In this document: one piece after another, positions 1 to 63,870 of the stretch
How the letters are laid out: each line of letters opens with the position of its first letter
Numbering within the stretch: position 1 is the first letter of the stretch
Source of the DNA: Rubellimicrobium rubrum
GTDB lineage: Bacteria > Pseudomonadota > Alphaproteobacteria > Rhodobacterales > Rhodobacteraceae
Direction: 5' to 3'
DNA: 63,870 bases
Assembly: GCF_006152115.1 (NCBI RefSeq)
Contig: NZ_VDFU01000024.1
Span: forward strand, 1 to 63,870
The notes under the pieces: model-generated
Seen by the model: the letters and a program-made list of their open reading frames with translations, nothing else
The model's database searches: none
What the model was told of the DNA's origin: nothing
Program-made: the position numbers and the translations under genes

Positions 1-933
1 ATGGCCCGCCACCTCGAACGGGCCGAAAACACCGCACGCCTGGTCAGCGTCCACTCGGAAACACGGCTCGACTGGCCCGACTCGGACGAGTTCGCCTGGG
101 AGCCCGTGCTGCGCATCACCGGGACGCTCGACGACTTCGAGGCGCGAGGGCTTTCGCGCACCGACGAGGACGCGGCGGAGTTCCTGCTCAGCGATCCTTG
201 GAACCCCTCCTCACTCCTCAGCATCTGCGCCCGCGCGCGCGAGAATAACCGCACCCTGATCGATATTCTGCCGCGCGAGAGCTGGGAGGAGGTCAACGAA
301 CTGCATCAGCTGACCGCCCAGCCCGGCGTTGCCAGAGCGGATCGACGCGGAGAGCACCTCCGCGAGGTCATCGGGCGGGCGCAGGCCATGGCCGGCCTGT
401 TCCTGGGTGCCCTGAACGACGATGAGGGCTACGCCGTTCTCCGGCTCGGGCGCGCCATCGAACGTGGTGACTTCGCCACTCGGGTGATGCTCGGACGGCT
501 CGAGATCATCGAGCATGGGGCCAGCGACCACCAGGTGCTGCGCGGCGCGGATTGGGTCGGGGCGTTGAGATCCCTCACCGCCTTCCAGATGTACCGCCGC
601 AGCGTGCTGGGACCGGTCACCGGACCAAGAGTGATCCGGTTCATCACCTGCTCGACCGTCTTTCCCCGTGCGCTCGCCTATTGCGCCAGGGAAGCCGAGC
701 GGGCGCTTGCGCGGTTGCCGGGATCGAGCCTACCCCTGGCGGCCGCGGAGCGTCTTTCCACGGCGCTGGCCTCCGAGCATTGCCTGGTCGACAACGAGGC
801 CAAGCCCACTGCCATTCTGACGGCGGTTCAGAAGGACTTGGCCGCGCTGCATGAATCGTTTGCGGCGACCTACTTCGTCCCGCAGCCTGAGGGGCCGTTC
901 CGGGCCGGCCAGCGCCAGACCCAGAGCACCTGA
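1..933 (+). CDS. Alpha-E domain protein (DUF403), 5' end cut by window edge
   Basis: The protein has the hallmark alpha-E start region (ARHLERAENTARLV), which in complete family members is preceded by about 10-15 residues ending in YWM or FWM. The ATG at base 1 is therefore probably an internal methionine, and the true start lies upstream of the window. The 310 visible residues are close to the usual 310-330, and the reading frame ends at a normal stop. The family is a helical protein of unknown biochemical role, usually encoded with a circularly permuted ATP-grasp protein and a transglutaminase. Peptide ligation or modification has been suggested for that set but not proven here. A transglutaminase does lie next to it (1121-1951), on the opposite strand, and an ATP-grasp gene would be expected just upstream, outside the window. 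Confidence 0.85.
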   Translation: MARHLERAENTARLVSVHSETRLDWPDSDEFAWEPVLRITGTLDDFEARGLSRTDEDAAEFLLSDPWNPSSLLSICARARENNRTLIDILPRESWEEVNELHQLTAQPGVARADRRGEHLREVIGRAQAMAGLFLGALNDDEGYAVLRLGRAIERGDFATRVMLGRLEIIEHGASDHQVLRGADWVGALRSLTAFQMYRRSVLGPVTGPRVIRFITCSTVFPRALAYCAREAERALARLPGSSLPLAAAERLSTALASEHCLVDNEAKPTAILTAVQKDLAALHESFAATYFVPQPEGPFRAGQRQTQST

Positions 934-1120
934 CAACGTCCCACTTGCGAAGCCGGAAGCCCTCTCATCTGGGACGCGGGAAGCCCGAGTTGTCGAGCTT
1001 CCCAACCGGCCGGATAGGCTCGGGGTTGCATCGGGCGTGCCAGACCGGGCTGTTACAGCCTACAAAACGAGGTCAGGCAGCCATCCTGCTCGGGCCCGGC
1101 CGGTTGGACCGCCATGTCCC

Positions 1121-1951
1121 TCACTCGGCTGCGCTGCGGGCGCCGCTCTCCTCGCACCAGACCTGGAAGCTTTCGAGCTTTGTGACGCCGAACGAGGTGA
1201 TCATCGGCACGTCTCCCGCATCGCGGCCCCGTGCCACCACGATGCGGCCGATGCGCGGCACGTTGTAGCGTGCGTCGAAAGTGTACCACCGCCCGCCCAG
1301 GAAGACCTCGGTCCAGGCGCAGAAGTCGCCGGGGTCGTGGTCGGGATCTTGGGACGGCAACTCGCTGTCGTCCAGATAGCCCGATACGTACCGCGCCGGG
1401 ATGTTGATCGCGCGGACGTAGGCAATCACCAGATGCGCGAAGTCGCGGCACACCCCCTTGCCGTCCTGCAAGGAGGAATGGGCCGTTCGGAAGCTCGATG
1501 CCGCCATGAAGTCGTAAGTGAGGGTCCCGTGGACGTGATCACAGATGGCCTGCACCTTGCCCCAGCCCGTGGCGATGTTGCCGAACCGGTCCCAAGCCTC
1601 CTGGGAGAGGAGATCGCTCTCACAGTAGCGCGAGGGCTGGAGGAACTGGAGCACCTCGTCGGGTAGATCCTCCACGGGGTGCTGCACAGCCCCGAGGTTG
1701 ACGTCGTCGGGGCGCCCGCTATCGGAGGCCAGTCCTTCCCAGGTCAGGCGCAAGTGACCCTCGGGCATGACTAGGCGGCCCCGCTCGTTGCCGAAGGCAT
1801 CGAGGTACCAGTGGATCGGCACAACTGGCTCGACCTGAACCGGGCCAGCGGATAGCCGGTGCATCTCGTCCGGATACGCAGACAGGGCAAGGATGAGCGG
1901 AGTCAAAGCAGGGGCGGAGATCTGGATGTCGAATGCGACACGAAGGAGCAT
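1121..1951 (-). CDS. Transglutaminase-like cysteine peptidase family protein
   Basis: 276 residues from the chosen ATG; the frame stays open upstream to 2026, and an alternative ATG sits at 1975. The N-terminal half is the beta-rich Bact_transglu_N domain. The C-terminal half is a transglutaminase core with the nucleophile in GVCRDFAHL (Cys about 168), then FCAWTEVFLGGRWYTFDAR and PRIGRIVVARGRDA. The position that carries the catalytic His in classical transglutaminases (HAW) is Cys-Ala-Trp here. Relatives linked to alpha-E proteins often lack that His too, so this may be a subfamily trait rather than damage. It is convergent with the alpha-E gene at 1-933, its usual genomic partner. A role in modifying or cleaving peptides is inferred from family only. 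Confidence 0.85.
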   Translation of the reverse strand: MLLRVAFDIQISAPALTPLILALSAYPDEMHRLSAGPVQVEPVVPIHWYLDAFGNERGRLVMPEGHLRLTWEGLASDSGRPDDVNLGAVQHPVEDLPDEVLQFLQPSRYCESDLLSQEAWDRFGNIATGWGKVQAICDHVHGTLTYDFMAASSFRTAHSSLQDGKGVCRDFAHLVIAYVRAINIPARYVSGYLDDSELPSQDPDHDPGDFCAWTEVFLGGRWYTFDARYNVPRIGRIVVARGRDAGDVPMITSFGVTKLESFQVWCEESGARSAAE

Positions 1952-2428
1952 GGATTTGGCCTTGGGGGAGGACATGGAGGCCACAGCCAAAGAATGTCTG
2001 TGATACCTGCATAGAGCGCAACTCACGCGTGTTGCCTCTGTTCCCGACTGCTACGGACCCAGATTACCGAAATCGCGCCGGCGTCGGGGCTCAGGGCACA
2101 AGTTCATTGCATCGCCGATGCCCTGATCCGCGGTAACGGTCCATGACAAGCAGTGAGAGCCCTCTCGACGCATACCCCGACCGCATCCGGCGCTGAACTC
2201 GCAGACGTGGCTCGGCAGACCCATGCACACCTCAATCGAGGGTTGCCTTGTCCCGCAGCCGCGGTTCAGCCTGCAGTATCATGCAGACCTGTGTGATCAA
2301 TAACCGTGTGACTGACGGAGATGTTCGTCTAGGGACTGCCAGGGCCTGAGAAGGGTGATATGACTCGAAGGCTCGGCGGAAGAAGTCGAGGCATCCCGGC
2401 CCGGGCTCTTGTTCCGTAGTGGGAAACC
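1952..2428. other. Divergent intergenic region, no gene recognised
   Basis: This 477-base stretch separates the divergently read transglutaminase and lactate-dehydrogenase-like genes, so it should hold both promoters. Short open frames here have no recognisable protein features. No clear terminator, riboswitch or strong palindrome was seen. Confidence 0.4.
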
Positions 2429-3607
2429 ATGATGACTGCTATCACTAGCATCGACGACCTCAGGCACCTGCATCGTCGGCGTACCCCCAAGATGTTCTTC
2501 GACTACTGCGAGTCCGGAAGCTGGACCGAGCAGACATTCCGCGAGAACACCAGCGACTTCGAGAAGATCCGCTTTCGCCAGCGGGTGGCCGTGGACATGT
2601 CGGACCGTACCCTCATCAGCACCATGTTGGGCGAGCCGGTGACCATGCCGGTCGCTCTTTCCCCGGTGGGAAGTCTGGGCATGCAGTCCCCTGATGGAGA
2701 GATCCGGGCCGCGCGCGCCGCCGCCAAGTTCGGCGTGCCCTTCACGCTTTCCACCATGTCGGTCTGCTCCATCGAGGATGTCGCTGAGCATGCCCCCGAA
2801 AAGCCCTTCTGGTTCCAGCTCTACGTCCAGAGGGACAAGGGTTTCACCGACAGCCTGATCGACCGCGCCAGAGCTGCGGACTGCTCGGCCCTGGTCGTCA
2901 CCCTGGACCTCCAGATCGTTGGACAGCGGCACAAGGACCTCAAGAACGGCGTCGCTACTCCGCCGAAGATCACGGCTCGGAACCTGTGGGACTTCGCCAC
3001 CAAGTGGAGCTGGACCTTCGGCATGGCCGGGACGAAACGGCGCACATTCCGCAACATCGTGGGGCACGCCCCCGGTGTCGCCAGCCTGGGCGACATCCAC
3101 TCCTGGTCGGCAGCCCAGCTCGAGCCACGCCTGGATTGGGACATGGTCGCCCGGGTGCGTGACCGATGGGGCGGCAAGTTTGTCCTCAAGGGCATTCTCG
3201 ACCCCGAGGACGCCGAAATGGCCGTCAAGCTGGGCGCGGATGCGATCGTGGTATCAAACCACGGCGGGCGGCAGCTGGACGGCGCTCTGTCGACCATCCG
3301 GGTGCTTCCTTCCATCGTCCGAGCGGTCAAGGGCCGAACCGAGATCTGGCTCGACAGCGGCATCCGGTCTGGCCAGGATATCCTCAAAGCCATCGCCCTG
3401 GGTGCCGATGCCACCATGATCGGGCGCGCCTATATCTATGGCCTGGGCGCCATGGGCGAATATGGCGTGACCCGCTCGCTGGAGATCCTTCACCGGGAAA
3501 TGGACACCACGATGGCACTGTGTGGCCGACGCAGCCTCCGTGAGGTCAACAGGGACATCGTGCTGGTCCCCAGGGCCTTCGAGGGTGAGTGGGCGGAAGC
3601 ATCGTGA
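2429..3607 (+). CDS. lldD: FMN-dependent alpha-hydroxy-acid dehydrogenase, L-lactate dehydrogenase (cytochrome) type
   Basis: 392 residues, the usual length of bacterial LldD. It has the family TIM-barrel motifs in order: YCESGSW near residue 27; the FMN-binding ALSPVGSLGMQSPDGE region near 75-90; the active-site SNHGGRQLDGA around 275-285, containing the catalytic His and substrate-binding Arg; LDSGIRSGQDILKA near 310; and GRAYIYGLGAMGE near 332. The enzyme oxidises an L-2-hydroxy acid to the 2-oxo acid and passes electrons to the respiratory chain at the membrane. L-lactate is the most likely substrate, although paralogues use mandelate or glycolate. It stands alone, followed by a convergent idonate-dehydrogenase-like gene. 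A second ATG directly follows the first, so the start could be one codon later. Confidence 0.9.
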   Translation: MMTAITSIDDLRHLHRRRTPKMFFDYCESGSWTEQTFRENTSDFEKIRFRQRVAVDMSDRTLISTMLGEPVTMPVALSPVGSLGMQSPDGEIRAARAAAKFGVPFTLSTMSVCSIEDVAEHAPEKPFWFQLYVQRDKGFTDSLIDRARAADCSALVVTLDLQIVGQRHKDLKNGVATPPKITARNLWDFATKWSWTFGMAGTKRRTFRNIVGHAPGVASLGDIHSWSAAQLEPRLDWDMVARVRDRWGGKFVLKGILDPEDAEMAVKLGADAIVVSNHGGRQLDGALSTIRVLPSIVRAVKGRTEIWLDSGIRSGQDILKAIALGADATMIGRAYIYGLGAMGEYGVTRSLEILHREMDTTMALCGRRSLREVNRDIVLVPRAFEGEWAEAS

Positions 3608-3706
3608 GCCGACGGCGGCCCCGTCGCGGCAACCTTCCCAGATCCTCCTGCTAGGTGAAGGGCATGGCTGGGGGGCAGAGGAAGCCTGCCCCGCCGCTCG
3701 TCGTGG

Positions 3707-4747
3707 TCAGCTGAAGGCCAGTTGCGTTTTCACGGACTGGGCGCGATCCCCGGCGACCCGAAATGCCTCGGCCAGGTCTTCCGGTGCGAAACTGTGGGTG
3801 ATGATGGTCTTTACGTCGATCACTCCGGAGTCGATCAGGCGAGCGGCTTCGGTGAACTCGGCGTGGAAGCGATGCGTCCCGAGGAAAGCGATCTCCTTGC
3901 CGACGAGAGCGCTGATCGCAACGGGCAGGGCTCCGGCCACGCCGACCTGGACGATGCGGCCCAGTGGTCGGACGCATCGTATCGCAGCGTCGATCGCAGC
4001 CGCCGCGGCCGAACACTCGAAGGCCATGTCGAAGTGCCCTTTGTCGGTCTCGTAAACCTCCAAGGCCCGCGGATCGGCGGCGATGTTGATCGTCTTGGTC
4101 GCGCCCATTCGGCGTGCCACGGCAAGGGGCTGATCATGCAGATCGGTGACCACGATCTCGGCTGCGCCGCGGTGCGATGCCACGGCGACGCAGAGCGCGC
4201 CGATGGGTCCGGCTCCGGTGACGAGCACCCGGGCTCCCATGAGTTCCCCCGCGCGGTTCGCAGCGTGCAGGCACACGGCAAGAGGTTCTGAGCAAGCGGT
4301 CTCGGCAATGCTTCTGCCACCTGAGACAACAACGCATTGCGTCGCTTGCACGACAACCCGGTCGCGGAACAGGCCCTGCTCATGAGGGAAGCGCAGGGCC
4401 GAGCCGGAGAAGCGCATGGCGAGGCAATGCTGGAACAGCCCCTCTAGGCAGTATCGGCAACGCCCACAGGGCCTGCTGGGATTCACGGCGACCCGATCAC
4501 CCACGGCAAGGCCGGTCACGCCTTGTCCGAGACGCTCGACCGTGCCTGCGGCCTCGTGCCCGAGGATGATCGGCTCGCGCACTCGGATCGGGCCGAAGCC
4601 GCCATCCTGGAAGTAGTGCAGATCGGACCCGCAGATTCCAGCAGCGCCGATACGAACCGACACCTCGCCTTCGCCTGGCTGGATCTCGGGCACAACCTCA
4701 AGCCTCAGGTCATGCTGACCGTGAAGACGGCAGACGCGAACGGACAT
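3707..4747 (-). CDS. Zinc-dependent medium-chain dehydrogenase, L-idonate 5-dehydrogenase-like
   Basis: 346 residues. Catalytic-zinc ligands are seen in AAGICGSDLHYF (Cys about 39) and ILGHEAAG (His about 64). The structural-zinc lobe has the full set of cysteines in CGRCRYCLEGLFQHC (about 94-108), and the Rossmann motif is GAGPIGAL (about 175). The GGFGPIRVREP stretch and the MRFSGSALRFPHEQG segment are typical of L-idonate 5-dehydrogenases, which interconvert L-idonate and 5-ketogluconate. The start at 4747 is chosen over upstream codons because a GAGG ribosome-binding site lies 7 bases before it. The gene diverges from a TRAP transporter operon, which could supply the sugar-acid substrate. 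Exact substrate is inferred; sorbitol or threonine dehydrogenase activity is the main alternative. Confidence 0.82.
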   Translation of the reverse strand: MSVRVCRLHGQHDLRLEVVPEIQPGEGEVSVRIGAAGICGSDLHYFQDGGFGPIRVREPIILGHEAAGTVERLGQGVTGLAVGDRVAVNPSRPCGRCRYCLEGLFQHCLAMRFSGSALRFPHEQGLFRDRVVVQATQCVVVSGGRSIAETACSEPLAVCLHAANRAGELMGARVLVTGAGPIGALCVAVASHRGAAEIVVTDLHDQPLAVARRMGATKTINIAADPRALEVYETDKGHFDMAFECSAAAAAIDAAIRCVRPLGRIVQVGVAGALPVAISALVGKEIAFLGTHRFHAEFTEAARLIDSGVIDVKTIITHSFAPEDLAEAFRVAGDRAQSVKTQLAFS

Positions 4748-5265
4748 GGGCGACCTCATTCTAGTGGCGTCAGGGCAGCCGGGGGTACTGGGGGGCGAAA
4801 ACAGGAAACGACAACAGCATAACCGGAGCCGGCAGCCGAAGCTGACCTCATCATCCTGCCCTCCTTCTCCATGATCATGCAAGCCACAGCGCCCGCCCTC
4901 AATCCTTGAGACGCGCCATCAGATCCGCTGACCATCCGCGCTGGAGGTGATCCCTGCACTTTGGGCTATCTCAGCCCGATGGAGTTCGAGCGGCAGGCAG
5001 TGCTACCCTAACTTGCTGTCCACGAAACCGGCAGCAGGCCACTTTGCCCAGACAGAACCGTTCTTCGTCCGGTGACCGCTCGCACTCCCCAAGTCGCCTG
5101 CCTTCGGGCAAAGGCAGACGTGAAGGCTGCACCGAGCAACAGCAGTTCCGGTGAGTCACGCAGCGATATCAGCCTCTGTTGAGACACGGTCAGGTTGACC
5201 GTGGCAAACGCACCTGTCACGTTCCACCAGAGAAAGGCCAGAAAGGCCAAGTGGGGAGGAAAGCC
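4748..5265. other. Divergent intergenic region with operator candidate
   Basis: This 518-base stretch lies between the idonate-dehydrogenase-like gene and dctP. Apart from the palindrome at 5185-5203 and the ribosome-binding sites at each edge, no gene or RNA element is recognised. Confidence 0.4.
5185..5203. promoter_or_regulatory. Perfect inverted repeat, candidate operator
   Basis: CACGGTCA-GGT-TGACCGTG: two perfect 8-base arms around a 3-base spacer. It lies about 63 bases before the dctP start codon, in the divergent region shared with the idonate-dehydrogenase-like gene. The size and placement suit a dimeric repressor, for example GntR type. No regulator gene is adjacent, so the binding protein is unknown. 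Confidence 0.5.
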
Positions 5266-6243
5266 ATGCTACGAGCTGTCGCGATCGCCGCATCCGTCTC
5301 GGTACTTGCCGTGAGCGCCGTCTCAGCCCAGGAAACGCTGAAGTGGGCGCACGTCTACGAGACTTCGGAGCCCTTCCATACGGAGTCGGTCTGGGCGGCC
5401 GAGCAGATCGCCGAGCGGACGGAAGGGCGCTACGAGATCGACGTCTTCCCTGCCTCGCAGCTTGGTAAGGAAACCGACATCAACCAAGGCCTGTCTCTCG
5501 GCACGGTCGACATCATCATCTCTGGGTCGAGCTTTGCCGCCCGGGCCTATCCGCCGATCGGAGTGACCTACTACCCCTACATCTTCGACGGGCCGGACCA
5601 CCTGCTGAACTACGTTGGCAGCGACGTCTACAACGAACTGGCAGCAGGCTACCAGGAGGCCTCGGGACACCACATCGTCGCGACGACCTACTACGGGACG
5701 CGCCACACCACGGCGAACCGTGCGATCAATACCTGCGCCGACATGGAGGGCCTGAAGATCCGGGTGCCCGACGTGCCGGCCTACCTCGCGATGCCCCAGG
5801 CCTGCGGCGCTAACACGGCACCCATCGCATTCGCCGAGGTCTATCTCGCGCTGCAGAACGGGACCGTTGAGGCGCAGGAAAATCCGCTCACCACGATCGA
5901 GGCCAAGAAGTTCTACGAGGTCCAGTCGCATATCAGCCTGACCGGACACATCGTCGATCACCTCAACACGATCGTCTCCGGCAGCCTGTGGGACAGGTTG
6001 TCCGAGAAGGACCGTCAGATCTTTGTCGAAGTGACGCAGGAAGCGGCCGAAAGGGCGACGCGGACGGTCCAGCAGCGCGAAGCCGAGTTGGTCGACCAGT
6101 TCCGCGAACAGGGGCTCGAGGTCATCGAGGTCGACACCTCAACGTTCGAGGAGTCCGTCCGGGAAAAGGTCGGGTTCGAGGAATTCGGCTACCGTGAGGC
6201 AGATTGGCAGGCCATCAGGGCCCTTGCCGACGGCGCGAGCTGA
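5266..6243 (+). CDS. dctP: TRAP transporter substrate-binding protein DctP
   Basis: 325 residues starting at the ATG preceded by a strong GGGGAGG site; the frame extends upstream but without a signal sequence. The N-terminus is a clear Sec signal peptide with a hydrophobic core and probable cleavage after AVSA, before QETLKWAH (about residue 21). The mature part has DctP landmarks: FPASQLGKE, the LSLGTVDI segment, and GLKIRVPDVPAYLAM with the conserved Arg that usually salt-bridges the ligand carboxylate. It captures an organic or sugar acid in the periplasm and delivers it to the DctQM membrane complex encoded downstream. Adjacent lactate- and idonate-oxidising enzymes hint at a hydroxy acid or sugar acid ligand; this is inference. 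Confidence 0.92.
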   Translation: MLRAVAIAASVSVLAVSAVSAQETLKWAHVYETSEPFHTESVWAAEQIAERTEGRYEIDVFPASQLGKETDINQGLSLGTVDIIISGSSFAARAYPPIGVTYYPYIFDGPDHLLNYVGSDVYNELAAGYQEASGHHIVATTYYGTRHTTANRAINTCADMEGLKIRVPDVPAYLAMPQACGANTAPIAFAEVYLALQNGTVEAQENPLTTIEAKKFYEVQSHISLTGHIVDHLNTIVSGSLWDRLSEKDRQIFVEVTQEAAERATRTVQQREAELVDQFREQGLEVIEVDTSTFEESVREKVGFEEFGYREADWQAIRALADGAS

Positions 6244-6260
6244 TCGCCAGACCGAAAGGC

Positions 6261-6283
6261 GCACCGGCCCTCTCGGCCGGTGC
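6261..6283 (+). terminator. Intercistronic hairpin between dctP and dctQ
   Basis: GCACCGGCC and GGCCGGTGC form a perfect 9-base-pair stem around the 5-base loop CTCTC, 17 bases after the dctP stop. There is no T-tract, so it more likely protects the dctP message or partly attenuates readthrough than acts as a full terminator. Higher expression of the binding protein than of the membrane subunits is the usual outcome in such operons. Confidence 0.55.
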
Positions 6284-6341
6284 TGCCCGGCGCACCGACC
6301 CGAGCCTTCTTGGCTCGTCCAACCAGCGAGCGAGGTGCCGC

Positions 6342-6914
6342 GTGGCCGACGAACGACATATCCCGATCACCAGCGAAGAGATCGCCCACAGCTTCGACGA
6401 GCCGCCAGCGCCGGTGGACCTATCGGTTTACGCGCCGGAGGACTGGTTCGTGTTCGTCGTGTTCTGGGTCATGGCAGGGGCCGTCTTCCTGCAGTTCTTC
6501 ACACGCTATGTCCTCAACAACAGCTTCGCCTGGACCGAGGAAATCGCGATCTACTGCCTGGTCGTGACGGTCTTTGTCGGGTCCGTCATGTGCGTGCGCC
6601 TGTACCGGCACATCCAGGTCGACTTCATCTACCGGCTCTTGCCGGCGCGCGCGGCGCGTGTGCTGGCAACAGTGGCGGATGTCATCAACGTTAGCTTCTT
6701 CGCTTACGCGGCCTATCTGGTCTGGCGCTACTCGTCGATCATCAGCACCGAGCGGATGGTCACCGTCGACCTACCCAAGTCCATCGTCTTCTACTCGGTG
6801 CTCGCGGGCTTCGCGCTCATGGCCCTGCGTGCGGCGCATCTGGCGGTCGTGCATTGGCGCCAAGGCCATTCGGTGCTCGAACGCCCCGAAGGAACCGAAC
6901 CAGCGGAGAGCTGA
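6342..6914 (+). CDS. dctQ: TRAP transporter small permease DctQ
   Basis: 190 residues from a GTG start at 6342, which has a GAGG site just upstream; the same frame is open from 6204 but that part overlaps dctP and looks non-coding. Four hydrophobic segments are visible (about residues 35-55, 70-90, 112-135, 150-172), with the DctQ signature RYVLNNSFAWTEE between the first two. The protein is an inner-membrane scaffold that pairs with DctM. It sits between dctP and dctM, and dctM begins 4 bases after its stop, which implies translational coupling. Confidence 0.88.
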   Translation: MADERHIPITSEEIAHSFDEPPAPVDLSVYAPEDWFVFVVFWVMAGAVFLQFFTRYVLNNSFAWTEEIAIYCLVVTVFVGSVMCVRLYRHIQVDFIYRLLPARAARVLATVADVINVSFFAYAAYLVWRYSSIISTERMVTVDLPKSIVFYSVLAGFALMALRAAHLAVVHWRQGHSVLERPEGTEPAES

Positions 6915-6918
6915 CCCC

Positions 6919-8325
6919 ATGTGGATCCTGATCGGCGCCTTTCTTGTGCTCATGATCATTGGCGTACCGGTCGCGGTCTCCATGGCGGCGGCTTCGATCC
7001 TCTACATTCTGGTCTACGATGTCGTGCCCGATGTGATCGTAGCGCAGCGCATGATCGCCGGAGTCGAGAGCTTCCCGCTCATCGCCGTGCCGTTCTTCAT
7101 CCTGGCCGGCAACCTCATGAACATCGCCGGTGTCACCGGCCGGATCTATGCCTTCGCAGTCGCGCTGGTTGGCTGGATGAAGGGGGGACTGGCCCAGGTC
7201 AACATCATCGGCTCCGTCGTCTTCTCCGGGATGTCCGGCACCGCCATCGCCGATGCCGCCGGCATTGGAACGATCGAGATCAAGGCGATGAAGGACCACG
7301 GCTACAGCACCGAAGTGGCAGTGGGGGTGACGGCCGTCTCCGCTACGCTTGGGCCGATCATCCCGCCCTCGCTGCCCTTTGTGATCTACGGAATGATGGC
7401 GAATGTCTCCATCGGAGCGCTCTTTTTGGGGGGGCTGATCCCCGGCGCGGTGATGACGCTTCTGATGATGACCACGGTCGGGGTCCTCGCTTACCGCAAC
7501 AACTGGGGCTCCGACGCGGCCTTCGAGTGGCAACGGCTGTTCCGGGCCGCCATCGAGGTCATGGTCGTGGGGCTGTTCCCGCTGGCAGCATATCTTCTCA
7601 TCCTCGCCGGGCTGTCGCTGAACGTCGCCGTGATCGTAGCGCTTGTCCTGCTGGTCGCAGCGGACTGGTACTTCGACTTCGACGCGGTCATGGCGCTCAT
7701 GACGCCGGTCATCCTGATCGGCGGCATGACGCTGGGCTGGTTCACCCCGACAGAGGCAGCGGTGGCGGCGGTGCTCTGGTCACTCTTCCTCGGGCTGGTG
7801 CGCTACCGCACGATGACCTTGCGCACGCTCGCCAAGGCGAGCATGGACACGATCGAGACCACGGCCGCGGTTCTTTTCATCGTCACGGCCGCTTCGATCT
7901 TTGCCTGGCTCCTGACGGTCAGCCAAGCCGCGCAGATCCTCTCAGCATGGATCTTCGCTCTGACGGAGTCGCCCTGGGTCTTCCTGATCCTGGTAAACCT
8001 TCTGCTGCTGATCGTTGGCTGCTTTCTGGACACGATTGCCGCGATCACGCTCTTTGTGCCGATCCTGCTGCCGATCGCGACGCAGTTCGGCATCGACCCG
8101 ATCCACTTCGGGCTGATCATCACGCTCAACCTGATGATCGGCTTGCTGACGCCGCCTCTCGGCATGATCATCTTCGTGCTCGCCCGTATATCGAAAATGT
8201 CGGTCGAGCGTACCACCATGGCGATCTTGCCGTGGCTGGTGCCGCTCTTCCTCGCCTTGGTCGCGATCACCTTCATTCCCCAACTCACGCTTTGGCTGCC
8301 GACGGCTGCCGGCATGATCAGATAA
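6919..8325 (+). CDS. dctM: TRAP transporter large permease DctM
   Basis: 468 residues, normal for the family. The start is the ATG of MWILIGAFLVLM, just after dctQ; longer reading of the frame would overlap dctQ. It has about a dozen membrane segments and the DctM landmarks PLIAVPFFILAGNLMN, FSGMSGTAIADAAGIG (the first half-repeat hairpin), TLGPIIPPS and FTPTEAAVAA. This is the sodium-coupled transport subunit that takes substrate from DctP into the cytoplasm. It is the last gene of the dctPQM operon. No T-rich terminator was seen after it, and a decayed IS6 relic begins about 200 bases downstream. Confidence 0.93.
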   Translation: MWILIGAFLVLMIIGVPVAVSMAAASILYILVYDVVPDVIVAQRMIAGVESFPLIAVPFFILAGNLMNIAGVTGRIYAFAVALVGWMKGGLAQVNIIGSVVFSGMSGTAIADAAGIGTIEIKAMKDHGYSTEVAVGVTAVSATLGPIIPPSLPFVIYGMMANVSIGALFLGGLIPGAVMTLLMMTTVGVLAYRNNWGSDAAFEWQRLFRAAIEVMVVGLFPLAAYLLILAGLSLNVAVIVALVLLVAADWYFDFDAVMALMTPVILIGGMTLGWFTPTEAAVAAVLWSLFLGLVRYRTMTLRTLAKASMDTIETTAAVLFIVTAASIFAWLLTVSQAAQILSAWIFALTESPWVFLILVNLLLLIVGCFLDTIAAITLFVPILLPIATQFGIDPIHFGLIITLNLMIGLLTPPLGMIIFVLARISKMSVERTTMAILPWLVPLFLALVAITFIPQLTLWLPTAAGMIR

Positions 8326-8523
8326 ATAGGTCTGTCAGGGTCCGCACTCTCGGCTCGGGACCGCCTGGCTATTCTTCGACATTCTGTTGGCGGACGAGTA
8401 TGAACTCGCCCCTGTCCGAGCAGGTGCGACGTCCGGCAAAAGGCGCAGAGCGCCCGCCAACTGGCAAGACCGGCAGTGCGGGCCCGCTTGCTGCCATCCT
8501 CGGGTGGTGAGGGTCCGTTCAGC

Positions 8524-8790
8524 CTAGAGGTGGTTTCGCACCAAAGAGCGGACTGCGCCGTTCTTCTGAAGGTTGTGCGGGCGCCCGAAACGCATCGACC
8601 AGAACCGTGCTGCCTTGTGGCTCGCCTCGATGTCTCTCTTGTGGGGCCGGTCCTCCAAGGTGTGGAGCGACAAGGGGGCGCGGACCTGGAGCATCACTAA
8701 GGGCCGGATGACTTCGGGGCTGGGCTTGCCCGTCTGTCGAGGATAGCCGGCCCCTGCCCTGCTCAAGCCTGATCGTCTCGACAGTCCCGT
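8524..8790 (-). mobile_element. IS6-family transposase relic (N-terminal part)
   Basis: The minus strand encodes SPEVIRPLVMLQVRAPLSL, then HTLEDRPHKRDIEASHKA and ARFWSMRFGRP. These align with the N-terminus of the better-preserved copy at 42994-43784 (SPEIIRLAVRMS, NVEDLLHERGIEVSHET, RFWSMRFGPMF). The sequence then loses similarity, so only the first third remains. A degenerate end resembling the terminal repeat core (CGACAGTCCC) is at 8779-8788. Confidence 0.7.
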
Positions 8791-8860
8791 CAGCCAAGGT
8801 CGGCTTCCATCAACGTGCCCTGCTTCGGCCTGGGGGCACGTCCAGCGGCGGCCGTTGGGG

Positions 8861-9148
8861 TCAGGGGGCTGAAAGATAGTCAGCAGAGACATAGCCCGTG
8901 AACCGCGGCGCGGCGGACAGCGACACCCTGCACCAGAGTTGGCCCAACTCGGTCACACAGTCGCGGCGATCAACCGTCGTTCCGTCCGGCAGGCCCAGGA
9001 TGATGCTGTAGCCAAGCCCTGGGCCCGCCCGCAGCTTCACGAGCTCGTCCGGACCGGCTCCCTGGACCACCGCGCGGCCAGCGGGGCCGGCGCCGCAGCC
9101 GGCAAGGAATACGAGACCGAGAAGAAGCGGAAAGGCGTGCCGGCGCAT
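8861..9148 (-). CDS. SH3-domain lipoprotein
   Basis: 95 residues from the ATG at 9148, preceded by GAGG at 7 bases. The N-terminus MRRHAFPLLLGLVFLAGCGAG is a type II signal peptide with lipobox LAGC, so the mature protein should be lipid-anchored at Cys 19. The rest is one bacterial SH3 (SH3b) domain: VKLRAGPGLGYSIILGLPDG, then RRDCV and WCRVSLS, ending in GYVSADYLS, the usual final strand. Such proteins bind peptidoglycan or partner proteins in the envelope. The specific role is unknown. The sequence just upstream of its ribosome-binding site carries an IS3-type relic, so its promoter may have been altered by insertion. Confidence 0.8.
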   Translation of the reverse strand: MRRHAFPLLLGLVFLAGCGAGPAGRAVVQGAGPDELVKLRAGPGLGYSIILGLPDGTTVDRRDCVTELGQLWCRVSLSAAPRFTGYVSADYLSAP

Positions 9149-9199
9149 GATCTGACCTCGTTTCATGCCGGCGAGAGTAGCAGCCCTCCTGCGCCACTC

Positions 9200-9313
9200 A
9201 AGCCACCTCCCCTTTGCAAAGCCCCAGATTGGCCCCGGCCACCGTGCAACGTCATGACGGCCACCTGGCGCAGCTTGGGCAATCTCATCAGCACTGTAAC
9301 GGTTCTTCGGCAT
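9200..9313 (-). mobile_element. IS3-family OrfA N-terminal relic
   Basis: The minus strand reads MPKNRYSADEI in one frame and continues as LPKLRQVAVMTLHGGRGQS in the next. Together they resemble the start of an IS3-type OrfA (pattern MP-K-R-x-x-x-E-E-I-V-A-K-LRQVDVL-x-x-QGxS), with a frameshift after ADEI. Nothing further of the element is recognisable. Confidence 0.45.
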
Positions 9314-9676
9314 GGTTCCTCGATCAGTTCAACAGTCTTCCCTTGGCGTGCTATCTGCACCAGGGGCAAGGGTCGGGAGCGTCTCTGGAGGAGTAAGGAC
9401 ACTGCGGCTGTCGGGAATGCATGCAAGGTCGCTTGTTCCAGTTCGACGCCTGCCCAACTCAAGTAGATCGCTCGGACAAGGCCCGTTCGGCTGGTCCGCC
9501 ATGAAGTTCCCTGAGGATCCTCAACAGCCCCGACGTCCACCCTTGATCGCACCGAGCCGAAGGAGAATGCTGCTTGACCAGCCCTGAACGGGTCCACCAT
9601 CGTCCATAATGTCTTTGATCGGGTGCCCCGACCACTTCAGTCGCGCAGCCGTCGAGGCGAACCAGAACGGGGTTCC

Positions 9677-11284
9677 ATGCCTGAGTTCGAGACAGATCCG
9701 GACTGGCTACTGGACGCGACCACCGACGTCCTGCCAGTGATCGCGGCGCAGGTAGCGGCAGGCGAGCCTTACGCCTTGGCGACCATCATCGCGGCGGACG
9801 GTGGGCCTCGCCCAGTGGGCTCGCAGATGGTGATCACCAGCGACCGCTACTGGGGCTTCGTTTCGGGCGGTTGCGTCGAGGCCGACGTGGCGCAGCATGC
9901 CCGACATGTCCTCGCGACCGGGAAGCCACGGCGTATCGTCTATGGACATGGCAGCCCCTTCTTCGACATCCGGCTGCCCTGCGGCGGTCGCATCGAGCTA
10001 CTGGTGGAGCCTCTGGCACCGGATGATCCGGCAATGCTTACGCTTCTTTCTGGCGCAAGGGAGCGCCGGCCGATGCGCTATCTGAGCGATGGATCGACAC
10101 GGCGCGTGCAGGCCGCCGATCGGCCAGTCGCAGGCGATTGGCCGCTGCGCCGTCTTCATGAGCCGGGGCAGCGCCTGGTGGTGATCGGCAGTGATCCCTT
10201 TGCTCTGGCCATGGCGGCGGGGGGCCTGCATCAGGGGTGGGAGGTCACGCTTGTCCGGCCAAACGGTCCTCGGATGGCACCACCACTCCCGGTGCGCTAT
10301 CTGACCGATGCGCCGCACATCGCGATTGCCTCCCTGAGGCCGGACGCCTGGACCGCCATCGCGGTTGTCACCCACGATGCGGATCTGGATCAGGACGCGC
10401 TGCTCGCGGCCCTGGGATCTTCGGCTGGCTATATCGGAGTGCTAGGATCCCGCCGGCGCTTGGAAGGGCGGCGTATGCGCCTCCTGGAGGCGGGGCTGAC
10501 GCCGACGGATCTGATGCGGCTGCGGGCACCGATCGGACTTCCCATCGCAGCTCGCACGCCTCAAGAGATCGCTGTGGCAGTCGTGGCCGAGATCATCGAC
10601 CGCCGTCCCTGGGCTGGCTCCGGGCAGAGCGGTCCCGCCCGAGCGGACGATCGAGGCTGCCGAAGCGGAGCCAGAACGGGCTACCACGCACTTCTGCTAG
10701 CGGCCGGCGCGGGGTCGAGGTTCGGCGGACGCAAGCTGCTGGCCGACTGGTGCGGCGAGCCGCTGATCCGGACCAGTGCTCGTCTAGCCCTTTCGGCTCC
10801 GGTCGAGACCTGCTTTGTCGTGACCGGCAGCGACGCCGACCTTGTTGGCACGGCCCTCGCAGGCCTGGAGGGACCGCTGCAGATTGTTCATGCGCCGGAC
10901 TGGGCCCAAGGCCTTTCGGCGTCGCTTCGTTGCGGCTTGGCAGCATCGCCGGTCTCGAGCCGCGGCGTCGTCGTGTTCTTGGGCGACATGCCGCTCGTTC
11001 CGCCCGGCTCAGCGGCGACCCTGATCGACGCGCTTGAAAGCGGAGCGGCTGGTGCGGAGTTCCTGCGGGACGGAGCACCCGCTCACCCCGTAGCCTATTC
11101 ACGGACGCTCTTCGACGATCTGCGCGGACTGCGCGGCGATATGGGCGGGAGGCACATCCTCGCACGCCGATCGGATGTGGCGCGATTCGAGATCGATGAC
11201 CCCGGTGCATCATTCGACATCGACTGCCCGAAGGACCTCCAAGCGGGCGCCGAAGCCTTCCTTCGAGGGCAGGCCATTTCCTAG
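9677..11284 (+). CDS. XdhC family protein fused to MobA-like nucleotidyltransferase
   Basis: 535 residues. The N-terminal two thirds are XdhC: the first domain has LATIIAADGGPRPVGSQM and GFVSGGCVEADV, and the Rossmann-like domain has YIGVLGSRRR. From about residue 337 a second enzyme begins, LLLAAGAGSRFGGRKLL, a MobA/MocA-type NTP-transferase motif, with FLGDMPLVPP near 436. XdhC binds molybdenum cofactor and helps sulfurate and insert it into xanthine-dehydrogenase-type enzymes. The MobA-like half would form the cytosine dinucleotide cofactor. These are usually separate genes. A fusion is consistent with channelling to the molybdenum hydroxylase encoded at 12332-15075. The start at 9677 follows the first XdhC-like residues; an upstream codon at 9623 is less likely. 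Confidence 0.88.
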   Translation: MPEFETDPDWLLDATTDVLPVIAAQVAAGEPYALATIIAADGGPRPVGSQMVITSDRYWGFVSGGCVEADVAQHARHVLATGKPRRIVYGHGSPFFDIRLPCGGRIELLVEPLAPDDPAMLTLLSGARERRPMRYLSDGSTRRVQAADRPVAGDWPLRRLHEPGQRLVVIGSDPFALAMAAGGLHQGWEVTLVRPNGPRMAPPLPVRYLTDAPHIAIASLRPDAWTAIAVVTHDADLDQDALLAALGSSAGYIGVLGSRRRLEGRRMRLLEAGLTPTDLMRLRAPIGLPIAARTPQEIAVAVVAEIIDRRPWAGSGQSGPARADDRGCRSGARTGYHALLLAAGAGSRFGGRKLLADWCGEPLIRTSARLALSAPVETCFVVTGSDADLVGTALAGLEGPLQIVHAPDWAQGLSASLRCGLAASPVSSRGVVVFLGDMPLVPPGSAATLIDALESGAAGAEFLRDGAPAHPVAYSRTLFDDLRGLRGDMGGRHILARRSDVARFEIDDPGASFDIDCPKDLQAGAEAFLRGQAIS

Positions 11285-11891
11285 CAGGACCATCACGGGA
11301 CGACGAAACTAGGTACGGGACGTACTCAACAAGGCAGCCCGAATGGTAGTCCGGCGCCGCTGCCCATCAGCGGGCCGCTGCACAACGTCCTAATCTCATC
11401 AGTCCCATGAGACTCGCTTTTCCCGCGAGGCGGGATTGGAGCATGCGCCATCAGGACATGCGGCCGGAGTGGAGGCTCGGCTGCCTTCGCTTGGAGAAGC
11501 GTGTGCCGGCCGGCCACCCGCTCAGGGCCATACGGCCCCGATGGACGAGGCGCTTTCTGGCCTTAACGGGCGGTTCTATGAGATGTCCGCTCGGGTCCCC
11601 AACGCTCCTGAACTCGCCCGCAAGCGGCTCAGAGCCTTTGGAGTCGAGAATAGCCAGCGCCAGCCGTCGCGGTGACCCCTTCGGAGGCCTGCTAGACTGT
11701 TCTAGGACAATCCCTCAGATCGTTGTCAGCCCAAGAGCACTGCACTTGTCACTGTCCTGCGGAAGCACTTGGCTTTCCTCGACGCCATCGTCCGGCAATA
11801 TGCGCCGGGGGAGCCACTGAACGCATCGCCCCCGGCACAGCCTCTCTGCAGCGCGTGCGCTCCCGTCGGATCTCTCGCTCGGGCGGCAGCC
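11285..11891. other. Gene-free stretch with a transposase relic
   Basis: Apart from the IS1182-like fragment at 11450-11680, no coding sequence or RNA is recognised in these 607 bases. Confidence 0.4.
11450..11680 (+). mobile_element. IS1182/IS5-type transposase N-terminal relic
   Basis: One frame gives RLEKRVPAGHPLRAIRP and the next continues with PMDEALSGLNGRFYEMSA then PNAPELARKRLRA. This matches the conserved transposase opening (LE-x-RVPxDHPLRAIR, then VDEAL-x-x-L-x-x-RF), interrupted by a frameshift near 11540. No other part of the element remains. Confidence 0.6.
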
Positions 11892-12317
11892 CTAGTTGGC
11901 GAGCAGTTGGGCGATCAATCCGTGAAGCGCCTCGACACAAGCGGCCTCCTGACCTTCCTCGGCCATCTGCCGGGCCTCCTGCAGCTTGACGCGGGTTTCG
12001 ATCACGTTCCCGCCGGCATCGCCGGCGTCATCCGCTTCCTGAACGGCGAGAGCCTCGTCGCCCTCATTCTGCACCGGAATGACAGGCTCCTCGGTTCCCG
12101 GCCCTTCCTCGGCCGCGCCGGACTCCTCGATCGCCTGCGCCTCGCGCGCTCCGGCAACCCCCTGGCCACCGGAGGAGGTGGAGATCGCCTCCTCGGCAAC
12201 AAAGTCGAGCAGCTGCTCAAACTCATCAATCTGGCCGGCGCAGTCATGCGCAGCAGCCGGGCCAGCAAAAAGGGCGGCCATAGCCACGCCCATCAATGAA
12301 GTCTTCAAGTTCGTCAC
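11892..12317 (-). CDS. Secreted hypothetical protein, acidic
   Basis: 141 residues with a Sec signal peptide (MTNLKTSLMGVAMAALFAGP then AAAHDCAG, cleavage after AAA). The mature part has two cysteines, DCAG near the start and AACVEALHG near the end, flanking a long acidic low-complexity middle rich in Glu, Ala and Gly. The end pieces look helical. The layout (conserved Cys-containing ends, disordered middle) resembles the secreted protein at 21524-22048 but sequence similarity is weak. It lies directly downstream of the molybdenum hydroxylase large subunit on the same strand, only 14 bases away, so it may be the last gene of that operon. No function is assigned. Confidence 0.7.
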   Translation of the reverse strand: MTNLKTSLMGVAMAALFAGPAAAHDCAGQIDEFEQLLDFVAEEAISTSSGGQGVAGAREAQAIEESGAAEEGPGTEEPVIPVQNEGDEALAVQEADDAGDAGGNVIETRVKLQEARQMAEEGQEAACVEALHGLIAQLLAN

Positions 12318-12331
12318 AGTGAGGGCTCCCT

Positions 12332-14622
<2,291 letters not shown>

Positions 14623-14623
<1 letters not shown>

Positions 14624-15075
14624 CACTTGGCCTCCATCGCTTGCTTGATTGCTGCGCGGATGCGTGGGTATGTGCCGCAGCGGCACAGGTTTGCGCTCAT
14701 CACGGCGTCGATGTCCTCGTCGCTGAGGGACTCGGAGTTGTCCACGAGCGCCGCCGCCTGCATGATCTGCCCAGCTTGGCAGTAGCCGCATTGCACAACG
14801 TTGAGCTCTCGCCAGGCAACCTGGACCGGGTGATCTCCGGTCGGGGAGAGGCCTTCGATGGTGGTGATCTCCGCTCCTTCGAGGGTGCCCACCGGCGTGA
14901 TGCAAGCGAAGGATGGCTGGCCGTCGATGTGGACCGTGCAGGCACCGCAAGCGGCGATCCCGCAGCCGTATTTGGTGCCGGTAAAACCAAGCTCGTCGCG
15001 AAGGACCCACAGCAGCGGGGTGTCCTCGTCGCCGTCAAATCGCTGCTGCTCGCTGTTGACAACAAAGTTCACCAT
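14623..15075 (-). CDS. (2Fe-2S)-binding small subunit of molybdenum hydroxylase (IorA-like)
   Basis: 150 residues with both iron-sulfur clusters' ligands visible: the plant-ferredoxin-type set at Cys 38, 43, 46 and 58 ([17 protein letters not shown]), and the second set at Cys 96, 99, 131 and 133 (QCGYCQAGQ and LCRCGTY). It relays electrons out of the molybdenum centre of the large subunit. The start has an AAGGAAA site just upstream. It is the first gene of the two-gene hydroxylase operon, coupled to the large subunit by a one-base overlap. The XdhC-MobA-like gene at 9677-11284, on the other strand, is the probable maturation factor. Confidence 0.93.
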
Positions 15076-15517
15076 GATCGGCTTTCCTTAAACTGTCGCG
15101 AGGCTGATCGCTGCACCGCCCCGCCGCTTTGCTTTGATGCTGCGAAACTGGTTTGCGGCATTTCCTTCCAGTCTTTACGCGGCTTTCGCTCGCGCTCGAC
15201 GGATCATCTCATCAAACTTGCCGGGGCGGTCATCCGCATCTCACGGTAGACGAGAAGAAAGCAGTTCATCAACAACCAAATGGTGCTTGCCGAAATGGGT
15301 CCGGCCTCTTGCCTGGCTCGGCTAATGCAAGTTCACACATGTCACAGCGTCGGGATCGCTTGGGCGCCGCCTGCGGTTCCGCCGAGCGGAGCGGCCCAGC
15401 CCGACGGCCGGCGGGGCAGCTGGATGAAATAGACAAGACAGTGCTGTCCTCCCTGAATGGCCCCGCAGTTCTTCTCGATCCAGGGACATGGGACCGAGGT
15501 TACTCTGGCCCATGGCA

Positions 15518-16345
15518 CGTGCTGTCAGTCGGATGCGAAGTCGTGTGGGTTCCGGCAACTGCGCCGTTCGTCAGTTGGCCCAGCGCGCCCGCCATTCAAC
15601 GAGAGCGGCGGCACATGTATGCTTGCAGGCGACTCGGCATGCGAAGCTCCGCTCGGCCTGGAGGCGGTTCTACGCTGACCCGTGGACGGTAGCGGATGTC
15701 TGCAGACTCCGCACGCGCCGGAAACGAAGTGTGGTTCGCTCTCTTCGTCGGAACGGCTGGTGGTCGTCTTCGGCCCGGTTGTTCTCCCACTGCCCGGCGA
15801 CCTGCTTGCGCTTTGTCCCAACCTCCTTGAGGGCCGCTCCTTATGATTTGAGCACAACCGTCGCCTGCGCGTCAGCTCTGCTTCAGCCGCTTTCTAGGGG
15901 ACGTCAGTGCTGCAGGCCCTCGCTCTGCTTGGAGACATCAGGCCATAGTTCCTCGCCTTCGTGGTTCACCGCCTGCAGGAGGTGTGCTGCAAGCCATTGC
16001 TCTTCACGTACACCTCTTCGAGGTGCCATCGCCAGCGGCAAAGGCGCATTCCACTTACGCGCCACCCGAGGGTCTCTGCCGCGAACATCGGGCCAAAGCG
16101 CCGCCATCGAAACTGCGCCATCTCATGGCTCGCCTCCGTCCTACGACTGTGGAGAAGGTCCCCGAAAGTTCCAGATGAGAGCGGGAAGCGACCATCAATC
16201 GCCACCGCCGGACGGATCACCTAAGGCGACGTCATGACGTGGCAGAACGGACTGCTCTGGGTCATGCCGGCGAGGGTCGCCGGTCCCCTTCCCCCCAAGC
16301 CAAGGTCTTCCGAGACCGCCGACCCGAGTTCATGTGACAGAGCCC
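15518..16345 (-). mobile_element. IS6-family element, full length but decayed
   Basis: The minus strand runs from MTQSSPFCHVMTSP, an in-frame stop, VIRPAVAID, through RTEASHEMAQFRWRRFGPM and RWHLEEVYVKSNGLQH, to a C-terminal part with ETGRWENNRAE-like and VRSLQTSATVH-like segments in shifted frames. Degenerate inverted ends match the family: GTGCTGTCAGTCGGATGCG at 15519 and GGGCTCTGTCAC (read from 16345). The open frame is broken by at least one stop and several frameshifts, so it is inactive. Confidence 0.7.
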
Positions 16346-16371
16346 ACTGCACCCATGTTCTCCGCCGTCAC

Positions 16372-16650
16372 TCAGTCGAACAGCCGCTCCCCCCGCTCGT
16401 TGATCACTTGCCGGGCCTTCGCCAGCGACAGCGCGTGCGCCTCGTCCGGAGCGGCTACGGTGTCGGCGCGAACGAGATCGTGGACGCGAAGAACGCCAGC
16501 CACCTCCTTTTCGATGCGCGCGGCGATGCGGTACTGGCCGCCCTCGCGGATGGGGTTGGGCGTGATGCGGAAGCCCTTGTGCTCCTCGGAGAGAGCAGCG
16601 TCAGGCTCCTTGGCTTGCTTGCCTCCGAAGAAGCGGGACCAGAACGGCAT
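16372..16650 (-). CDS. HlyU family protein
   Basis: 92 residues, MPFWSRFFGGKQAKEP then EEHKGFRITPNPIREGGQYR, IAARIEKEV and ending in AKARQVINERGERLFD. This is the alphaproteobacterial HlyU-family pattern (short N-terminal FFGG segment, then a conserved KGFRI-x-P-x-P-x-x-EGGQYR core and a final GDRLFD-like tail). The Vibrio namesake is a transcriptional activator of haemolysin genes, but this short family lacks an obvious winged helix and its function in alphaproteobacteria is not established. An AGAGGA ribosome-binding site precedes the start. It stands between an IS6 relic and the catalase gene; an RTX gene lies 6.5 kb away but no link is shown. Confidence 0.8.
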   Translation of the reverse strand: MPFWSRFFGGKQAKEPDAALSEEHKGFRITPNPIREGGQYRIAARIEKEVAGVLRVHDLVRADTVAAPDEAHALSLAKARQVINERGERLFD

Positions 16651-17123
16651 GGCGGGACGTCCTCTAAGATTCGAAAGCGGGGGTGAGGGTGGCCCTCACA
16701 GGAGCAGGGGTAGCGGCGATGGAAGCCGATCGGCAAGCGGCGCGTTTGCAATGATCCGCCCCGCCAGCGCGTCGCAGAAGTGTAAGGGTGAGTGAAACGC
16801 ACCATGCCTCGGCACGCCCGTACGTCTCACGAGGGGCATCCAAATTTAAGCCGTCTATTCGTGGCGGAACTGCTGGGGCTGGTCCGGCAGTGGCAAGATG
16901 GGCTAGGCTCGCTCATGCCGAGCAGCGCAGCGGCCCCCCCGCCCGGCTCAAGCCAAATCGCCCTGACAGCACCCAGGGGACAACGCCCCGCCTCGTCGTA
17001 TTCGGATCGCCCTGCTGCAGACACGGAGCATATCAGAGGCGTCCGCCGCTTCGGTCAAAGATCAGCGGATGGACGGCCCCACGAGGAATGCCTCTGAGGC
17101 CGCCATTCAGCGTCTTGCCTAGG
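16651..17123. other. Gene-free stretch
   Basis: These 473 bases lie between the HlyU-family gene and the 3' end of the catalase gene. A TGACAGCACC motif near 16970 resembles the terminal repeat core of the local IS6 relics, but no transposase sequence is recognised beside it. Confidence 0.3.
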
Positions 17124-18617
17124 CTACTCGGCCGCTTGGCTGCTTGCCGACCGGCCCAGCCCCTCGGCCACGCGGCGTCCGTAATCTGGATCGGCCAACG
17201 TGAAGTGCCGGATCATTCGCTCCTGGATGGCGGGCACGCACTCGCTGAGCGCCCCCACGAGGTTCGAGATCAACTCCTCGCGCTCCCCGTCCGAGAAGGT
17301 CCGGTAGCGCTCGCCCGCCTGGGCGAAGTCGTTGGTGCGCTCGATCTGCTGCCGGCCAACTTCGCCCTGCCAGAAGGTGCGCGGCCCCGGCCCGACCCGC
17401 TCCTGCTCGCGGAGGCCATCAAAGTTCGACGGCTCATAGTTCACGTGCGGGTTTGCACCCTGCTCCGCTCCGTCCACATGATAGCTCATCTGCCCGCCGC
17501 GCTGGTTGGTGGCGTAGGGGCACTTGGGCGCGTTGATCGGCAACTGGAGGTAGTTCGGCCCCACGCGATAACGCTGGGTGTCGGAATAGGCAAAGGTTCG
17601 GCCCTGGAGGAGCTTGTCCTCCGAGAAGTCGATCCCGTCCACCAGCACGCCTGTCCCGAACGCCACCTGTTCCACCTCGTTGTGGTAATCAGCCGGGTTC
17701 CGGTTGAGCTGGATATGCCCGACGTGCCGCATCGGGAACTGGTCCTCAGGCCAGAGCTTGGTCACGTCCAGCGGATCCCAGTCGAGTTCGGGGTGCTCGT
17801 GATCCTCCATGATCTGGATGAACATGTCCCACTCGGGGAAGTCGCCGCGCGCGATGGTGTCGTAGAGGTCGCCCGTTGCGTGGTTGAAGTCCTTGGCCTG
17901 GATCGCCTCGGCCTCGCTCTGCAGAAGGTTCCGAATGCCTTGGCGCGGCTGGAAGTGGAACTTGCAAAGGACGGTTTTGCCTTCGCCATTCACCAGCTTG
18001 TAGGTGTTCACGCCCGAGCCCTGCATCTCGCGGTAAGTGGCCGGAATGCCCCAAGGCGAGAACAGGTGGGTCACCATGTGGGTGGCCTCGGGGCTCATCG
18101 ATACGAAGTCGAAGAAGCGGTTGTTCATTTGGCGGTTATGAATCGGGTCCGGCTTGAAGGCATGGACCATGTCCGGGAACTTCAGCGGGTCCCGGATGAA
18201 GAATACCTTGAGGTTGTTCCCCACAAGGTCCCAGTTGCCTGTCTCGGTGTAGAACTTGATGGCGAAGCCGCGCGGGTCGCGCAGCGTCTCGGGTGAGTGC
18301 CCGCCATGGATCACGGTTGAGAAGCGCAGAAAGATCGGGGTCTCCGTCCCTGCGCGAAATACCTTGGCCCGCGAGTACTTCTCGATGGGTTCGTCGCCGA
18401 GCTTGCCCGTGGGCACGAAGATCCCGTGCGCCGCGGCCCCGCGCGCGTGGACCACCCGCTCGGGGATGCGCTCGCGGTCGAAATGGGTGATCTTTTCCAG
18501 GAAGTGGTAGTCCTCAAGAACCAAGGGCCCGCGCGATCCGATGCTGCGCGTGTTCTGGTTGTCATAGACCGGGTGGCCCTGGCGGGTGGTCAGCCCAACC
18601 TTCTTGTCCTCAGCCAT
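17124..18617 (-). CDS. katA: Monofunctional haem catalase (small subunit, clade 3)
   Basis: 497 residues, typical of clade 3 catalases that bind haem b and NADPH. Seen in order: [21 protein letters not shown] with the distal His (about 57), the [17 protein letters not shown] region with the distal Asn near 130, and [12 protein letters not shown] with the proximal haem-ligand Tyr. It disproportionates hydrogen peroxide in the cytoplasm. The start has a consensus AAGGAG site. No oxidative-stress regulator gene adjoins it. Several flavin and molybdenum oxidases in the window could be peroxide sources, but that is only circumstantial. Confidence 0.96.
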
Positions 18618-18739
18618 GGGGAGGCTCCTTTCGCAGTGGGCGCCGACGCGCGGCGGACAGGTTGGGCTAGGAGGTTAGCGGCGACTCGGCCGCCCTCAAG
18701 GGCCGGCCGGTAGCTCGGACCTTCGATCCAAACGAGGAC

Positions 18740-19212
18740 AGCGCGTTGAAAGAGAGCGTCCGAGAGGCTCTGATGACGTCCAGCTCTTTGAGAAACTTCA
18801 GGCTGCCGTCTTGTCCCTTCGCTTTGTCGCATAAGCCTCGGGCACGTCGCCCTTGTGGTCCACGGCGCGAGAGGCTGTGCTGGACCCCGTTGAACTTCAC
18901 GAACACCTCGCCGAGGTGCCAGCGCCAGCGCGAGGATCTCATATGGCCCACCCTTTTTCGGATTTCGGCTGCGAAGACTGGTCCGAACCGAAGCCACCTG
19001 AACCGGACCGTCTCGTGGCTGCCTTCGCTCCCGCGCTCGTGGCGGAGGACCTCCACGTTGCTGACGGACAAGGAAAACAGCACGCAGGGCGTCACCGCGA
19101 GGCGGATTACCTCAGGTGACGTCGTGGAACACCGGAACGGGCTGCGCTTGATCATCGCCCGACGCTCACTCGCTCCCGCGCCCGCTTCGACCGGGGTTCC
19201 CCTGACAGCGCC
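18740..19212 (-). mobile_element. IS6-family relic, 3' truncated
   Basis: The minus strand reads MIKRSPFRCSTTSPEVIRLA, NVEVLRHERGSEGSHETVRF, RWHLGEVFVKFNGVQHSLS and ends near GSLKFLKELD. It therefore keeps roughly the first 60 percent of the transposase. The left terminal repeat is visible (GGGCGCTGTCAGGGG read from 19212). The C-terminal third and right end are missing. Confidence 0.75.
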
Positions 19213-19326
19213 CATTCAAGAGTTCCGGCTGTCCGGACATGGCAAGGCGAGCGCGACAAGCCTAACTGCGTCAGGAAGCGCCGGACACAGGATGAACCGG
19301 CTGCGCTTCGAGGAGAAAGAACGATC

Positions 19327-20106
19327 ATGCAGCAGTCCACCATCAGGATTCCCGAGCTCACCGACAAGGTCGTGCTCATCACCGGTGCTTCCACGGGCAT
19401 CGGCGCAGCCCTCGCCATGGCCTTCGCGGCGCAGGGCTCGAAAGTCGGGCTGCATTACAACTCTAGCGCTGACGCGGCCAAGGCGCTGGCGGCCCGGATC
19501 GAGGAAAGCGGCGGCAGCGTAGCGCTGGTACGGGCCGATGTTTCGCGGTCCGATGCGGTGCGGAGCGCCGTCGAGGAGATTGCGAGCCGGTTTGGTCGGA
19601 TCGACGGGCTGATCAACAACGCTGGCGGCATGGTCAAGCGCATTCCGTACGAAGACGCGACGGATGAGGACTACGACGCGATCATGGACCTCAACGCCCG
19701 GTCCGTGCTGGTGGCTTCCAAGGCCGTGCTGCCGCACATGAAAGAGCGTGGCGGGTTCATCATCAACACCAGCTCGATTGCTGCACGAAACGGCGCCGGT
19801 GGTGGCGCTGGGCTGTATGGCTCGTCCAAGGCCTTCGTCTCGAACGTGACCCGCGGCATGGCCAAGGAGTTCATCCGCTATGGCATTCGGGTCAACGCTG
19901 TAGCGCCCGGCGTCATCACCACGCCATTCCACGAGCGGTATTCCACGCAGGCGCAGCTTGATGCGATGCTGGCGACCGTTCCGCAGGGCAGGCTCGGTGA
20001 GGCAGAGGACTGCGTGGGCGCCTACTTATTCCTCGCGTCCGAGTCGCTCTCTGGCTACGTGATCGGGCAGACGATCGAAGTGAACGGAGGCCAGCTCATG
20101 CCATAG
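19327..20106 (+). CDS. SDR family oxidoreductase
   Basis: 259 residues of a classical short-chain dehydrogenase: cofactor motif TGASTGIG near residue 19, NNAGG near 98, catalytic Ser in INTSSIAA, and the YGSSK motif near 160 with the Tyr and Lys. The C-terminal GQTIEVNGGQLMP is the usual ending of glucose-1-dehydrogenase or 3-oxoacyl-reductase-like members. Absence of an acidic residue after the second strand (GLHYNSS) suggests NADPH preference. A GAGGAG site precedes the start. It may form a transcription unit with the alpha/beta hydrolase that follows on the same strand 205 bases later. The substrate is unknown. Confidence 0.88.
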   Translation: MQQSTIRIPELTDKVVLITGASTGIGAALAMAFAAQGSKVGLHYNSSADAAKALAARIEESGGSVALVRADVSRSDAVRSAVEEIASRFGRIDGLINNAGGMVKRIPYEDATDEDYDAIMDLNARSVLVASKAVLPHMKERGGFIINTSSIAARNGAGGGAGLYGSSKAFVSNVTRGMAKEFIRYGIRVNAVAPGVITTPFHERYSTQAQLDAMLATVPQGRLGEAEDCVGAYLFLASESLSGYVIGQTIEVNGGQLMP

Positions 20107-20311
20107 GGCCTCTCGAATGCCCGGCAGCAAGCTCCGTGGCGTGGCGTTGTCAACGATCCTTCCGCGCTGGGGATGCCTTGCGTCTTTGCTGGTCCCTGCC
20201 CGGCTTGGGCTCCATCTCTCCGACAGTGGCCTGCCACTGCATTGCGTCCTAGCAGACCCGCGGTGCAGCACTAGATGGCGCTGCTCGCGCCCGAGAGGTG
20301 AACGGAGCCGA

Positions 20312-21286
20312 ATGACTGCCTTGCTCAGGACTTTCGCCGTTGGCTTGGTAGTGGTCCTCTGTGGCGCCTGGCTGACGGACTGGCGCGCCGACCGGCAGGA
20401 GGTCGAGGCTTTGAAAGCTTGGCCGCCGGAAGGCCTGTTGGTGGGGGTGCAAGGCCGCCAGGTGCATGCGGTGATGCGCGGGACGGGTCCGGACCTTGTC
20501 CTGATCCATGGGGCATCCGGCAACCTGCGGGACATGACCTTCCGGTTCATGGACCGTCTCGCTGACCGCTACCGTGTCACCGCCTTTGACCGGCCAGGAC
20601 TGGGCTACACGGATCCGGCACCGCGGAGCGGCCGCTTCGACACCATCGGCGAGAGCCCGATGGAACAGGCCGAGCTCCTGCGCGCCGCGGCCCGTGAGCT
20701 CGGGATCGATCGGCCGATCGTGCTCGGTCACTCTTTCGGGGGAGCGGTTGCCCTTGCCTGGGCCTTGGGAGATCCGGAAGGCACCGCCGCCGTCGTGGAC
20801 GTGTCGGGCGCGGCCATGCCCTGGCCGGGGCGGCTGGGCTGGCTTTACCGGGCCAACGTTCCGTGGGTGGGGAGCACTGTTGTTCCACCCCTCGTGGCTG
20901 CTTTCGCGCCGGCGCCGCTCGTGGACAGGGCCGTGGAGGCCACCTTCGCTCCCAACCCGGTGCCAGACGGCTACGCGGAGCACTTGGGAACCGGCTTGGC
21001 AATCCGGCGCGCTTCATTTCGGGAGAACGCTCGACAGGTGAACTCGCTGCGCGCCCACATCGTGGAGCAGTCGCGCCTCTATGCCGCCTTCCCTGTGCCG
21101 CTGGAAATCGTCCATGGTGAGGCCGACACCATCGTGCCTCCCAAGATCCACTCCCTCCCCTTGTCCCGCTTGGCGCCCGGAGCAAACCTGGTCCTCCTTC
21201 CCGGCGTGGGCCACATGCCCCATCATGCCGCCCCTGAGGCCGTGATCGCGGCCATTGATCGCGCCCGCAACCGCGCGGGCCTCTGA
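20312..21286 (+). CDS. Alpha/beta hydrolase, membrane-anchored
   Basis: 324 residues from the ATG at 20312, chosen for the GGAG site upstream and because it begins with a hydrophobic segment (LLRTFAVGLVVVLCGAWLT) that looks like an uncleaved anchor or signal. The hydrolase fold follows: LVLIHGASGNLRDM (oxyanion strand), FDRPGLGYTDP, nucleophile elbow VLGHSFGGAVAL, an acid in HGEADTIVPP, and the catalytic His in GVGHMPHH. It probably hydrolyses an ester or similar bond at the membrane or in the periplasm. No substrate can be assigned. Confidence 0.85.
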   Translation: MTALLRTFAVGLVVVLCGAWLTDWRADRQEVEALKAWPPEGLLVGVQGRQVHAVMRGTGPDLVLIHGASGNLRDMTFRFMDRLADRYRVTAFDRPGLGYTDPAPRSGRFDTIGESPMEQAELLRAAARELGIDRPIVLGHSFGGAVALAWALGDPEGTAAVVDVSGAAMPWPGRLGWLYRANVPWVGSTVVPPLVAAFAPAPLVDRAVEATFAPNPVPDGYAEHLGTGLAIRRASFRENARQVNSLRAHIVEQSRLYAAFPVPLEIVHGEADTIVPPKIHSLPLSRLAPGANLVLLPGVGHMPHHAAPEAVIAAIDRARNRAGL

Positions 21287-21405
21287 GTGAGGCCGCTATG
21301 CAGGTCACGTGACATCGGCAGCAGGTTGATGAGCGCGATCAGGCGCTTGAGCCGGGCGTCTTCGGCCTAGAGACCTAGCCTGGCGGCTCAGCCTCGTCCG
21401 AGGGG

Positions 21406-21440
21406 AAAGCCGCTGATCCGGGACCGGGTCGGCGGCTTTT
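21406..21440 (+). terminator. Candidate rho-independent terminator
   Basis: AAAGCCGC at 21406-21413 pairs with GCGGCTTT at 21432-21439, and a short T-run follows. The loop contains a second small CCGG/CCGG repeat. It lies 120 bases after the alpha/beta hydrolase and 84 bases before the next gene. Confidence 0.5.
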
Positions 21441-21523
21441 GCTACGGCTCGCTCGACTTCGCCGCAGGCTAGCTAACTCCTCCTTACTGTCGCCGAGCAA
21501 GGCGGCTCAAAGGGAGGTTGTTC

Positions 21524-22048
21524 ATGAGACTGATGATTGGAACCGTCGCGGCCACATTCGCTCTGGCGTTGCCAGCGGTCGCTCAGGACGCGTCGGGTAT
21601 GGATCCCGCCACCATGACTTGCGCCGACTTCATGGCGATGGACACCGCAGGCCAGCAAGGGGCGTTTCAAAGCCTCCAAACGGCCATGGCAGGCGGCACG
21701 GCTGGAGTGACCGACACCCAGACGACGGCGGCTGAGACGGGTGCGACCGGTGACGCGGCTGCGACCGGCGGCGCTGCGGCCACCGAGACTGCCGACGCGG
21801 GTGCAACCGGTGATGCGGCTGCGACGGGCGGTGCTACGACTACCGAAACCGCCGACGCGGGTGCAACCGGTGATGCGGCTGCGGCCGGCGGCGCTGCGAC
21901 CACCGAGACTGCCGACGCGGGTGCTGCGACCGGCGGCGCAGCGGACCCGATGATGCAGGCGCTTACGACCGCTTGCGCCGGCAACGACGCCACGCTGGTA
22001 ATGGACGCCATGACCCAGGCCCAAGGCGCCGAAAGCTCGGGCGGCTGA
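21524..22048 (+). CDS. Secreted HdeA-like protein with tandem-repeat insert
   Basis: 174 residues from the ATG with an AGGGAGG site. A Sec signal peptide (MRLMIGTVAATFALALPAVA) precedes a segment DPATMTCADFMAMD (Cys 33) and, after a long insert, MMQALTTACAGND (Cys about 151). Two cysteines in TC-x-DF and in a later AC context, around helices, recall the periplasmic acid-stress chaperone HdeA family, though the match is short. The insert, residues about 72-138, is made of 20-residue repeats rich in Ala, Gly and Thr (ATGDAAATGGAATTETADAG-like), encoded by 60-base DNA repeats. A strong terminator follows the gene. Function inferred only. Confidence 0.7.
   Translation: MRLMIGTVAATFALALPAVAQDASGMDPATMTCADFMAMDTAGQQGAFQSLQTAMAGGTAGVTDTQTTAAETGATGDAAATGGAAATETADAGATGDAAATGGATTTETADAGATGDAAAAGGAATTETADAGAATGGAADPMMQALTTACAGNDATLVMDAMTQAQGAESSGG
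21739..21940 (+). repeat. 60-bp in-frame tandem repeats inside the HdeA-like gene
   Basis: Copies begin at 21739, 21799 and 21859, each opening with GGGTGC(A/G)ACCGGTGA and closing with GCCGACGC, followed by a partial fourth copy at 21919. The copies differ by a handful of substitutions, many at third codon positions. The period is a multiple of three, so copy-number changes keep the frame. Confidence 0.9.
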
Positions 22049-22098
22049 CACGCCGACCTTAAAGGCCCGCGCCTATAGCGCGTGGCCTCAATGACGTG

Positions 22099-22141
22099 AG
22101 GGCCGCGTCGCCACCTCCGGGGACGCGGCCCTCTTTCGTTT
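22099..22141 (+). terminator. Strong rho-independent terminator
   Basis: AGGGCCGCGTC at 22099-22109 pairs perfectly with GACGCGGCCCT at 22122-22132 and is followed by the pyrimidine run CTTTCGTTT. It ends the HdeA-like transcript. Confidence 0.85.
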
Positions 22142-22500
22142 ACGCCAACGCTCGCCAGAAGGTGTGATGGCCTCCGGGGATCTCAACGAACACCTCATCG
22201 AGCTGTCAGGGGCAGCGGGACGAGCGCGGCTGGCTCATCCGTTTACGCAAAATCTCGACTACAGGGATCGATCCGCACCCCCGCCCCTGGAACCGCCCGT
22301 CTCAAGGCTCGCCCCGGTGCCGAGTTTGTGCAGCAGGTCAGTCACGTTCCGCAAAGGGCGCAGCAACTGAACCCGAGGCATCACCGTGAGCCGGATCATC
22401 TCAGGGCTGGCGGGGAAGCACCTGAGCGATCTGCGCGAGGTCAGCCGGACAGTAAACACCCTGCACCGCTCCAGCCAGGTTCCTTCGGCAGCGCCCGGGC
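22140..22500 (-). mobile_element. IS6-family relic, 5' half only
   Basis: The minus strand gives ASPEMIRLTVMPRVQLLRP, NVTDLLHKLGTGASLETGG and, further on, LDEVFVEIPG in another frame. These are the N-terminal and catalytic-core segments of the local IS6 transposase. Similarity stops there. A possible left end (GGGCGCTGCCGAAGG read from 22496) is degenerate. Confidence 0.6.
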
Positions 22501-22605
22501 GAGCCGCCCCGCTCCGGCTTCGGAGCACTCCCAGCGGCCCCCTACTGGAACAGCTTGTCCAAGGGATCACTGGCCGAGCGGCCAGAGCGCCGGCACCCTC
22601 CGGGT

Positions 22606-22770
22606 TTAGGCCACCTGGTCCAGAGCCAGCGCGACCGAGCGCTTCGAGAGGTCGGTGATCAGCGTGCCCGTCAGGACTCGCGCGCCCACGCGGATAACGG
22701 CTTGGTGGCCGTGGATCGAGACGAGCTCTCCCTGAGCTTGACGGTAGGGGCTGATGGCGATCGTGACCAT
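22606..22770 (-). CDS. Small hypothetical protein, 54 aa
   Basis: The start is set by an excellent AAGGAG site 6 bases before the ATG at 22770; the frame is open further upstream but without such a site. The protein begins MVTIAISPYRQAQGELVSIH and has alternating hydrophobic residues suggesting a small beta-barrel or OB-like fold. It has no Cys, signal peptide or membrane segment. I do not recognise the family. Coding status rests mainly on the ribosome-binding site and composition. Confidence 0.5.
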   Translation of the reverse strand: MVTIAISPYRQAQGELVSIHGHQAVIRVGARVLTGTLITDLSKRSVALALDQVA

Positions 22771-23162
22771 GACAGGCTTCTCCTTCGGGTCCCAGTTGGC
22801 AAGGCGAATGACCCCTGAATGTGGCCGAAACAAGGCGGGCCCGTGCGGGGCCATCACCAGCCCGTGTGCGGCAACTGCTGGGGCGCGGCGGTGCCACCGA
22901 GGAGGCAGGGTCCGATCGTTGCGATCCAGCCCTCCAGCCGCGGTGCCGGACTCCCGCCTGGTGCAGGATCACGGCTGCGTCGTTGCCCAAGAGATGCGTC
23001 CGGGTCGGCCGGGGCCGTGCCGGAGGCGACATCGCCCTGATCAGCTAAGACCCTTCGTTTCTCCCTGTCTTCCTCTCACTCGGGCCGCAGTCGCACCACA
23101 ATCTCGGTCCTGTATGTGCCTAACAGAGACGGCAGCTGGATAGATTCAAAGGAGATTGCTCC
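22771..23162. other. Upstream region of the RTX gene, no gene seen
   Basis: These 392 bases separate the divergent 54-aa gene and the RTX gene and should hold both promoters. AAAGGAGAT, a good ribosome-binding site for the RTX gene, is at its right edge. No RNA element recognised. Confidence 0.4.
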
Positions 23163-24347
23163 ATGGCACTGATTGTAGGAGGCATCGACACTGCGGCCTT
23201 GGGAGTGGAGCTCAAGACGTTTCTGGAAGCCTCCATGCCAACCTCGCTTGACGGGGTTTCCCAGGGCCTCGACGACTGGATCGATGCCAACGAGGAGCAG
23301 CTGGAATCGTGGCTCGACAACGTCATGGAGCATCTCGAGGACTGGGTCGACATCGTATCCGACGGCCTTTCCAGCGCGGATGCGGACCGCCTGAGCGACT
23401 GGCTCGACAGCGTCGAAAGCGATCTTGAAGCGTTCATCGAGACGGGACTGGAGTCGCTCGACGACCTGATCGAGGGCACGCGAGACGCGGACGAGATCCG
23501 CGCCGGCCGCGGCCGTGACGAGGTCGATGCCGGTGGTGGGGCCGATAAGGTCTATGGTGAGGATGGCGACGACCTCCTCGACGGCGGCAGCGGCGACGAT
23601 CATCTCGACGGCGGGGACGACGATGACGCTCTTGATGGTGACGTGGGCAACGACGACCTTTCCGGCGGAACTGGCGATGACAGCCTTGATGGTGGCATCG
23701 GCAACGATGCCCTTCTTGGTGGGGCTGGCAACGACCTCCTCAATGGGGGCGCCAACAACGACCGCATGGCCGGGGGCTCGGGCGGCGACACCTACATCGT
23801 TGGTTCGATCGGGGACATCGTCGCCGAGGCCTCCGGTGGCGGCATCGATCTGGTAAGATCGTCGATCAGCCTCGCTCTCCAACTGAACGTGGAGAACCTC
23901 GCGCTGACCGGCACGTCCAGCCTGAACGGCACGGGCAACGGGTTGGCCAATCGCCTCGTCGGGAATGCCGCTGGAAATGCGCTCGCTGGCCGGGCTGGGG
24001 ACGACATCCTCGATGGCGGTCTTGGCGCCGATGATCTGTCGGGCGGAGCCGGTGCCGACAGGCTCTTTGGCGGACGTGGCGACGACGACCTCCGTGGAGG
24101 CCTCGGCGGCGACACGTTCCACTTCACCAAAGACCATGACGTCGTGAAGGACTTCCAGAACAACCTCGACACGCTGAAGTTCGATGACGCCCTTTGGGGC
24201 GGTGGCGCCCGCACGGTTGCCGGCATCCTGAACTTCTGTGACCTCAAGGGCGGGGATGCGGTCTTCGACTTCGGAAACGGAAACACCTTCATCGTCGAGG
24301 ATGTGACCAGCTTGGGCCAACTCGCCGACGATCTGGGCTGGTATTAA
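23163..24347 (+). CDS. RTX / haemolysin-type calcium-binding repeat protein
   Basis: 394 residues, very acidic. Residues 1-105 are not RTX: they form an amphipathic, Asp/Glu/Trp/Leu-rich segment with a loose repeat (LDDWIDANEEQLESWLD, HLEDWVDIVSD, RLSDWLDSVESDLEAF). From about 110 to 210 run nonapeptide repeats of the GGxGxDxLx type (DEVDAGGGADKVYGEDGDD and so on), then a beta-rich spacer with NVENLALTGT and a second block about 270-330 (AGDDILDGGLGADDLSGG). The C-terminus, with DVVKDF and NNLDTLKFDD, resembles the type I secretion tail of RTX proteins. It should fold in the medium on binding calcium. There is no protease or lipase domain and no type I exporter gene in the window. Confidence 0.88.
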   Translation: MALIVGGIDTAALGVELKTFLEASMPTSLDGVSQGLDDWIDANEEQLESWLDNVMEHLEDWVDIVSDGLSSADADRLSDWLDSVESDLEAFIETGLESLDDLIEGTRDADEIRAGRGRDEVDAGGGADKVYGEDGDDLLDGGSGDDHLDGGDDDDALDGDVGNDDLSGGTGDDSLDGGIGNDALLGGAGNDLLNGGANNDRMAGGSGGDTYIVGSIGDIVAEASGGGIDLVRSSISLALQLNVENLALTGTSSLNGTGNGLANRLVGNAAGNALAGRAGDDILDGGLGADDLSGGAGADRLFGGRGDDDLRGGLGGDTFHFTKDHDVVKDFQNNLDTLKFDDALWGGGARTVAGILNFCDLKGGDAVFDFGNGNTFIVEDVTSLGQLADDLGWY

Positions 24348-24369
24348 GCTGGCTCCGACCCGTCGGGCC

Positions 24370-24610
24370 GGTGCTGCCGGACGAATGCGAGTTCGTTTCA
24401 GCCTGGGCCGGTGCACCGGACGTCAGCCGGCACAAACCGCCCGCCACTCGGCAAGAGCGGCGGTTCGGGTCCTCCTGAAGACGGACGGATGGAGAGGCTT
24501 CGATCCGAGTTGAAACGGTTGAAGACGGACGAGTGAACAGCAGCGCATGTCTGTAGGCTGCGCACCCTGCTCCGTCCGTGCCGAAGCCCTGCCCACGCCC
24601 ACCAATACTC
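24370..24610 (-). mobile_element. IS6-family relic, 3' end only
   Basis: The minus strand encodes RVRSLQTCAAVHSSVFNRFN, SDRSLSIRPS and, one frame over, RRTRTAALAEWRAVCAG, the standard C-terminus of IS6-type transposases. The right terminal repeat is recognisable at 24370 (GGTGCTGCCGGACGAATGCG). The rest of the element is absent. Confidence 0.75.
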
Positions 24611-24809
24611 GCCGAAGCGGCAGGACGGTGTCGTAGGGTCAGCAGCGGCCAGCGCGGCAGCAAACAGGACGTCCGCCGAGGTAAGGCTTTCAGGCAAACC
24701 TCGTCCGCTGATCTTCATCCGGCCGGCCACGGCTGGCTGCCTCGTTCCGGGGCACGGGCCGGCCGCCTCGGGCGGTCCCTGCCCAGCATCCACATCGGGC
24801 TGCTCGGAC

Positions 24810-26423
24810 TCAAGCCCTGCCGTCCGGCGGCGTCGTTCCGGTCTTCGAATGGAGACGATAGGCGAGCTGGGCACGCGAAAGTCCAAGGAGCCGCGCTGCC
24901 GCCGACAGATTCCCAGACGTCCGCGCCGTCGCTGCGGCATAGATGTCCCGCTCGAGCGCCTCCATCGAGAGCCCGCCCGAGTCCAGGGCAGCCCCAAGCC
25001 AGGAGGGGAAGCCGTCCTGGGGCGGTGGCGGGTCGGACAGCCTTGTCAGTTGGGCCGCGATCTCGCAGGCCCGAATTGGCCCGGAAGGATCCCGCGCCGC
25101 GAGAACGGCGGCCAGCACAGCCCGCATTTCCGGCAGGTTTCCGGGCCATGTCGCTTCGCCCACGAGCCGTGCCGCCTCCTGGTCGAAGCTGGCACCCGTC
25201 TGGCCAAGCCGCCGAGACAACCCCGTCAGGAGCGCCTCTGCGAGCGCGAGACGGTCCCCGGGCCGGTTGGCAAGGGCGAGTAGCTCGATCGGCGCCGCCG
25301 ACAGGGCCAGCCAAAGCTCGCGTCGAAACGCCGGGTCTCGGGCGAGGCGGCTCGCCGGCCACGAGGAGAGCGCCACGAGGTGCGGCGCGCCGGCCGCGCC
25401 CTCCTCCTCCAGGACTGCTGCCAACCTGGCCTGCAGTGCGCGCGGCACGTCCTCGATGTCATCGACGACCAGGGTCTCGGCTGATGCGCCCCGCCGCTCT
25501 GCCTCCCGGCTCGCATTGGAGAGCTCGCGCAGGACCTCAGGCGTGATCGCGGCCGCGGCGATGCGTCGGGGCTCCCCGGACCCTCCTCGCAGGCGGTGCA
25601 AGCGGCAGGCGGCCCGCCACCGACCCGTCCCCGGCGCGCCCAGGATCAAGGTGGGCAGGCCTGATGCTGCGACGCGACCAAGCCGCTCCTGCACCGGTGC
25701 GAGCAGAATACGGTCCAAATCGTTCGACGGCGGTTCAGCCGCGCGGATTGGGAGCGTAAGTTGTGGAACTATCTCTTCGCTCGGCCGCACGATGCGCTCA
25801 CGGAAGAGGGTGACTTCCGGATCGTTCGCACCCCACGCCTCGGCGGGCTTGCCGATGACCCTGCACGCCTTGTGACCGGCGGCGGCGCAGGCCGTTTCCT
25901 TGTAAACGATAAGAGTCTTGAAGAACTCGCTGGCGTAACCCGAGGCATACCCGATCTGGGTCCAGCAGACCGGCCCGGCCGCAATCTGCCCCTTGCCAAG
26001 GACGTTGGCTTCGAGGCTGTTGTGCCAAAGGAATTCGCCCGAGAAGCGCTTGCGCCGCAAGTCGAAATCATTGTGCACCGTTTCGACCCGCACGGTGCCG
26101 CTGAACATGTGCAGCCGCGTGCCTGCGGTGAATGCGTCGCCGATGTTAAGCCCGGGCCAAGCCTCACGAACGAAACGCGCGTCGGACTGCCCGCTCAGGA
26201 AGCCTTGGCGGATCAGAAAGACGCGCGCCTCAGCCGGACCAAGAAGCCGCAGGAGTTCTCGCCGCAGATCGAGGACCATGACAGCGCGCTGCATGACCAG
26301 CCGCTCGCCATCGAGCCGGAGCGTGCCTTTCATCGGGTCGAAGACCAGCAGGTCGAGGAGGTTCCGGACCGTTGGCCGCCCCCCCCGGTCGAGCATGGCC
26401 GCTGATTCGGCCGGTGTTTTCAT
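24810..26423 (-). CDS. XylR/DmpR-type regulator with degenerate AAA+ domain
   Basis: 537 residues. Residues about 20-125 match the XylR_N effector domain (IRQGFLSGQSDARFVREAWP). Residues 130-195 are a V4R domain (FLWHNSLEANV, GPVCWTQIGYASGYASEFF, then ACAAAGHKACRV). The central domain, about 225-440, has the layout of a sigma-54 activator but lacks the essentials: the P-loop reads LGAPGTGRW with Arg for the Walker A Lys, the Walker B region is LVVDDIEDVP, and there is no GAFTGA loop. The end is an intact Fis-type helix-turn-helix (SGNLSAAARLLGLSRAQLAYRL). It probably senses an aromatic-type effector and controls the divergent catabolic operon by a sigma-54-independent route. Confidence 0.85.
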   Translation of the reverse strand: MKTPAESAAMLDRGGRPTVRNLLDLLVFDPMKGTLRLDGERLVMQRAVMVLDLRRELLRLLGPAEARVFLIRQGFLSGQSDARFVREAWPGLNIGDAFTAGTRLHMFSGTVRVETVHNDFDLRRKRFSGEFLWHNSLEANVLGKGQIAAGPVCWTQIGYASGYASEFFKTLIVYKETACAAAGHKACRVIGKPAEAWGANDPEVTLFRERIVRPSEEIVPQLTLPIRAAEPPSNDLDRILLAPVQERLGRVAASGLPTLILGAPGTGRWRAACRLHRLRGGSGEPRRIAAAAITPEVLRELSNASREAERRGASAETLVVDDIEDVPRALQARLAAVLEEEGAAGAPHLVALSSWPASRLARDPAFRRELWLALSAAPIELLALANRPGDRLALAEALLTGLSRRLGQTGASFDQEAARLVGEATWPGNLPEMRAVLAAVLAARDPSGPIRACEIAAQLTRLSDPPPPQDGFPSWLGAALDSGGLSMEALERDIYAAATARTSGNLSAAARLLGLSRAQLAYRLHSKTGTTPPDGRA

Positions 26424-26641
26424 GTGAGCTACCCTTCGTGAGGCAGTGCACCTGTCAGTCGCTCTGCAAGTGCCCCTCGCCCGTCGAATTCATCATATCA
26501 TGAAAGCCGATCTTTCCAAATGATCAACCGATGGGTGCCCAAGGCAACGATGTCCAGGACAAGTCTAATGCCTTATTCTTTGAAGATCGCAGACTTACCG
26601 AGCAGCCGCCGCTCGATGTGAGGCAAAGATACGACCTCGTT

Positions 26642-26661
26642 TGACAGGTCGGACCGTGTCA
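26642..26661. promoter_or_regulatory. Quasi-palindromic operator/promoter candidate
   Basis: TGACAGGTCGGACCGTGTCA: outer TGACA/TGTCA arms and a nearly centred GGTC-G-GACC core. TTGACA at 26641 can also be read as a -35 box with a weak TACTAT about 20 bases further on. It lies between the divergent XylR-type regulator and the SDR that heads the catabolic operon. Confidence 0.35.
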
Positions 26662-26819
26662 CTGCTTACTATGTCCAGCCGGCATTCCCCAGGGAGGAGG
26701 GCCGAGCACAAAAGACGCATCGGAGCCAAGCGCGGCTTGGGGCTGCCATCAGGACCGTCAGGTTCCTGACCGGGAAGTCCTTTTCCGCCGAACGCGCGGC
26801 CCGGCAAGGGGGAGGACCC

Positions 26820-27638
26820 ATGGCGACTTTGGACCAGATGTTCGATGTGCGGGGCAAATCGGTGATCGTCACCGGCGGCGCCAGCGGCATCGGCCGAGCC
26901 TATGCCGAGGTCATGGCAGACAACGGCGCACGGGTCTGCATCTTCGACATCGATGCCGGGAGCCTCGACCAGGTCGTGGCCGAGATGACGGCGGGCAACC
27001 GCGACGTCTGGGGCCAAGTCGTGAACGTGGCCGATCGGCCGCGCATGGCCGAAGCCTTCGATGCCGTGGCTGAGAAGCACGGCCGCATCGACGTGGTCTT
27101 CGCCAATGCGGGGATCGACGCCGGGCCAGGGTTCATGACGCCGGAGGGCGAGCGCAACCCCGAAGGCGCCATCGAAAACCTCGACGACGACCATTGGGAC
27201 AAGGTCATCACGGTCAATCTGTCCTCAGTTTATACCACGATCAAACACGCCGCACGCCACATGAAGCAGACGGGGGGCGGCCGGATCATCGTGACCTCCT
27301 CCATCGCGGCCCGCATCAACGAAAGCATCGTGGGCACGCCCTACATGCCGGCCAAGGCTGGGGTGGACCATCTGGTGCGGCACATGGCGATGGAACTGGG
27401 CGCCTTCGGCATCCTCGTGAATGCCATCTGCCCGGGCCCTTTCATGACCAACATCGCGGGCGGGCGGCTGAAAAACCCTGCCGACCGCAAGGCCTTTGAG
27501 TCCCAGTCGCTGATCGGGCGCATCGGCGACCCCGAGGACATCAAGGGGCTGGCGCTCTACCTCGCCGCGCCCGCCTCGTCCTATGTGACCGGCTCGCAGA
27601 TCGTGATCGACGGGGGATCGCTGCTTCGGATGACGTAA
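26820..27638 (+). CDS. SDR family oxidoreductase
   Basis: 272 residues, classical short-chain dehydrogenase: TGGASGIG cofactor loop near residue 19, acidic FDID after strand two (points to NAD), NAGIDAGPG near 97, catalytic VTSSIAA near 159, and the conserved YMPAK (Tyr and Lys) near 178. The C-terminus GSQIVIDGGSLLRMT is standard. An unusually long loop (MTPEGERNPEGAIENLDDD) sits before the helix that follows. The start has a GGGGGAGG site. It is the first gene of the catabolic operon facing the XylR-type regulator, so it likely oxidises an alcohol intermediate of the compound imported by the adjacent ABC system. Confidence 0.88.
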   Translation: MATLDQMFDVRGKSVIVTGGASGIGRAYAEVMADNGARVCIFDIDAGSLDQVVAEMTAGNRDVWGQVVNVADRPRMAEAFDAVAEKHGRIDVVFANAGIDAGPGFMTPEGERNPEGAIENLDDDHWDKVITVNLSSVYTTIKHAARHMKQTGGGRIIVTSSIAARINESIVGTPYMPAKAGVDHLVRHMAMELGAFGILVNAICPGPFMTNIAGGRLKNPADRKAFESQSLIGRIGDPEDIKGLALYLAAPASSYVTGSQIVIDGGSLLRMT

Positions 27639-27715
27639 GGGACGCCCGCGGGCCACCTGGAACACCAGGGGCACGCGCAGGCGGTCAGGACTGCAAGACA
27701 TAACGGGAGGAAACC

Positions 27716-29011
27716 ATGACCTATCTGCCCAAGAGCCTCCGGGCTCCGTCGCGACGGACCGTCCTCAAGGGGATCGGAGCCGGAACGGCGGCGCTCGCGA
27801 CGCCGATGATCGCGCGGGCGCAGTCGCTCGGCACCGTCAAGATCGGCTTCATCACCCCCGCGACCGGCCCGCTCGCGCTGTTTGGCGAGACGGATGGCTA
27901 CGCGGTAGAGAAGGTGCAGGCGCTGCTGGCCAGCGGGCTGCAGACCGCGGCCGGCACCTACGACGTGGAGATCCTGGTCCGCGACGGACAGTCCGACCCG
28001 AACCGCACGGCCGAGGTGGCGGGCGACCTCATCCTCAACGACGAGGTGCACCTGCTCGTCCCGGCCTCGACCACCGACACGATCAGCCCCGCGGCGGATC
28101 AGGCCGAGCTTTACGAATGCCCCTGCGTATCCACGGGCGCGCCCTGGCAGGCCGTCATTTTCCCGCGCGGCGGCGGCGAGGCCCCGTTCCACTGGACCTA
28201 TCACTTCTTCTGGGGCCTCGACGAGGCTCTCAACACCTTCGTCGGCCTCTGGAACTCGATCGAGACCAACAAGAAGGTCGGGATGCTCTTCCCGCAGAAC
28301 GCCGACGGGGAAACCTGGGGCAACAACGAATACGGCCTTCCCGTCCCCACGCAGGCCGCCGGCTACGAGGTCGTGGTGCCGGGCTACTTCCAGCCGCGCA
28401 CCAACGACTACTCGGCGCAGATCTCGGCTTTCAAGGAGGCGAACTGCGACATCGTCGGCGGCATCACCTATGTGGACGACTTCAAGACCTTCGTGAACCA
28501 ATGCGCCCAACAGGGCTACCGCCCCAAGGCCATGACGGTCGCCGCCGCGCTTTTGTTCCCATCTGGCATCGAGGCCTTGGGCGACCTGGGCGACGGCATG
28601 TCCTCCGAGGTCTGGTGGACCCCTGCCTTCCCGTTCAAGTCGTCGCTCACCGGGCAGGTCAGCCGCGAGATCGCAGACGAATGGGAGGCTGACACCGGCC
28701 GCCAGTGGACGCAGCCCTTGGGCTACAGCCACGCCATCATGGAGGTTGCGCTCGACGTGCTCAAGCGTTCGGCGGATCCGCTGGACCGGACGGCGAACCG
28801 CGACTCGCTCAAGGCCACCAACCTCGACACCCTGATCGGCAACGTGAACTTCGCGACCGGGCCGCACCCGAACGTGTCGACCACGCCGATCTTCGGCGGC
28901 CAGTGGGTCAAGGGAGAGAAGTGGCCCTACGACCTCAAGATCGTGGACAACACGGTGAACAAGCTCTTCGAGCCGGAGCAGCCAATGAAGCTGCTGCCCT
29001 GGGCGAACTGA
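27716..29011 (+). CDS. ABC transporter substrate-binding protein, branched-chain amino acid/aromatic type
   Basis: 431 residues. The N-terminus has a twin-arginine-like signal (SRRTVLKGIGAGTAALATPM, then IARAQS) with cleavage after ARA. The mature protein begins VKIGFITPATGPLALFGET, the usual start of type I periplasmic binding proteins of the HAAT family, and keeps the pattern DGQSDPNRTAEVAGDLI and VGGITYVDDFKTFV. It is followed by the complete permease and ATPase set (livG, F, H, M), so it is the importer's receptor. In clusters with flavin monooxygenases such receptors often bind aromatic or alicyclic acids rather than leucine; this is inference. Confidence 0.9.
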   Translation: MTYLPKSLRAPSRRTVLKGIGAGTAALATPMIARAQSLGTVKIGFITPATGPLALFGETDGYAVEKVQALLASGLQTAAGTYDVEILVRDGQSDPNRTAEVAGDLILNDEVHLLVPASTTDTISPAADQAELYECPCVSTGAPWQAVIFPRGGGEAPFHWTYHFFWGLDEALNTFVGLWNSIETNKKVGMLFPQNADGETWGNNEYGLPVPTQAAGYEVVVPGYFQPRTNDYSAQISAFKEANCDIVGGITYVDDFKTFVNQCAQQGYRPKAMTVAAALLFPSGIEALGDLGDGMSSEVWWTPAFPFKSSLTGQVSREIADEWEADTGRQWTQPLGYSHAIMEVALDVLKRSADPLDRTANRDSLKATNLDTLIGNVNFATGPHPNVSTTPIFGGQWVKGEKWPYDLKIVDNTVNKLFEPEQPMKLLPWAN

Positions 29012-29025
29012 GGACGGCGGCCCCG

Positions 29026-29754
29026 ATGGACCAGCCTCTGCTTCTTCAGGCGCGGGGACTGAGCAAGTCCTTCGGGGCGCTCCGCGTCCTTCACGAGGTG
29101 AGCTTCAAGGTCCGCCCAGGCGAGGTCCTGGGCATCCTCGGGCCGAACGGCGCCGGAAAGACGACGCTGTTCAACCTGATCAGCGGCGACCTGCGCAACG
29201 ACCAGGGAAACCTGACCTTCGCGGGCCGGGCCCTGCGGGGGGAACGGCCCTACCGCCGCTGCCAGATGGGGATCGGCCGGACCTACCAGATCCCCCGACC
29301 CTATGGCGGCATGAGCACCTTCGAGAACCTGCTCGTGGCGGCGACCTTCGGCGGCGGCCGGAGCGAGAGGGACAGCTACGCGCTCTGCGCGGCCGTGCTG
29401 CGGGACTGCGATCTGTCCGACAAGGCCAATGTCACGGCGGGCTCGCTCACGCTGCTTGACCGCAAGCGGCTGGAGCTTGCGCGCGCCTTGGCATCAGACC
29501 CCAAGCTCCTGCTGCTCGACGAGATCGCGGGCGGATTGACCAACGAGGAGGGGCAGGCGCTCGTGGCTCTGATCCGGCGCATCCGCGACCGCGGCGTGAC
29601 CATCGTCTGGATCGAGCACGTCCTGCACGCCCTGCTCGCGGTCGCGGACCGCATAATGGTTCTGAACTTCGGCGAGAAGATCGCCGAAGGATTTCCGCAG
29701 GACGTCATCAACGACCCGGACGTGAAGCGGGTCTACATGGGCATCGAGGCATGA
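29026..29754 (+). CDS. livG: ABC transporter ATP-binding protein LivG-like
   Basis: 242 residues. Walker A is GPNGAGKTT near residue 40, followed by the LivG-typical GIGRTYQIPRPYGGMSTFENLL. The signature region reads LTLLDRKRLELARALA rather than LSGGQ, a variant common in this subfamily, and Walker B is LLLLDEIAGGL. The protein drives the branched-chain-type importer together with LivF. The start at 29026 is 14 bases after the receptor gene, and its stop overlaps the livF start (ATGA), so the genes are co-translated. Confidence 0.9.
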   Translation: MDQPLLLQARGLSKSFGALRVLHEVSFKVRPGEVLGILGPNGAGKTTLFNLISGDLRNDQGNLTFAGRALRGERPYRRCQMGIGRTYQIPRPYGGMSTFENLLVAATFGGGRSERDSYALCAAVLRDCDLSDKANVTAGSLTLLDRKRLELARALASDPKLLLLDEIAGGLTNEEGQALVALIRRIRDRGVTIVWIEHVLHALLAVADRIMVLNFGEKIAEGFPQDVINDPDVKRVYMGIEA

Positions 29755-30477
29755 GCGACGCGCTTCTTTCCACGCATGGGCTCGTGGCCCGCTACGGCGA
29801 CTTCCAAGCACTTTATGGCATCGACGTTTCGGTCGCGGCGGGCGAGGTCGTGGCGCTGATCGGCGCCAATGGCGCGGGGAAGTCCACCCTGCTCAGGTCG
29901 ATCATGGGGCTGAACCGGGTCGGGCGCGACATGGTGCGGCTCGACGGTCGGGCGGTCGGTGGGTCCGACCCCCACCGCATGGTGGAGGCCGGCGTCGCTA
30001 TCGTGCCCGAGGGTCGCCGACTCTTCTCGGGAATGTCCGTGGAGGATAACCTGCGCGTCGCCATGGACCATGCCGGACCTGCGCAGGGCGGCGGCTGGAC
30101 GATCCAACGCGTCTTCGATCTCTTTCCGATCCTCCAGGAAAAGCGCCGCATTCAGGTTCAGAGCCTGTCGGGCGGGCAGCAGCAGATGGTGGCCATCGGG
30201 CGCGCTGCTCTGCCAGCCGCGCGTGCTCCTGTGCGACGAGATCAGCCTCGGCCTCGCGCCCAAGGTGGTGAAGGAGATCTACGCGGCGCTGCCCTCCATC
30301 TCCGCGGCCGGAACCGCGATCGTGCTGGTGGAGCAGGATGTGGGCTTGGCCCAATCCGCCTCGGACCGGCTCTACTGCCTGCTCGAGGGCCGGGTCACGC
30401 TGTCGGGCCGATCCTCGCAGGTCACGCGCGAGGCCATCGGCGAAGCCTATTTCGGAACCTCCCATGCAGTGGCTTGA
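29751..30477 (+). pseudogene. livF: ABC transporter ATP-binding protein LivF-like, frameshifted
   Basis: The first frame gives a normal LivF start, GANGAGKST Walker A near residue 39, VPEGRRLFSGMSVEDNL and LSGGQQQMVAIGRA, then turns to nonsense. The continuation is intact in the next frame from about 30202: ALLCQPRVLLCDEISLGLAP (Walker B), EQDVGLAQSASDRLYCLLEG and the end GEAYFGTSHAVA at 30477. Comparison with the expected GRALLCQ coding shows two bases missing from a GC-repeat run at about 30201-30206. The break falls between the signature motif and Walker B, so the unshifted product (to 30485) could not hydrolyse ATP. Either a recent mutation or a sequencing error in a GC run. The livH start overlaps the true livF end, as in intact operons. 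Confidence 0.85.
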
Positions 30478-31321
30478 TGGACTGATCCAAGGTGTCCTCC
30501 TGGGCGGGCTTTACGCCCAGTACGCCCTCGGCATGGCGCTGATGTTCGGCGTCATGCGGATCGTGAACATCACCCATGGCGACCTCATGGTCCTTCTTGC
30601 GCTGGTCGGCATCTCGTTGGCCGGGTCTTTCGCGCTCGGGCCCATCTCGGTGCTGCTGGTCGTCGTCCCGCTCGGGGCGGCGCTCGGATGGCTGCTCCAG
30701 CGGGGTATCCTCAATCGCGTGGTGGGGGCGGACCCGCTGCCTTCCCTGATCGCGACCTTCGGCCTTTCGGTCGCGCTGCAGAACCTGATGCTGCAGATTT
30801 GGAAGGCGGACACCCGGTCGCTGCCCGGCGGCGGGATCGAGCAGGCGTCCTTCCAGCTCGGCCCGATCTTCGTGGGGGTGCTACCCGTCATCGTGCTAGT
30901 CACGGCGACTGTCCTGACCGGCGGGCTGGACAGTCTGCTGCGCCACACCCGCTTCGGCCGCGCCCTGCGCGCCTCCTCGGCGGATGTGGAGGCGGCGGCA
31001 CTCACCGGGATCAACCCACGCGCCATCTATGCCGGCGCCACTGCGATCGCGGTGGGCATCCTGGGCTTCGCCGCCGTGTTCCAGAGCCTTCGCGCCACCG
31101 TCGCCCCTGCCGATGGGCCGTTCCAGCTCATCTACGCCTTCGAGGCCGTGATCATCGGCGGGATGGGTTCGATCTGGGGGGCGTTCCTGGGCGCGATGGT
31201 CCTGGGCATCAGCCAATCGATCGGGTTCCGCATCGACCCGGGCTTTGGCATCCTTGCCGGCCATCTCGTGTTCCTGGCCGTGTTGGCCATCCGCCCCCAG
31301 GGCATCCTGGGCAGGGAGTGA
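30464..31321 (+). CDS. livH: ABC transporter permease LivH-like
   Basis: 285 residues from the ATG of MQWLDGLIQGVLLGGLYAQYA, overlapping the restored livF end by 14 bases. It has about eight membrane segments and LivH landmarks: NITHGDLMVL near residue 35, RFGRALRASSADVEAAALTGIN (the EAA-like loop that contacts the ATPases) near 170, and FEAVIIGGMGSIWGAFLGAM near 225. It forms the inner-membrane channel with LivM. The ORF extends upstream to 30338 in frame, but that stretch is the livF 3' coding region. Confidence 0.9.
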   Translation: MQWLDGLIQGVLLGGLYAQYALGMALMFGVMRIVNITHGDLMVLLALVGISLAGSFALGPISVLLVVVPLGAALGWLLQRGILNRVVGADPLPSLIATFGLSVALQNLMLQIWKADTRSLPGGGIEQASFQLGPIFVGVLPVIVLVTATVLTGGLDSLLRHTRFGRALRASSADVEAAALTGINPRAIYAGATAIAVGILGFAAVFQSLRATVAPADGPFQLIYAFEAVIIGGMGSIWGAFLGAMVLGISQSIGFRIDPGFGILAGHLVFLAVLAIRPQGILGRE

Positions 31322-31325
31322 GCCG

Positions 31326-32363
31326 ATGACCGATACACTGGCCCATCCGATCACCGACAGCCCCGCCCCGCCCGCCGTCCGCGTCCGCCGCCAGACCCGC
31401 TCCGGCGCCGTCGCGCTGGTCGTCAGCATCCTCCTCCTTTTGGCCCTCGTGACGATGCCGTGGTGGGCCAGCCAGGGCCTGATCCGCCAGATCGTCGAGT
31501 TGTGCTGCTACATTGCCATCGCACAGATGTGGAACCTGCTCGCGGGGTACGCCGGGCTCGTCTCGGTGGGGCAGCAGGCCTTCATGGGCGTTGCGGCCTA
31601 TTTCATGTTCGTCCTGGCGCAGACCTGGGGCATCAACCCGTTCCTGGCTGTCGTGCTCTGCCTCCTGGCACCGGCGGTCCTGGCCGTGCCGATCTACGCG
31701 CTCCTGCACCGGCTGGACGGCCCCTACTTCGCCATCGGCACCTGGGTCGTGGCCGAGGTCATGCGCCTGGCCACCTCCAACTTCGCTTACGTCAACGCCG
31801 GCGCAGGCATGAGCCTGCGGGTCATGAGCACCTACTCCGCAGATCAGCGGGCCATCGGCGTCACGCTCCTGTGCGCGCTCATGCTGCTGGTGACGGTGGG
31901 GGGGAGCTACTGGCTGCTGCGCTCGCGCTACGGGCTCGCGCTTACGGCGCTGCGGGACAACCCGGTCGCGGCGGCCTCGCAGGGGGTGAACGTCAGCCGC
32001 CTGCGCTTCATGATCTTCGTGGCGGCGGCCATCGGGACCGGCCTCGCCGGTGCGGTCTACTTCATGGCGCAACTGCGGATCACGCCCCCGTCCGCCTTTG
32101 ACCCGAACTGGGCCAACATCGCGATCTTCATCGTGATGGTGGGCGGGATCGGCAGCATCGAAGGCGTTCTGATCGGGGCCCTGATCTACTTCTTCGCCGA
32201 CCGCTGGTTCGGGGACTACGGCGCGATCTACCTCGTGGTGCTGGGGCTTCTCACGCTGTTCATGGCGCTCTTCGCGCGCGGCGGGCTTTGGGGGCTCCTG
32301 TGCAAGGTGGTCGACGCGCCCTGGTTCCCGACCCGGCGGACGCTTCTGGACAGCAAGGGATGA
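31326..32363 (+). CDS. livM: ABC transporter permease LivM-like
   Basis: 345 residues. The start at 31326 follows the livH stop by 4 bases. Roughly ten hydrophobic segments; landmarks are NLLAGYAGLVSVGQQAFMGV near residue 70, RYGLALTALRDNPVAAASQGVN (the ATPase-contact loop) near 205, and FIVMVGGIGSIEGVLIGALI near 268. It completes the importer with LivH. The next gene, a zinc dehydrogenase, starts 10 bases after the stop, so the transporter and the enzymes downstream are one operon. Confidence 0.9.
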   Translation: MTDTLAHPITDSPAPPAVRVRRQTRSGAVALVVSILLLLALVTMPWWASQGLIRQIVELCCYIAIAQMWNLLAGYAGLVSVGQQAFMGVAAYFMFVLAQTWGINPFLAVVLCLLAPAVLAVPIYALLHRLDGPYFAIGTWVVAEVMRLATSNFAYVNAGAGMSLRVMSTYSADQRAIGVTLLCALMLLVTVGGSYWLLRSRYGLALTALRDNPVAAASQGVNVSRLRFMIFVAAAIGTGLAGAVYFMAQLRITPPSAFDPNWANIAIFIVMVGGIGSIEGVLIGALIYFFADRWFGDYGAIYLVVLGLLTLFMALFARGGLWGLLCKVVDAPWFPTRRTLLDSKG

Positions 32364-32373
32364 GGTGCGCGCC

Positions 32374-33387
32374 ATGAAAGCCGCCATCTTCGACGCCGTA
32401 GGCCAGCCGCTGCGGGTGGGCGACATGCGCGAGCCCGAGCCCGGCCCTGATGAGGTGGTCCTGCGCGTGGCCGCCTGCGGGATCTGCGGCTCGGACCTCC
32501 ACATGACCGAGGACCCGACCGCCTTCGGCATCGGCCAGGGCACCGTCCTGGGCCACGAGTTCGCGGGCGAGGTCGTCGCGGCCGGGACCGAGGTCACGTC
32601 GCTCGTTCTAGGCGACCGGGTGGCCGTGGCCCCCATGTGGGGGTGCGGCACCTGCGAGTCCTGCCGCCGGGGCGATCCGGCGTGGTGCCCCCGGATGCGC
32701 CTGATCGGCGGAGGCTACGCCGAGTTCGCGGTCGTCGCCGCCCGCCAATGTCGCAAGCTCCCCGACGACCTGCCTACGGCCGAGGGCGCGCTGGCCGAAC
32801 CGGTGGCCGTGGGCCTTCATGCGGTGAACCGGGCCGACATGTCGCCGGGGGACCGGGTTCTGATCCTGGGCGCGGGTCCCATCGGGCTTACGGTCGCGTT
32901 CTGGGCCCGGCGGCTGGGCGCGGGTGCGGTCATCCTGGCCGACCTGAACCGTCATCAGGCGGGCCGGGCCGCGGCCATGGGCGCCACCGGCTTTGCCATC
33001 TCCGGGCCCGGGCTAGCCGAGGATTTCGCCGCTCAAGCCGGGGGCATGCCCGACATCGTATTCGAATGCGTGGGCAAGCGCGGGCTGATCGACCAGGCCA
33101 TCCGCCTGGTCCGCGTGCATGGGACCGTGGTCGGCGTGGGGCTCTGCGTCGGCGGGGACACCTGGGACCCGTTCGCCGCCCTGTCCAAGGAGGTCCGGAT
33201 CACCATGTCCGCCTTCTTCAACATGCCCGAGTTCGCCACGGCCATCGACGCGCTCGGCCCGGGGCGGTTCCGGCCGCAGGCGCTCATCACCGACCGGATC
33301 GGATTTGGCCGAGTGCCCGACACCTTCGAGGCGCTCCGTCACCGCACATCGCAATGCAAGGTGCTGATCCAGGCCGACGCGGCCTGA
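32374..33387 (+). CDS. Zinc-dependent alcohol dehydrogenase (MDR family)
   Basis: 337 residues. Catalytic zinc: ACGICGSDLHM (Cys near 36) and LGHEFAGEVV (His near 59). The structural-zinc lobe has four cysteines in WGCGTCESCRRGDPAWC (near 90-105). Cofactor motif GAGPIGL near 168, with an acidic ADLN after the second strand indicating NAD. It is threonine- or sorbitol-dehydrogenase-like overall. The start at 32374 is preferred to the GTG at 32365 because of the GAGG site 8 bases upstream. In the operon it probably oxidises a secondary alcohol in the degradation route. Substrate unknown. Confidence 0.87.
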   Translation: MKAAIFDAVGQPLRVGDMREPEPGPDEVVLRVAACGICGSDLHMTEDPTAFGIGQGTVLGHEFAGEVVAAGTEVTSLVLGDRVAVAPMWGCGTCESCRRGDPAWCPRMRLIGGGYAEFAVVAARQCRKLPDDLPTAEGALAEPVAVGLHAVNRADMSPGDRVLILGAGPIGLTVAFWARRLGAGAVILADLNRHQAGRAAAMGATGFAISGPGLAEDFAAQAGGMPDIVFECVGKRGLIDQAIRLVRVHGTVVGVGLCVGGDTWDPFAALSKEVRITMSAFFNMPEFATAIDALGPGRFRPQALITDRIGFGRVPDTFEALRHRTSQCKVLIQADAA

Positions 33388-33409
33388 TCCGGCCCACAGG
33401 GAGGACTGC

Positions 33410-34189
33410 ATGGACTTCGAAACCCTTCGCCTGGACGTCGATGGAACCGACACGGTCGTCAAGGCCATAGGCCAGGGCGCGCCCGTGATCGCGCTCCACG
33501 GGGCGGCCACGCTCGAGGGCACGCGCTGGGCCGAGGGGCTGGCCGACCGGTTCCGGGTCTACCTGCCCTTCCATCCCGGCTTCGGCGAAAGCGGCCCGGC
33601 GCCGCACATCACGGGCATGCAGGATCTGGTCGTTCACAACCTGCGCCTCGTGGAGGCGCTGGGCCTCGACCACCCGCACCTCATGGGCCATTCGATGGGC
33701 GGCTGGATGGCGGCCGAGATCGCCGTGGTGGCGGGCGAACGCTTCGGCAAACTGGTGCTGAACGCGCCGGCCGGGCTCAACCACCCGGACCATCCGGGGG
33801 CGGACCTGGGCGCCATCGCCCCGCAGGACCTGCCCGGCTACCTCGCCCACGACCCGGCCGTCGCGCTCCGCTACTTCCCCGGCGGAGCCGAAGCCCCCCC
33901 GCCCGAGCAGTTCGGCGTGGACCGGGAGCGCGAGGGTGCCGCCCTCGGCAACATTCTCAAGGTCCACGGCATGGGGCATCCGAACCTAGGCCGCTGGCTG
34001 TCCCGCATCCCCAACGAGACCCTGATCGTCTGGGGCGACAAGGACCGCATGCTGCCCCCCGGCCAGGCCCGGATCTGGGCCGACCGCATCGCCCGGGCCC
34101 GCATCCTCATGGTTCCGGGCGCAGGTCACTTCGCCATGCAGGAACAACCATCCTGCGTTTCCGCCATCGGCGATTTCCTCGCCGGCTGA
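33410..34189 (+). CDS. Alpha/beta hydrolase, meta-cleavage-product-hydrolase-like
   Basis: 259 residues. Fold motifs: VIALHGAATLEGTRW (oxyanion region), FHPGFGESGP, nucleophile elbow LMGHSMGGWMAAE (Ser near 96), acid in WGDKDRMLPP near 208, and catalytic His in PGAGHFAMQEQP near 245. The arrangement is close to carbon-carbon-bond hydrolases and esterases found in aromatic pathways. It lies between the alcohol dehydrogenase and the flavin monooxygenase, with a GGGAGG site before the start. A role in hydrolysing a ring-opened or ester intermediate is inferred from context. Confidence 0.85.
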   Translation: MDFETLRLDVDGTDTVVKAIGQGAPVIALHGAATLEGTRWAEGLADRFRVYLPFHPGFGESGPAPHITGMQDLVVHNLRLVEALGLDHPHLMGHSMGGWMAAEIAVVAGERFGKLVLNAPAGLNHPDHPGADLGAIAPQDLPGYLAHDPAVALRYFPGGAEAPPPEQFGVDREREGAALGNILKVHGMGHPNLGRWLSRIPNETLIVWGDKDRMLPPGQARIWADRIARARILMVPGAGHFAMQEQPSCVSAIGDFLAG

Positions 34190-34255
34190 CGCATCCCGAA
34201 CAGGCCCGGCTCGAATCACGAGGCTGCGGCGTTAAGCAACCGAGGAGGACACGAC

Positions 34256-35482
34256 ATGAACGCACCACTCAAGCATGACTCCGGCTACTGGGGCACCTCG
34301 ACCGACCACGCGGAGCTTCTTGCCCGGATCGAGGCCATCGGACCGATTCTGGAGGCCAACGCCGACGCGAACGACGAGTTGGGCGAACTCAACGCCGAGA
34401 CGTTCGAAGCGCTGAAGTCCCTTCGCATGTCACACATCTTTGCCCCCGAGTCCCTAGGCGGCACCCAGCTTTCGCCCACCAAGGGCCTGGAGCTGATCGA
34501 GGCCATCACCTACCACAGCGGCTCGGCCGGCTGGGTGTCGATGGTGCATGCCTGCATCGGCGCGATGTCGGCGGCCTTCCTGCCTGACAGCGCGGTGGAG
34601 CGGCTCTTTGCACCCGGCACCGACAACCGCTTCTCGGGCCAGGGCGCGCCGACGGGCATGCTCAAGAAGGTCGAGGGCGGCTACGTCCTGAACGGCAAGT
34701 GGAGTTACGGCTCGGGCTTTACCCACGCCACCTACTCGCACAGCGCCGCGCTTCTGGACGACGGCACGGGCAAGCCTGCCAAGGACGAGAACGGCAACGT
34801 CATCGTGCTCTGCGCCCACGCGCCGATCTCCGAACACAAGGTGCTGGGCAACTGGGACGTGCTGGGCCTCAAGGCGACCGGGAGCATCGACTATGCCGCC
34901 GAGGACGTCTTCATCGCGGACGACATGGTGTTCCCGATCCTGACCGCCCCGCCGCTCCGGCAGGAAGAGTTCTTCAGCCTGGGTGTGGTGGGCCTTGCCG
35001 CGATCGGGCACTCGGGCTGGGCCATCGGCGCGTCACGGCGCATGATGGACGAGATCGCCAACTTTGCCCGCAGCAAGACGGGCCGGGCCGGGATGATCGG
35101 CGAAAGCGAGAAGTTCTGGTATGACTTCGGCCGCGCCGAGGCGCGCGTCCGGGCGGCCCGCGCCTTCCTCTTCGAGGTCTGGCGCGACATCGAGGCGACG
35201 GTCGAGAGCGGCACCAAGGTCAGCACCCGGCAGATCAGCCTTGCCCACCTCGCCAAGTCCGAGGTTCACGAGGCGGGCGTGGACGCCTGCGAGTTCGCCT
35301 ACCGGGCAGCGGGCGGCGCCGGCCTCCGTCGCGGCCCCATCCAGCGCATCTACCGAGAGATGCTGGTGGCGGCGAACCACTTCACCATCGCGCCGAGCGT
35401 CGTGATGAACGCAGGCCGCGAGATCGGCGGGATCTGGAGCGATCGGGTCTGGCAGTTCTATGACCTGATCGAGAAGAAATGA
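34256..35482 (+). CDS. Flavin-dependent monooxygenase, acyl-CoA-dehydrogenase fold (HsaA/HpaH-like)
   Basis: 408 residues with the acyl-CoA dehydrogenase three-domain layout, but the sequence belongs to the group-D monooxygenases (HsaA, 4-hydroxyphenylacetate hydroxylase C2, indole oxygenase). Seen: MSHIFAPESLGGTQLSPTKG, the flavin-site loop GGYVLNGKWSYGSGFTHATY, WDVLGLKATGSIDYAAEDVF, and the C-terminal YRAAGGAGLRRGPIQRIYRE. These enzymes take reduced flavin from a separate reductase and use oxygen to hydroxylate an aromatic or related substrate. The reductase gene follows directly (35542-36075). This is the step most diagnostic of the pathway. Confidence 0.88.
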   Translation: MNAPLKHDSGYWGTSTDHAELLARIEAIGPILEANADANDELGELNAETFEALKSLRMSHIFAPESLGGTQLSPTKGLELIEAITYHSGSAGWVSMVHACIGAMSAAFLPDSAVERLFAPGTDNRFSGQGAPTGMLKKVEGGYVLNGKWSYGSGFTHATYSHSAALLDDGTGKPAKDENGNVIVLCAHAPISEHKVLGNWDVLGLKATGSIDYAAEDVFIADDMVFPILTAPPLRQEEFFSLGVVGLAAIGHSGWAIGASRRMMDEIANFARSKTGRAGMIGESEKFWYDFGRAEARVRAARAFLFEVWRDIEATVESGTKVSTRQISLAHLAKSEVHEAGVDACEFAYRAAGGAGLRRGPIQRIYREMLVAANHFTIAPSVVMNAGREIGGIWSDRVWQFYDLIEKK

Positions 35483-35541
35483 CTCCGGCAGGGGCGGCCA
35501 GTTTCGCCGCCCCGCCAACCTTCGAACGAGGCCCCTGCCCG

Positions 35542-36075
35542 ATGATCGCCGACACCCCCTCCGACCCTGGGCTTTCGAAGGCCTTCCGCGCGGCGTTCCG
35601 GAACCATCCGGCCGGCGTCGCCGTCATCGCCGCCGACTCAGGGGACAAGCCTGTCGCCCTGACCGTGAGCTCGCTCATCTCGGTGAGCGCGGCGCCACCG
35701 ACCGTGGCCTTCTCGCTCTCGGCGCAGTCCTCGACCGCCGGGGCGATCCTTCGGGCCAAGACGATGGTCATCCACCTCCTGCGGCACAAGGACATGCCGC
35801 TGGCGCAACTTTGCGCGACCAGCGGCGTCGACCGGTTCGGGTCCGGAATGGCCTGGGCCCGGCTGCCCACCGGCGAGCCACGCTACACCGACGTCGGCAT
35901 CTGGTTCCGCGCCCGTACCCTGCACGAGCTGCAGGTCACCGGGGCGACCCTCATCGTGGCCGAGCTGCTCGACGGCGAGGTTTCCGAAACCGAGGCGCGG
36001 GACGAGGAACTGTCGATGGTCTACCTGAACCGGCAGTGGCACGGGGTCCGCCCTGTCCTGGAAGTCGCGATCTAG
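35542..36075 (+). CDS. Flavin reductase (HpaC/HsaB-like)
   Basis: 177 residues from the ATG at 35542; an in-frame ATG at 35479 overlaps the monooxygenase stop (ATGA) and would add 21 residues that look unstructured, so either start is possible. The protein shows the flavin reductase-like domain: FRNHPAGVAVIAAD, VSSLISVSAAPPTVAFSLSA, VIHLLRHKDM and a C-terminal YLNRQWHGV. It reduces FMN or FAD with NAD(P)H and supplies it to the monooxygenase encoded just upstream. Confidence 0.9.
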   Translation: MIADTPSDPGLSKAFRAAFRNHPAGVAVIAADSGDKPVALTVSSLISVSAAPPTVAFSLSAQSSTAGAILRAKTMVIHLLRHKDMPLAQLCATSGVDRFGSGMAWARLPTGEPRYTDVGIWFRARTLHELQVTGATLIVAELLDGEVSETEARDEELSMVYLNRQWHGVRPVLEVAI

Positions 36076-36099
36076 GTCGCACAGGGGCGGACGTCGCCT

Positions 36100-37719
36100 T
36101 CACCGGGCCGTCGACAGGATCATGTCGGCCGCCTTTTCGGCGATCATCGTGACGGGCGCATGGGTGTTGCCCGATGGGATCGTTGGCATGATCGAGGCGT
36201 CGGCGATCCGCAAGCCGTCCACGCCACGCACCCGCAAGTCGGGTCCGACGACCGCCCCCGGGTCGATCCCCATGCGGGCGGTCGAGACCGGATGGAAGAT
36301 GGTGGTCGCGATGTCCCCAACCGCCCCCATCAACTCCTCGTCCGAGGTGATCCAAGCCCCGGGCTTCAGTTCCCGGGGGTCATGGGCGCGCATCGTCTCG
36401 GTCGCCATGAGGCGTCGTGCGTGCCGGATGCTCTGCACGGCCACCCTGCGGTCGGACTCGGTGGACAGGTAATCCGGATCGATCCTCGGAGGCGCATCGG
36501 GATCGGGCGAGACGACATGGACGCTGCCCCGGCTGTCCGGCCTGAGGTTGCACACCGACACGGTGACCGCCGGGAAAGGATCCAGCGGCTGTCCAAAGGC
36601 CGGCAGCGAGAGCGGCTGGACATGGTACTCGATGTTGGGTGTCTCGAATTCCGGGCCGGTCCGAGTGAAGATCCCGAGCTGGCTGGGTGCCATGGCCATG
36701 GGTCCGGACTGCCGGAGCGCGTATTCTGCCGCTATCGTCGCGCGCCCGATCCATGACGACGCCCGCTCGTTCAGGGTGCGCGCGCCCTGGATGGCAAATA
36801 CCGTGCGGATCTGGAGGTGGTCGGCCAGGTTGCGACCGACCTCGGGCACGGCGTGGCGTACCTCGATCCCAGCGGCGCGGAGCACCTCGGGATGGCCGAT
36901 CCCCGACCGTTCGAGAAGGCCCGGCGAACCGATGGCGCCAGCGGCCAGCACCACTTCGCCCCGCGCGAGCGCGGACCAGACCCGCCCCTTCTGACGGAAG
37001 CGCACGCCGACGACACGACCTTCGCGGATCTCAAGCCGCTCCACATGGGCGTGCGACTCGATCCGGAGGTTCTCCCGGCGCGCCACAGGCTTCAGAAAGG
37101 CCTTTCGCGCGTTCCAGCGAACGCCTCCGCGCTGGTTGACCGGAAAATAGCCAACCCCTTCGTTGTCGCCGCCGTTGAAATCGTCGGTGGCAGGAATCCC
37201 CAGTTCCTGGGCCGCCCGCGCGATGGTGTCGAGGATAGGCCAGTGAAGCCGCTGTTTCTCGACCTTCAGTTCACCGCCGGTCCCGTGGACATCGTCAGAA
37301 GGCCCATAGTGATCCTCTGACTTCCTGAAATAGGGAAGAACGTCGTCCCAACCCCAGCCCACATTCCCCATCTGGCGCCAGGTGTCATAATCGGCCGCCT
37401 GCCCGCGCATATAGATCATGCCGTTGATCGAGGAGCATCCGCCCAGGACCTTGCCGCGCGGGTAGTTCAGGCCCCGGCCGTTCAAGCCGGCTTGGTCGAT
37501 GGTCCGAAAGCACCAGTCCACCGCAGCGTTGCCCATGTTGTAGAGATAGCCCACGGGCACATGCACCCAGAAACGGTTATCGCTCCCCCCGGCCTCGAGC
37601 AGGAGGACACGGCAGCGCGGATCGGCGCTCAGGCGGTTGGCGAGCACGCAGCCGGCAGAGCCCGCGCCGACGATGACGATATCGAAGTCGCCCAGACTTT
37701 CGGCAAGGGATCCATGCAT
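36100..37719 (-). CDS. GMC family FAD oxidoreductase (choline/alcohol dehydrogenase-like)
   Basis: 539 residues. N-terminal FAD-binding VIVGAGSAGCVLANRLS, then LLLEAGG, then the GMC signature 1 NYPRGKVLGGCSSINGMIYMR (near 80-100) and signature 2 GAIGSPGLLERSGIG (near 250). The C-terminus holds the catalytic His in FHPVSTARMG and the final GLRIADASIMPTIPSGNTHA. It oxidises a primary or polyol alcohol, passing electrons to quinone or oxygen. It is convergent with the flavin reductase, 24 bases between stops, and belongs to the same catabolic neighbourhood. The start at 37719 is just upstream of the FAD motif; its ribosome-binding site is weak. Substrate unknown. Confidence 0.92.
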   Translation of the reverse strand: MHGSLAESLGDFDIVIVGAGSAGCVLANRLSADPRCRVLLLEAGGSDNRFWVHVPVGYLYNMGNAAVDWCFRTIDQAGLNGRGLNYPRGKVLGGCSSINGMIYMRGQAADYDTWRQMGNVGWGWDDVLPYFRKSEDHYGPSDDVHGTGGELKVEKQRLHWPILDTIARAAQELGIPATDDFNGGDNEGVGYFPVNQRGGVRWNARKAFLKPVARRENLRIESHAHVERLEIREGRVVGVRFRQKGRVWSALARGEVVLAAGAIGSPGLLERSGIGHPEVLRAAGIEVRHAVPEVGRNLADHLQIRTVFAIQGARTLNERASSWIGRATIAAEYALRQSGPMAMAPSQLGIFTRTGPEFETPNIEYHVQPLSLPAFGQPLDPFPAVTVSVCNLRPDSRGSVHVVSPDPDAPPRIDPDYLSTESDRRVAVQSIRHARRLMATETMRAHDPRELKPGAWITSDEELMGAVGDIATTIFHPVSTARMGIDPGAVVGPDLRVRGVDGLRIADASIMPTIPSGNTHAPVTMIAEKAADMILSTAR

Positions 37720-37882
37720 GTCTTCAATCCGTACGCGCAGCGGCTCTGATGTTGCAGACGTGCTAGACCTGCGAGAGCTGCTGACCCGTCTACCACGGTT
37801 AGCACCAGGTGAGGCGCCGGTGAACACCGATCAAGGAGTAACGCTTCCGAGCCCGCCCATCTCGTCATGAGGGAAGCAGGCA

Positions 37883-38656
37883 CTACCGGGCGGTCCACCC
37901 TCCGTCCACCACGAGCGTGTGTCCGGTCACCAGCGAGGCGGCAGGGGACGCCAGGAACACGACAGCGCCTGACACGTCCCGGGGCTGGCCGATCCGGTGC
38001 AGCGCAGCAATTCGCTCCAGCGTATCGGCACGGAAGGCGGGGTCCGAAAGGGCGGCCGCAGTGCCAGGTGTTTCGATGAACGTCGGCGCAACGGCGTTCA
38101 CGGTGATCCCATGCTGTCCCCACTCCACCGCGAGGCAGCGCGTCATGTGCGAAAGGGCGGCCTTGGCGATGCAGTAGGACGCCTCGCCAGGAAGCGCCAC
38201 AAGCGCAGCCTGCGACGACAGGTTGACAATCCGGCCGCCCCGCCCCGCCCGGATCATTGCTTTGGCGGCATGCTGCGACAGGAAGAACGCGGATCGGACA
38301 TTCAGGTCCATGACGGCGCCAAAGTCGGCCTCGGTCACATCGAGCGCCATGCCGCCGATGCCACCCCCGGCGTTATTCACGAGGATGTCGAGACGCCCCA
38401 TGGTCGCGACCGTCCTGTCGATGGCTTGCCGGGAGGCAGGCAGGTCGGTGACATCCATGTCGAGCCTCAGGGCGCGCCGCCCCATCGCCTCGACCGCGGC
38501 GGCGACGCCTCCGTCCGCCTCGGGACTTCTCAGACCCAACGCCATGTCGGCTCCGGCATGGGCCAACGCCAGTGCGATGGAGCGGCCAAGGCCGCGGGCG
38601 GCGCCGGTGACCAGCGCCACCTGGCCAGACAGGTCGAAGCTCGGCAGGTCGTCCAT
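37883..38656 (-). CDS. SDR family oxidoreductase
   Basis: 257 residues. TGAARGLG cofactor loop near residue 18, NNAGGGIGG near 91, catalytic Ser in NLSSQAA near 144, YCIAK near 157, and the end GHTLVVDGGWTAR. It resembles 3-oxoacyl-ACP-reductase and glucose-dehydrogenase types. The start at 38656 has an AGGGGA element upstream; the frame continues to 38734 without better support. It is on the same strand as the GMC oxidoreductase and just upstream of it (about 160 bases), so the two are probably co-transcribed and could act on successive oxidation steps. Confidence 0.88.
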   Translation of the reverse strand: MDDLPSFDLSGQVALVTGAARGLGRSIALALAHAGADMALGLRSPEADGGVAAAVEAMGRRALRLDMDVTDLPASRQAIDRTVATMGRLDILVNNAGGGIGGMALDVTEADFGAVMDLNVRSAFFLSQHAAKAMIRAGRGGRIVNLSSQAALVALPGEASYCIAKAALSHMTRCLAVEWGQHGITVNAVAPTFIETPGTAAALSDPAFRADTLERIAALHRIGQPRDVSGAVVFLASPAASLVTGHTLVVDGGWTAR

Positions 38657-39203
38657 TCCGTCCCCTGAGATTGCCACGCAGTTATCCCCCGCCCGCGACT
38701 TCAGCCAGCAGTCCAAGGCCGCTGCGGCGATCATGTCTGGATGGTCCCCGTGTCAGCAAGGCCCGATTTGATGGGTGACGACACCGGCGGGCTTAGCCAT
38801 GTCTCTGGCCCTCTGGTGCGGTGCATCTGGCCGATGGCCTCGCTGAGGTCCGCACGCTAGGTCCCGATCGATGGAGCGGGCTGTCGGGCCCTGACAGCAC
38901 CACCGGGTGTCCTGGCTGCAGTTGCGCCTGATCGTCATCCTCTCATCTACCCTTGCAGGTCTGGGCCCCGGCAGGCCTGCTGCTGCGGGTCGGTCTCAGC
39001 CCGTGCCAGTGCCGGACGCCGCTAGTACCCTCTACGCGCGACCACGGACTACGCGATCCAGTTCGCCAGAGCGACAGTGGTCAGGCCGGTGGGTTTGCGC
39101 TCGAACGTCAACGACAAACGCCGCCGGCTTGGGGGCCGGCGGTTCCTCAACACGCACCACGAACCCGAACGACTTCGAGCAGCCGCCACGGGGCGAAGGG
39201 CCG
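38657..39203. other. Gene-free stretch
   Basis: No coding sequence, RNA or clear repeat is recognised in these 547 bases. One CCCTGACAGCACC motif near 38890 resembles the local IS6 end but has no transposase remnant beside it. Confidence 0.35.
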
Positions 39204-39599
39204 CTACTGCTGTCTTGTCTTGCGATTGGCATAGCGTTGGTCGCGTGCGGCCTTCCGTGCCGCCTCATCCTTGATGACCCGGGCGATCAGGTTATCAGCC
39301 TTCTCGAGCGCTTCGGCTTGGGCCCTGGCTGCAACATTGGCTGCTGCCTGATACTGGACAGCCTCAGCATGGATGCGCTCCTGCTCCTGCTGCCGCTCCA
39401 GTTCCTCGAGCTTCAATCGATCCCGCTCCTCGCGGCGTTTGTCTCTGGCCGTGGCTACCGCCAGTCGCTCGGCCTGCCGTGCAAGGCGGGTCGGTTCCGC
39501 AGCGTCTTTCGTGGCACGGTAGGTTTGGAGCAGAGCGGCCTTCGCATCGGCAGCGGCACTGCGGCGGTCGGCTAGATCGTTGTCTTTGGCGTTTCTCAA
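39204..39599 (-). CDS. DUF6481 family protein
   Basis: 131 residues starting at a TTG codon with an AGGA site 7 bases before it. The protein is almost entirely alpha-helical and highly charged, with long Ala/Arg/Glu/Lys runs (RRSAAADAKAALLQTY, EERDRLKLEELERQQEQERI, KDEAARKAARDQRYANRKTR), as in the alphaproteobacterial DUF6481 family. It probably forms a long coiled coil or binds nucleic acid through its basic C-terminus. Function unknown. In other genomes members often neighbour cold-shock genes; none is seen here. Confidence 0.75.
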   Translation of the reverse strand: MRNAKDNDLADRRSAAADAKAALLQTYRATKDAAEPTRLARQAERLAVATARDKRREERDRLKLEELERQQEQERIHAEAVQYQAAANVAARAQAEALEKADNLIARVIKDEAARKAARDQRYANRKTRQQ

Positions 39600-40218
39600 G
39601 GATGTGTCCTGCTGAAAGTGTCGTTGGCCTGACGGTCTGGCCTTTGTGGCCCGTTATGAGGCACGTACGGCGGTGACCCTCCCGCAACCGTCCAGGTCAC
39701 TTGCGAGACGCGCCGTCTTTAACCATGAGGCCAAGCATCATGGACAGATGATGGCGATGTTTGAAAGGGAGGTCTGCTCAGGGCGCGATGCTGATCGCGC
39801 AACAACCAAAGCTCGGCAAGCAAATATCGGTCTCTGGCCGATAGCGACGGTAACACAGCATGTCAATCCCTTGCAGGCCGACCCGCACGGATCGCCTTAA
39901 ACGGCTGTCAGGGTCAGACGCTCCGCACGAGGCTGACGGCGCCAAGCGAATGATCTCGAGGCTGGTCTCAAGGGAGCGAAACGGGCTGCCCCTGACGATC
40001 CGGCAACCCTGGGCAGACCCTCCTGCCCCGCTGAAGCCTAGTTCCTCTGACACTGCCCCGGGCTTTCCAGCTCCGGCCTTTCAGCGATCTAGCAGCCGCC
40101 GAAGCTGACGTCAACGCCCGCGCGCTCTGACCTACCCCTCACTCCCCATGATCGACGTTGGTTCGGGTCCGGCCGTGGCCCAAGAGGCTGAACGGCCGGA
40201 GTCTTTACCGCAGCGGGC
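39600..40218. other. Gene-free stretch with a short IS6 remnant
   Basis: Only the IS6 fragment at 39930-40003 is recognisable in these 619 bases. Confidence 0.4.
39930..40003 (-). mobile_element. IS6-family relic, extreme 5' end
   Basis: The minus strand reads VRGSPFRSLETSLEIIRLAP, which aligns with IKRSPFRCSTTSPEVIRLAV of the relic at 18740-19212. The degenerate left end (GATCGTCAGGGGCAGCCC) precedes it. Only about 20 codons are left. Confidence 0.5.
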
Positions 40219-40422
40219 TCAGTCGGCGGCGTATTCCGCGTCTTCCGCCGCCTCCTCGGCTGCCTCGCCTGTTGCTACGCCCTCCTCGGTTACGACCGCC
40301 TCCTCGTCGACCTCCGCGTCGCCACCAAAAAAGCCCAAGAGCCAGGCGAGGAGCAGGAGAAGGATGACTCCTCCGACGATATAGCCGATCGTCCTCGATC
40401 CACCGGTTTGTCCGTTCGCCAT
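40219..40422 (-). CDS. Small single-span membrane protein with acidic tail
   Basis: 67 residues from the ATG at 40422, which has a GGAGGG site 5 bases away. A short polar N-terminus (MANGQTGGSRT) precedes one transmembrane helix (IGYIVGGVILLLLLAWLLGFF) and an acidic, Ala/Glu/Asp-rich tail (EVDEEAVVTEEGVATGEAAE). Proteins of this shape are common and poorly characterised in Rhodobacterales. It is predicted to sit in the inner membrane. No function is assigned and no operon partner is seen. Confidence 0.65.
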   Translation of the reverse strand: MANGQTGGSRTIGYIVGGVILLLLLAWLLGFFGGDAEVDEEAVVTEEGVATGEAAEEAAEDAEYAAD

Positions 40423-41219
40423 TGCACCCTCCATGCCACTCCGGGCCGTCCGGCCCGCAACCTCACAATGGCACTCACGAACAGGTGATCACAAGGCGGG
40501 CCTTCGGCCGCCGCAGGGCCTTGGGCCGGAGCACCGCGAAGGGCTCAGTGAGGCCGACTGCATCGTCGGCCTAGTAAGGGCATGTGCGAACTTGACCCAT
40601 GGTCGCCCCAGTCAGTCTGCTGTCGAGATGCACAGTTCGAGGCTTCAAGCAGTAAGCGGGAGCACCCGTTGCTGTCCCGCGGAAGGCGTATGTGCATTGC
40701 TCTGTCAGTTTCCGTGCTTTGACCTCCACGGACAGAATGTCAGCTGGTAAACAGGTGCCGCTACTTGGCGAGATCCGGCAACAGCCCGACATCTTGAGGA
40801 GACAGGGGCCGAGCGAGACTCGACGATGTCAACGTGCGACCGGTCAGACCGGCTCTCTCGGACCTATCTGCAAAAGCCGTTCCCTTTCGCCATGACCTTC
40901 ATCCTTTCGGGCATGCGTCCGACGTTGCCTGACTGAACTCCAAGAGGAACGCCATGACAGAGGCCGTCCAGCCGCGCCTCGAACTTACCAGGGCAGTTCT
41001 TTCTGAGCAGGCCGTCGATGTCACCGATGCGGCAGCGTTCACATGCTGGCAGGATATTGACGGACCCGAAGCACGGGGTAGGTCTGAAATTATGCGGAGC
41101 GCGAACCCCCGGGATGCGAGCTGACAGAACGCACCATGGCCTCGAGATCATCGGGCGGAGCGGTCGGGACGTGGAGAGACGAGGGCAGCGAAACGTTTGC
41201 AACCGGGGGAGATACATCG
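40423..41219. other. Gene-free stretch before the sugar-binding protein
   Basis: About 800 bases with no recognisable coding sequence. The short open frames lack ribosome-binding sites and family features. A GGGGGAG ribosome-binding site for the next gene is at the right edge. Confidence 0.35.
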
Positions 41220-42515
41220 ATGATCCACAAATTGGAGTCGGCCGCGCTGCAGCTGACGGTCCTGGTCGCCGCATCGACAGTGGTGGCGTCAGCCGCGGGC
41301 GCTGTCGAGATTACGGTCGTAATTGGTTCGACCGGCAATATCGTCACCAGCTTCGATGCGCTCGTTGCACCGTGGGAGGAACGGACCGGGCACGACGCGG
41401 TGCTCGTGCCGATGCCATCATCGACTACCGACAACTTCGGCCAGTACCGGCTCTGGCTTTCCGCCGGGAACGCGGACATCGATCTGTTCCAGACCGACGT
41501 GATCTGGGCGCCGCAACTCGCCGAGCACTTTGTGGACCTGACCGAGGCGGCCACCGAGGCTAGCCTGATCGAGGCTAGCCTGATCGAGGCGAATTTTCCC
41601 TCGATCATTGAGTCGCAGACGGTGGACGGCAAGCTTGTGGCGCTGCCGGTCCAGACCGACGCCCCGGCGCTTTATTATCGGACCGACCTTTTAGAGAAGC
41701 ACGGCTTCGAGGTTCCGACTACCTGGGCCGAGCTAACGTCCACCGCCCAGGCTATTCAGGACGCCGAGCGCGCCGAGGGCAATTCAGAGCTTTGGGGCTT
41801 TGTCTGGCAGGGCAACGCCTACGAAGGCCTGACCGTCAACGCACTGGAATGGATCAAGTCCTATGGAGGTGGCCAGATCATCGAGCCCGATGGCACGATC
41901 TCGATCAACAACCCGCAGGCGGTCGCGGCGCTGGAGATGGCAGCTGGCTGGGTCGGCACCATCTCGCCCGAGGGTGTGTTGGCCTATGGGGAGGAGGAGG
42001 CACGCGGCGTCTGGCAAACGGGCAACGCCGTTTTCATGCGCAACTGGCCCTATGCCTATGCCCTGAGCCAAGGCGAAGAGTCAGCGGTGGCAGGCAAGTT
42101 CGACGTCGCGCCGCTGCCCATGGGTGAAGGCGAGGGTGCACAGTCGGCCGGGGGGCTGGGAGGCTGGAACATGGCGGTGTCCCGCTACAGCGACAACCAG
42201 GAGATCGCGATCGACCTTGCGGTCTATCTCGCTTCGGCCGAGGCGCAGGAGTTCCGGGCCATCAATCTAGGCAATCTTCCCACGCTCCAGGCACTCTATG
42301 AAGACCCTGAGGTGCTGGCAGCCAACCCGTACTTCGAGCGGTGGCTGGAGGTGTTCCAGAACGCCGTGCCACGGCCCTCCGCGCCCACACAGCAGGACTA
42401 TAACGAAGTCTCGACGGTGTTCTTCACCGCAGTCCACAGCGTGATCTCGGGTGAGGAAGAAGCCGCCACCGCGCTTGAGGACGTCGAAGCTGATATCGAG
42501 GACGTTCTCGAGTAA
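41220..42515 (+). CDS. Extracellular solute-binding protein family 1 (ThuE/MalE-like), orphan
   Basis: 431 residues from the ATG with a GGGGGAG site. A Sec signal peptide (hydrophobic LQLTVLVAASTVVASAAGA) is followed by a family 1 sugar-binding protein: WEERTGHDAVLVPMPSSTTD, DIDLFQTDVIWAPQLAEHFV, LPVQTDAPALYYRTDLLEKH, and GGWNMAVSRYSDNQEIAIDL. The pattern is closest to trehalose/maltose receptors (ThuE, LpqY). No permease or ATPase gene adjoins it, and an IS6 element begins about 480 bases downstream, so the rest of the operon may have been lost. A 15-base direct duplication (41556-41585) gives the repeated ASLIE. Confidence 0.87.
   Translation: MIHKLESAALQLTVLVAASTVVASAAGAVEITVVIGSTGNIVTSFDALVAPWEERTGHDAVLVPMPSSTTDNFGQYRLWLSAGNADIDLFQTDVIWAPQLAEHFVDLTEAATEASLIEASLIEANFPSIIESQTVDGKLVALPVQTDAPALYYRTDLLEKHGFEVPTTWAELTSTAQAIQDAERAEGNSELWGFVWQGNAYEGLTVNALEWIKSYGGGQIIEPDGTISINNPQAVAALEMAAGWVGTISPEGVLAYGEEEARGVWQTGNAVFMRNWPYAYALSQGEESAVAGKFDVAPLPMGEGEGAQSAGGLGGWNMAVSRYSDNQEIAIDLAVYLASAEAQEFRAINLGNLPTLQALYEDPEVLAANPYFERWLEVFQNAVPRPSAPTQQDYNEVSTVFFTAVHSVISGEEEAATALEDVEADIEDVLE
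41556..41585 (+). repeat. 15-bp in-frame tandem duplication
   Basis: GAGGCTAGCCTGATC occurs twice in tandem inside the sugar-binding protein gene and is followed by a third GAGGC. It inserts EASLI a second time. Perfect identity suggests a recent event. Confidence 0.9.
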
Positions 42516-42993
42516 GCCAGCCTCAGGTCATGTCATGTCCGGATGGCGCCGTTCAGCAAGTGCTGATTTGGCGGCATGACGATCGGAGCGGGAGCGGTCG
42601 TGTCTTCGGCCTTTGGGCGCGACGCATTGGACCGCCGGCCTCCACGAGGGCCACGAACCAAGTCCCGATCAGACGGATGAGGTGATTGGCCCTGACGACT
42701 AGGTCCGGGGCCATGTGGTCGAGTTTAACCTGCTGGCTGTGGCGCTCAAGGCGCCCAGGCGGAGGGAGAGGATCGCTGTGCACCCCGTTGGAGTGTCGGC
42801 AGGTCACGCTCGGCCGTGGCGTCGTGGGTCACATCCAAGCCTCGGATGGCCCACTTCGGCGCCCAGTCCGCAAGGATGGAACTCCGATTCCACCACAGCC
42901 TCATCACTGTCCAGCGAATCTGCAATGTGGGCCAGAATGTGGGGCGACCAACGAGCCGGATCGAACTGTTTGCAGGAAATGCTATTCTATGGC
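42516..42993. other. Gene-free stretch
   Basis: No gene recognised in these 478 bases between the sugar-binding protein and the IS6 element. A faint IS6-like NGV-x-HS reading on the minus strand near 42780 is too weak to call. Confidence 0.35.
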
Positions 42994-43784
42994 GGTGCTG
43001 TCAGACAGATGCGTACCAGTCTCTGTTTGGGCGGGTGCGTCCAACCTTAGGCGGCGCAGAACTGCCGCCAATCGGCGAGAGCGGCGGTCCGAGCGGCCTT
43101 GTGGACATTGCGGCTTGAGAGGCTCCGATCCGAGTTGAAACCGTTGCAAACAGAGGAATGGACGGCGACGACCTTCTGTAGGCTATGCATCTGTCGAAAG
43201 CGCAGCATAGCCCGCTCGCATCGTCGGAATGGCTAGTGGGAGTTCTCGACCCGGTTGTTCTCCCAGCGACCAGTGACCTGCTTATCCTCAGCCCCACCTG
43301 TTCGAGAGCGGCCCCGTAGGAGCGCAGACCGACCGTCACGAACTCTTCGGCTCGTCCATGCCGCTTCATCAACTTGCGCAGGAACTTCAGGGCAGCCTTC
43401 TTGTCCCGCGTCTTGGAAACCAAGGCCTCGAGCACCTCGCCTTCGTGGTCTACCGCCCGCCAGAGAGAGTGCTGCACGCCGTTGATCTTCACGAACACCT
43501 CGTCGAGGTGCCAGCGCCACTGGGACGAGTGCATACCGCTTGCCCGCTTCCTGCGGGTCTCGGCCGCGAACATCGGGCCGAAGCGCATCGACCAGAACCG
43601 TACCGTCTCGTGGCTGACCTCTATCCCACGCTCGTGGAGCAGGTCCTCCACATTCCGGAGCCACAAGGGGAACCAGACAGACATCCTCACCGCCAGCCGG
43701 ATGATCTCGGGGCTGCGCTGTGTCGTCCTCGGTAGGGTAGCTTGTGCCGCGCCCCGCTTAGGCGGCATCGCTCTGACAGAGTCA
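42994..43784 (-). mobile_element. IS6-family insertion sequence, best-preserved copy
   Basis: About 790 bases with inverted ends GGTGCTGTCAGA (from 42994) and GACTCTGTCAGA (read from 43783). The transposase runs on the minus strand: SPEIIRLAVRMS (zinc-ribbon/HTH start), NVEDLLHERGIEVSHETVRF, WHLDEVFVKINGVQHSLWR with the first catalytic Asp, VDHEGEVLEALVS with the second, LKFLRKLMKRHGRAEEFVTV, then GLRSYGAALEQVG. The frame then shifts near 43290; the DKQVTGRWENNRVENSH segment with the last catalytic Glu continues in another frame. It is therefore a pseudogene, although it resembles the other relics enough to serve as their reference. Confidence 0.82.
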
Positions 43785-45084
43785 TCGCACCTCATGAAGG
43801 AAATGCCTAAGCATCGAGCACTCTGCTTATTCCAAGCGCTGTGCGACGGAATAGTGCGTGTCGTGCGGCTGCGCCTCACTCTTGGCAAGGCGAAGTGCCA
43901 GCGCTCCCGATAGGCTGCATCCATGAGCAGCTCACTCCACATCGCCGAGGCCTTCAGACGATCCCTGTATTACGCTCGCAAGCATGACGACGCTCCGGTG
44001 TGCATTGCTGTGGCGCAAGCGACCAGTCAGTGGTTGCGCAGCCATGACGATGGTGACCGGGTGAGCCTTCGGTCCACGCTCCCCGACCTGCCTGTCGAGG
44101 CAGACCTCAGGGGTGGGGGCTGGAGAGTATGGATGCGCTGAGGCCATGACCCCGCGGCGTCTCCTTCACGCTCTTCGGAGACCTGGACGGCCCCCGGATG
44201 CGCTTCGGTGCGAAGACAAGCTGTAGCGACACTGGCAGTCACCTCGGGGCACTCAGGGACTTCGGTCAGTGCAGGTGACGGCATTGAGAGGTGTGAAATG
44301 CGGAACGCCAGTTTCTATGTGCTTCGCCTGCGCAACTTGCTGTTCATGGCTCTAGCGGTCAGGGCTGGCAGGCTCCTCAGCCAAGATGCTGCGAAAGAGG
44401 TCCTGCGACGGTAAACTCTGCTTTTCATTCCAGAGATTGGAACGACAGTCGCACTTGCTGCACAAGTCATCTGAGACTTGGCCCGCAGGCCAATCGGGTC
44501 TGAAGCGGCAGAACGCCAAGCTCCTGCCCCGCAGTAATGGGAGTGACCGCTCGTCGGCACGCTTGCTATCCAGCTGATCGCTCGCCGCAACGACAAGCCG
44601 AACGGCGCCTTGATGTCGAGTGAGAGCTTGGTGGCTCCATCGGCGCAGTTCCCTCCCTCCCTGCGCAGGCTGTTCGCGCTCCTGAGCCGACCAGTCCGCT
44701 CCGTGCTCCGGCCAGACCAACAGGGAACCTCGCTGAGGAGCGCGTGGCAGAGTTGAACCAGTTCGTCAGGCCGCAACAGGCGGGTGCGGGCCTGCCCATG
44801 TCGCATCGGCGAAGTAGCAGGAGTCACTTGAACGTCTTGCGAGTGACCAGATGCCCTGCAGCTTCGAAGGCCCCCTCACCGCCTTGGGGAGCGCCTGCCC
44901 CCTTCACGCCCATGACGTGAGAAAACTGCTCCCGAGCGGCCGACTGTTCCTCGGATCAAAGGCGATCCGCTTTTCACGGATTCCATCCACTCACGTCGTG
45001 CATCCTGCCATCTTGAAGCCAGTCACATGGCAACCACAAGGACCTGGGTGCCGCCACGCACATCATCTCTGATCTTTCTCGCCT
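43784..45084. other. Gene-poor 1.3-kb stretch, possibly decayed transposase
   Basis: No intact gene is recognised. A 72-codon open frame (43923-44141, plus) has no clear ribosome-binding site or family match. On the minus strand near 44580-44700 the reading GATKLSLDIKAPFGLSLRRA loosely recalls the TTKIHALVDAxGxPL region of IS5-type transposases, with frameshifts around it. Confidence 0.3.
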
Positions 45085-46887
45085 TTACGTGCTTTCCCGT
45101 AAAGCGTTGGACGAGAGATAAGCCCGCCAGCCACCGAAGGAGGTGATCTCCTCTGCCCCATCCAACGCATGGGCCTCGCACAGGAACCCGCTGACCGCGC
45201 TGCCGTCGGCGAGCGTCAGCTTACCGATGCCCAAGGGAGCCGGGATACGTGAGACGAAGGCCCCGAAGGCGGCTGCGGGAAGCGCCCAGACCTCGACCGC
45301 GATGCCGGGGCCGGTAAAGGCCGGGTCGTGGAGCAACCCCGGCTTCAGCGGCACGGTGCCCGGCAGGGCGTAGAGACGGTATTCTGGTGACGTCGTGGTC
45401 TCGGAAAGCCTTACGCCACCCGGCCCGGTCAGTTCGTGGTTGAGCGGCATATCGGTCAGATGAGCACCTACAACCGCGATAGGGAGCCAACCCGACGGCA
45501 GTTCGGGCAAGGGCGCCGCCGGCACTTGCGCCTGGCGGTCGCGACCTGCGCCGCAAGCGGCGGCCGCATGCAGGGCAGCGGCGAATGGTGCCAGCGCATC
45601 GTCGCTGAAGGCTGGTCCGACCAGCGTGACACCGGCGGGCAGCCCCGAGGGCCCGAACCCCGCAGGCACGGCGATCGCCGCAAGGCCCATGAGGTTGACG
45701 AAATTCGTATAACGCCCGAACTGGCTGTTCCGCGTGATGGGGTCGGCAAGCATCTCGACCACGGTGCAGGTGGTGGGCACGGTCGGCAGCATCAGCACAT
45801 CCACGGCCTCCCAGACGGGGGCGACCTGCTGACAGATCGCCTTCAGCCGGTAAAGACCGTTGAAGGCCTCGACCGCCGTCCGCCCCTTGGCGCCTTCGAT
45901 GATCCTCCTCACCGTCGGGTCGAAATCATCCGCGTTGGTCCCAAGGAACCCTTCGACGGCCGCCAATCGTTCGGCTACCCAAGGGCCTTCGTAGAGCAGC
46001 GCCGCCGCTTCGCGGAATGGGGCGTAGTCGAAGGGCAGGATTGTCGCCCCCAGCGCCTGCGCCCGCGCGATGGCGGCATCATACAGGGCTTCAACCTCTG
46101 CGTTGCCGAAGAATTCACGCTCGGTGCCGTGCAGGACTCCGATCCGCAAGCGCGGCGGCAGCGCGGCGGGCACGGCTGGCCGGGAGAACGGATCAGCGGC
46201 GTCGAATCCATCCATGACCCGGCGGACGGCCACACCGTCCTCCACCGAACCGGCAAGAACGGTGACGACATCCACAGACCGGCAGGCCGGAATGACACCG
46301 GTGTTTGGGACAAGTCCGGGTGTGGGCTTGATGCCGACGAGATTGTTGAAGGCGGCGGGCACCCGGCCCGAGCCAGCCGTATCGGTGCCAAGCGCAAAGG
46401 CACAGAGGCCCGAGGCGACAGCGACCGCCGACCCCGACGAAGACCCGCCCGAGACGTGATCGGCGCTGAAAACCGAGCGCGGTGCGCCATGCGGTGAACG
46501 CGTGCCGTTCAGGCCCGTCGCGAACTGGTCGAGGTTGGTCTTGCCGATGACGATAGCGCCTGCGGCACGCAGCCGGGCGATGACCGTCGCATCCTGGTCG
46601 GGCGCATAGGCATAGGCCGGGCAGGCCGCGGTGGTGGGTAGGCCCGCGACATCGATGTTGTCCTTGACCGCAAAGGGGATGCCCCAGAGCGGCAGGTCGC
46701 GCGGGCCAGCCATCACGGCTTGGGCAGCGGCGCGCAGGGCCTCGGCCGGTGTCTCGGTGATGAACACGGCGCGGTCGGGTATTGCATCGCGGCGGCGGAT
46801 CACTTCCTCCACCACGTCGAGCGGCGTATGGCCGCCTGCGTAGGCGGCGTTCAGAGCCGCAATCGTCATCATCGGGGGAAGCATCAT
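45085..46887 (-). CDS. atzF: Allophanate hydrolase
   Basis: 600 residues. The N-terminal two thirds are an amidase-signature domain: the catalytic Lys in PFAVKDNIDVAG, then HVSGGSSSGSAVAVASGLC with the cis-Ser, and the nucleophile in TDTAGSGRVPAAF. The C-terminal third (from about 440) is the AtzF-specific domain, with PSGWLPIAVVGAHL and YRLYALPGTVPLKPGLL. It splits allophanate into ammonia and carbon dioxide, the final step of guanidine or urea degradation through carboxylation. It is the last gene of the riboswitch-controlled operon. Its start overlaps the carboxylase stop (ATGATG), giving translational coupling. Confidence 0.94.
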   Translation of the reverse strand: MMLPPMMTIAALNAAYAGGHTPLDVVEEVIRRRDAIPDRAVFITETPAEALRAAAQAVMAGPRDLPLWGIPFAVKDNIDVAGLPTTAACPAYAYAPDQDATVIARLRAAGAIVIGKTNLDQFATGLNGTRSPHGAPRSVFSADHVSGGSSSGSAVAVASGLCAFALGTDTAGSGRVPAAFNNLVGIKPTPGLVPNTGVIPACRSVDVVTVLAGSVEDGVAVRRVMDGFDAADPFSRPAVPAALPPRLRIGVLHGTEREFFGNAEVEALYDAAIARAQALGATILPFDYAPFREAAALLYEGPWVAERLAAVEGFLGTNADDFDPTVRRIIEGAKGRTAVEAFNGLYRLKAICQQVAPVWEAVDVLMLPTVPTTCTVVEMLADPITRNSQFGRYTNFVNLMGLAAIAVPAGFGPSGLPAGVTLVGPAFSDDALAPFAAALHAAAACGAGRDRQAQVPAAPLPELPSGWLPIAVVGAHLTDMPLNHELTGPGGVRLSETTTSPEYRLYALPGTVPLKPGLLHDPAFTGPGIAVEVWALPAAAFGAFVSRIPAPLGIGKLTLADGSAVSGFLCEAHALDGAEEITSFGGWRAYLSSNALREST

Positions 46888-49800
46888 TCGCTCTCTATCA
46901 CTGCAAGGATTTCGCCCGCGCGGACCGTCCGCCCCGGGATGCCGTTCACGCTGCGCAGCCGACCTGTGACAGGGGCGTTCACCGCGAATTCCATCTTCAT
47001 CGACTCGATGATTGCAACCGGTTCCCCTGCCATCACCCGAGCGCCGGGCACGGCAAGGAACTTCCACAAGCTGCCCGGCACCGGGTTTTCCACCCCGATG
47101 CATCCGGGCGGCAGATCCGCCGCCGGCGCGAACGGGGCATCGAACGGGGTGAAGCTGTCAAGCCCCTCCTCGCGCCAGCGCGTGCGCTCGGCCTCGAACG
47201 CTGCCTGCTGGCGCGCCTTGAAGGTGGTGATGCTGGCCTCTTCGCGTGAGAGCGCGGCCTCCTCGGCCGACCAGTCGAACACGGTTTCCTCGATCTGCAA
47301 GGGATAAGCACCGTATGGAAAGGCCGTGCGCGCGTCGGCCAATTCCTCGGGGGAAACGAGGTGGAACCGGATCTGGTCGAAGAAGTCGAGCAGCCAGGGT
47401 CGACCGGCAAAGACGGGCGTTCGGCGCCAAGTGTTCCAGACCTGGACCGTGCGGCCGAACAGCTGATAGCCGCCGGGCCCTTCCATGCCGTAGATGCACA
47501 TATAGGCGCCGCCGATGCCTACGGCGTTCTCCGGCGTCCAAGTGCGAGCAGGGTTGTATTTGGTCGTCACGAGGCGCTGTCGAGGGTCCACGGGCGTCGC
47601 GACGGGCGCGCCCAGATAGACATCGCCCAGGCCCAGCACCAGATAGCGCGCGTCTAGAATGGTGCGCTGCACCTCGGCCTCGTCGGTCAGGCCGTTGATG
47701 CGGCGGATGAACTCGATGTTCGACGGGCACCAGGGCGCGTTCGGACGCACCAGCTCCTGATACTTGCGCATGGCGAGCTCGGCCTGGGGATCGTTCCAGG
47801 ACAAGGGTAGATGTACGATGCGGCTGGGAACCCGAACCGATCCGGCCATAGGCAGGGCCGCCTCGATCCGCTGCAGCTCCGCAATCAGGTCCAACCGGGT
47901 GATGCGGGTGGAGTCGTAATGGATCTGTAGCGACCGTATGCCCGGCGTCAGGTCAATGACCGGCAGCCCCGCCATTGCCACGGCCCGCATCAACAGGTGC
48001 ACTCGGAGCCGAAGAGCGATAGCCAGGGTTATCGGTCCGTACTCGACCAGCAGGTTCTCATCCCCCTGCCGCCGGTAGGTCACCGCCATGCCATCCCCGG
48101 CCTGCCACATGATCGGCGAGCCCGCGTCATTGTAGGCCGGCCCGGCCACCGGATCGGCCGGTCGCTCGGCTGGGATGAAGCGCACGGTGTCACCGGGCCG
48201 CAACTGGCCCAGCTTCCACAAGTCCTCCGCCGCCACCACGCCCGGGCAGACAAAACCGCCGAGACTCGGGCCGTCAGGTCCCAGAAGGATCGGCATGTCG
48301 CCGGTGAAGTCGATGGCGCCCACCGCGTAAGCGTTGTCATGGAGGTTCGAGGGGTGAAGCCCCGCCTCGCCTCCGTCGGCCCTCGCCCAGCGCGGCGGGG
48401 GGCCGATCAGGCGCACGCCCGTCCGGTCGGAGTTGTGGTGCACGTCATACGGGGACGAGAACAGGGTTTCGATATCGTCGGGAGCAAAGAAGTCCGGCGC
48501 GCCGTGCGGGCCATAGACCACTGAAAGAGTCCAGTCCCGTGTCAAAGGCGCCGGCTCGGGGACGGCAGGGGTGCCGACAGGATTCCCCGCGAAGGTCAGG
48601 AAGTCACCTGTCCGCAGCACGCCCGTGGCATGACCGCCAAAGCCGCCCAGCGCGAAGGTTGCGCGGGACTCCAGTATCTCGGGCGCGGCGAAGCCCCCCT
48701 CGACCGCCAGATAGGCGCGCTGCCCCGGCCCTTCGATGCTGCCCAGCGCCAGCACTCCGCCTACGGGGACATCGACGACCAGGCCCGGCATCGGCGCGCC
48801 GTTCAGCTCCATGCGCATTCGCGCACCCGCCAGCGCCACCCGGGCGGGCGACAGGAAGCGCAGGGTCGGGCCAGTCATCGTCAGTTCCAGCGCCGCGGTG
48901 TCCGGCGGGTTGCCCAGAAGGCGGTTGGCATTGCGCAGGCTGCGTGGATCCATCGGTCCAGACGGCGGCACCCCCACATGCCAGAGCCCTCGCCTGCCCG
49001 GCAGTTCCTGCAGGCTCGATTGCGCACCCGGAGCGAGAACCTCGACCCCTTGGGGCGCAAAGGAGAAAGCGGCCAAGGCCGAGGTGGTGACATCGCCCGC
49101 CCAGAAGATATCCGATTCCGCAATGGCAGAGAGGTAGGCGAGGTTCGTGGCGACCCCTGCAACGCGGGCGGCCGCGAGGGCCTTGCGGAGGGTGGTGATG
49201 GCGGCAGGGCGGTCCGGGCCATGCACGATGATCTTGGCCAGCATCGGGTCGTAGTAGGGCTCGACCACTGTGCCCGTCTCGATCCAGCCATCGACCCGGA
49301 CGCCCTCGGGGAAGGCGACCTCCGTCAGCCGCCCGGCCGAAGGACGAAAGCCCGCATGCGGCTGCTCGGCATAAAGCCGTGCCTCGATGGCGTGGCCCCT
49401 GGGCTGCGGCAGAACCGCGGGAATCGGGTCTTCGCCGGCGGCTTGCCGCACCATCCATTCCACCAAGTCGATCCCAAGGACCGCTTCGGTCACCGGGTGC
49501 TCGACCTGCAAGCGGGTGTTGACCTCAAGGAAGGCGGTTTCCTCCCGATCGGGGTCATAGATGAACTCCACCGTCCCGGCCGAGGCATAACCGACGCTGG
49601 CGCAGAGTGCCTCGGCTTCGCCAAGGAGCCGTCTGCGCAGGGCGTCGGGCAGGCGCGGCGCCGGAGTCTCCTCGATGACCTTCTGGTTGCGCCGCTGGAG
49701 CGAGCAGTCCCGCTCGCCCAGCGCCACGACCCGGCCGTGGCCATTGCCGAAGACCTGCACCTCCACGTGCCGCGCGCGGGCGATGAAGCGTTCCAGATAC

Positions 49801-50387
49801 ACGCGGGCGTCGCCGAAACTGGCCTTTGCCGTGCGCTCCACGCCTTGGAACGCGGCGCGCAACGCGGCTTCGTCGTCGCATCGGCTCATCCCGATGCCGC
49901 CCCCGCCCGCCGTCGATTTCAGCATGACCGGATAGCCGAGCGCGGCTGCCGCAGTCACCGCCGCGTCCACATCCGGCAGCAGCCCGGTGCCGGGCAGCAG
50001 CGTCACTCCGGCGGCCTGCGCCAGCTCCCTCGCCGTATGCTTGAGCCCGAAGGCGCGGATCTGCGGCGGCGACGGCCCGATGAAGGTGATGCCTGCCGCC
50101 GCGAGCGCCTCTGCGAAGTCCGCGTTCTCGGACAGGAAGCCGTAACCTGGATGGACCGCCTCGGCCCCCGTGGCCTTCGCGGCCGCAATCACGGCCTCGG
50201 CGTTCAGATAGCTTTCGGCCGCAGGCGCGGGGCCCAGACGAACGGCCTGGTCGGCCAGCCGGACATGCGGCGCAAAGCGGTCGGCGTCGGACCAGACCGC
50301 CACGGGAGAGATCCCCATGGCGCGCAAGGTTCTGATGATGCGCACCGCGATCTCGCCGCGGTTCGCTACAAGGACGGACTTGAACAT
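46884..50387 (-). CDS. Biotin-dependent guanidine/urea carboxylase
   Basis: 1167 residues. Residues 1-450 are the biotin carboxylase part (VANRGEIAVRIIRTLRAMGI, HPGYGFLSENADFAEAL, the ATP-grasp GGGGIGMSRC, and EVNTRLQVEHPVTE). The middle, about 465-1050, holds the KipA- and KipI-like carboxyltransferase domains (HVGVPPSGPMDPRSL, GDMPILLGPDGPSLGGFVCP, EGPGGYQLFGRTVQVW). The C-terminus is a biotinyl domain with IIESMKMEFAV, biotinylated at Lys about 1131. Formerly all called urea carboxylase; enzymes encoded with two DUF1989 proteins under a guanidine-I riboswitch act on guanidine, giving carboxyguanidine. That assignment here rests on context. Confidence 0.93.
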   Translation of the reverse strand: MFKSVLVANRGEIAVRIIRTLRAMGISPVAVWSDADRFAPHVRLADQAVRLGPAPAAESYLNAEAVIAAAKATGAEAVHPGYGFLSENADFAEALAAAGITFIGPSPPQIRAFGLKHTARELAQAAGVTLLPGTGLLPDVDAAVTAAAALGYPVMLKSTAGGGGIGMSRCDDEAALRAAFQGVERTAKASFGDARVYLERFIARARHVEVQVFGNGHGRVVALGERDCSLQRRNQKVIEETPAPRLPDALRRRLLGEAEALCASVGYASAGTVEFIYDPDREETAFLEVNTRLQVEHPVTEAVLGIDLVEWMVRQAAGEDPIPAVLPQPRGHAIEARLYAEQPHAGFRPSAGRLTEVAFPEGVRVDGWIETGTVVEPYYDPMLAKIIVHGPDRPAAITTLRKALAAARVAGVATNLAYLSAIAESDIFWAGDVTTSALAAFSFAPQGVEVLAPGAQSSLQELPGRRGLWHVGVPPSGPMDPRSLRNANRLLGNPPDTAALELTMTGPTLRFLSPARVALAGARMRMELNGAPMPGLVVDVPVGGVLALGSIEGPGQRAYLAVEGGFAAPEILESRATFALGGFGGHATGVLRTGDFLTFAGNPVGTPAVPEPAPLTRDWTLSVVYGPHGAPDFFAPDDIETLFSSPYDVHHNSDRTGVRLIGPPPRWARADGGEAGLHPSNLHDNAYAVGAIDFTGDMPILLGPDGPSLGGFVCPGVVAAEDLWKLGQLRPGDTVRFIPAERPADPVAGPAYNDAGSPIMWQAGDGMAVTYRRQGDENLLVEYGPITLAIALRLRVHLLMRAVAMAGLPVIDLTPGIRSLQIHYDSTRITRLDLIAELQRIEAALPMAGSVRVPSRIVHLPLSWNDPQAELAMRKYQELVRPNAPWCPSNIEFIRRINGLTDEAEVQRTILDARYLVLGLGDVYLGAPVATPVDPRQRLVTTKYNPARTWTPENAVGIGGAYMCIYGMEGPGGYQLFGRTVQVWNTWRRTPVFAGRPWLLDFFDQIRFHLVSPEELADARTAFPYGAYPLQIEETVFDWSAEEAALSREEASITTFKARQQAAFEAERTRWREEGLDSFTPFDAPFAPAADLPPGCIGVENPVPGSLWKFLAVPGARVMAGEPVAIIESMKMEFAVNAPVTGRLRSVNGIPGRTVRAGEILAVIESE

Positions 50388-50390
50388 GAT

Positions 50391-50984
50391 CTACCCCGAG
50401 ATCTCGACCGAGATCGGGGTCGGATCGAAACCGTTGCAAGGATTGTTGATCTGCGGGCAGTTCGAGATGACGCAAAGCACATCCATCTCGGCCACCATCT
50501 CCACATGATCGCCCGGCGAAGAGATGCCATCATCGATCGTCATCGCGCCGTTCGGGCTGATCGGCACGTTCATGAAGAAGTTGATGTTCGGCACGATGTC
50601 GCGCTTCGTCATGCCGTGACGCGCCAGCTCGAGGATGAAATTTTCGCGGCAGGCATGGAGATGGCGGGTTTCCTCTCCGAAGCGAACGGTGTTGGACTCG
50701 CACGAGCAGCAGCCCGCGCAGGTATCGTGCCGCCCGGCGGTGTCCGCGGTGACCGTCAGCATGACGCGGCCCTCCGAGGACATGATCCGCGTGCCCGTCG
50801 TGATGTAGGCAGCCCCTTGCGCGCGCATCGTGTCCTGCGCGGAGTAGCGTTCGCCGAAGTCGTGAGCATTGTAGAAGATGGTGTCGATGGCCTGCTGGCC
50901 ATAGGTATCGATGATGCGGATCGTCTGTCCCTTGCGGACGATGCCGGACCAGGGTCGTTCGGCGGGAATGTCGTGGACCTGCAT
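50391..50984 (-). CDS. DUF1989 protein, carboxyguanidine deiminase subunit (urea carboxylase-associated protein 2 type)
   Basis: 197 residues from the ATG at 50984. DUF1989 landmarks: DTYGQQAIDTIFYNAHDFGE, metal-site residues in HDTCAGCCSCESNT, HLHACRENFILELARHG, and PNINFFMNVP. The protein pairs with its larger paralogue encoded just upstream. In the characterised guanidine pathway the two form the carboxyguanidine deiminase, which removes ammonia from carboxyguanidine to leave allophanate for AtzF. The conserved Cys/His cluster probably binds a metal. The gene starts 4 bases after the paralogue ends and is 4 bases from the carboxylase start. Confidence 0.9.
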   Translation of the reverse strand: MQVHDIPAERPWSGIVRKGQTIRIIDTYGQQAIDTIFYNAHDFGERYSAQDTMRAQGAAYITTGTRIMSSEGRVMLTVTADTAGRHDTCAGCCSCESNTVRFGEETRHLHACRENFILELARHGMTKRDIVPNINFFMNVPISPNGAMTIDDGISSPGDHVEMVAEMDVLCVISNCPQINNPCNGFDPTPISVEISG

Positions 50985-50988
50985 CGCC

Positions 50989-51786
50989 TCAGCCCCTTGC
51001 ATTGTTCTCGAAGCCCCGGATCGCCTCGGCCGTCGCACTTCGGCAGAGGTCGTTTTCTCCCACGGGTCCCGGCTTCCGCAGCGTGATCGTGACAGGCGGC
51101 ACCTCAGCAAGGCTGGCGTCCAACGGGTGACGGTTGTTCGACAGAGCGAGCGTCAGCGGCATTTCAGCCCGAAGCTCCACCCAGTCGTCGCCAGACAGCA
51201 GCGCGGCATTCCAGAAGAACCGCCCCGCCGCATCCACCCGGACCGGAGCGAAGAAGGTCAGCAGAGCCGGCAGGTCGCGCCGGTCCAGGCCCAGTTTCGC
51301 GGCGGCGAGGATCATGTTGTCGCGCGTGTTGCGTTCGTTCGGCGTCCCCGCGCCGGTGGGGCCGGAGCCGCCGGTCAGGGCGTCATGCGCGCCGGAGCTG
51401 TCCTCGATGATGGACAGCATGACGCGGCCCATGTCCGAGAAGAGCACCCGACCTTTCCCAAGGTCGGTCGTCCACTGGACCTTGACCGTATCGGCCAGGT
51501 TCAGCCGTTCCGACGAATCCCGCGCCGCCCACGCAGCGAGCGAGACGCTGCCGCCCAATCCCCCCGCCTGGAGGCGCAGCACCTGACCTTGGTTTATCGC
51601 CATCGTCGTGTACCAACCGCCCGGCACCGACCGAACATGAAGGACATCTTCGGCTGTGGGGGCGGGGCGAGGGCTTGGCGAAGGCGGAGCCTTGGGCGCG
51701 AAGTTCAGGCCTCTGCGTTGGTGCTCCTCATAGCGGGCGCGATCGGCAGCCATGGCCTCTGGCGAACGGGGAGTGTGCGGCATCAT
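50989..51786 (-). CDS. DUF1989 protein, carboxyguanidine deiminase subunit (urea carboxylase-associated protein 1 type)
   Basis: 265 residues, the longer DUF1989 paralogue. After a Pro-rich linker it shows VPGGWYTTMAINQGQVLRLQ, NLADTVKVQWTTDLGKGRVL, FSDMGRVMLSIIEDSSGAHD, ERNTRDNMILAAAKLGLDRR and LTFFAPVRVDAAGRFFW. It lacks the CAGCCSCES cluster of the partner, so the partner is more likely the catalytic, metal-bearing subunit. The start overlaps the ATPase stop (ATGA). It belongs to the guanidine operon. Confidence 0.9.
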   Translation of the reverse strand: MMPHTPRSPEAMAADRARYEEHQRRGLNFAPKAPPSPSPRPAPTAEDVLHVRSVPGGWYTTMAINQGQVLRLQAGGLGGSVSLAAWAARDSSERLNLADTVKVQWTTDLGKGRVLFSDMGRVMLSIIEDSSGAHDALTGGSGPTGAGTPNERNTRDNMILAAAKLGLDRRDLPALLTFFAPVRVDAAGRFFWNAALLSGDDWVELRAEMPLTLALSNNRHPLDASLAEVPPVTITLRKPGPVGENDLCRSATAEAIRGFENNARG

Positions 51787-52619
51787 GCACGGGTTCCTTG
51801 GGCGGCCCGGGTCGTCCCGGTGGCAATCCCTGTCAGAGTCGGGTCGTCCCGACCGGGCGGAATGTCGGCGTCGTAAAGCGTCTGCTGTCCTGCCACGCGA
51901 GGCGGCCAGATGGAGATGTCGTTGGTCACGGAGGCGCCGTAGCGCTCGAGTTCTTCGGGGCGGTTGCGGCGGCGATCGAAGGCGATGACCCGCGTGGCAA
52001 GGGAGAAGGCCTCGCGCATGTCGTGGGTGACCATGATGACCGTCATCTCGTGCTCATGCCAAAGTCGCCGCATCAGCGCGTGGATCTCGACCTTAATGCC
52101 AGGGTCGAGCGCGCCGAAGGGTTCGTCGAGCAGGAGGAGCCTGGGCCGCATCATGAGGGCCTGGGCCAGCGCAAGCCGCTGCTGCATCCCGCCGGACAGC
52201 CGGGCGGGAAACTTGTGCTCGGCCCCAGCCAGCCCGACTTCCGCCAGGAGGGCGCTGGCCCGATCGGCCAAGCCTCGCCTCGCGGCGCCCCAGACCCGTC
52301 CGCTCAGCCGGGACGCCCGAAGTTCCGGCCCCAGCATCACGTTCTGCAGCACGGTCAGGTGCGGAAAGACGGAGTAGCGCTGCGTCACCACCCCGCGATC
52401 GGGACCCGGTTCGGGCGGCAGAGGCACGCCGTCGATCAGGATCGTTCCGCGCGTCGGCCGTTCCTGCCCCAGCATCATTCGGAGAAACGTCGTCTTTCCA
52501 CAGCCCGACGGACCGACGAGCGCCACGAAGGCACGAGGCGCGATCGTAAGATGAATGTTCTCCAGGACGACCTGCTGCCCGTACTCCTTCCAGAGCCCCT
52601 CGATCACCAGCCCACTCAT
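51783..52619 (-). CDS. ABC transporter ATP-binding protein (NitT/TauT type)
   Basis: 278 residues. Walker A GPSGCGKTT near residue 37, Q-loop VVTQRYSVFPHLT, signature LSGGMQQRLALAQAL near 147, Walker B LLLLDEPFGALDP, and HDMREAF with the switch His. The C-terminal extension after about 215 (PEELERYGASVTNDISIWPP) is characteristic of the ATPases encoded with urea-carboxylase-type operons. It powers import by the permease and receptor encoded upstream. Starts overlap on both sides (ATGA), so the transporter and enzymes are translated from one message. Confidence 0.92.
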   Translation of the reverse strand: MSGLVIEGLWKEYGQQVVLENIHLTIAPRAFVALVGPSGCGKTTFLRMMLGQERPTRGTILIDGVPLPPEPGPDRGVVTQRYSVFPHLTVLQNVMLGPELRASRLSGRVWGAARRGLADRASALLAEVGLAGAEHKFPARLSGGMQQRLALAQALMMRPRLLLLDEPFGALDPGIKVEIHALMRRLWHEHEMTVIMVTHDMREAFSLATRVIAFDRRRNRPEELERYGASVTNDISIWPPRVAGQQTLYDADIPPGRDDPTLTGIATGTTRAAQGTRA

Positions 52620-52705
52620 GTCGGCGCCTCCGGCTCGGCCCAGGGATAGGCCCAGCGTCGGAGCGCCTGCAGGCTCAGATCCATCGCCACGGCGAGAAGC
52701 GTGAT

Positions 52706-53434
52706 CTAGGCGACGTAAGGAAAGATGATGTCCATCGAGAGATAGCGGCGGACAAGAAAGATGCGGTAGCCGAGGCCGGCCTCCGCCGAGATCGCTTCCG
52801 CCGCGATGAGGAACAGGAAAGCGGGGCCGAGTTGCAGTCGCAGGCTGTCGATCAGGCGTGGCATGATCTGAGGCAGCACCACCCGTAATGCAATGAGCCA
52901 GGTCGAGGCTGACAACGTCTCGGCCTTGACGATCTGCTCGCGGGGAAGATCGGCGGCGGTAAGCGCGAGGTCGCGTGTCAGGATCGGGGCCACGCCGATG
53001 ACGATGAGCGCGATCTTGGATACTTCGCCCAGGCCCAGCACGATGAACAGGACCGGCAGCAGCGCGAGCGGGGGCACCATCGACAGAAAGGCGACGAAGG
53101 GGCCCAGCAACGCACGCGCGACCGGCAGCACTCCGGTCAGGAGGCCGACGAACAAAGCGATGGCCGTGGCGATCGCCAGCCCCGATCCAAGGCGTTTCAG
53201 GCTGGCCGCGGTGTCTGCCCAGAGAAGGTAGTCCCCTGTCCTCTGGTCCGGGGCGAACGCCATGACCTCCACCATTCGCGCCATGGCCGAGAGAGCCGGC
53301 AAAAGCTTGTCCGACGGGTTGTCCGCCAGTCGCAGCGCCGAGCCGACAACATAGGTGAGAGCGAGCACCACAAAGGGCAGCGCGCCCAGGATGATCCGTG
53401 CCCCCCGGTCCGGGCGAAGATTGATGAGCCGCAT
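52706..53434 (-). CDS. ABC transporter permease (NitT/TauT type), cut short by an in-frame TAG
   Basis: 242 residues to an amber codon at 52706-52708. It has about six membrane segments and the family loop EQIVKAETLSASTWLIALRV. The frame stays open past the TAG for another 29 codons (ITLLAVAMDLSLQALRRWAY, then PWAEPEAPT) and stops at 52616-52618, overlapping the ATPase start by ATGA, exactly where an intact permease should end. The family normally has Trp (TGG) at this position (PYVAW-I), so a single G-to-A change explains it. The lost part is the last membrane helix. The transporter may be inactive, or the amber is read through, or it is a sequencing error. Confidence 0.88.
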   Translation of the reverse strand: MRLINLRPDRGARIILGALPFVVLALTYVVGSALRLADNPSDKLLPALSAMARMVEVMAFAPDQRTGDYLLWADTAASLKRLGSGLAIATAIALFVGLLTGVLPVARALLGPFVAFLSMVPPLALLPVLFIVLGLGEVSKIALIVIGVAPILTRDLALTAADLPREQIVKAETLSASTWLIALRVVLPQIMPRLIDSLRLQLGPAFLFLIAAEAISAEAGLGYRIFLVRRYLSMDIIFPYVA

Positions 53435-53444
53435 CGCCGAGCCC

Positions 53445-54512
53445 TTACAGCGCGCCGTCGGCAGCCATCTGCATGTAATCGGCCGTGAAACGCAGCTTCA
53501 CGTTGGCTGCGTCACCCAGCACCGCTCCGCCCGGCAGCTCGATGCCGATGACATCGGGAGAGGCAGCCCCCATTCCCAGTAGCCCATTGTCGAACAGGAA
53601 GGTGCGGACGCGATCCATGGTCTCCGAGAGTTCGGGCGAGGTAGTGAAGGCCACGGCGTCGGCAGGCACGTCGAAAAGCCGCGTCGCGGCAAGCTGGCTT
53701 TCGAACCCCGCCTGGTCGGTTCCCGAGGCCGCGCCCATGGCTGCCCGTGCCGCCGCGCCTTCGGGCGTGTCCGATGTCATCAGCGCGGCAGTCTCGTACC
53801 AGATGCCCGCCAACGCCTTGCCGAAATCGGGGTTCTCGGCCAGCACGGCGGTGTTCGCCACCATCAGGTCGATGATCTCTCCCGGGATCTGGCCCGAGTC
53901 GAAGACTTTCGTCGCATCCGGCAGGGCCTCGATCTCGGCCACCATGGGGTTCCACGTCACCATCGCGGTCACGTCGTCGGTCTGGAAGGCACCGACCATG
54001 TCGGGATCGGCCGTGTTGACCACGGTGACATCCGCTTCGGTCAGGCCGACCGAGTCGAGCGCCCGGGCGAGCAGGTAATGGGAGACGGAGAACTCGACGA
54101 GGTTCACCGGCCGACCTGCGACATCGGCAAGCGTCCCCGGGCCCTTGAGAAACACGGCGTCGTTGCCGGCCGAGAAATCCCCGACGATGACAGCCGTGGT
54201 GTCCACACCACCGGCCGACGGGATCGACAGCGCGTCCATGTTCGTGACCGTCACCGCATCATAGGCGCCGGCGGTGTACTGGTTGATGGACTCCACGTAG
54301 TCGTTGAACTGCGTGACCTCGATCGTCAGGCCATACTTGTCTGCCCATCTCTTCACGATCCCCGTCTCGGCGGCATAGCCCCAAGGCATCCAGCCCACGT
54401 AGATCGACCAAGCGACGCGGAAGTCCGTTCGGGTCTGGGCCATCGCGGGCTGCAGCGCGAGCGTTCCGAGCGCCGTGAGCCCGGCCAGAAGCGTGGTGCG
54501 GCGTGAAATCAT
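53445..54512 (-). CDS. ABC transporter substrate-binding protein, guanidine/urea-type (NitT/TauT family)
   Basis: 355 residues from the ATG at 54512 with an AGGAAG site. The signal peptide is MISRRTTLLAGLTALGTLAL then QPAMAQ, cleaved after AMA. The mature protein shows FRVAWSIYVGWMPWGYAAET, the family opening, then EVTQFNDYVESINQYTAGAYD, AVTVTNMDALSIPSAGGVDT, and MVTWNPMVAEIEALP. This receptor type is encoded in nearly all riboswitch-controlled urea/guanidine carboxylase operons. It is the first gene behind the riboswitch, so it leads the operon. Ligand is most probably guanidinium. Confidence 0.92.
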   Translation of the reverse strand: MISRRTTLLAGLTALGTLALQPAMAQTRTDFRVAWSIYVGWMPWGYAAETGIVKRWADKYGLTIEVTQFNDYVESINQYTAGAYDAVTVTNMDALSIPSAGGVDTTAVIVGDFSAGNDAVFLKGPGTLADVAGRPVNLVEFSVSHYLLARALDSVGLTEADVTVVNTADPDMVGAFQTDDVTAMVTWNPMVAEIEALPDATKVFDSGQIPGEIIDLMVANTAVLAENPDFGKALAGIWYETAALMTSDTPEGAAARAAMGAASGTDQAGFESQLAATRLFDVPADAVAFTTSPELSETMDRVRTFLFDNGLLGMGAASPDVIGIELPGGAVLGDAANVKLRFTADYMQMAADGAL

Positions 54513-54543
54513 GGTTCTTCCTTTCCTGTTCAGTTGGGAATGG

Positions 54544-54555
54544 ACGAACCTTCGT
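54544..54555. promoter_or_regulatory. 12-base perfect palindrome after the riboswitch
   Basis: ACGAACCTTCGT-type palindrome between the riboswitch and the receptor gene's ribosome-binding site; on the transcript it can form a small ACGAA/TTCGT hairpin. It may be part of the expression platform, though no T-tract follows. Confidence 0.3.
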
Positions 54556-54581
54556 GCAGCCAATCCCGTGGCTCGACGAGG

Positions 54582-54679
54582 TCTCCCGGGTTTTTGTCCC
54601 GCCGTGCGCCGCCGGGGATGTCTCTCCCGTGCGGTGACAGCTCTCGGACCAGCCGCGCCCCACGGCGCCGGAACCCTAG
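54582..54679 (-). promoter_or_regulatory. Guanidine-I (ykkC) riboswitch
   Basis: Read on the minus strand, the leader holds the three conserved blocks of the class in order and spacing: CTAGGGTTCCGG starting at 54679, GGCTGGTCCGAGAG at 54654-54641, and ACGGCGGGACAAAAACCC followed by GGGAGA at 54605-54582. These are the P1 start, the internal conserved loop and the ligand-pocket end. It lies 70 bases before the receptor start codon. Guanidinium binding turns expression on. Its presence ties the whole downstream operon to guanidine rather than urea. Confidence 0.95.
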
Positions 54680-54854
54680 CCGTCAACTCCTCTTCAGGAT
54701 GCCGGATCGCGGGGCACCGGCAATGGACAGCGCGACGCGTTAGGCTAGGAGAGTGTCACTGCCGCCGGAACGGGCAACGCAGAACCGACAGTGCCAGGAA
54801 AATGGGCAGACTAGGCACCGGTGGCAGGCTGGATGGGGCAGGTTTCCACCCGAC

Positions 54855-55685
54855 TCAGGTCTCACGAGGCAAGGCAGCCTCTTCCGAAGCCCAGCGCGCC
54901 TCGTAGGCATCGATGATTGCAAGCATCCGCTCGCGCCCGAAGCTCGGGTCGTGGCCGCCGTGGATGGTGGTCACCGGCAGGGCACGAAGCTTGGCGAAGG
55001 TGTCCCGATAGGCCGCCACGCTCATGCCTGGGCCGTCATAGATCAGAGGCCCGTCATAGATTGCGTCAGCCGCGAACAGGATGCCCGTGGTCCGCTCGAA
55101 GAGCCCGATGCCCCCCGGCGAATGGCCAGGCAGGTGGAGCACCTCGTAGAGATGGCCCCCAAGATCGAGCGTATCGCCCTCGTTCAGGAGCCCAGTCGCC
55201 TGGGCGCCCCGCAGGCGATAGCTCTCGGGGTCGTATCCCTCATGGGGCAGCGCCTCGATCAGCATCTCGCCGATCGGCGGATAGCCCGCATCGAGGAAGG
55301 TCTGCAGCAGGCGTTCAGGCATGTCGCGCCTGAACAGCGAATGCAGGCCGGACGGCCTCGCCATCTCCTCGGCTTCCAGAGGATGGACAAGGCGGGTCTC
55401 GAACTCATGGGCCGCGCCGATATGGTCGATATGGGTGTGCGACGACACGCATACGATGGGCTTGTCAGGATCGCGGCGCAGGTGGTCGAGGAAAGGGCGC
55501 AGTGGCACCACGCCCATTCCTGTGTCGAGGATCATGTCTCGATCCCGGCCTTGGACCAGCCACATGTTGGCCTGCTCGAGCACATGAACATGCGGCTCGA
55601 TGATCAGGGTGGTGTCGGCGTCGATCTGTGTGGCCTGATACCACGTCTCGGCAATCGGAAGGGGCAGGATGGTCTCGCACTTCAT
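54855..55685 (-). CDS. Metallo-beta-lactamase fold hydrolase
   Basis: 276 residues. The metal motif is SHTHIDHIG near residue 83, where the usual HxHxDH opens with Ser-His-Thr-His-Ile-Asp-His. Further ligands are probably His in LPGHSPGGIGLF near 190 and Asp in FAADAIYDG near 209, and the last His is in IHGGHDPSFG. A helical insert lies between about 105 and 160. It is likely a zinc hydrolase of a small-molecule lactone, ester or amide. It is the last gene of the 61049-54855 operon; its start overlaps the previous gene (ATGA). Substrate not inferable from sequence. Confidence 0.85.
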   Translation of the reverse strand: MKCETILPLPIAETWYQATQIDADTTLIIEPHVHVLEQANMWLVQGRDRDMILDTGMGVVPLRPFLDHLRRDPDKPIVCVSSHTHIDHIGAAHEFETRLVHPLEAEEMARPSGLHSLFRRDMPERLLQTFLDAGYPPIGEMLIEALPHEGYDPESYRLRGAQATGLLNEGDTLDLGGHLYEVLHLPGHSPGGIGLFERTTGILFAADAIYDGPLIYDGPGMSVAAYRDTFAKLRALPVTTIHGGHDPSFGRERMLAIIDAYEARWASEEAALPRET

Positions 55686-56428
55686 GGATTAACGGGAATT
55701 TCGGACAGGCGGAGGGTCTGCTCGACCATGCGCCCGTGGAAATTGGGCAAGACGAGTTGCGCGCGGTCGCCTCGGCGCGAGAGCACCGCATGGCCCTCGC
55801 AGAAGGGCTGGGTGGAGAGGTCAGCTATCCCCTCCTCCCCCGACCAGTGCCCCAGCACATAGACCGAGGCGAAAACGTCCGAGGCTTCCTCGGCGCTGGC
55901 GCTGCCATCTCGCAGGGCTTCCGGCAGCCCGGGCCAGGACGGTGCCCCACGTTGTCCGAGCGCCAGAACGAACCCGGCATCATGGCTGAGCAGCAGTCCG
56001 TCGGCGCCATCCGCTTCCACCGCCTCGGCTATCCATGGGCCGGTCAGAACGCACTGCCATTCCTCCCTGTAGTCGCTATGTGCGCCATCTTCGACCAGCC
56101 GACCGAACGAGTCGAACCGCAGGATCCCGGCGTCGACCGGGGTGGGGAAGCCCCGCCAGTTCCATTCGCGATGCCAGGTGCAAAGGTCGCCATCGAGCGT
56201 GACGCGCCCAGCAAAGCCCTCGGCCGAAAGAAGGATGGCAAGATCACTTGGCGCCATGTCGGAGAGTGACCCTCCGGCCTCGAGGCCGGGGCGGCTCAGA
56301 GGCACTCGGATGTCGGCGCACCACTGGCCGGCCTGCAGCCAATGCACACGGGTCGTCAGGTCCTCCGTTCCCGGGGCACGCAGCCAGTTGCGCCGCCAGT
56401 GGCCCTGCAGGTCGGCCGGTGAGATCAC
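55682..56428 (-). CDS. Uncharacterised protein, probable beta-barrel (lipocalin-like)
   Basis: 248 residues, Trp-rich, with alternating strands: LQGHWRRNWLRAPGTEDLTT, VHWLQAGQWCADIRVPLSRP, LCTWHREWNWRGFPTPVDAG and DYREEWQCVLTGPW. No signal peptide or membrane segment. The N-terminal WRRNWL and the V-x-WLQAG-x-x-x-DIRVP motif suggest a small-ligand-binding barrel, but I cannot place it in a named family with confidence. It overlaps the genes on both sides by 4 bases (cysteine hydrolase upstream, metallo-hydrolase downstream), so it is an integral member of the operon and probably acts with those two enzymes. Confidence 0.8.
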   Translation of the reverse strand: MISPADLQGHWRRNWLRAPGTEDLTTRVHWLQAGQWCADIRVPLSRPGLEAGGSLSDMAPSDLAILLSAEGFAGRVTLDGDLCTWHREWNWRGFPTPVDAGILRFDSFGRLVEDGAHSDYREEWQCVLTGPWIAEAVEADGADGLLLSHDAGFVLALGQRGAPSWPGLPEALRDGSASAEEASDVFASVYVLGHWSGEEGIADLSTQPFCEGHAVLSRRGDRAQLVLPNFHGRMVEQTLRLSEIPVNP

Positions 56429-57039
56429 GCGGCAGCCGCGCTTCGGCCACCCAGTTCGGCCATGATCTGATCGGCCGTCAGCACGGCACCCGTCTGAAGG
56501 TATTCCATCGCCCTCAGAGAGGCCTCATGGGCCGCAAGGGAGGACCCTCCGACACAATCAGCGATCACGCGGCAGTAGTAGTCGTTCTGGTGGCCATCGG
56601 CGAAGGTATAATGCACGCAGACATCCGTCAGCCCGCCGATCAGGATGAGGGTCTGCGCCTTGAGACCCTTGAGAAGGATCTCGAGTTCGGTGCCGAAGAA
56701 CGCCGAATAGCGGCGTTTGTGGATGAAGTAGTCGCCGGGCAGACGGCCCATCTCCTCGAAGGCAGGCGGGGTGCCGGGCTCTCCCTCCATGCAGTGGACG
56801 TCTTCGGTCCCATCCAGCTCGCGGCCGTAGTCCACCATGTCGCGGCGATGGATCTCCTGGATGAACACGACGGGGATCCCGGCTCCATGGGCGGCATCCA
56901 CCACGCCCCGGGCGCGCTCCATGTTGGCGCGGTAGCCCGGCATGATAGGGATGCCGGCCTTGTCATCCATGAAGGCGGATTTCTGGATGTCGATGACGAC
57001 CAGGACGGCGTTCCCGACGATCGTTGGCTGGACAGGCAT
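56425..57039 (-). CDS. Cysteine hydrolase, isochorismatase family
   Basis: 204 residues with the family catalytic triad visible: Asp 17 in VVIDIQKSAF, Lys 108 in FIHKRRYSAFFGT, and nucleophile Cys 141 in GGLTDVCVHYT. The cis-peptide GGLTD is also conserved. Members hydrolyse amide-type bonds (nicotinamide, N-carbamoylsarcosine, biuret, ureidoacrylate). Clustered with a polyamine-type importer and beside a guanidine operon, an amidohydrolase acting on an N-carbamoyl or ureido compound is attractive but unproven. It starts 23 bases after the upstream permease gene. Confidence 0.9.
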   Translation of the reverse strand: MPVQPTIVGNAVLVVIDIQKSAFMDDKAGIPIMPGYRANMERARGVVDAAHGAGIPVVFIQEIHRRDMVDYGRELDGTEDVHCMEGEPGTPPAFEEMGRLPGDYFIHKRRYSAFFGTELEILLKGLKAQTLILIGGLTDVCVHYTFADGHQNDYYCRVIADCVGGSSLAAHEASLRAMEYLQTGAVLTADQIMAELGGRSAAAA

Positions 57040-57062
57040 GGGGGATTTCCTTTCTGGAGGGC

Positions 57063-57866
57063 TTAGTGGCGGGACTGGTCCGCGCCCATCAGGCGCGGCA
57101 GGTCCCCCCAGCGGGCGACGGCGGAAAACACGGCGATGGACACGGCGATGAAGGCCACGGCAGCCACGGCCATGGTTGGGGTGTAGCCGTTGCGCAGTGA
57201 GTTGAAGATCTGGAGCGTGACGGTCGCAAACGCGGAGGCGGAGACGAAGAACATCACGATGAACTCGTTAAACGACAGTACGAGTGCGAAGAAGAACCCC
57301 GAGATCGTGTAGGGCAGCGTCTGGGGCAGGACGATCGTGCGAAAGATCACACCGTCGGTTGCGCCCATGGTGGCAGCCGCATCCAGATGCGCGCGATCGA
57401 TGGCCTGCAGCCCAATCGAGATGGTGACCAGCGGCAGCGCGAGAAACAGCGCCGCGTGGCTGACGATCCCTGCCCAGATCGAGCCGAGCCCACCGAGGAA
57501 GGCCCAGAAGAAGCCCAGCCCCACACCGAAGACGATGGGTGGCAGGGCAAAGGGGATCGACCCCAGCGCCGCCAGCGTCGCCGAATGGCGCGAGCCGGAC
57601 TTCCACAGGCGATAGCAGATGGGCCAGGCCAGAAGCACCGCAAGCGTCGAGGAGCCAAGCGCCACGATCACCGAATTGGCCAAGGCCCGCGTCCAGACCG
57701 GCTCGGAGACAAAGAACTCGGTAAAGCGGGCAAGCGTCGGATCCTCTGGCGGGAAGTACATGGTGCGCCCGCCGTTCAGCGCTGCGCTGCAGACCACAGC
57801 GATTGGAAGCACAACGACGATCGCCGCCAGCGCCATGAACAGATGGCCGAACACCCTCAGCATCAA
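57063..57866 (-). CDS. ABC transporter permease (PotC-like)
   Basis: 267 residues with six membrane segments and the permease EAA loop (IDRAHLDAAATMGATDGVIF, near 165-185). It has the binding-protein-dependent permease (BPD_transp_1) layout of spermidine/putrescine-type importers. Its start overlaps the end of the partner permease by 4 bases. Works with the gene at 57863-58888 as the inner-membrane heterodimer. Confidence 0.9.
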   Translation of the reverse strand: MMLRVFGHLFMALAAIVVVLPIAVVCSAALNGGRTMYFPPEDPTLARFTEFFVSEPVWTRALANSVIVALGSSTLAVLLAWPICYRLWKSGSRHSATLAALGSIPFALPPIVFGVGLGFFWAFLGGLGSIWAGIVSHAALFLALPLVTISIGLQAIDRAHLDAAATMGATDGVIFRTIVLPQTLPYTISGFFFALVLSFNEFIVMFFVSASAFATVTLQIFNSLRNGYTPTMAVAAVAFIAVSIAVFSAVARWGDLPRLMGADQSRH

Positions 57867-58888
57867 GAGGCCCCCTCCGACCGGCGTGACAACCGCTGCC
57901 CCAGGACAAGGAACGCCGCCGCCGTGACCAACAGGATGACCGACTGCGCCGCTCCGAACGGAGCATTCAGCGTACTGCCGCGGACATGCTCGAAGACCGA
58001 TACGGCGGTGGTCTGCTTTGCCGGATCGGCAAAGACCGTCACCGCCACATAGCCGCCCAGAAGGAAGACGAACAACAGGAGCGCCGTCCCCATGAGCGGC
58101 AGCCGCACCGCGGGAAGGATGACGGTGCGCGCAACGGTCCAGGGTCGAGCGCCCATCGTGCGGGCCGCCTCTGCCATCGAAGGGTCGAGACGCGACAGCG
58201 CCGGATAGAGGAGGATCACGGCATAGGGCCAGACGAGGTATGACATGGTTAATACCGTGGCGAACTCCGAAGTCTTGAACTTCACGTTGCGCGGACTCGC
58301 GAGGCCCCAGTCCCGCAGCACGTCGAACCAGCCTGTGGCCTTCATCCAGTCGGTCAGGCCCGACGCCGAGAAGAGCACCGGCAGGCCCGAATTGTTCGAC
58401 AGGATGATGTCCCAGCCCATCACGATGAACACTTCGGACAGCGACAAGCTGGTCAGGAGAAAGACCAGCCAGCGCGCTTGCGCCCTGCGGGACTGTCGCG
58501 TCAGCAGATATGTGAAGGGCAGCGCAGTGGCGACGGCCAGGACGGATGCGACGACGGCATAGCGCATCGACCAGTAAAGCTGGGTCAGGTAGAGGAATGT
58601 CGTTTCAGCCGGCCAATTCGCCCCCACCAGGAAGCGGTAATAGTTCTCGAACGTGAAGGCCCATTCCCAGCCGGCGCCTTCGACCTTGTGACCAAATGAG
58701 ATTGCGACGACGAGGCCGAGCGGCACGACGCAAAGGAACAGGACCACGCACCAGATCAGTGTGGTCACACCGGCGCGAAGAAAGCGGTGGCCCAAGGCTC
58801 CGCGATCATCGGCGGCCTGCACGGCGTCGGCTCTCGCCTTCCGCGGGCTTTCGGCCATCGCGGGCTCGGGATGGCCCACCACGCTCAT
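57863..58888 (-). CDS. ABC transporter permease (PotB-like)
   Basis: 341 residues. A 35-residue polar N-terminus precedes six membrane segments; the EAA loop is MAEAARTMGARPWTVARTVI (near 245). The long second periplasmic loop (FSASGLTDWMKATGWFD) is usual in PotB-type subunits. It overlaps the ATPase gene by 4 bases (ATGA) and the PotC-like gene likewise. Part of the polyamine/opine-type importer. Confidence 0.9.
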   Translation of the reverse strand: MSVVGHPEPAMAESPRKARADAVQAADDRGALGHRFLRAGVTTLIWCVVLFLCVVPLGLVVAISFGHKVEGAGWEWAFTFENYYRFLVGANWPAETTFLYLTQLYWSMRYAVVASVLAVATALPFTYLLTRQSRRAQARWLVFLLTSLSLSEVFIVMGWDIILSNNSGLPVLFSASGLTDWMKATGWFDVLRDWGLASPRNVKFKTSEFATVLTMSYLVWPYAVILLYPALSRLDPSMAEAARTMGARPWTVARTVILPAVRLPLMGTALLLFVFLLGGYVAVTVFADPAKQTTAVSVFEHVRGSTLNAPFGAAQSVILLVTAAAFLVLGQRLSRRSEGAS

Positions 58889-59958
58889 GCCGCTGCCATC
58901 GCTGTTCTGGGCCGCGGATAGATGCGGAGCGCCTCTGGGGGAAGGGTCAGATGCACGGTCTGTCCCACCTGTATGCCCGGGAGGCTATGGTCAGGCGTCT
59001 GCTCCGCCACGATCTTGCCAAGCACCGTGTCCAGGTGGATGTCCCGGACCGGCCCAAGGTCGCGCACGAAGGTGACCGTCCCCTGCACACGGTTCAGGGG
59101 TACGCCCGCCGCTTCGAGGCGGATCGCCTCAGGGCGGCAGGTGAGCCGCACCGGAGAGCCCGAGAGGAACTTCACCGGCTCGGGTAGGGACAACGCGACA
59201 TCCCCCACCATGACGCGTCCCTGATCGGCCACGCCGTCCATGAAGTTCGCCCTGCCGATAAACCCGGCGACAAAGGCCGTGGCGGGCCACCGGTAGATGT
59301 CCTGCGGCGACCCGGCCTGCTCGACCCGGCCGGCCGACATGACGACGATGCGGTCGGCCATGGTCATCGCTTCGCGCTGGTCATGGGTCACGACGATCGT
59401 GGTGATGCCCAGCCGTTGCTGCAGGAGACGCAGTTCCACCTGCATCTCCTCGCGCAGCTTGGCATCAAGCGCCGACATCGGCTCGTCGAGGAGGAAGACC
59501 TCGGGCTCTTGGGCGAGCGCACGGGCGATGGCCACCCTTTGGCGCTGGCCGCCGGACAACTGGCCGGTACGCCGGTCGCCGTAGCCGGAAAGCTGCACCA
59601 GATCGAGCAGCCGGTCGGCCCGCGCCGCGGCCTCGGCCCGCGCCGTCCCACCGATGGTCAGCGCATAGGCCACGTTCTCGCGGACCGAAAGATGCGGAAA
59701 CAGGGCAAAGTTCTGAAACACCATGCCGAACTTGCGCCGATGGGCGGGCAACTGCGTGATGTCGCGACCACGCAGGGCGATGGTGCCGCGCGACGGCGCC
59801 TCCAGTCCCGCGATCATCCGCAGCAAGGTCGTCTTGCCGCAGCCCGAGGGGCCCAGGAGGGCCGTCAGCTCGCCTTCGGGGAAGTCGAGCGTGACATCGT
59901 CCACGGCTCGGGTTTCGCCGTAGTCCTTGCGGATCGTGCTCAGCGCCAACACACCCAT
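58885..59958 (-). CDS. ABC transporter ATP-binding protein (PotA-like)
   Basis: 357 residues from the ATG at 59958, which has an AGGTG element. Walker A GPSGCGKTTLL near residue 37, Q-loop GMVFQNFALFPHLSV, signature LSGGQRQRVAIARALA near 134, Walker B VFLLDEPMSALD and switch THDQREAM. The last 110 residues form a TOBE domain (SPVRLTCRPEAIRLEA). It energises the PotB/PotC-like channel. The receptor gene ends 8 bases upstream of it. Confidence 0.93.
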   Translation of the reverse strand: MGVLALSTIRKDYGETRAVDDVTLDFPEGELTALLGPSGCGKTTLLRMIAGLEAPSRGTIALRGRDITQLPAHRRKFGMVFQNFALFPHLSVRENVAYALTIGGTARAEAAARADRLLDLVQLSGYGDRRTGQLSGGQRQRVAIARALAQEPEVFLLDEPMSALDAKLREEMQVELRLLQQRLGITTIVVTHDQREAMTMADRIVVMSAGRVEQAGSPQDIYRWPATAFVAGFIGRANFMDGVADQGRVMVGDVALSLPEPVKFLSGSPVRLTCRPEAIRLEAAGVPLNRVQGTVTFVRDLGPVRDIHLDTVLGKIVAEQTPDHSLPGIQVGQTVHLTLPPEALRIYPRPRTAMAAA

Positions 59959-59966
59959 GTCGGCAC

Positions 59967-61049
59967 CTAAGCGCCGGCCAGCATCTTGTCCCAAGCCTCC
60001 TTGATGAAGGTTTCCTTGTCGAGATAGGCATCATAAGCGGGCCTGATCGCCGGTGTGCCCGAGACGAAAGCGAACTCCTCATCCGTCAGGTCGGTCTTCT
60101 CCTTGGCCACCAGCGGCGCGGTCCCGATCCTGCGCGACATGAGCGCCTGGGTCGCCGGGTCGGAGGAGAAGTTGATGAACTCTGCCGCTTCGGCGTCCTT
60201 GTCCGAGAGGGCCGAAAGGCACCAGGAGCCGTAATCCTGCGGGTTGCCCTCCTTCGGGAAGACTGCCCTGATCGGGAAGCCCTCGGAGGCCATGAGGTTC
60301 GACACATCGAGGTAGTACTGCCCGCCGATCACGTCGCCATTCTTCATCGCCTGCTCCATCTGGCTTTCCGCCGACCACCAGAGCGCGACATTCGGCTTGA
60401 GTTCCGCGACCTTGGCGATGATGGCGAGAATGCCTTCATCAGTGGCAAAGGTCGCCTCGCCGTCGAAGAAGGTCGCGGCAGTGATGTCCAGCAACTGTCC
60501 ATTAAAGTTCTTCGACAGGCCGAGGCTGGACTCATATCTCGAGCTGTCCCAGAAATCCGCCCAAGTCGCGGGGGCCTCCACTTCGTTCGGATTGATGACC
60601 ATCGAGGTGAACCACGACATCGCGCCGACGCCCAAGGCACCCTCCTCACTTTCGAAGACGAAGTAAGGATCAAGATTCGCCGCTGCAGGGATCATTTCCA
60701 TGTTCAGCGGCTTCAGCAGCCCGCCAAGACGGCTGGCCTTGATAAGGGCGTCCCGGGCATACAGCGACAGATCGGACGGCACGCTGCCCGCGGCGGTCGC
60801 CTGCTGCATGGTGACGAGCCAATCCGAGGAATTCGGCTGGGTGATGCTTTCGATCTCGATCCCGGTCGCAGCGGTGAAGGCAGGGAACACATGCTCCTTG
60901 AAGCTGTCCTCGAAATAGCCGCCATACGATCCGACGCGCAGGGTGCGCGTCTGGGCGATCAGCGGCGTACCGAATGCCGCCGAAGCCGCAGTCATGCCAG
61001 CCAGCGCACCGCCGCGCTTCAAAAGGGCCCGTCTGTCCATCTTGATCAT
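59967..61049 (-). CDS. ABC transporter substrate-binding protein (PotD/spermidine-type)
   Basis: 360 residues from the ATG at 61049. The N-terminus MIKMDRRALLKRGGALAGMT is a twin-arginine-like signal with cleavage near PLIAQ-TRTLRVG. The mature part matches family 1/PotD-like receptors: VGSYGGYFEDSFKEHVFPAF, PSDLSLYARDALIKASRLGG, PATWADFWDSSRYESSLGLS and DYGSWCLSALSDKDAEAAEF. The absence of an obvious pair of acidic amine-binding motifs keeps the ligand open: polyamines, opines or cationic guanidino compounds are all reasonable. It leads the operon that runs down to 54855. Confidence 0.9.
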   Translation of the reverse strand: MIKMDRRALLKRGGALAGMTAASAAFGTPLIAQTRTLRVGSYGGYFEDSFKEHVFPAFTAATGIEIESITQPNSSDWLVTMQQATAAGSVPSDLSLYARDALIKASRLGGLLKPLNMEMIPAAANLDPYFVFESEEGALGVGAMSWFTSMVINPNEVEAPATWADFWDSSRYESSLGLSKNFNGQLLDITAATFFDGEATFATDEGILAIIAKVAELKPNVALWWSAESQMEQAMKNGDVIGGQYYLDVSNLMASEGFPIRAVFPKEGNPQDYGSWCLSALSDKDAEAAEFINFSSDPATQALMSRRIGTAPLVAKEKTDLTDEEFAFVSGTPAIRPAYDAYLDKETFIKEAWDKMLAGA

Positions 61050-61355
61050 CGTCCTGCTCCGCATAAGGGCGAGGTGGCGTGTCACCTCTTGTTCCCGAAC
61101 CGCTGCCGAAGGGTCTCCTGTCCACAAGGGACCGGAGACAAGACTCCGCCGGGCCTGAGCCAAGCTTAGGATCAGGGCCGAATCGTCGGACACATGAAAG
61201 CGGCAGCTTCCAGCATCGCCGCGGGTGATTGCCTCTTGTTCATGCAATTGGCCGGCGAACCTGCGGAAAGTTGGTCGGTTCCTGTATGCCGATGGCTCCT
61301 GTCACGTCCCGCTGCCGCAGGATCGGACCTGTTACGTGATTCCAAGGAGATGACG
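61050..61355. promoter_or_regulatory. Divergent promoter region with a direct repeat
   Basis: This 306-base region separates the receptor gene (minus) from the 2-oxoglutarate oxygenase gene (plus). CCTGTCACGT at 61298 and CCTGTTACGT at 61328 are a direct repeat exactly 30 bases apart, about three helical turns. They lie just upstream of the oxygenase ribosome-binding site and could be an activator or repressor site. Confidence 0.35.
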
Positions 61356-62432
61356 ATGCGTGCAGATCTTTCCGACGACCAGCGGGCGCTTACCGTTGAC
61401 GACGCCACGCTTCCGGTCGTGGACCTGGCTGGCCTGTTCACCGGCAACGCGGCCGACACGGCCCGCATCGCCGCCGATCTGGGGCGGGCGGCGCGGACCT
61501 CCGGCTTCTTCTACATCACCGGCCACGGCATTTCCCAGGAGATGATGGACGCTGTCTTTGCAGCCTCTCGCGCCTTCCATGCCATGCCGCGTTCCTACAA
61601 GATGCGGTGGTGGAGCGGCTTCACAACCCACCACCGAGGCTATGTCCCCTTCGAGGAGAACGGCGCGAACTTCCCCAGATCGATCAACATGAACGAAGCA
61701 TGGGACATGTCCTTCGAAGCGCCAGCCGACCACCCCGACTATCTCGCTGGCTGGCGGATGACCGGGCCCAATGTCTGGCCCGACCTGCCAGGCTGGAAGG
61801 ATACCGTATCGGGCTATTACGACGCGGTCTTTGGCCTGGGGCTCCGGCTGTTGGATGCGCTTGCGCTGGAGCTTGGGATCGAGCCCGAGGAGCTCACCCG
61901 GCACATCACCTATCCGACCTCGCAACTACGACTGTTGCGTTACGTGCCCAATGATCTGCCGGCGACCAAGGATATCGCAGGCATCTCCGCGCATTCGGAT
62001 TTCGAATGCTTCACCATCCTGCTCCAAGGCGGCCCCGGCCTGCAGGTGATGAATGCCCAGGATGTCTGGATCGAGGCGCCGCCGATCCCCGGCTGCTTCG
62101 TCGTGAACATCGGAGACATCTTCGAGACCTGGTCAGGCGGGCAGTTCAAGTCCACTCAACACCGCGTCGTCAACATCGGGCGCGAACGCTTTTCGATCCC
62201 GCTGTTCTTCGGCCTCGACTATCACGCCATCGTGGAGCCGTTGGAAAAGTTCCGTACGCCCGAGACGCAGGCCAAGTATCCCCCCATGAAGGCCGGCGAG
62301 CATCTGATGCGGATGACGATCAACGCATTCCGGTACATGGCGGACGCGCAGGCCAAGGGCGCGCTGGTGCCCGACTATGCCGTGCCCGAGGAGAACCCCT
62401 TCAAGCGCGAAGCCAAGGTGGCACAAGCCTGA
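61356..62432 (+). CDS. 2-oxoglutarate/Fe(II)-dependent oxygenase, isopenicillin N synthase family
   Basis: 358 residues from the ATG at 61356, which sits 6 bases after AAGGAG; the ATG at 61350 abuts that site. The N-terminal DIOX_N domain (PVVDLAGLF, SGFFYITGHGIS) is followed by the double-stranded beta-helix with all iron ligands: H-x-D in ISAHSDFECF (His near 211) and the distal His in KSTQHRVVN (near 268). The 2-oxoglutarate-binding Arg and Ser are in RERFSIPLFF (near 279). It couples 2-oxoglutarate decarboxylation to substrate oxidation. Some relatives hydroxylate arginine or homoarginine and release guanidine, which would suit the neighbouring guanidine operon; this is inference. Confidence 0.9.
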   Translation: MRADLSDDQRALTVDDATLPVVDLAGLFTGNAADTARIAADLGRAARTSGFFYITGHGISQEMMDAVFAASRAFHAMPRSYKMRWWSGFTTHHRGYVPFEENGANFPRSINMNEAWDMSFEAPADHPDYLAGWRMTGPNVWPDLPGWKDTVSGYYDAVFGLGLRLLDALALELGIEPEELTRHITYPTSQLRLLRYVPNDLPATKDIAGISAHSDFECFTILLQGGPGLQVMNAQDVWIEAPPIPGCFVVNIGDIFETWSGGQFKSTQHRVVNIGRERFSIPLFFGLDYHAIVEPLEKFRTPETQAKYPPMKAGEHLMRMTINAFRYMADAQAKGALVPDYAVPEENPFKREAKVAQA

Positions 62433-62462
62433 AGCGAGCAGTCGCGCCTTGTGTTCGCGGGG

Positions 62463-62499
62463 CGCCAGCCGCCTCGCTTCTAGCGGCATGCGGCTGGCG
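62463..62499 (+). terminator. Strong hairpin after the oxygenase gene
   Basis: CGCCAGCCGC at 62463-62472 pairs perfectly with GCGGCTGGCG at 62490-62499. No T-tract follows, so it may be a weak or factor-assisted terminator, placed 30 bases after the stop codon. Confidence 0.5.
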
Positions 62500-62849
62500 G
62501 TCATTGGGACCGATACATCAGGATAGCCGGCTGAGGCGGACCGTATCCACCCCAACGCTGGAAGAACGGATTCTGCCGGAGGCTCTCTCGGCAGAGGTGC
62601 CGGTTCCTCGCGCCGGAGCCAGCCCATGAAGCAAGTCCGGGCGGAGCTTCGGTGCTTTGAACGGCGGGTCTGCCAGGTTATCGGTTAGCCGGCCGCTGCC
62701 AAAGCAATTAGCTCAAGACCGTCCCTCTTGCTCTGTCCCTATGATCGTGAGGCATAGGAGGATGTCATGTGGCCCAACTCCGAGAACAGCAATCGAAGCC
62801 CCGCCGAGGTGCTGTCAGACGAAGGCAAAGTCGTCTCACTTTCGGTGGC
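62500..62849. other. Gene-free stretch
   Basis: No gene recognised between the oxygenase hairpin and the left end of the IS3-type element. Confidence 0.35.
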
Positions 62850-63160
62850 CCTGACCTGCTGCTCGTTTCTTGGACCGCACCGAGCTGGACGTTTCCGGTT
62901 TAGGCTGGGGCCGAGGAGACGGAGAGAGACCATGAAGAAATCGAAGGTCAGCGGGGCCCAGAACGCCTTCGTGCTGAAGCAAGCGGAGGATGGCACGCCC
63001 ATGGGCGAGGTCTGCCGCAAGGCGGGGATCAGGGAAGCGACCTGTTTCGCGCCTGGCGCAAGAAGTACGCCGGACTGATGCCGTCCGAGATGCGGAGGCT
63101 TCGTCAGCTCGAGGATGAAAACGCGAAGCTGAAGAAGCTCGTGGCCGACCTGAGCTTGGA
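62850..63160 (+). mobile_element. IS3-family element fragment with broken orfA
   Basis: A probable left end (TGACCTGCTGCTCGTTTC near 62851) is followed by orfA from the ATG at 62932: MKKSKVSGAQNAFVLKQAED, GTPMGEVCRKAGIREAT, then a frameshift near 63055, then RKKYAGLMPSEMRRLRQLED and ENAKLKKLVADLSLD. This is the helix-turn-helix and leucine-zipper part of IS407-type OrfA. Similarity ends abruptly at LSLD, so orfB is missing and the element is truncated by the sequence that follows. Confidence 0.82.
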
Positions 63161-63233
63161 TGTCCGTCGTCAGGTGATTTGAGACTGATGGCGTGCGTCA
63201 GGATCGGAGGGTCTGGTCCATCTGGGGGTGAGG

Positions 63234-63870
63234 TTAGGCGGCGCGGGCTTGGTGCTGCAAGCGCCGCTGGGTCAGGGTCTGCTTCTTGATCCGCGCCCGC
63301 TCGGCTAGGGTGGCCCCGCCTCGGCCGTGGTAGACGTCGGCCGGCGTAAGGTTGTTCAGGCTCTCGTGGGCGCGGCTGTGGTTGTAGTGCTGACGAAGGC
63401 TGAGACCTGCTCCTCCAGAGCACCCGGCAGGTAGTAGTGCTCGAGCAGGAAGCGGTTCTTGAGCGTCTGTTGCCAGCGCTCGATCTTGCCTTGGGTCTGC
63501 GGGTGCCGGGGCACCTCGCGGATGTGGGTCATGCCTTTGTCCTTGAGCCATTCGGCAAGGTCGCCCGCGATGGTGCTCGAGCCGTTGTCGCTCAGGAGCC
63601 TGGGCCGGTGGCGAACCTTGACCTGGTCGAGTCCGGAAGCTGCTAGTGCCGGGTCGAGCGTCTCGGTGACATCTTCGGCCTTCATGGTCGTGCAAAGCTT
63701 CCAGGCCACCACGAAACGCCGGAAGTCGTCCAGCACCGTCGAGAGATAGTACCAGCCCCAGCCCGTCACCTTCAGGTAGGTGAAGTACGTCTGCCAGAGC
63801 TGGTGCTGGCCAGGCCCGGAAACCTGGTCCAGTCTGACAGCAACTTTTCGGGCACTTGCCCCTGACCCTG
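63234..63870 (-). pseudogene. IS3-family transposase OrfB, frameshifted, runs off window
   Basis: The minus strand encodes the DDE integrase core: QLWQTYFTYLKVTGWGWYYL, STVLDDFRRFVVAWKL (first Asp in the QT-x-FTY region is Tyr here), LLSDNGSSTIAGDLAEWLKD with the second Asp, and HPQTQGKIERWQQTLKNRFL with the catalytic Glu. A one-base deletion near 63390 shifts the frame, after which QHYNHSRAHESLNNLTPADV, then GRGGATLAERARIKKQTL complete the C-terminus at 63234. The 5' part lies beyond the window. It faces the orfA fragment at 62932 but is from a different IS3 group. Confidence 0.85.

Follow-up and report, generated by a model that had tools for sequence, protein, structure and literature searches.

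Gene content of the operon

The reverse strand of the analysed window (63,870 nucleotides of Rubellimicrobium rubrum contig NZ_VDFU01000024.1) carries an operon for guanidine assimilation under a Guanidine-I riboswitch, as a sequence-only reading had proposed and as covariance model, gene content and two diagnostic carboxylase aspartates now agree. An operon of this type for guanidine as nitrogen source, led by Guanidine-I, is already known biology; what is added here is a Guanidine-II riboswitch nested in a translated, stop/start-coupled gene junction. The features, all on the reverse strand, are as follows.

54581–54690: Guanidine-I riboswitch aptamer (Rfam RF00442, 78.8 bits, gathering 63, E 2.3e-12; model R2, 94.2 bits)
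54513–54580: candidate translational expression platform, from Guanidine-I to the first gene (complementarity against shuffles)
53445–54512: substrate-binding protein of the importer (TIGR03427, 528.5 bits, cut-off 333.9)
52706–53434: permease (PF00528), ended by an in-frame TAG at 52708–52706
51783–52619: ABC ATPase (PF00005), with Guanidine-II within its last 24 codons and the frame running through the element
51807–51855: Guanidine-II riboswitch aptamer (Rfam RF01068, 42.2 bits, gathering 32, E 5e-05; model R1, 44.1 bits)
51853–51838: Guanidine-II hairpin 1 (part of the RF01068 match)
51820–51807: Guanidine-II hairpin 2 (part of the RF01068 match)
51795–51799: Shine-Dalgarno (SD)-like AAGGA ahead of the UAAP1 start (read from the sequence)
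50989–51786: UAAP1 (DUF1989), carboxyguanidine deiminase subunit (TIGR03425, 211.2 bits, cut-off 205.95)
50391–51002 (start 51002 or 50984): UAAP2 (DUF1989), second deiminase subunit (TIGR03424, 323.1 bits, cut-off 284.7)
46884–50387: guanidine-type biotin carboxylase (TIGR02712, 1691.9 bits, cut-off 1303.85; two diagnostic Asp)
45085–46887: allophanate hydrolase (TIGR02713, 764.2 bits, cut-off 511.05; PF01425 and PF21986)

The proposed gene set of importer, two DUF1989 proteins, carboxylase and allophanate hydrolase is borne out by NCBIfam scores above the curated cut-offs, with Pfam backing the permease and ATPase (the query for the substrate-binding protein was one codon longer, from 54515). 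The adjacent DUF1989 genes are of the UAAP1 and UAAP2 types and probably encode the carboxyguanidine deiminase CgdAB, and the allophanate hydrolase has the amidase domain, the AH_C domain and the equivalog score expected of it. Together these proteins would carry out ATP-dependent guanidine assimilation, by import, carboxylation, deimination to allophanate and hydrolysis to ammonia and CO2. Family names of TIGR02712 and TIGR03427 refer to urea, and a urea substrate would follow from them; this is barely conceivable given the two guanidine riboswitch classes in the operon, the presence of both DUF1989 genes, and the carboxylase itself. Aligned to 3va7, the enzyme has Asp at both equivalents of Kluyveromyces lactis positions 1330 (window residue 693) and 1584, which is the rule for guanidine carboxylase given in the accessible text of PMC11410670 (K. 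lactis numbering was derived by a manual count, with an offset of 593 residues to 5i8i).

The genes were described as all overlapping or a few bases apart, which fails for permease and ATPase, where 86 bases separate the TAG-ended permease (52706) from the ATPase start (52619). All 77 relatives with a match at the TAG position have Trp there. This sequence feature questions the function of the window's operon copy, and growth on guanidine by this copy is in doubt because the permease is interrupted. Upstream, no guanidine riboswitch precedes the neighbouring genes (61247–54855) at E up to 1 in 54860–63870; the sole match there, to psaA, scored 22.2 bits where the cut-off is 50, and was taken as chance. 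A biuret-type hydrolase is not claimed for the protein at 56425–57039, whose NCBIfam BiuH score of 63.4 bits falls below the cut-off of 370.

The Guanidine-I leader

The covariance-model match to Guanidine-I is significant, and the riboswitch seen by the sequence-only reading is indeed present, except that ending the stretch at 54679 had cut away 11 bases of the aptamer. Model R2, built from 16 of 19 Guanidine-I matches (leaving out the own match L031 and the weak L040 and L041), finds the element ahead of this operon both in the window and in 77 of 80 relatives. No terminator-like sites (0 in 54300–54900) follow the aptamer; an intrinsic terminator is the usual Guanidine-I expression platform according to the available part of a review, and it is not among the defining features of the aptamer. 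Among 41 relatives, both segment-to-segment and segment-to-SD complementarity in the leader exceed shuffles, while in the window leader only the latter does (z -6.0, against -1.1 for segment to segment). This complementarity suggests that the sequence 3′ of Guanidine-I may control the translation start of the first gene.

A Guanidine-II element inside the ATPase gene

Searches for riboswitches mostly target non-coding leaders, and riboswitches within annotated genes are therefore easily overlooked. The earlier description of the locus as a standard gene order, and so not new, was incomplete in this respect, having missed both the interrupted permease and a Guanidine-II element wholly within the 3′ coding end of the ATPase gene. 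This element has two hairpins, both with ACGA loops (ACGR type), and scores above the gathering threshold. Its 3′ end lies 20 bases upstream of the UAAP1 start with the SD in between, and the ATPase stop and UAAP1 start share the bases ATGA. We found no report of Guanidine-II within coding sequence in the portions of the open-access literature available to us.

Conservation of the element was assessed in 80 relative loci, the best 80 of at least 548 confirmed relatives and thus a sample leaning to near kin, using a model (R1) made from 17 of 23 Guanidine-II matches, all at places other than the junction; excluded were L001, L002, L007, L012 and L013, which sit at the junction, and L021, which falls below the cut-off and has an odd second loop. 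R1 finds Guanidine-II at the ATPase/UAAP1 junction in the window and in 77 of the 80 relatives, at E < 0.01 in 73 of these 77, and has no match away from the junction at E up to 1 in the 1.33 Mb scanned. Among 76 classifiable loci, 46 hold the element fully in the ATPase frame, 21 have the ATPase stop between the hairpins, and nine are intergenic; RefSeq gene models concur with these layouts for two nested plasmids and one intergenic plasmid. Layout was not classified for L080, L081 and L118 (no ATPase found; L118 is a partial match at a contig end) or for L086 and L089, which have no R1 match and hold degenerate Guanidine-II elements. L001 and L055, whose contigs are equally long, are apparently one locus. 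A distance of at most 30 nt between the ATPase stop and the chosen UAAP1 start is seen in all 46 nested loci, 22 of them with ATGA-type coupling, and in none of the 21 half-nested or nine intergenic loci. A quick tree, whose midpoint root does not give the direction of change, has three changes among four layouts. Nested, half-nested and intergenic versions all occur within Rhizobiaceae, and constitute a natural test series.

Beyond these relatives, a phylum sample places Guanidine-II ahead of the carboxylase in other classes, where all 22 elements with a determined position, out of 23, lie downstream of the UAAP2 stop. Eleven of 39 loci in this sample had no match, and an element further off is possible there as the loci span about 1.5–2 kb each side of UAAP1. 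One regulatory RNA is thus placed differently in the same pathway across bacterial classes.

Conservation of RNA rather than peptide

Comparison of the nested sequences indicates that what is conserved at the junction is the RNA and not the peptide, because hairpin 2 occurs in all three reading phases (0, 1 and 2 in 27, 5 and 14 of the 46 nested loci) and bases change in pairs, replacing amino acids jointly. Cells in which both sides of a pair are changed number 43, against 16.7 +/- 3.2 in shuffles; two of five covariation measures were no better than shuffles, namely double-change pairs (115 of 500 shuffles as high) and pair types (328 of 500). One of the analyses took 38 of the 46 nested elements after eight copies or near-copies were dropped. 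That the stretch is instead kept for a C-terminal ATPase peptide, with an incidental Guanidine-II match, is highly improbable. Hairpin 1 does keep a single phase across all 46 nested loci, reading Arg/Gln/Trp-Asp-Asp/Gly-Pro/Leu, which would fit a selected peptide. The RNA nonetheless persists where the ATPase stops between the hairpins (21 loci) or before them (nine), the base pairs covary, and the element is scored by a model made from other loci; peptide conservation was rejected as the cause of the conserved tail in view of the hairpin 2 phases, the stop positions within or ahead of the element, and the paired changes.

A proposed role at the import/degradation border

We posit, with reasonable confidence, that the operon senses guanidine twice in series, the second time within the translated, coupled junction. 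Guanidine-I in the leader would gate the importer genes, and Guanidine-II in the last ATPase codons would gate or boost the UAAP1 translation start. A ribosome finishing the ATPase would have to melt the aptamer and then halt at the UAAP1 start, so that coupling from the ATPase would supply baseline UAAP1 translation. We infer that this copy binds guanidine and that between ribosomes both short hairpins refold, kiss on guanidine and favour new UAAP1 initiation, in which case guanidine inside the cell would raise the enzymes relative to the importer. A review describes Guanidine-II as a translational ON switch, in the part available to us. Several observations stand against two sensors in series: hairpins forced to form do not free the SD, linker and SD complementarity beats shuffles weakly, two of the five covariation measures do no better than shuffles, full nesting is not required (since 30 of 76 loci are half-nested or intergenic), and the permease in this copy has a stop.

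The switching step was approached by folding. In ViennaRNA, forcing both hairpins in 76 elements released no SD (mean unpaired 0.29 free and 0.28 forced), with loop-loop contact lying outside the folding model. Complementarity of linker and SD, in 64 distinct linker/SD pairs, was weakly above shuffles (mean z -0.60; p < 0.05 in 8 of 64; window p 0.19). A model of SD masking was set aside on these results, and the switching step is accordingly offered as inferred.

The absence of SD release in folding bears on two other accounts. One, which we consider unlikely, holds that Guanidine-II is real and guanidine-binding but is overridden by ribosome passage and stop/start coupling, its relevance being limited to mRNA that is untranslated or processed, and that it is partly a relic; the ATGA-type coupling of 22 of the 46 nested loci and the degenerate elements of L086 and L089 would fit it too. 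Against it, one junction keeps the element in 77 of 80 loci with compensatory changes despite translation, and more frequent decay would be expected of a relic. The second, in our view rather improbable, is that Guanidine-II acts on transcription (Rho-dependent polarity) or on mRNA stability of the enzyme genes rather than on UAAP1 initiation. Unseen SD masking may favour it, as may analogy with the metE B12 switch, where the available text of PMC11260477 attributes mRNA loss accompanying SD masking to Rho; an element 20 bases before the UAAP1 start with the SD between is, however, the usual layout of translational control.

Returning to the series-sensor proposal, we suggest more tentatively, at somewhat short of even chances, that in Alphaproteobacteria a functional Guanidine-II aptamer works while being translated, where the ATPase stop meets the next start; a single 70-base stretch would then encode protein, sense the ligand and serve as the coupling site, all at once. 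If true, upstream ribosome traffic and guanidine would be read jointly where the import genes give way to the degradation genes. A conserved riboswitch in such a position makes it testable, as a general question, whether a small aptamer can sense its ligand under continuing ribosome passage, and how this would combine with stop/start coupling.

Comparison with known systems

A published guanidine gene cluster resembles the window in having Guanidine-I before importer and deiminase genes, Guanidine-II further down and the same pathway. There, however, Guanidine-II lies ahead of the carboxylase and hydrolase, whereas in the window it is embedded in the coding part of the ATPase gene and precedes the first deiminase gene. 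The same aptamer (mini-ykkC) occurs in efflux-gene leaders of relatives, and R1, whose 17 source elements are of this kind or come from other places away from the junction, also recognises the nested elements; the efflux-leader elements examined are away from the ATPase/UAAP1 junction, whereas the window aptamer is coding. As far as the accessible text of PMC11260477 goes, the B12 riboswitches of Mycobacterium tuberculosis metE and ppe2 likewise have a translated frame in or beside the riboswitch, with AUGA termination-reinitiation at ppe2. Those frames are short uORFs with another aptamer and ligand, while the frame in the window is the 3′ end of a complete, homologous gene lying upstream.

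Operon structure and pathway

The sequence-only reading had proposed a guanidine assimilation operon behind a Guanidine-I riboswitch. A covariance-model search recovered the riboswitch ahead of the named genes, and Pfam and NCBIfam matches bore out the gene set of importer, two DUF1989 proteins, carboxylase and allophanate hydrolase. A second riboswitch, of class Guanidine-II, had been missed.

54690-54581, minus strand: Guanidine-I riboswitch (Rfam, 78.8 bits, E 2.3e-12)
51855-51807, minus strand: Guanidine-II (mini-ykkC) riboswitch (Rfam, 42.2 bits, cut-off 32)

Each class has a single match in the genome. The gene order is substrate-binding protein, permease, ATPase, UAAP1 and UAAP2 (the DUF1989 genes, carboxyguanidine deiminase subunits), carboxylase and allophanate hydrolase. 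The carboxylase, named urea carboxylase in NCBIfam, carries Asp at the equivalents of both K. lactis 1330 and 1584, the two sites by which PMC11410670 defines guanidine carboxylase; the pathway is thus read as guanidine to carboxyguanidine, allophanate, and ammonia and CO2, as outlined in the accessible text of a review (PMC12186494). Among 80 related loci the motif at the first diagnostic position was present in 76, all with Asp, and was not found in four. The operon as first named is already known biology.

The permease of the window has an in-frame stop at 52706-52708, where all 77 relatives with a permease match encode Trp; beyond that codon the permease continues for 28-30 codons in 76 of the 77 and for 127 in L045. 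The stop could reflect a true nonsense mutation or an error in sequencing or assembly, and it is uncertain whether the importer works in this strain. Upstream on the same strand, 54855-61247 encodes a metallo-beta-lactamase fold protein, an unknown 248 aa protein, an isochorismatase-type hydrolase whose BiuH match is weak (63.4 bits; cut-off 370), together with a complete ABC importer; no guanidine riboswitch was found in this region. An IS240-type DDE transposase ORF (43001-43942; PF13610, 81 bits) lies downstream of the operon.

A riboswitch read through by the ATPase frame

The Guanidine-II element of the window is not intergenic: the ATPase frame reads through both hairpins, and its stop at 51783 forms an ATGA overlap with the start of UAAP1 at 51786, with an SD-like AAGGA between element and start. 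Conservation of this junction was examined in UAAP1 relatives (best 80 of 548 records, mainly Rhodobacterales and Hyphomicrobiales). A covariance model built from 17 Guanidine-II matches located elsewhere, run on the window and 80 loci (1.33 Mb), gave 78 matches with E no higher than 1 (74 had E below 0.01), each source contributing a single one and all lying directly upstream of UAAP1; the L118 match is incomplete, falling at the end of a contig. Three sources had no match, L081 being cut by a contig end and L086 and L089 being degenerate. A Guanidine-I model matched the window and all but three of the 80 loci, the 77 not including L080, L081 or L118; two riboswitch classes in the same operon are thus the rule within this sample.

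With the ATPase frame set by homology, 76 cases including the window could be assigned to a layout, and five loci were left unclassified. The element is fully nested in 46 of the 76, the ATPase stops in the linker between the hairpins in 21 (half-nested), and it ends before the element in nine (intergenic); past the conserved IWPPR the ATPase extends for 30-46, 20-21 and 6-8 residues, respectively. Taking as UAAP1 start the candidate with the best Shine-Dalgarno-type site (SD), the ATPase stop lies within 30 nt of it in 46/46 nested loci as against 0/21 half-nested and 0/9 intergenic ones, and is exactly ATGA in 22 of the 46. RefSeq gene models agree: on plasmids of Thioclava and of Rhizobium indicum the ATPase gene covers the Rfam match, and on one of Agrobacterium tumefaciens the gene ends ahead of the match. 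The element also lies inside the ATPase frame in L007, L012 and L013, from three further families. A quick tree of 78 rows needs three changes for four layouts, and the window's clade (19 rows) is entirely nested. By its UAAP1 and ATPase, L045, titled Exiguobacterium profundum (MAG SSD5), falls within a clade of Paracoccaceae type and is probably a mislabelled bin.

Several comparisons indicate that at the nested element the RNA is kept rather than the peptide. All 46 nested loci read hairpin 1 in a single phase; for hairpin 2 the phase is 0 in 27 loci, 1 in 5 and 2 in 14. Hairpin 1 shows four residue pairs, Arg...Pro in 36 loci, Gln...Leu in 6, and Trp...Leu and Arg...Leu in 2 each, matching what base or wobble pairing of codons permits. 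Among 38 nested elements aligned with MAFFT, 91.1% of cells were paired (83.8 in 500 shuffles) and 43 were changed on both sides (16.7 +/- 3.2 in shuffles, 0/500 as high; at most 21 in slid structures). Counting against this reading, neither the seven pairs with a both-side change (115/500 as high) nor the 16 further pair types (328/500) exceeded shuffles.

Predicted control by the two switches

No intrinsic terminator was found after Guanidine-I. Relatives retain three segments behind the aptamer, of which the second is a pyrimidine segment and the third an SD of purines. Complementarity beats shuffles both between the segments (mean z -2.34; 25/41 below -2) and between segment and SD (mean z -2.08; 20/41); in the window the latter holds (z -6.0) but the former does not (z -1.1). 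We infer that Guanidine-I controls translation of the first gene. In L098 and L071 a G-to-A change in the first segment is accompanied by C-to-T in the facing pyrimidine segment, a small sign that the segments may pair.

Guanidine-II is described as translational ON control in the part of PMC12186494 available. Folding did not show SD release by the element, and linker:SD pairing is weak (mean z -0.60, p below 0.05 in 8/64). The most likely scheme is that coupling from ATPase translation would set a baseline of UAAP1 expression, to which guanidine would add fresh initiation at UAAP1.

Distribution and relation to known systems

Guanidine-II in relatives also precedes PACE-family genes, besides SMR/Gdx exporters, which hints that PACE proteins might export guanidine; a search on guanidine, PACE family, riboswitch and efflux yielded no paper on such export, judged by title. 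L003, L009 and L020 have the element ahead of PACE-family genes (PF05232, chlorhexidine efflux; 3/3 tested), as do L011, L015 and L018 by inspection only. In L005 an apparent Mutator-type transposase fragment, also seen by inspection, replaces the exporter gene.

A phylum-wide sample of 398 genomes had UAAP1 above cut-off in 42, of which 39 loci were examined, the window's own genome, G053 and G130 being known beforehand. Guanidine-II matched at E up to 0.1 in 28 of the 39, and no match was found within the stretch around UAAP1 in 11. In the window's class five elements precede UAAP1 (three nested in the ATPase, one intergenic, one in a stretch where no ATPase was recognised), whereas in other classes 23 lie directly before the carboxylase; for 22 of them, all but that of L124, a position after the UAAP2 stop could be assigned. 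The latter placement is that of the enterobacterial gene order in the accessible part of PMC12186494, from which Alphaproteobacteria differ in having Guanidine-II before UAAP1 rather than the carboxylase. The nested arrangement was not met among the open-access literature matches listed; its component parts are known and the arrangement itself is apparently a new variant. The ppe2 B12 switch (PMC11260477, as far as its available text goes) offers a precedent combining riboswitch, translated frame and AUGA reinitiation.
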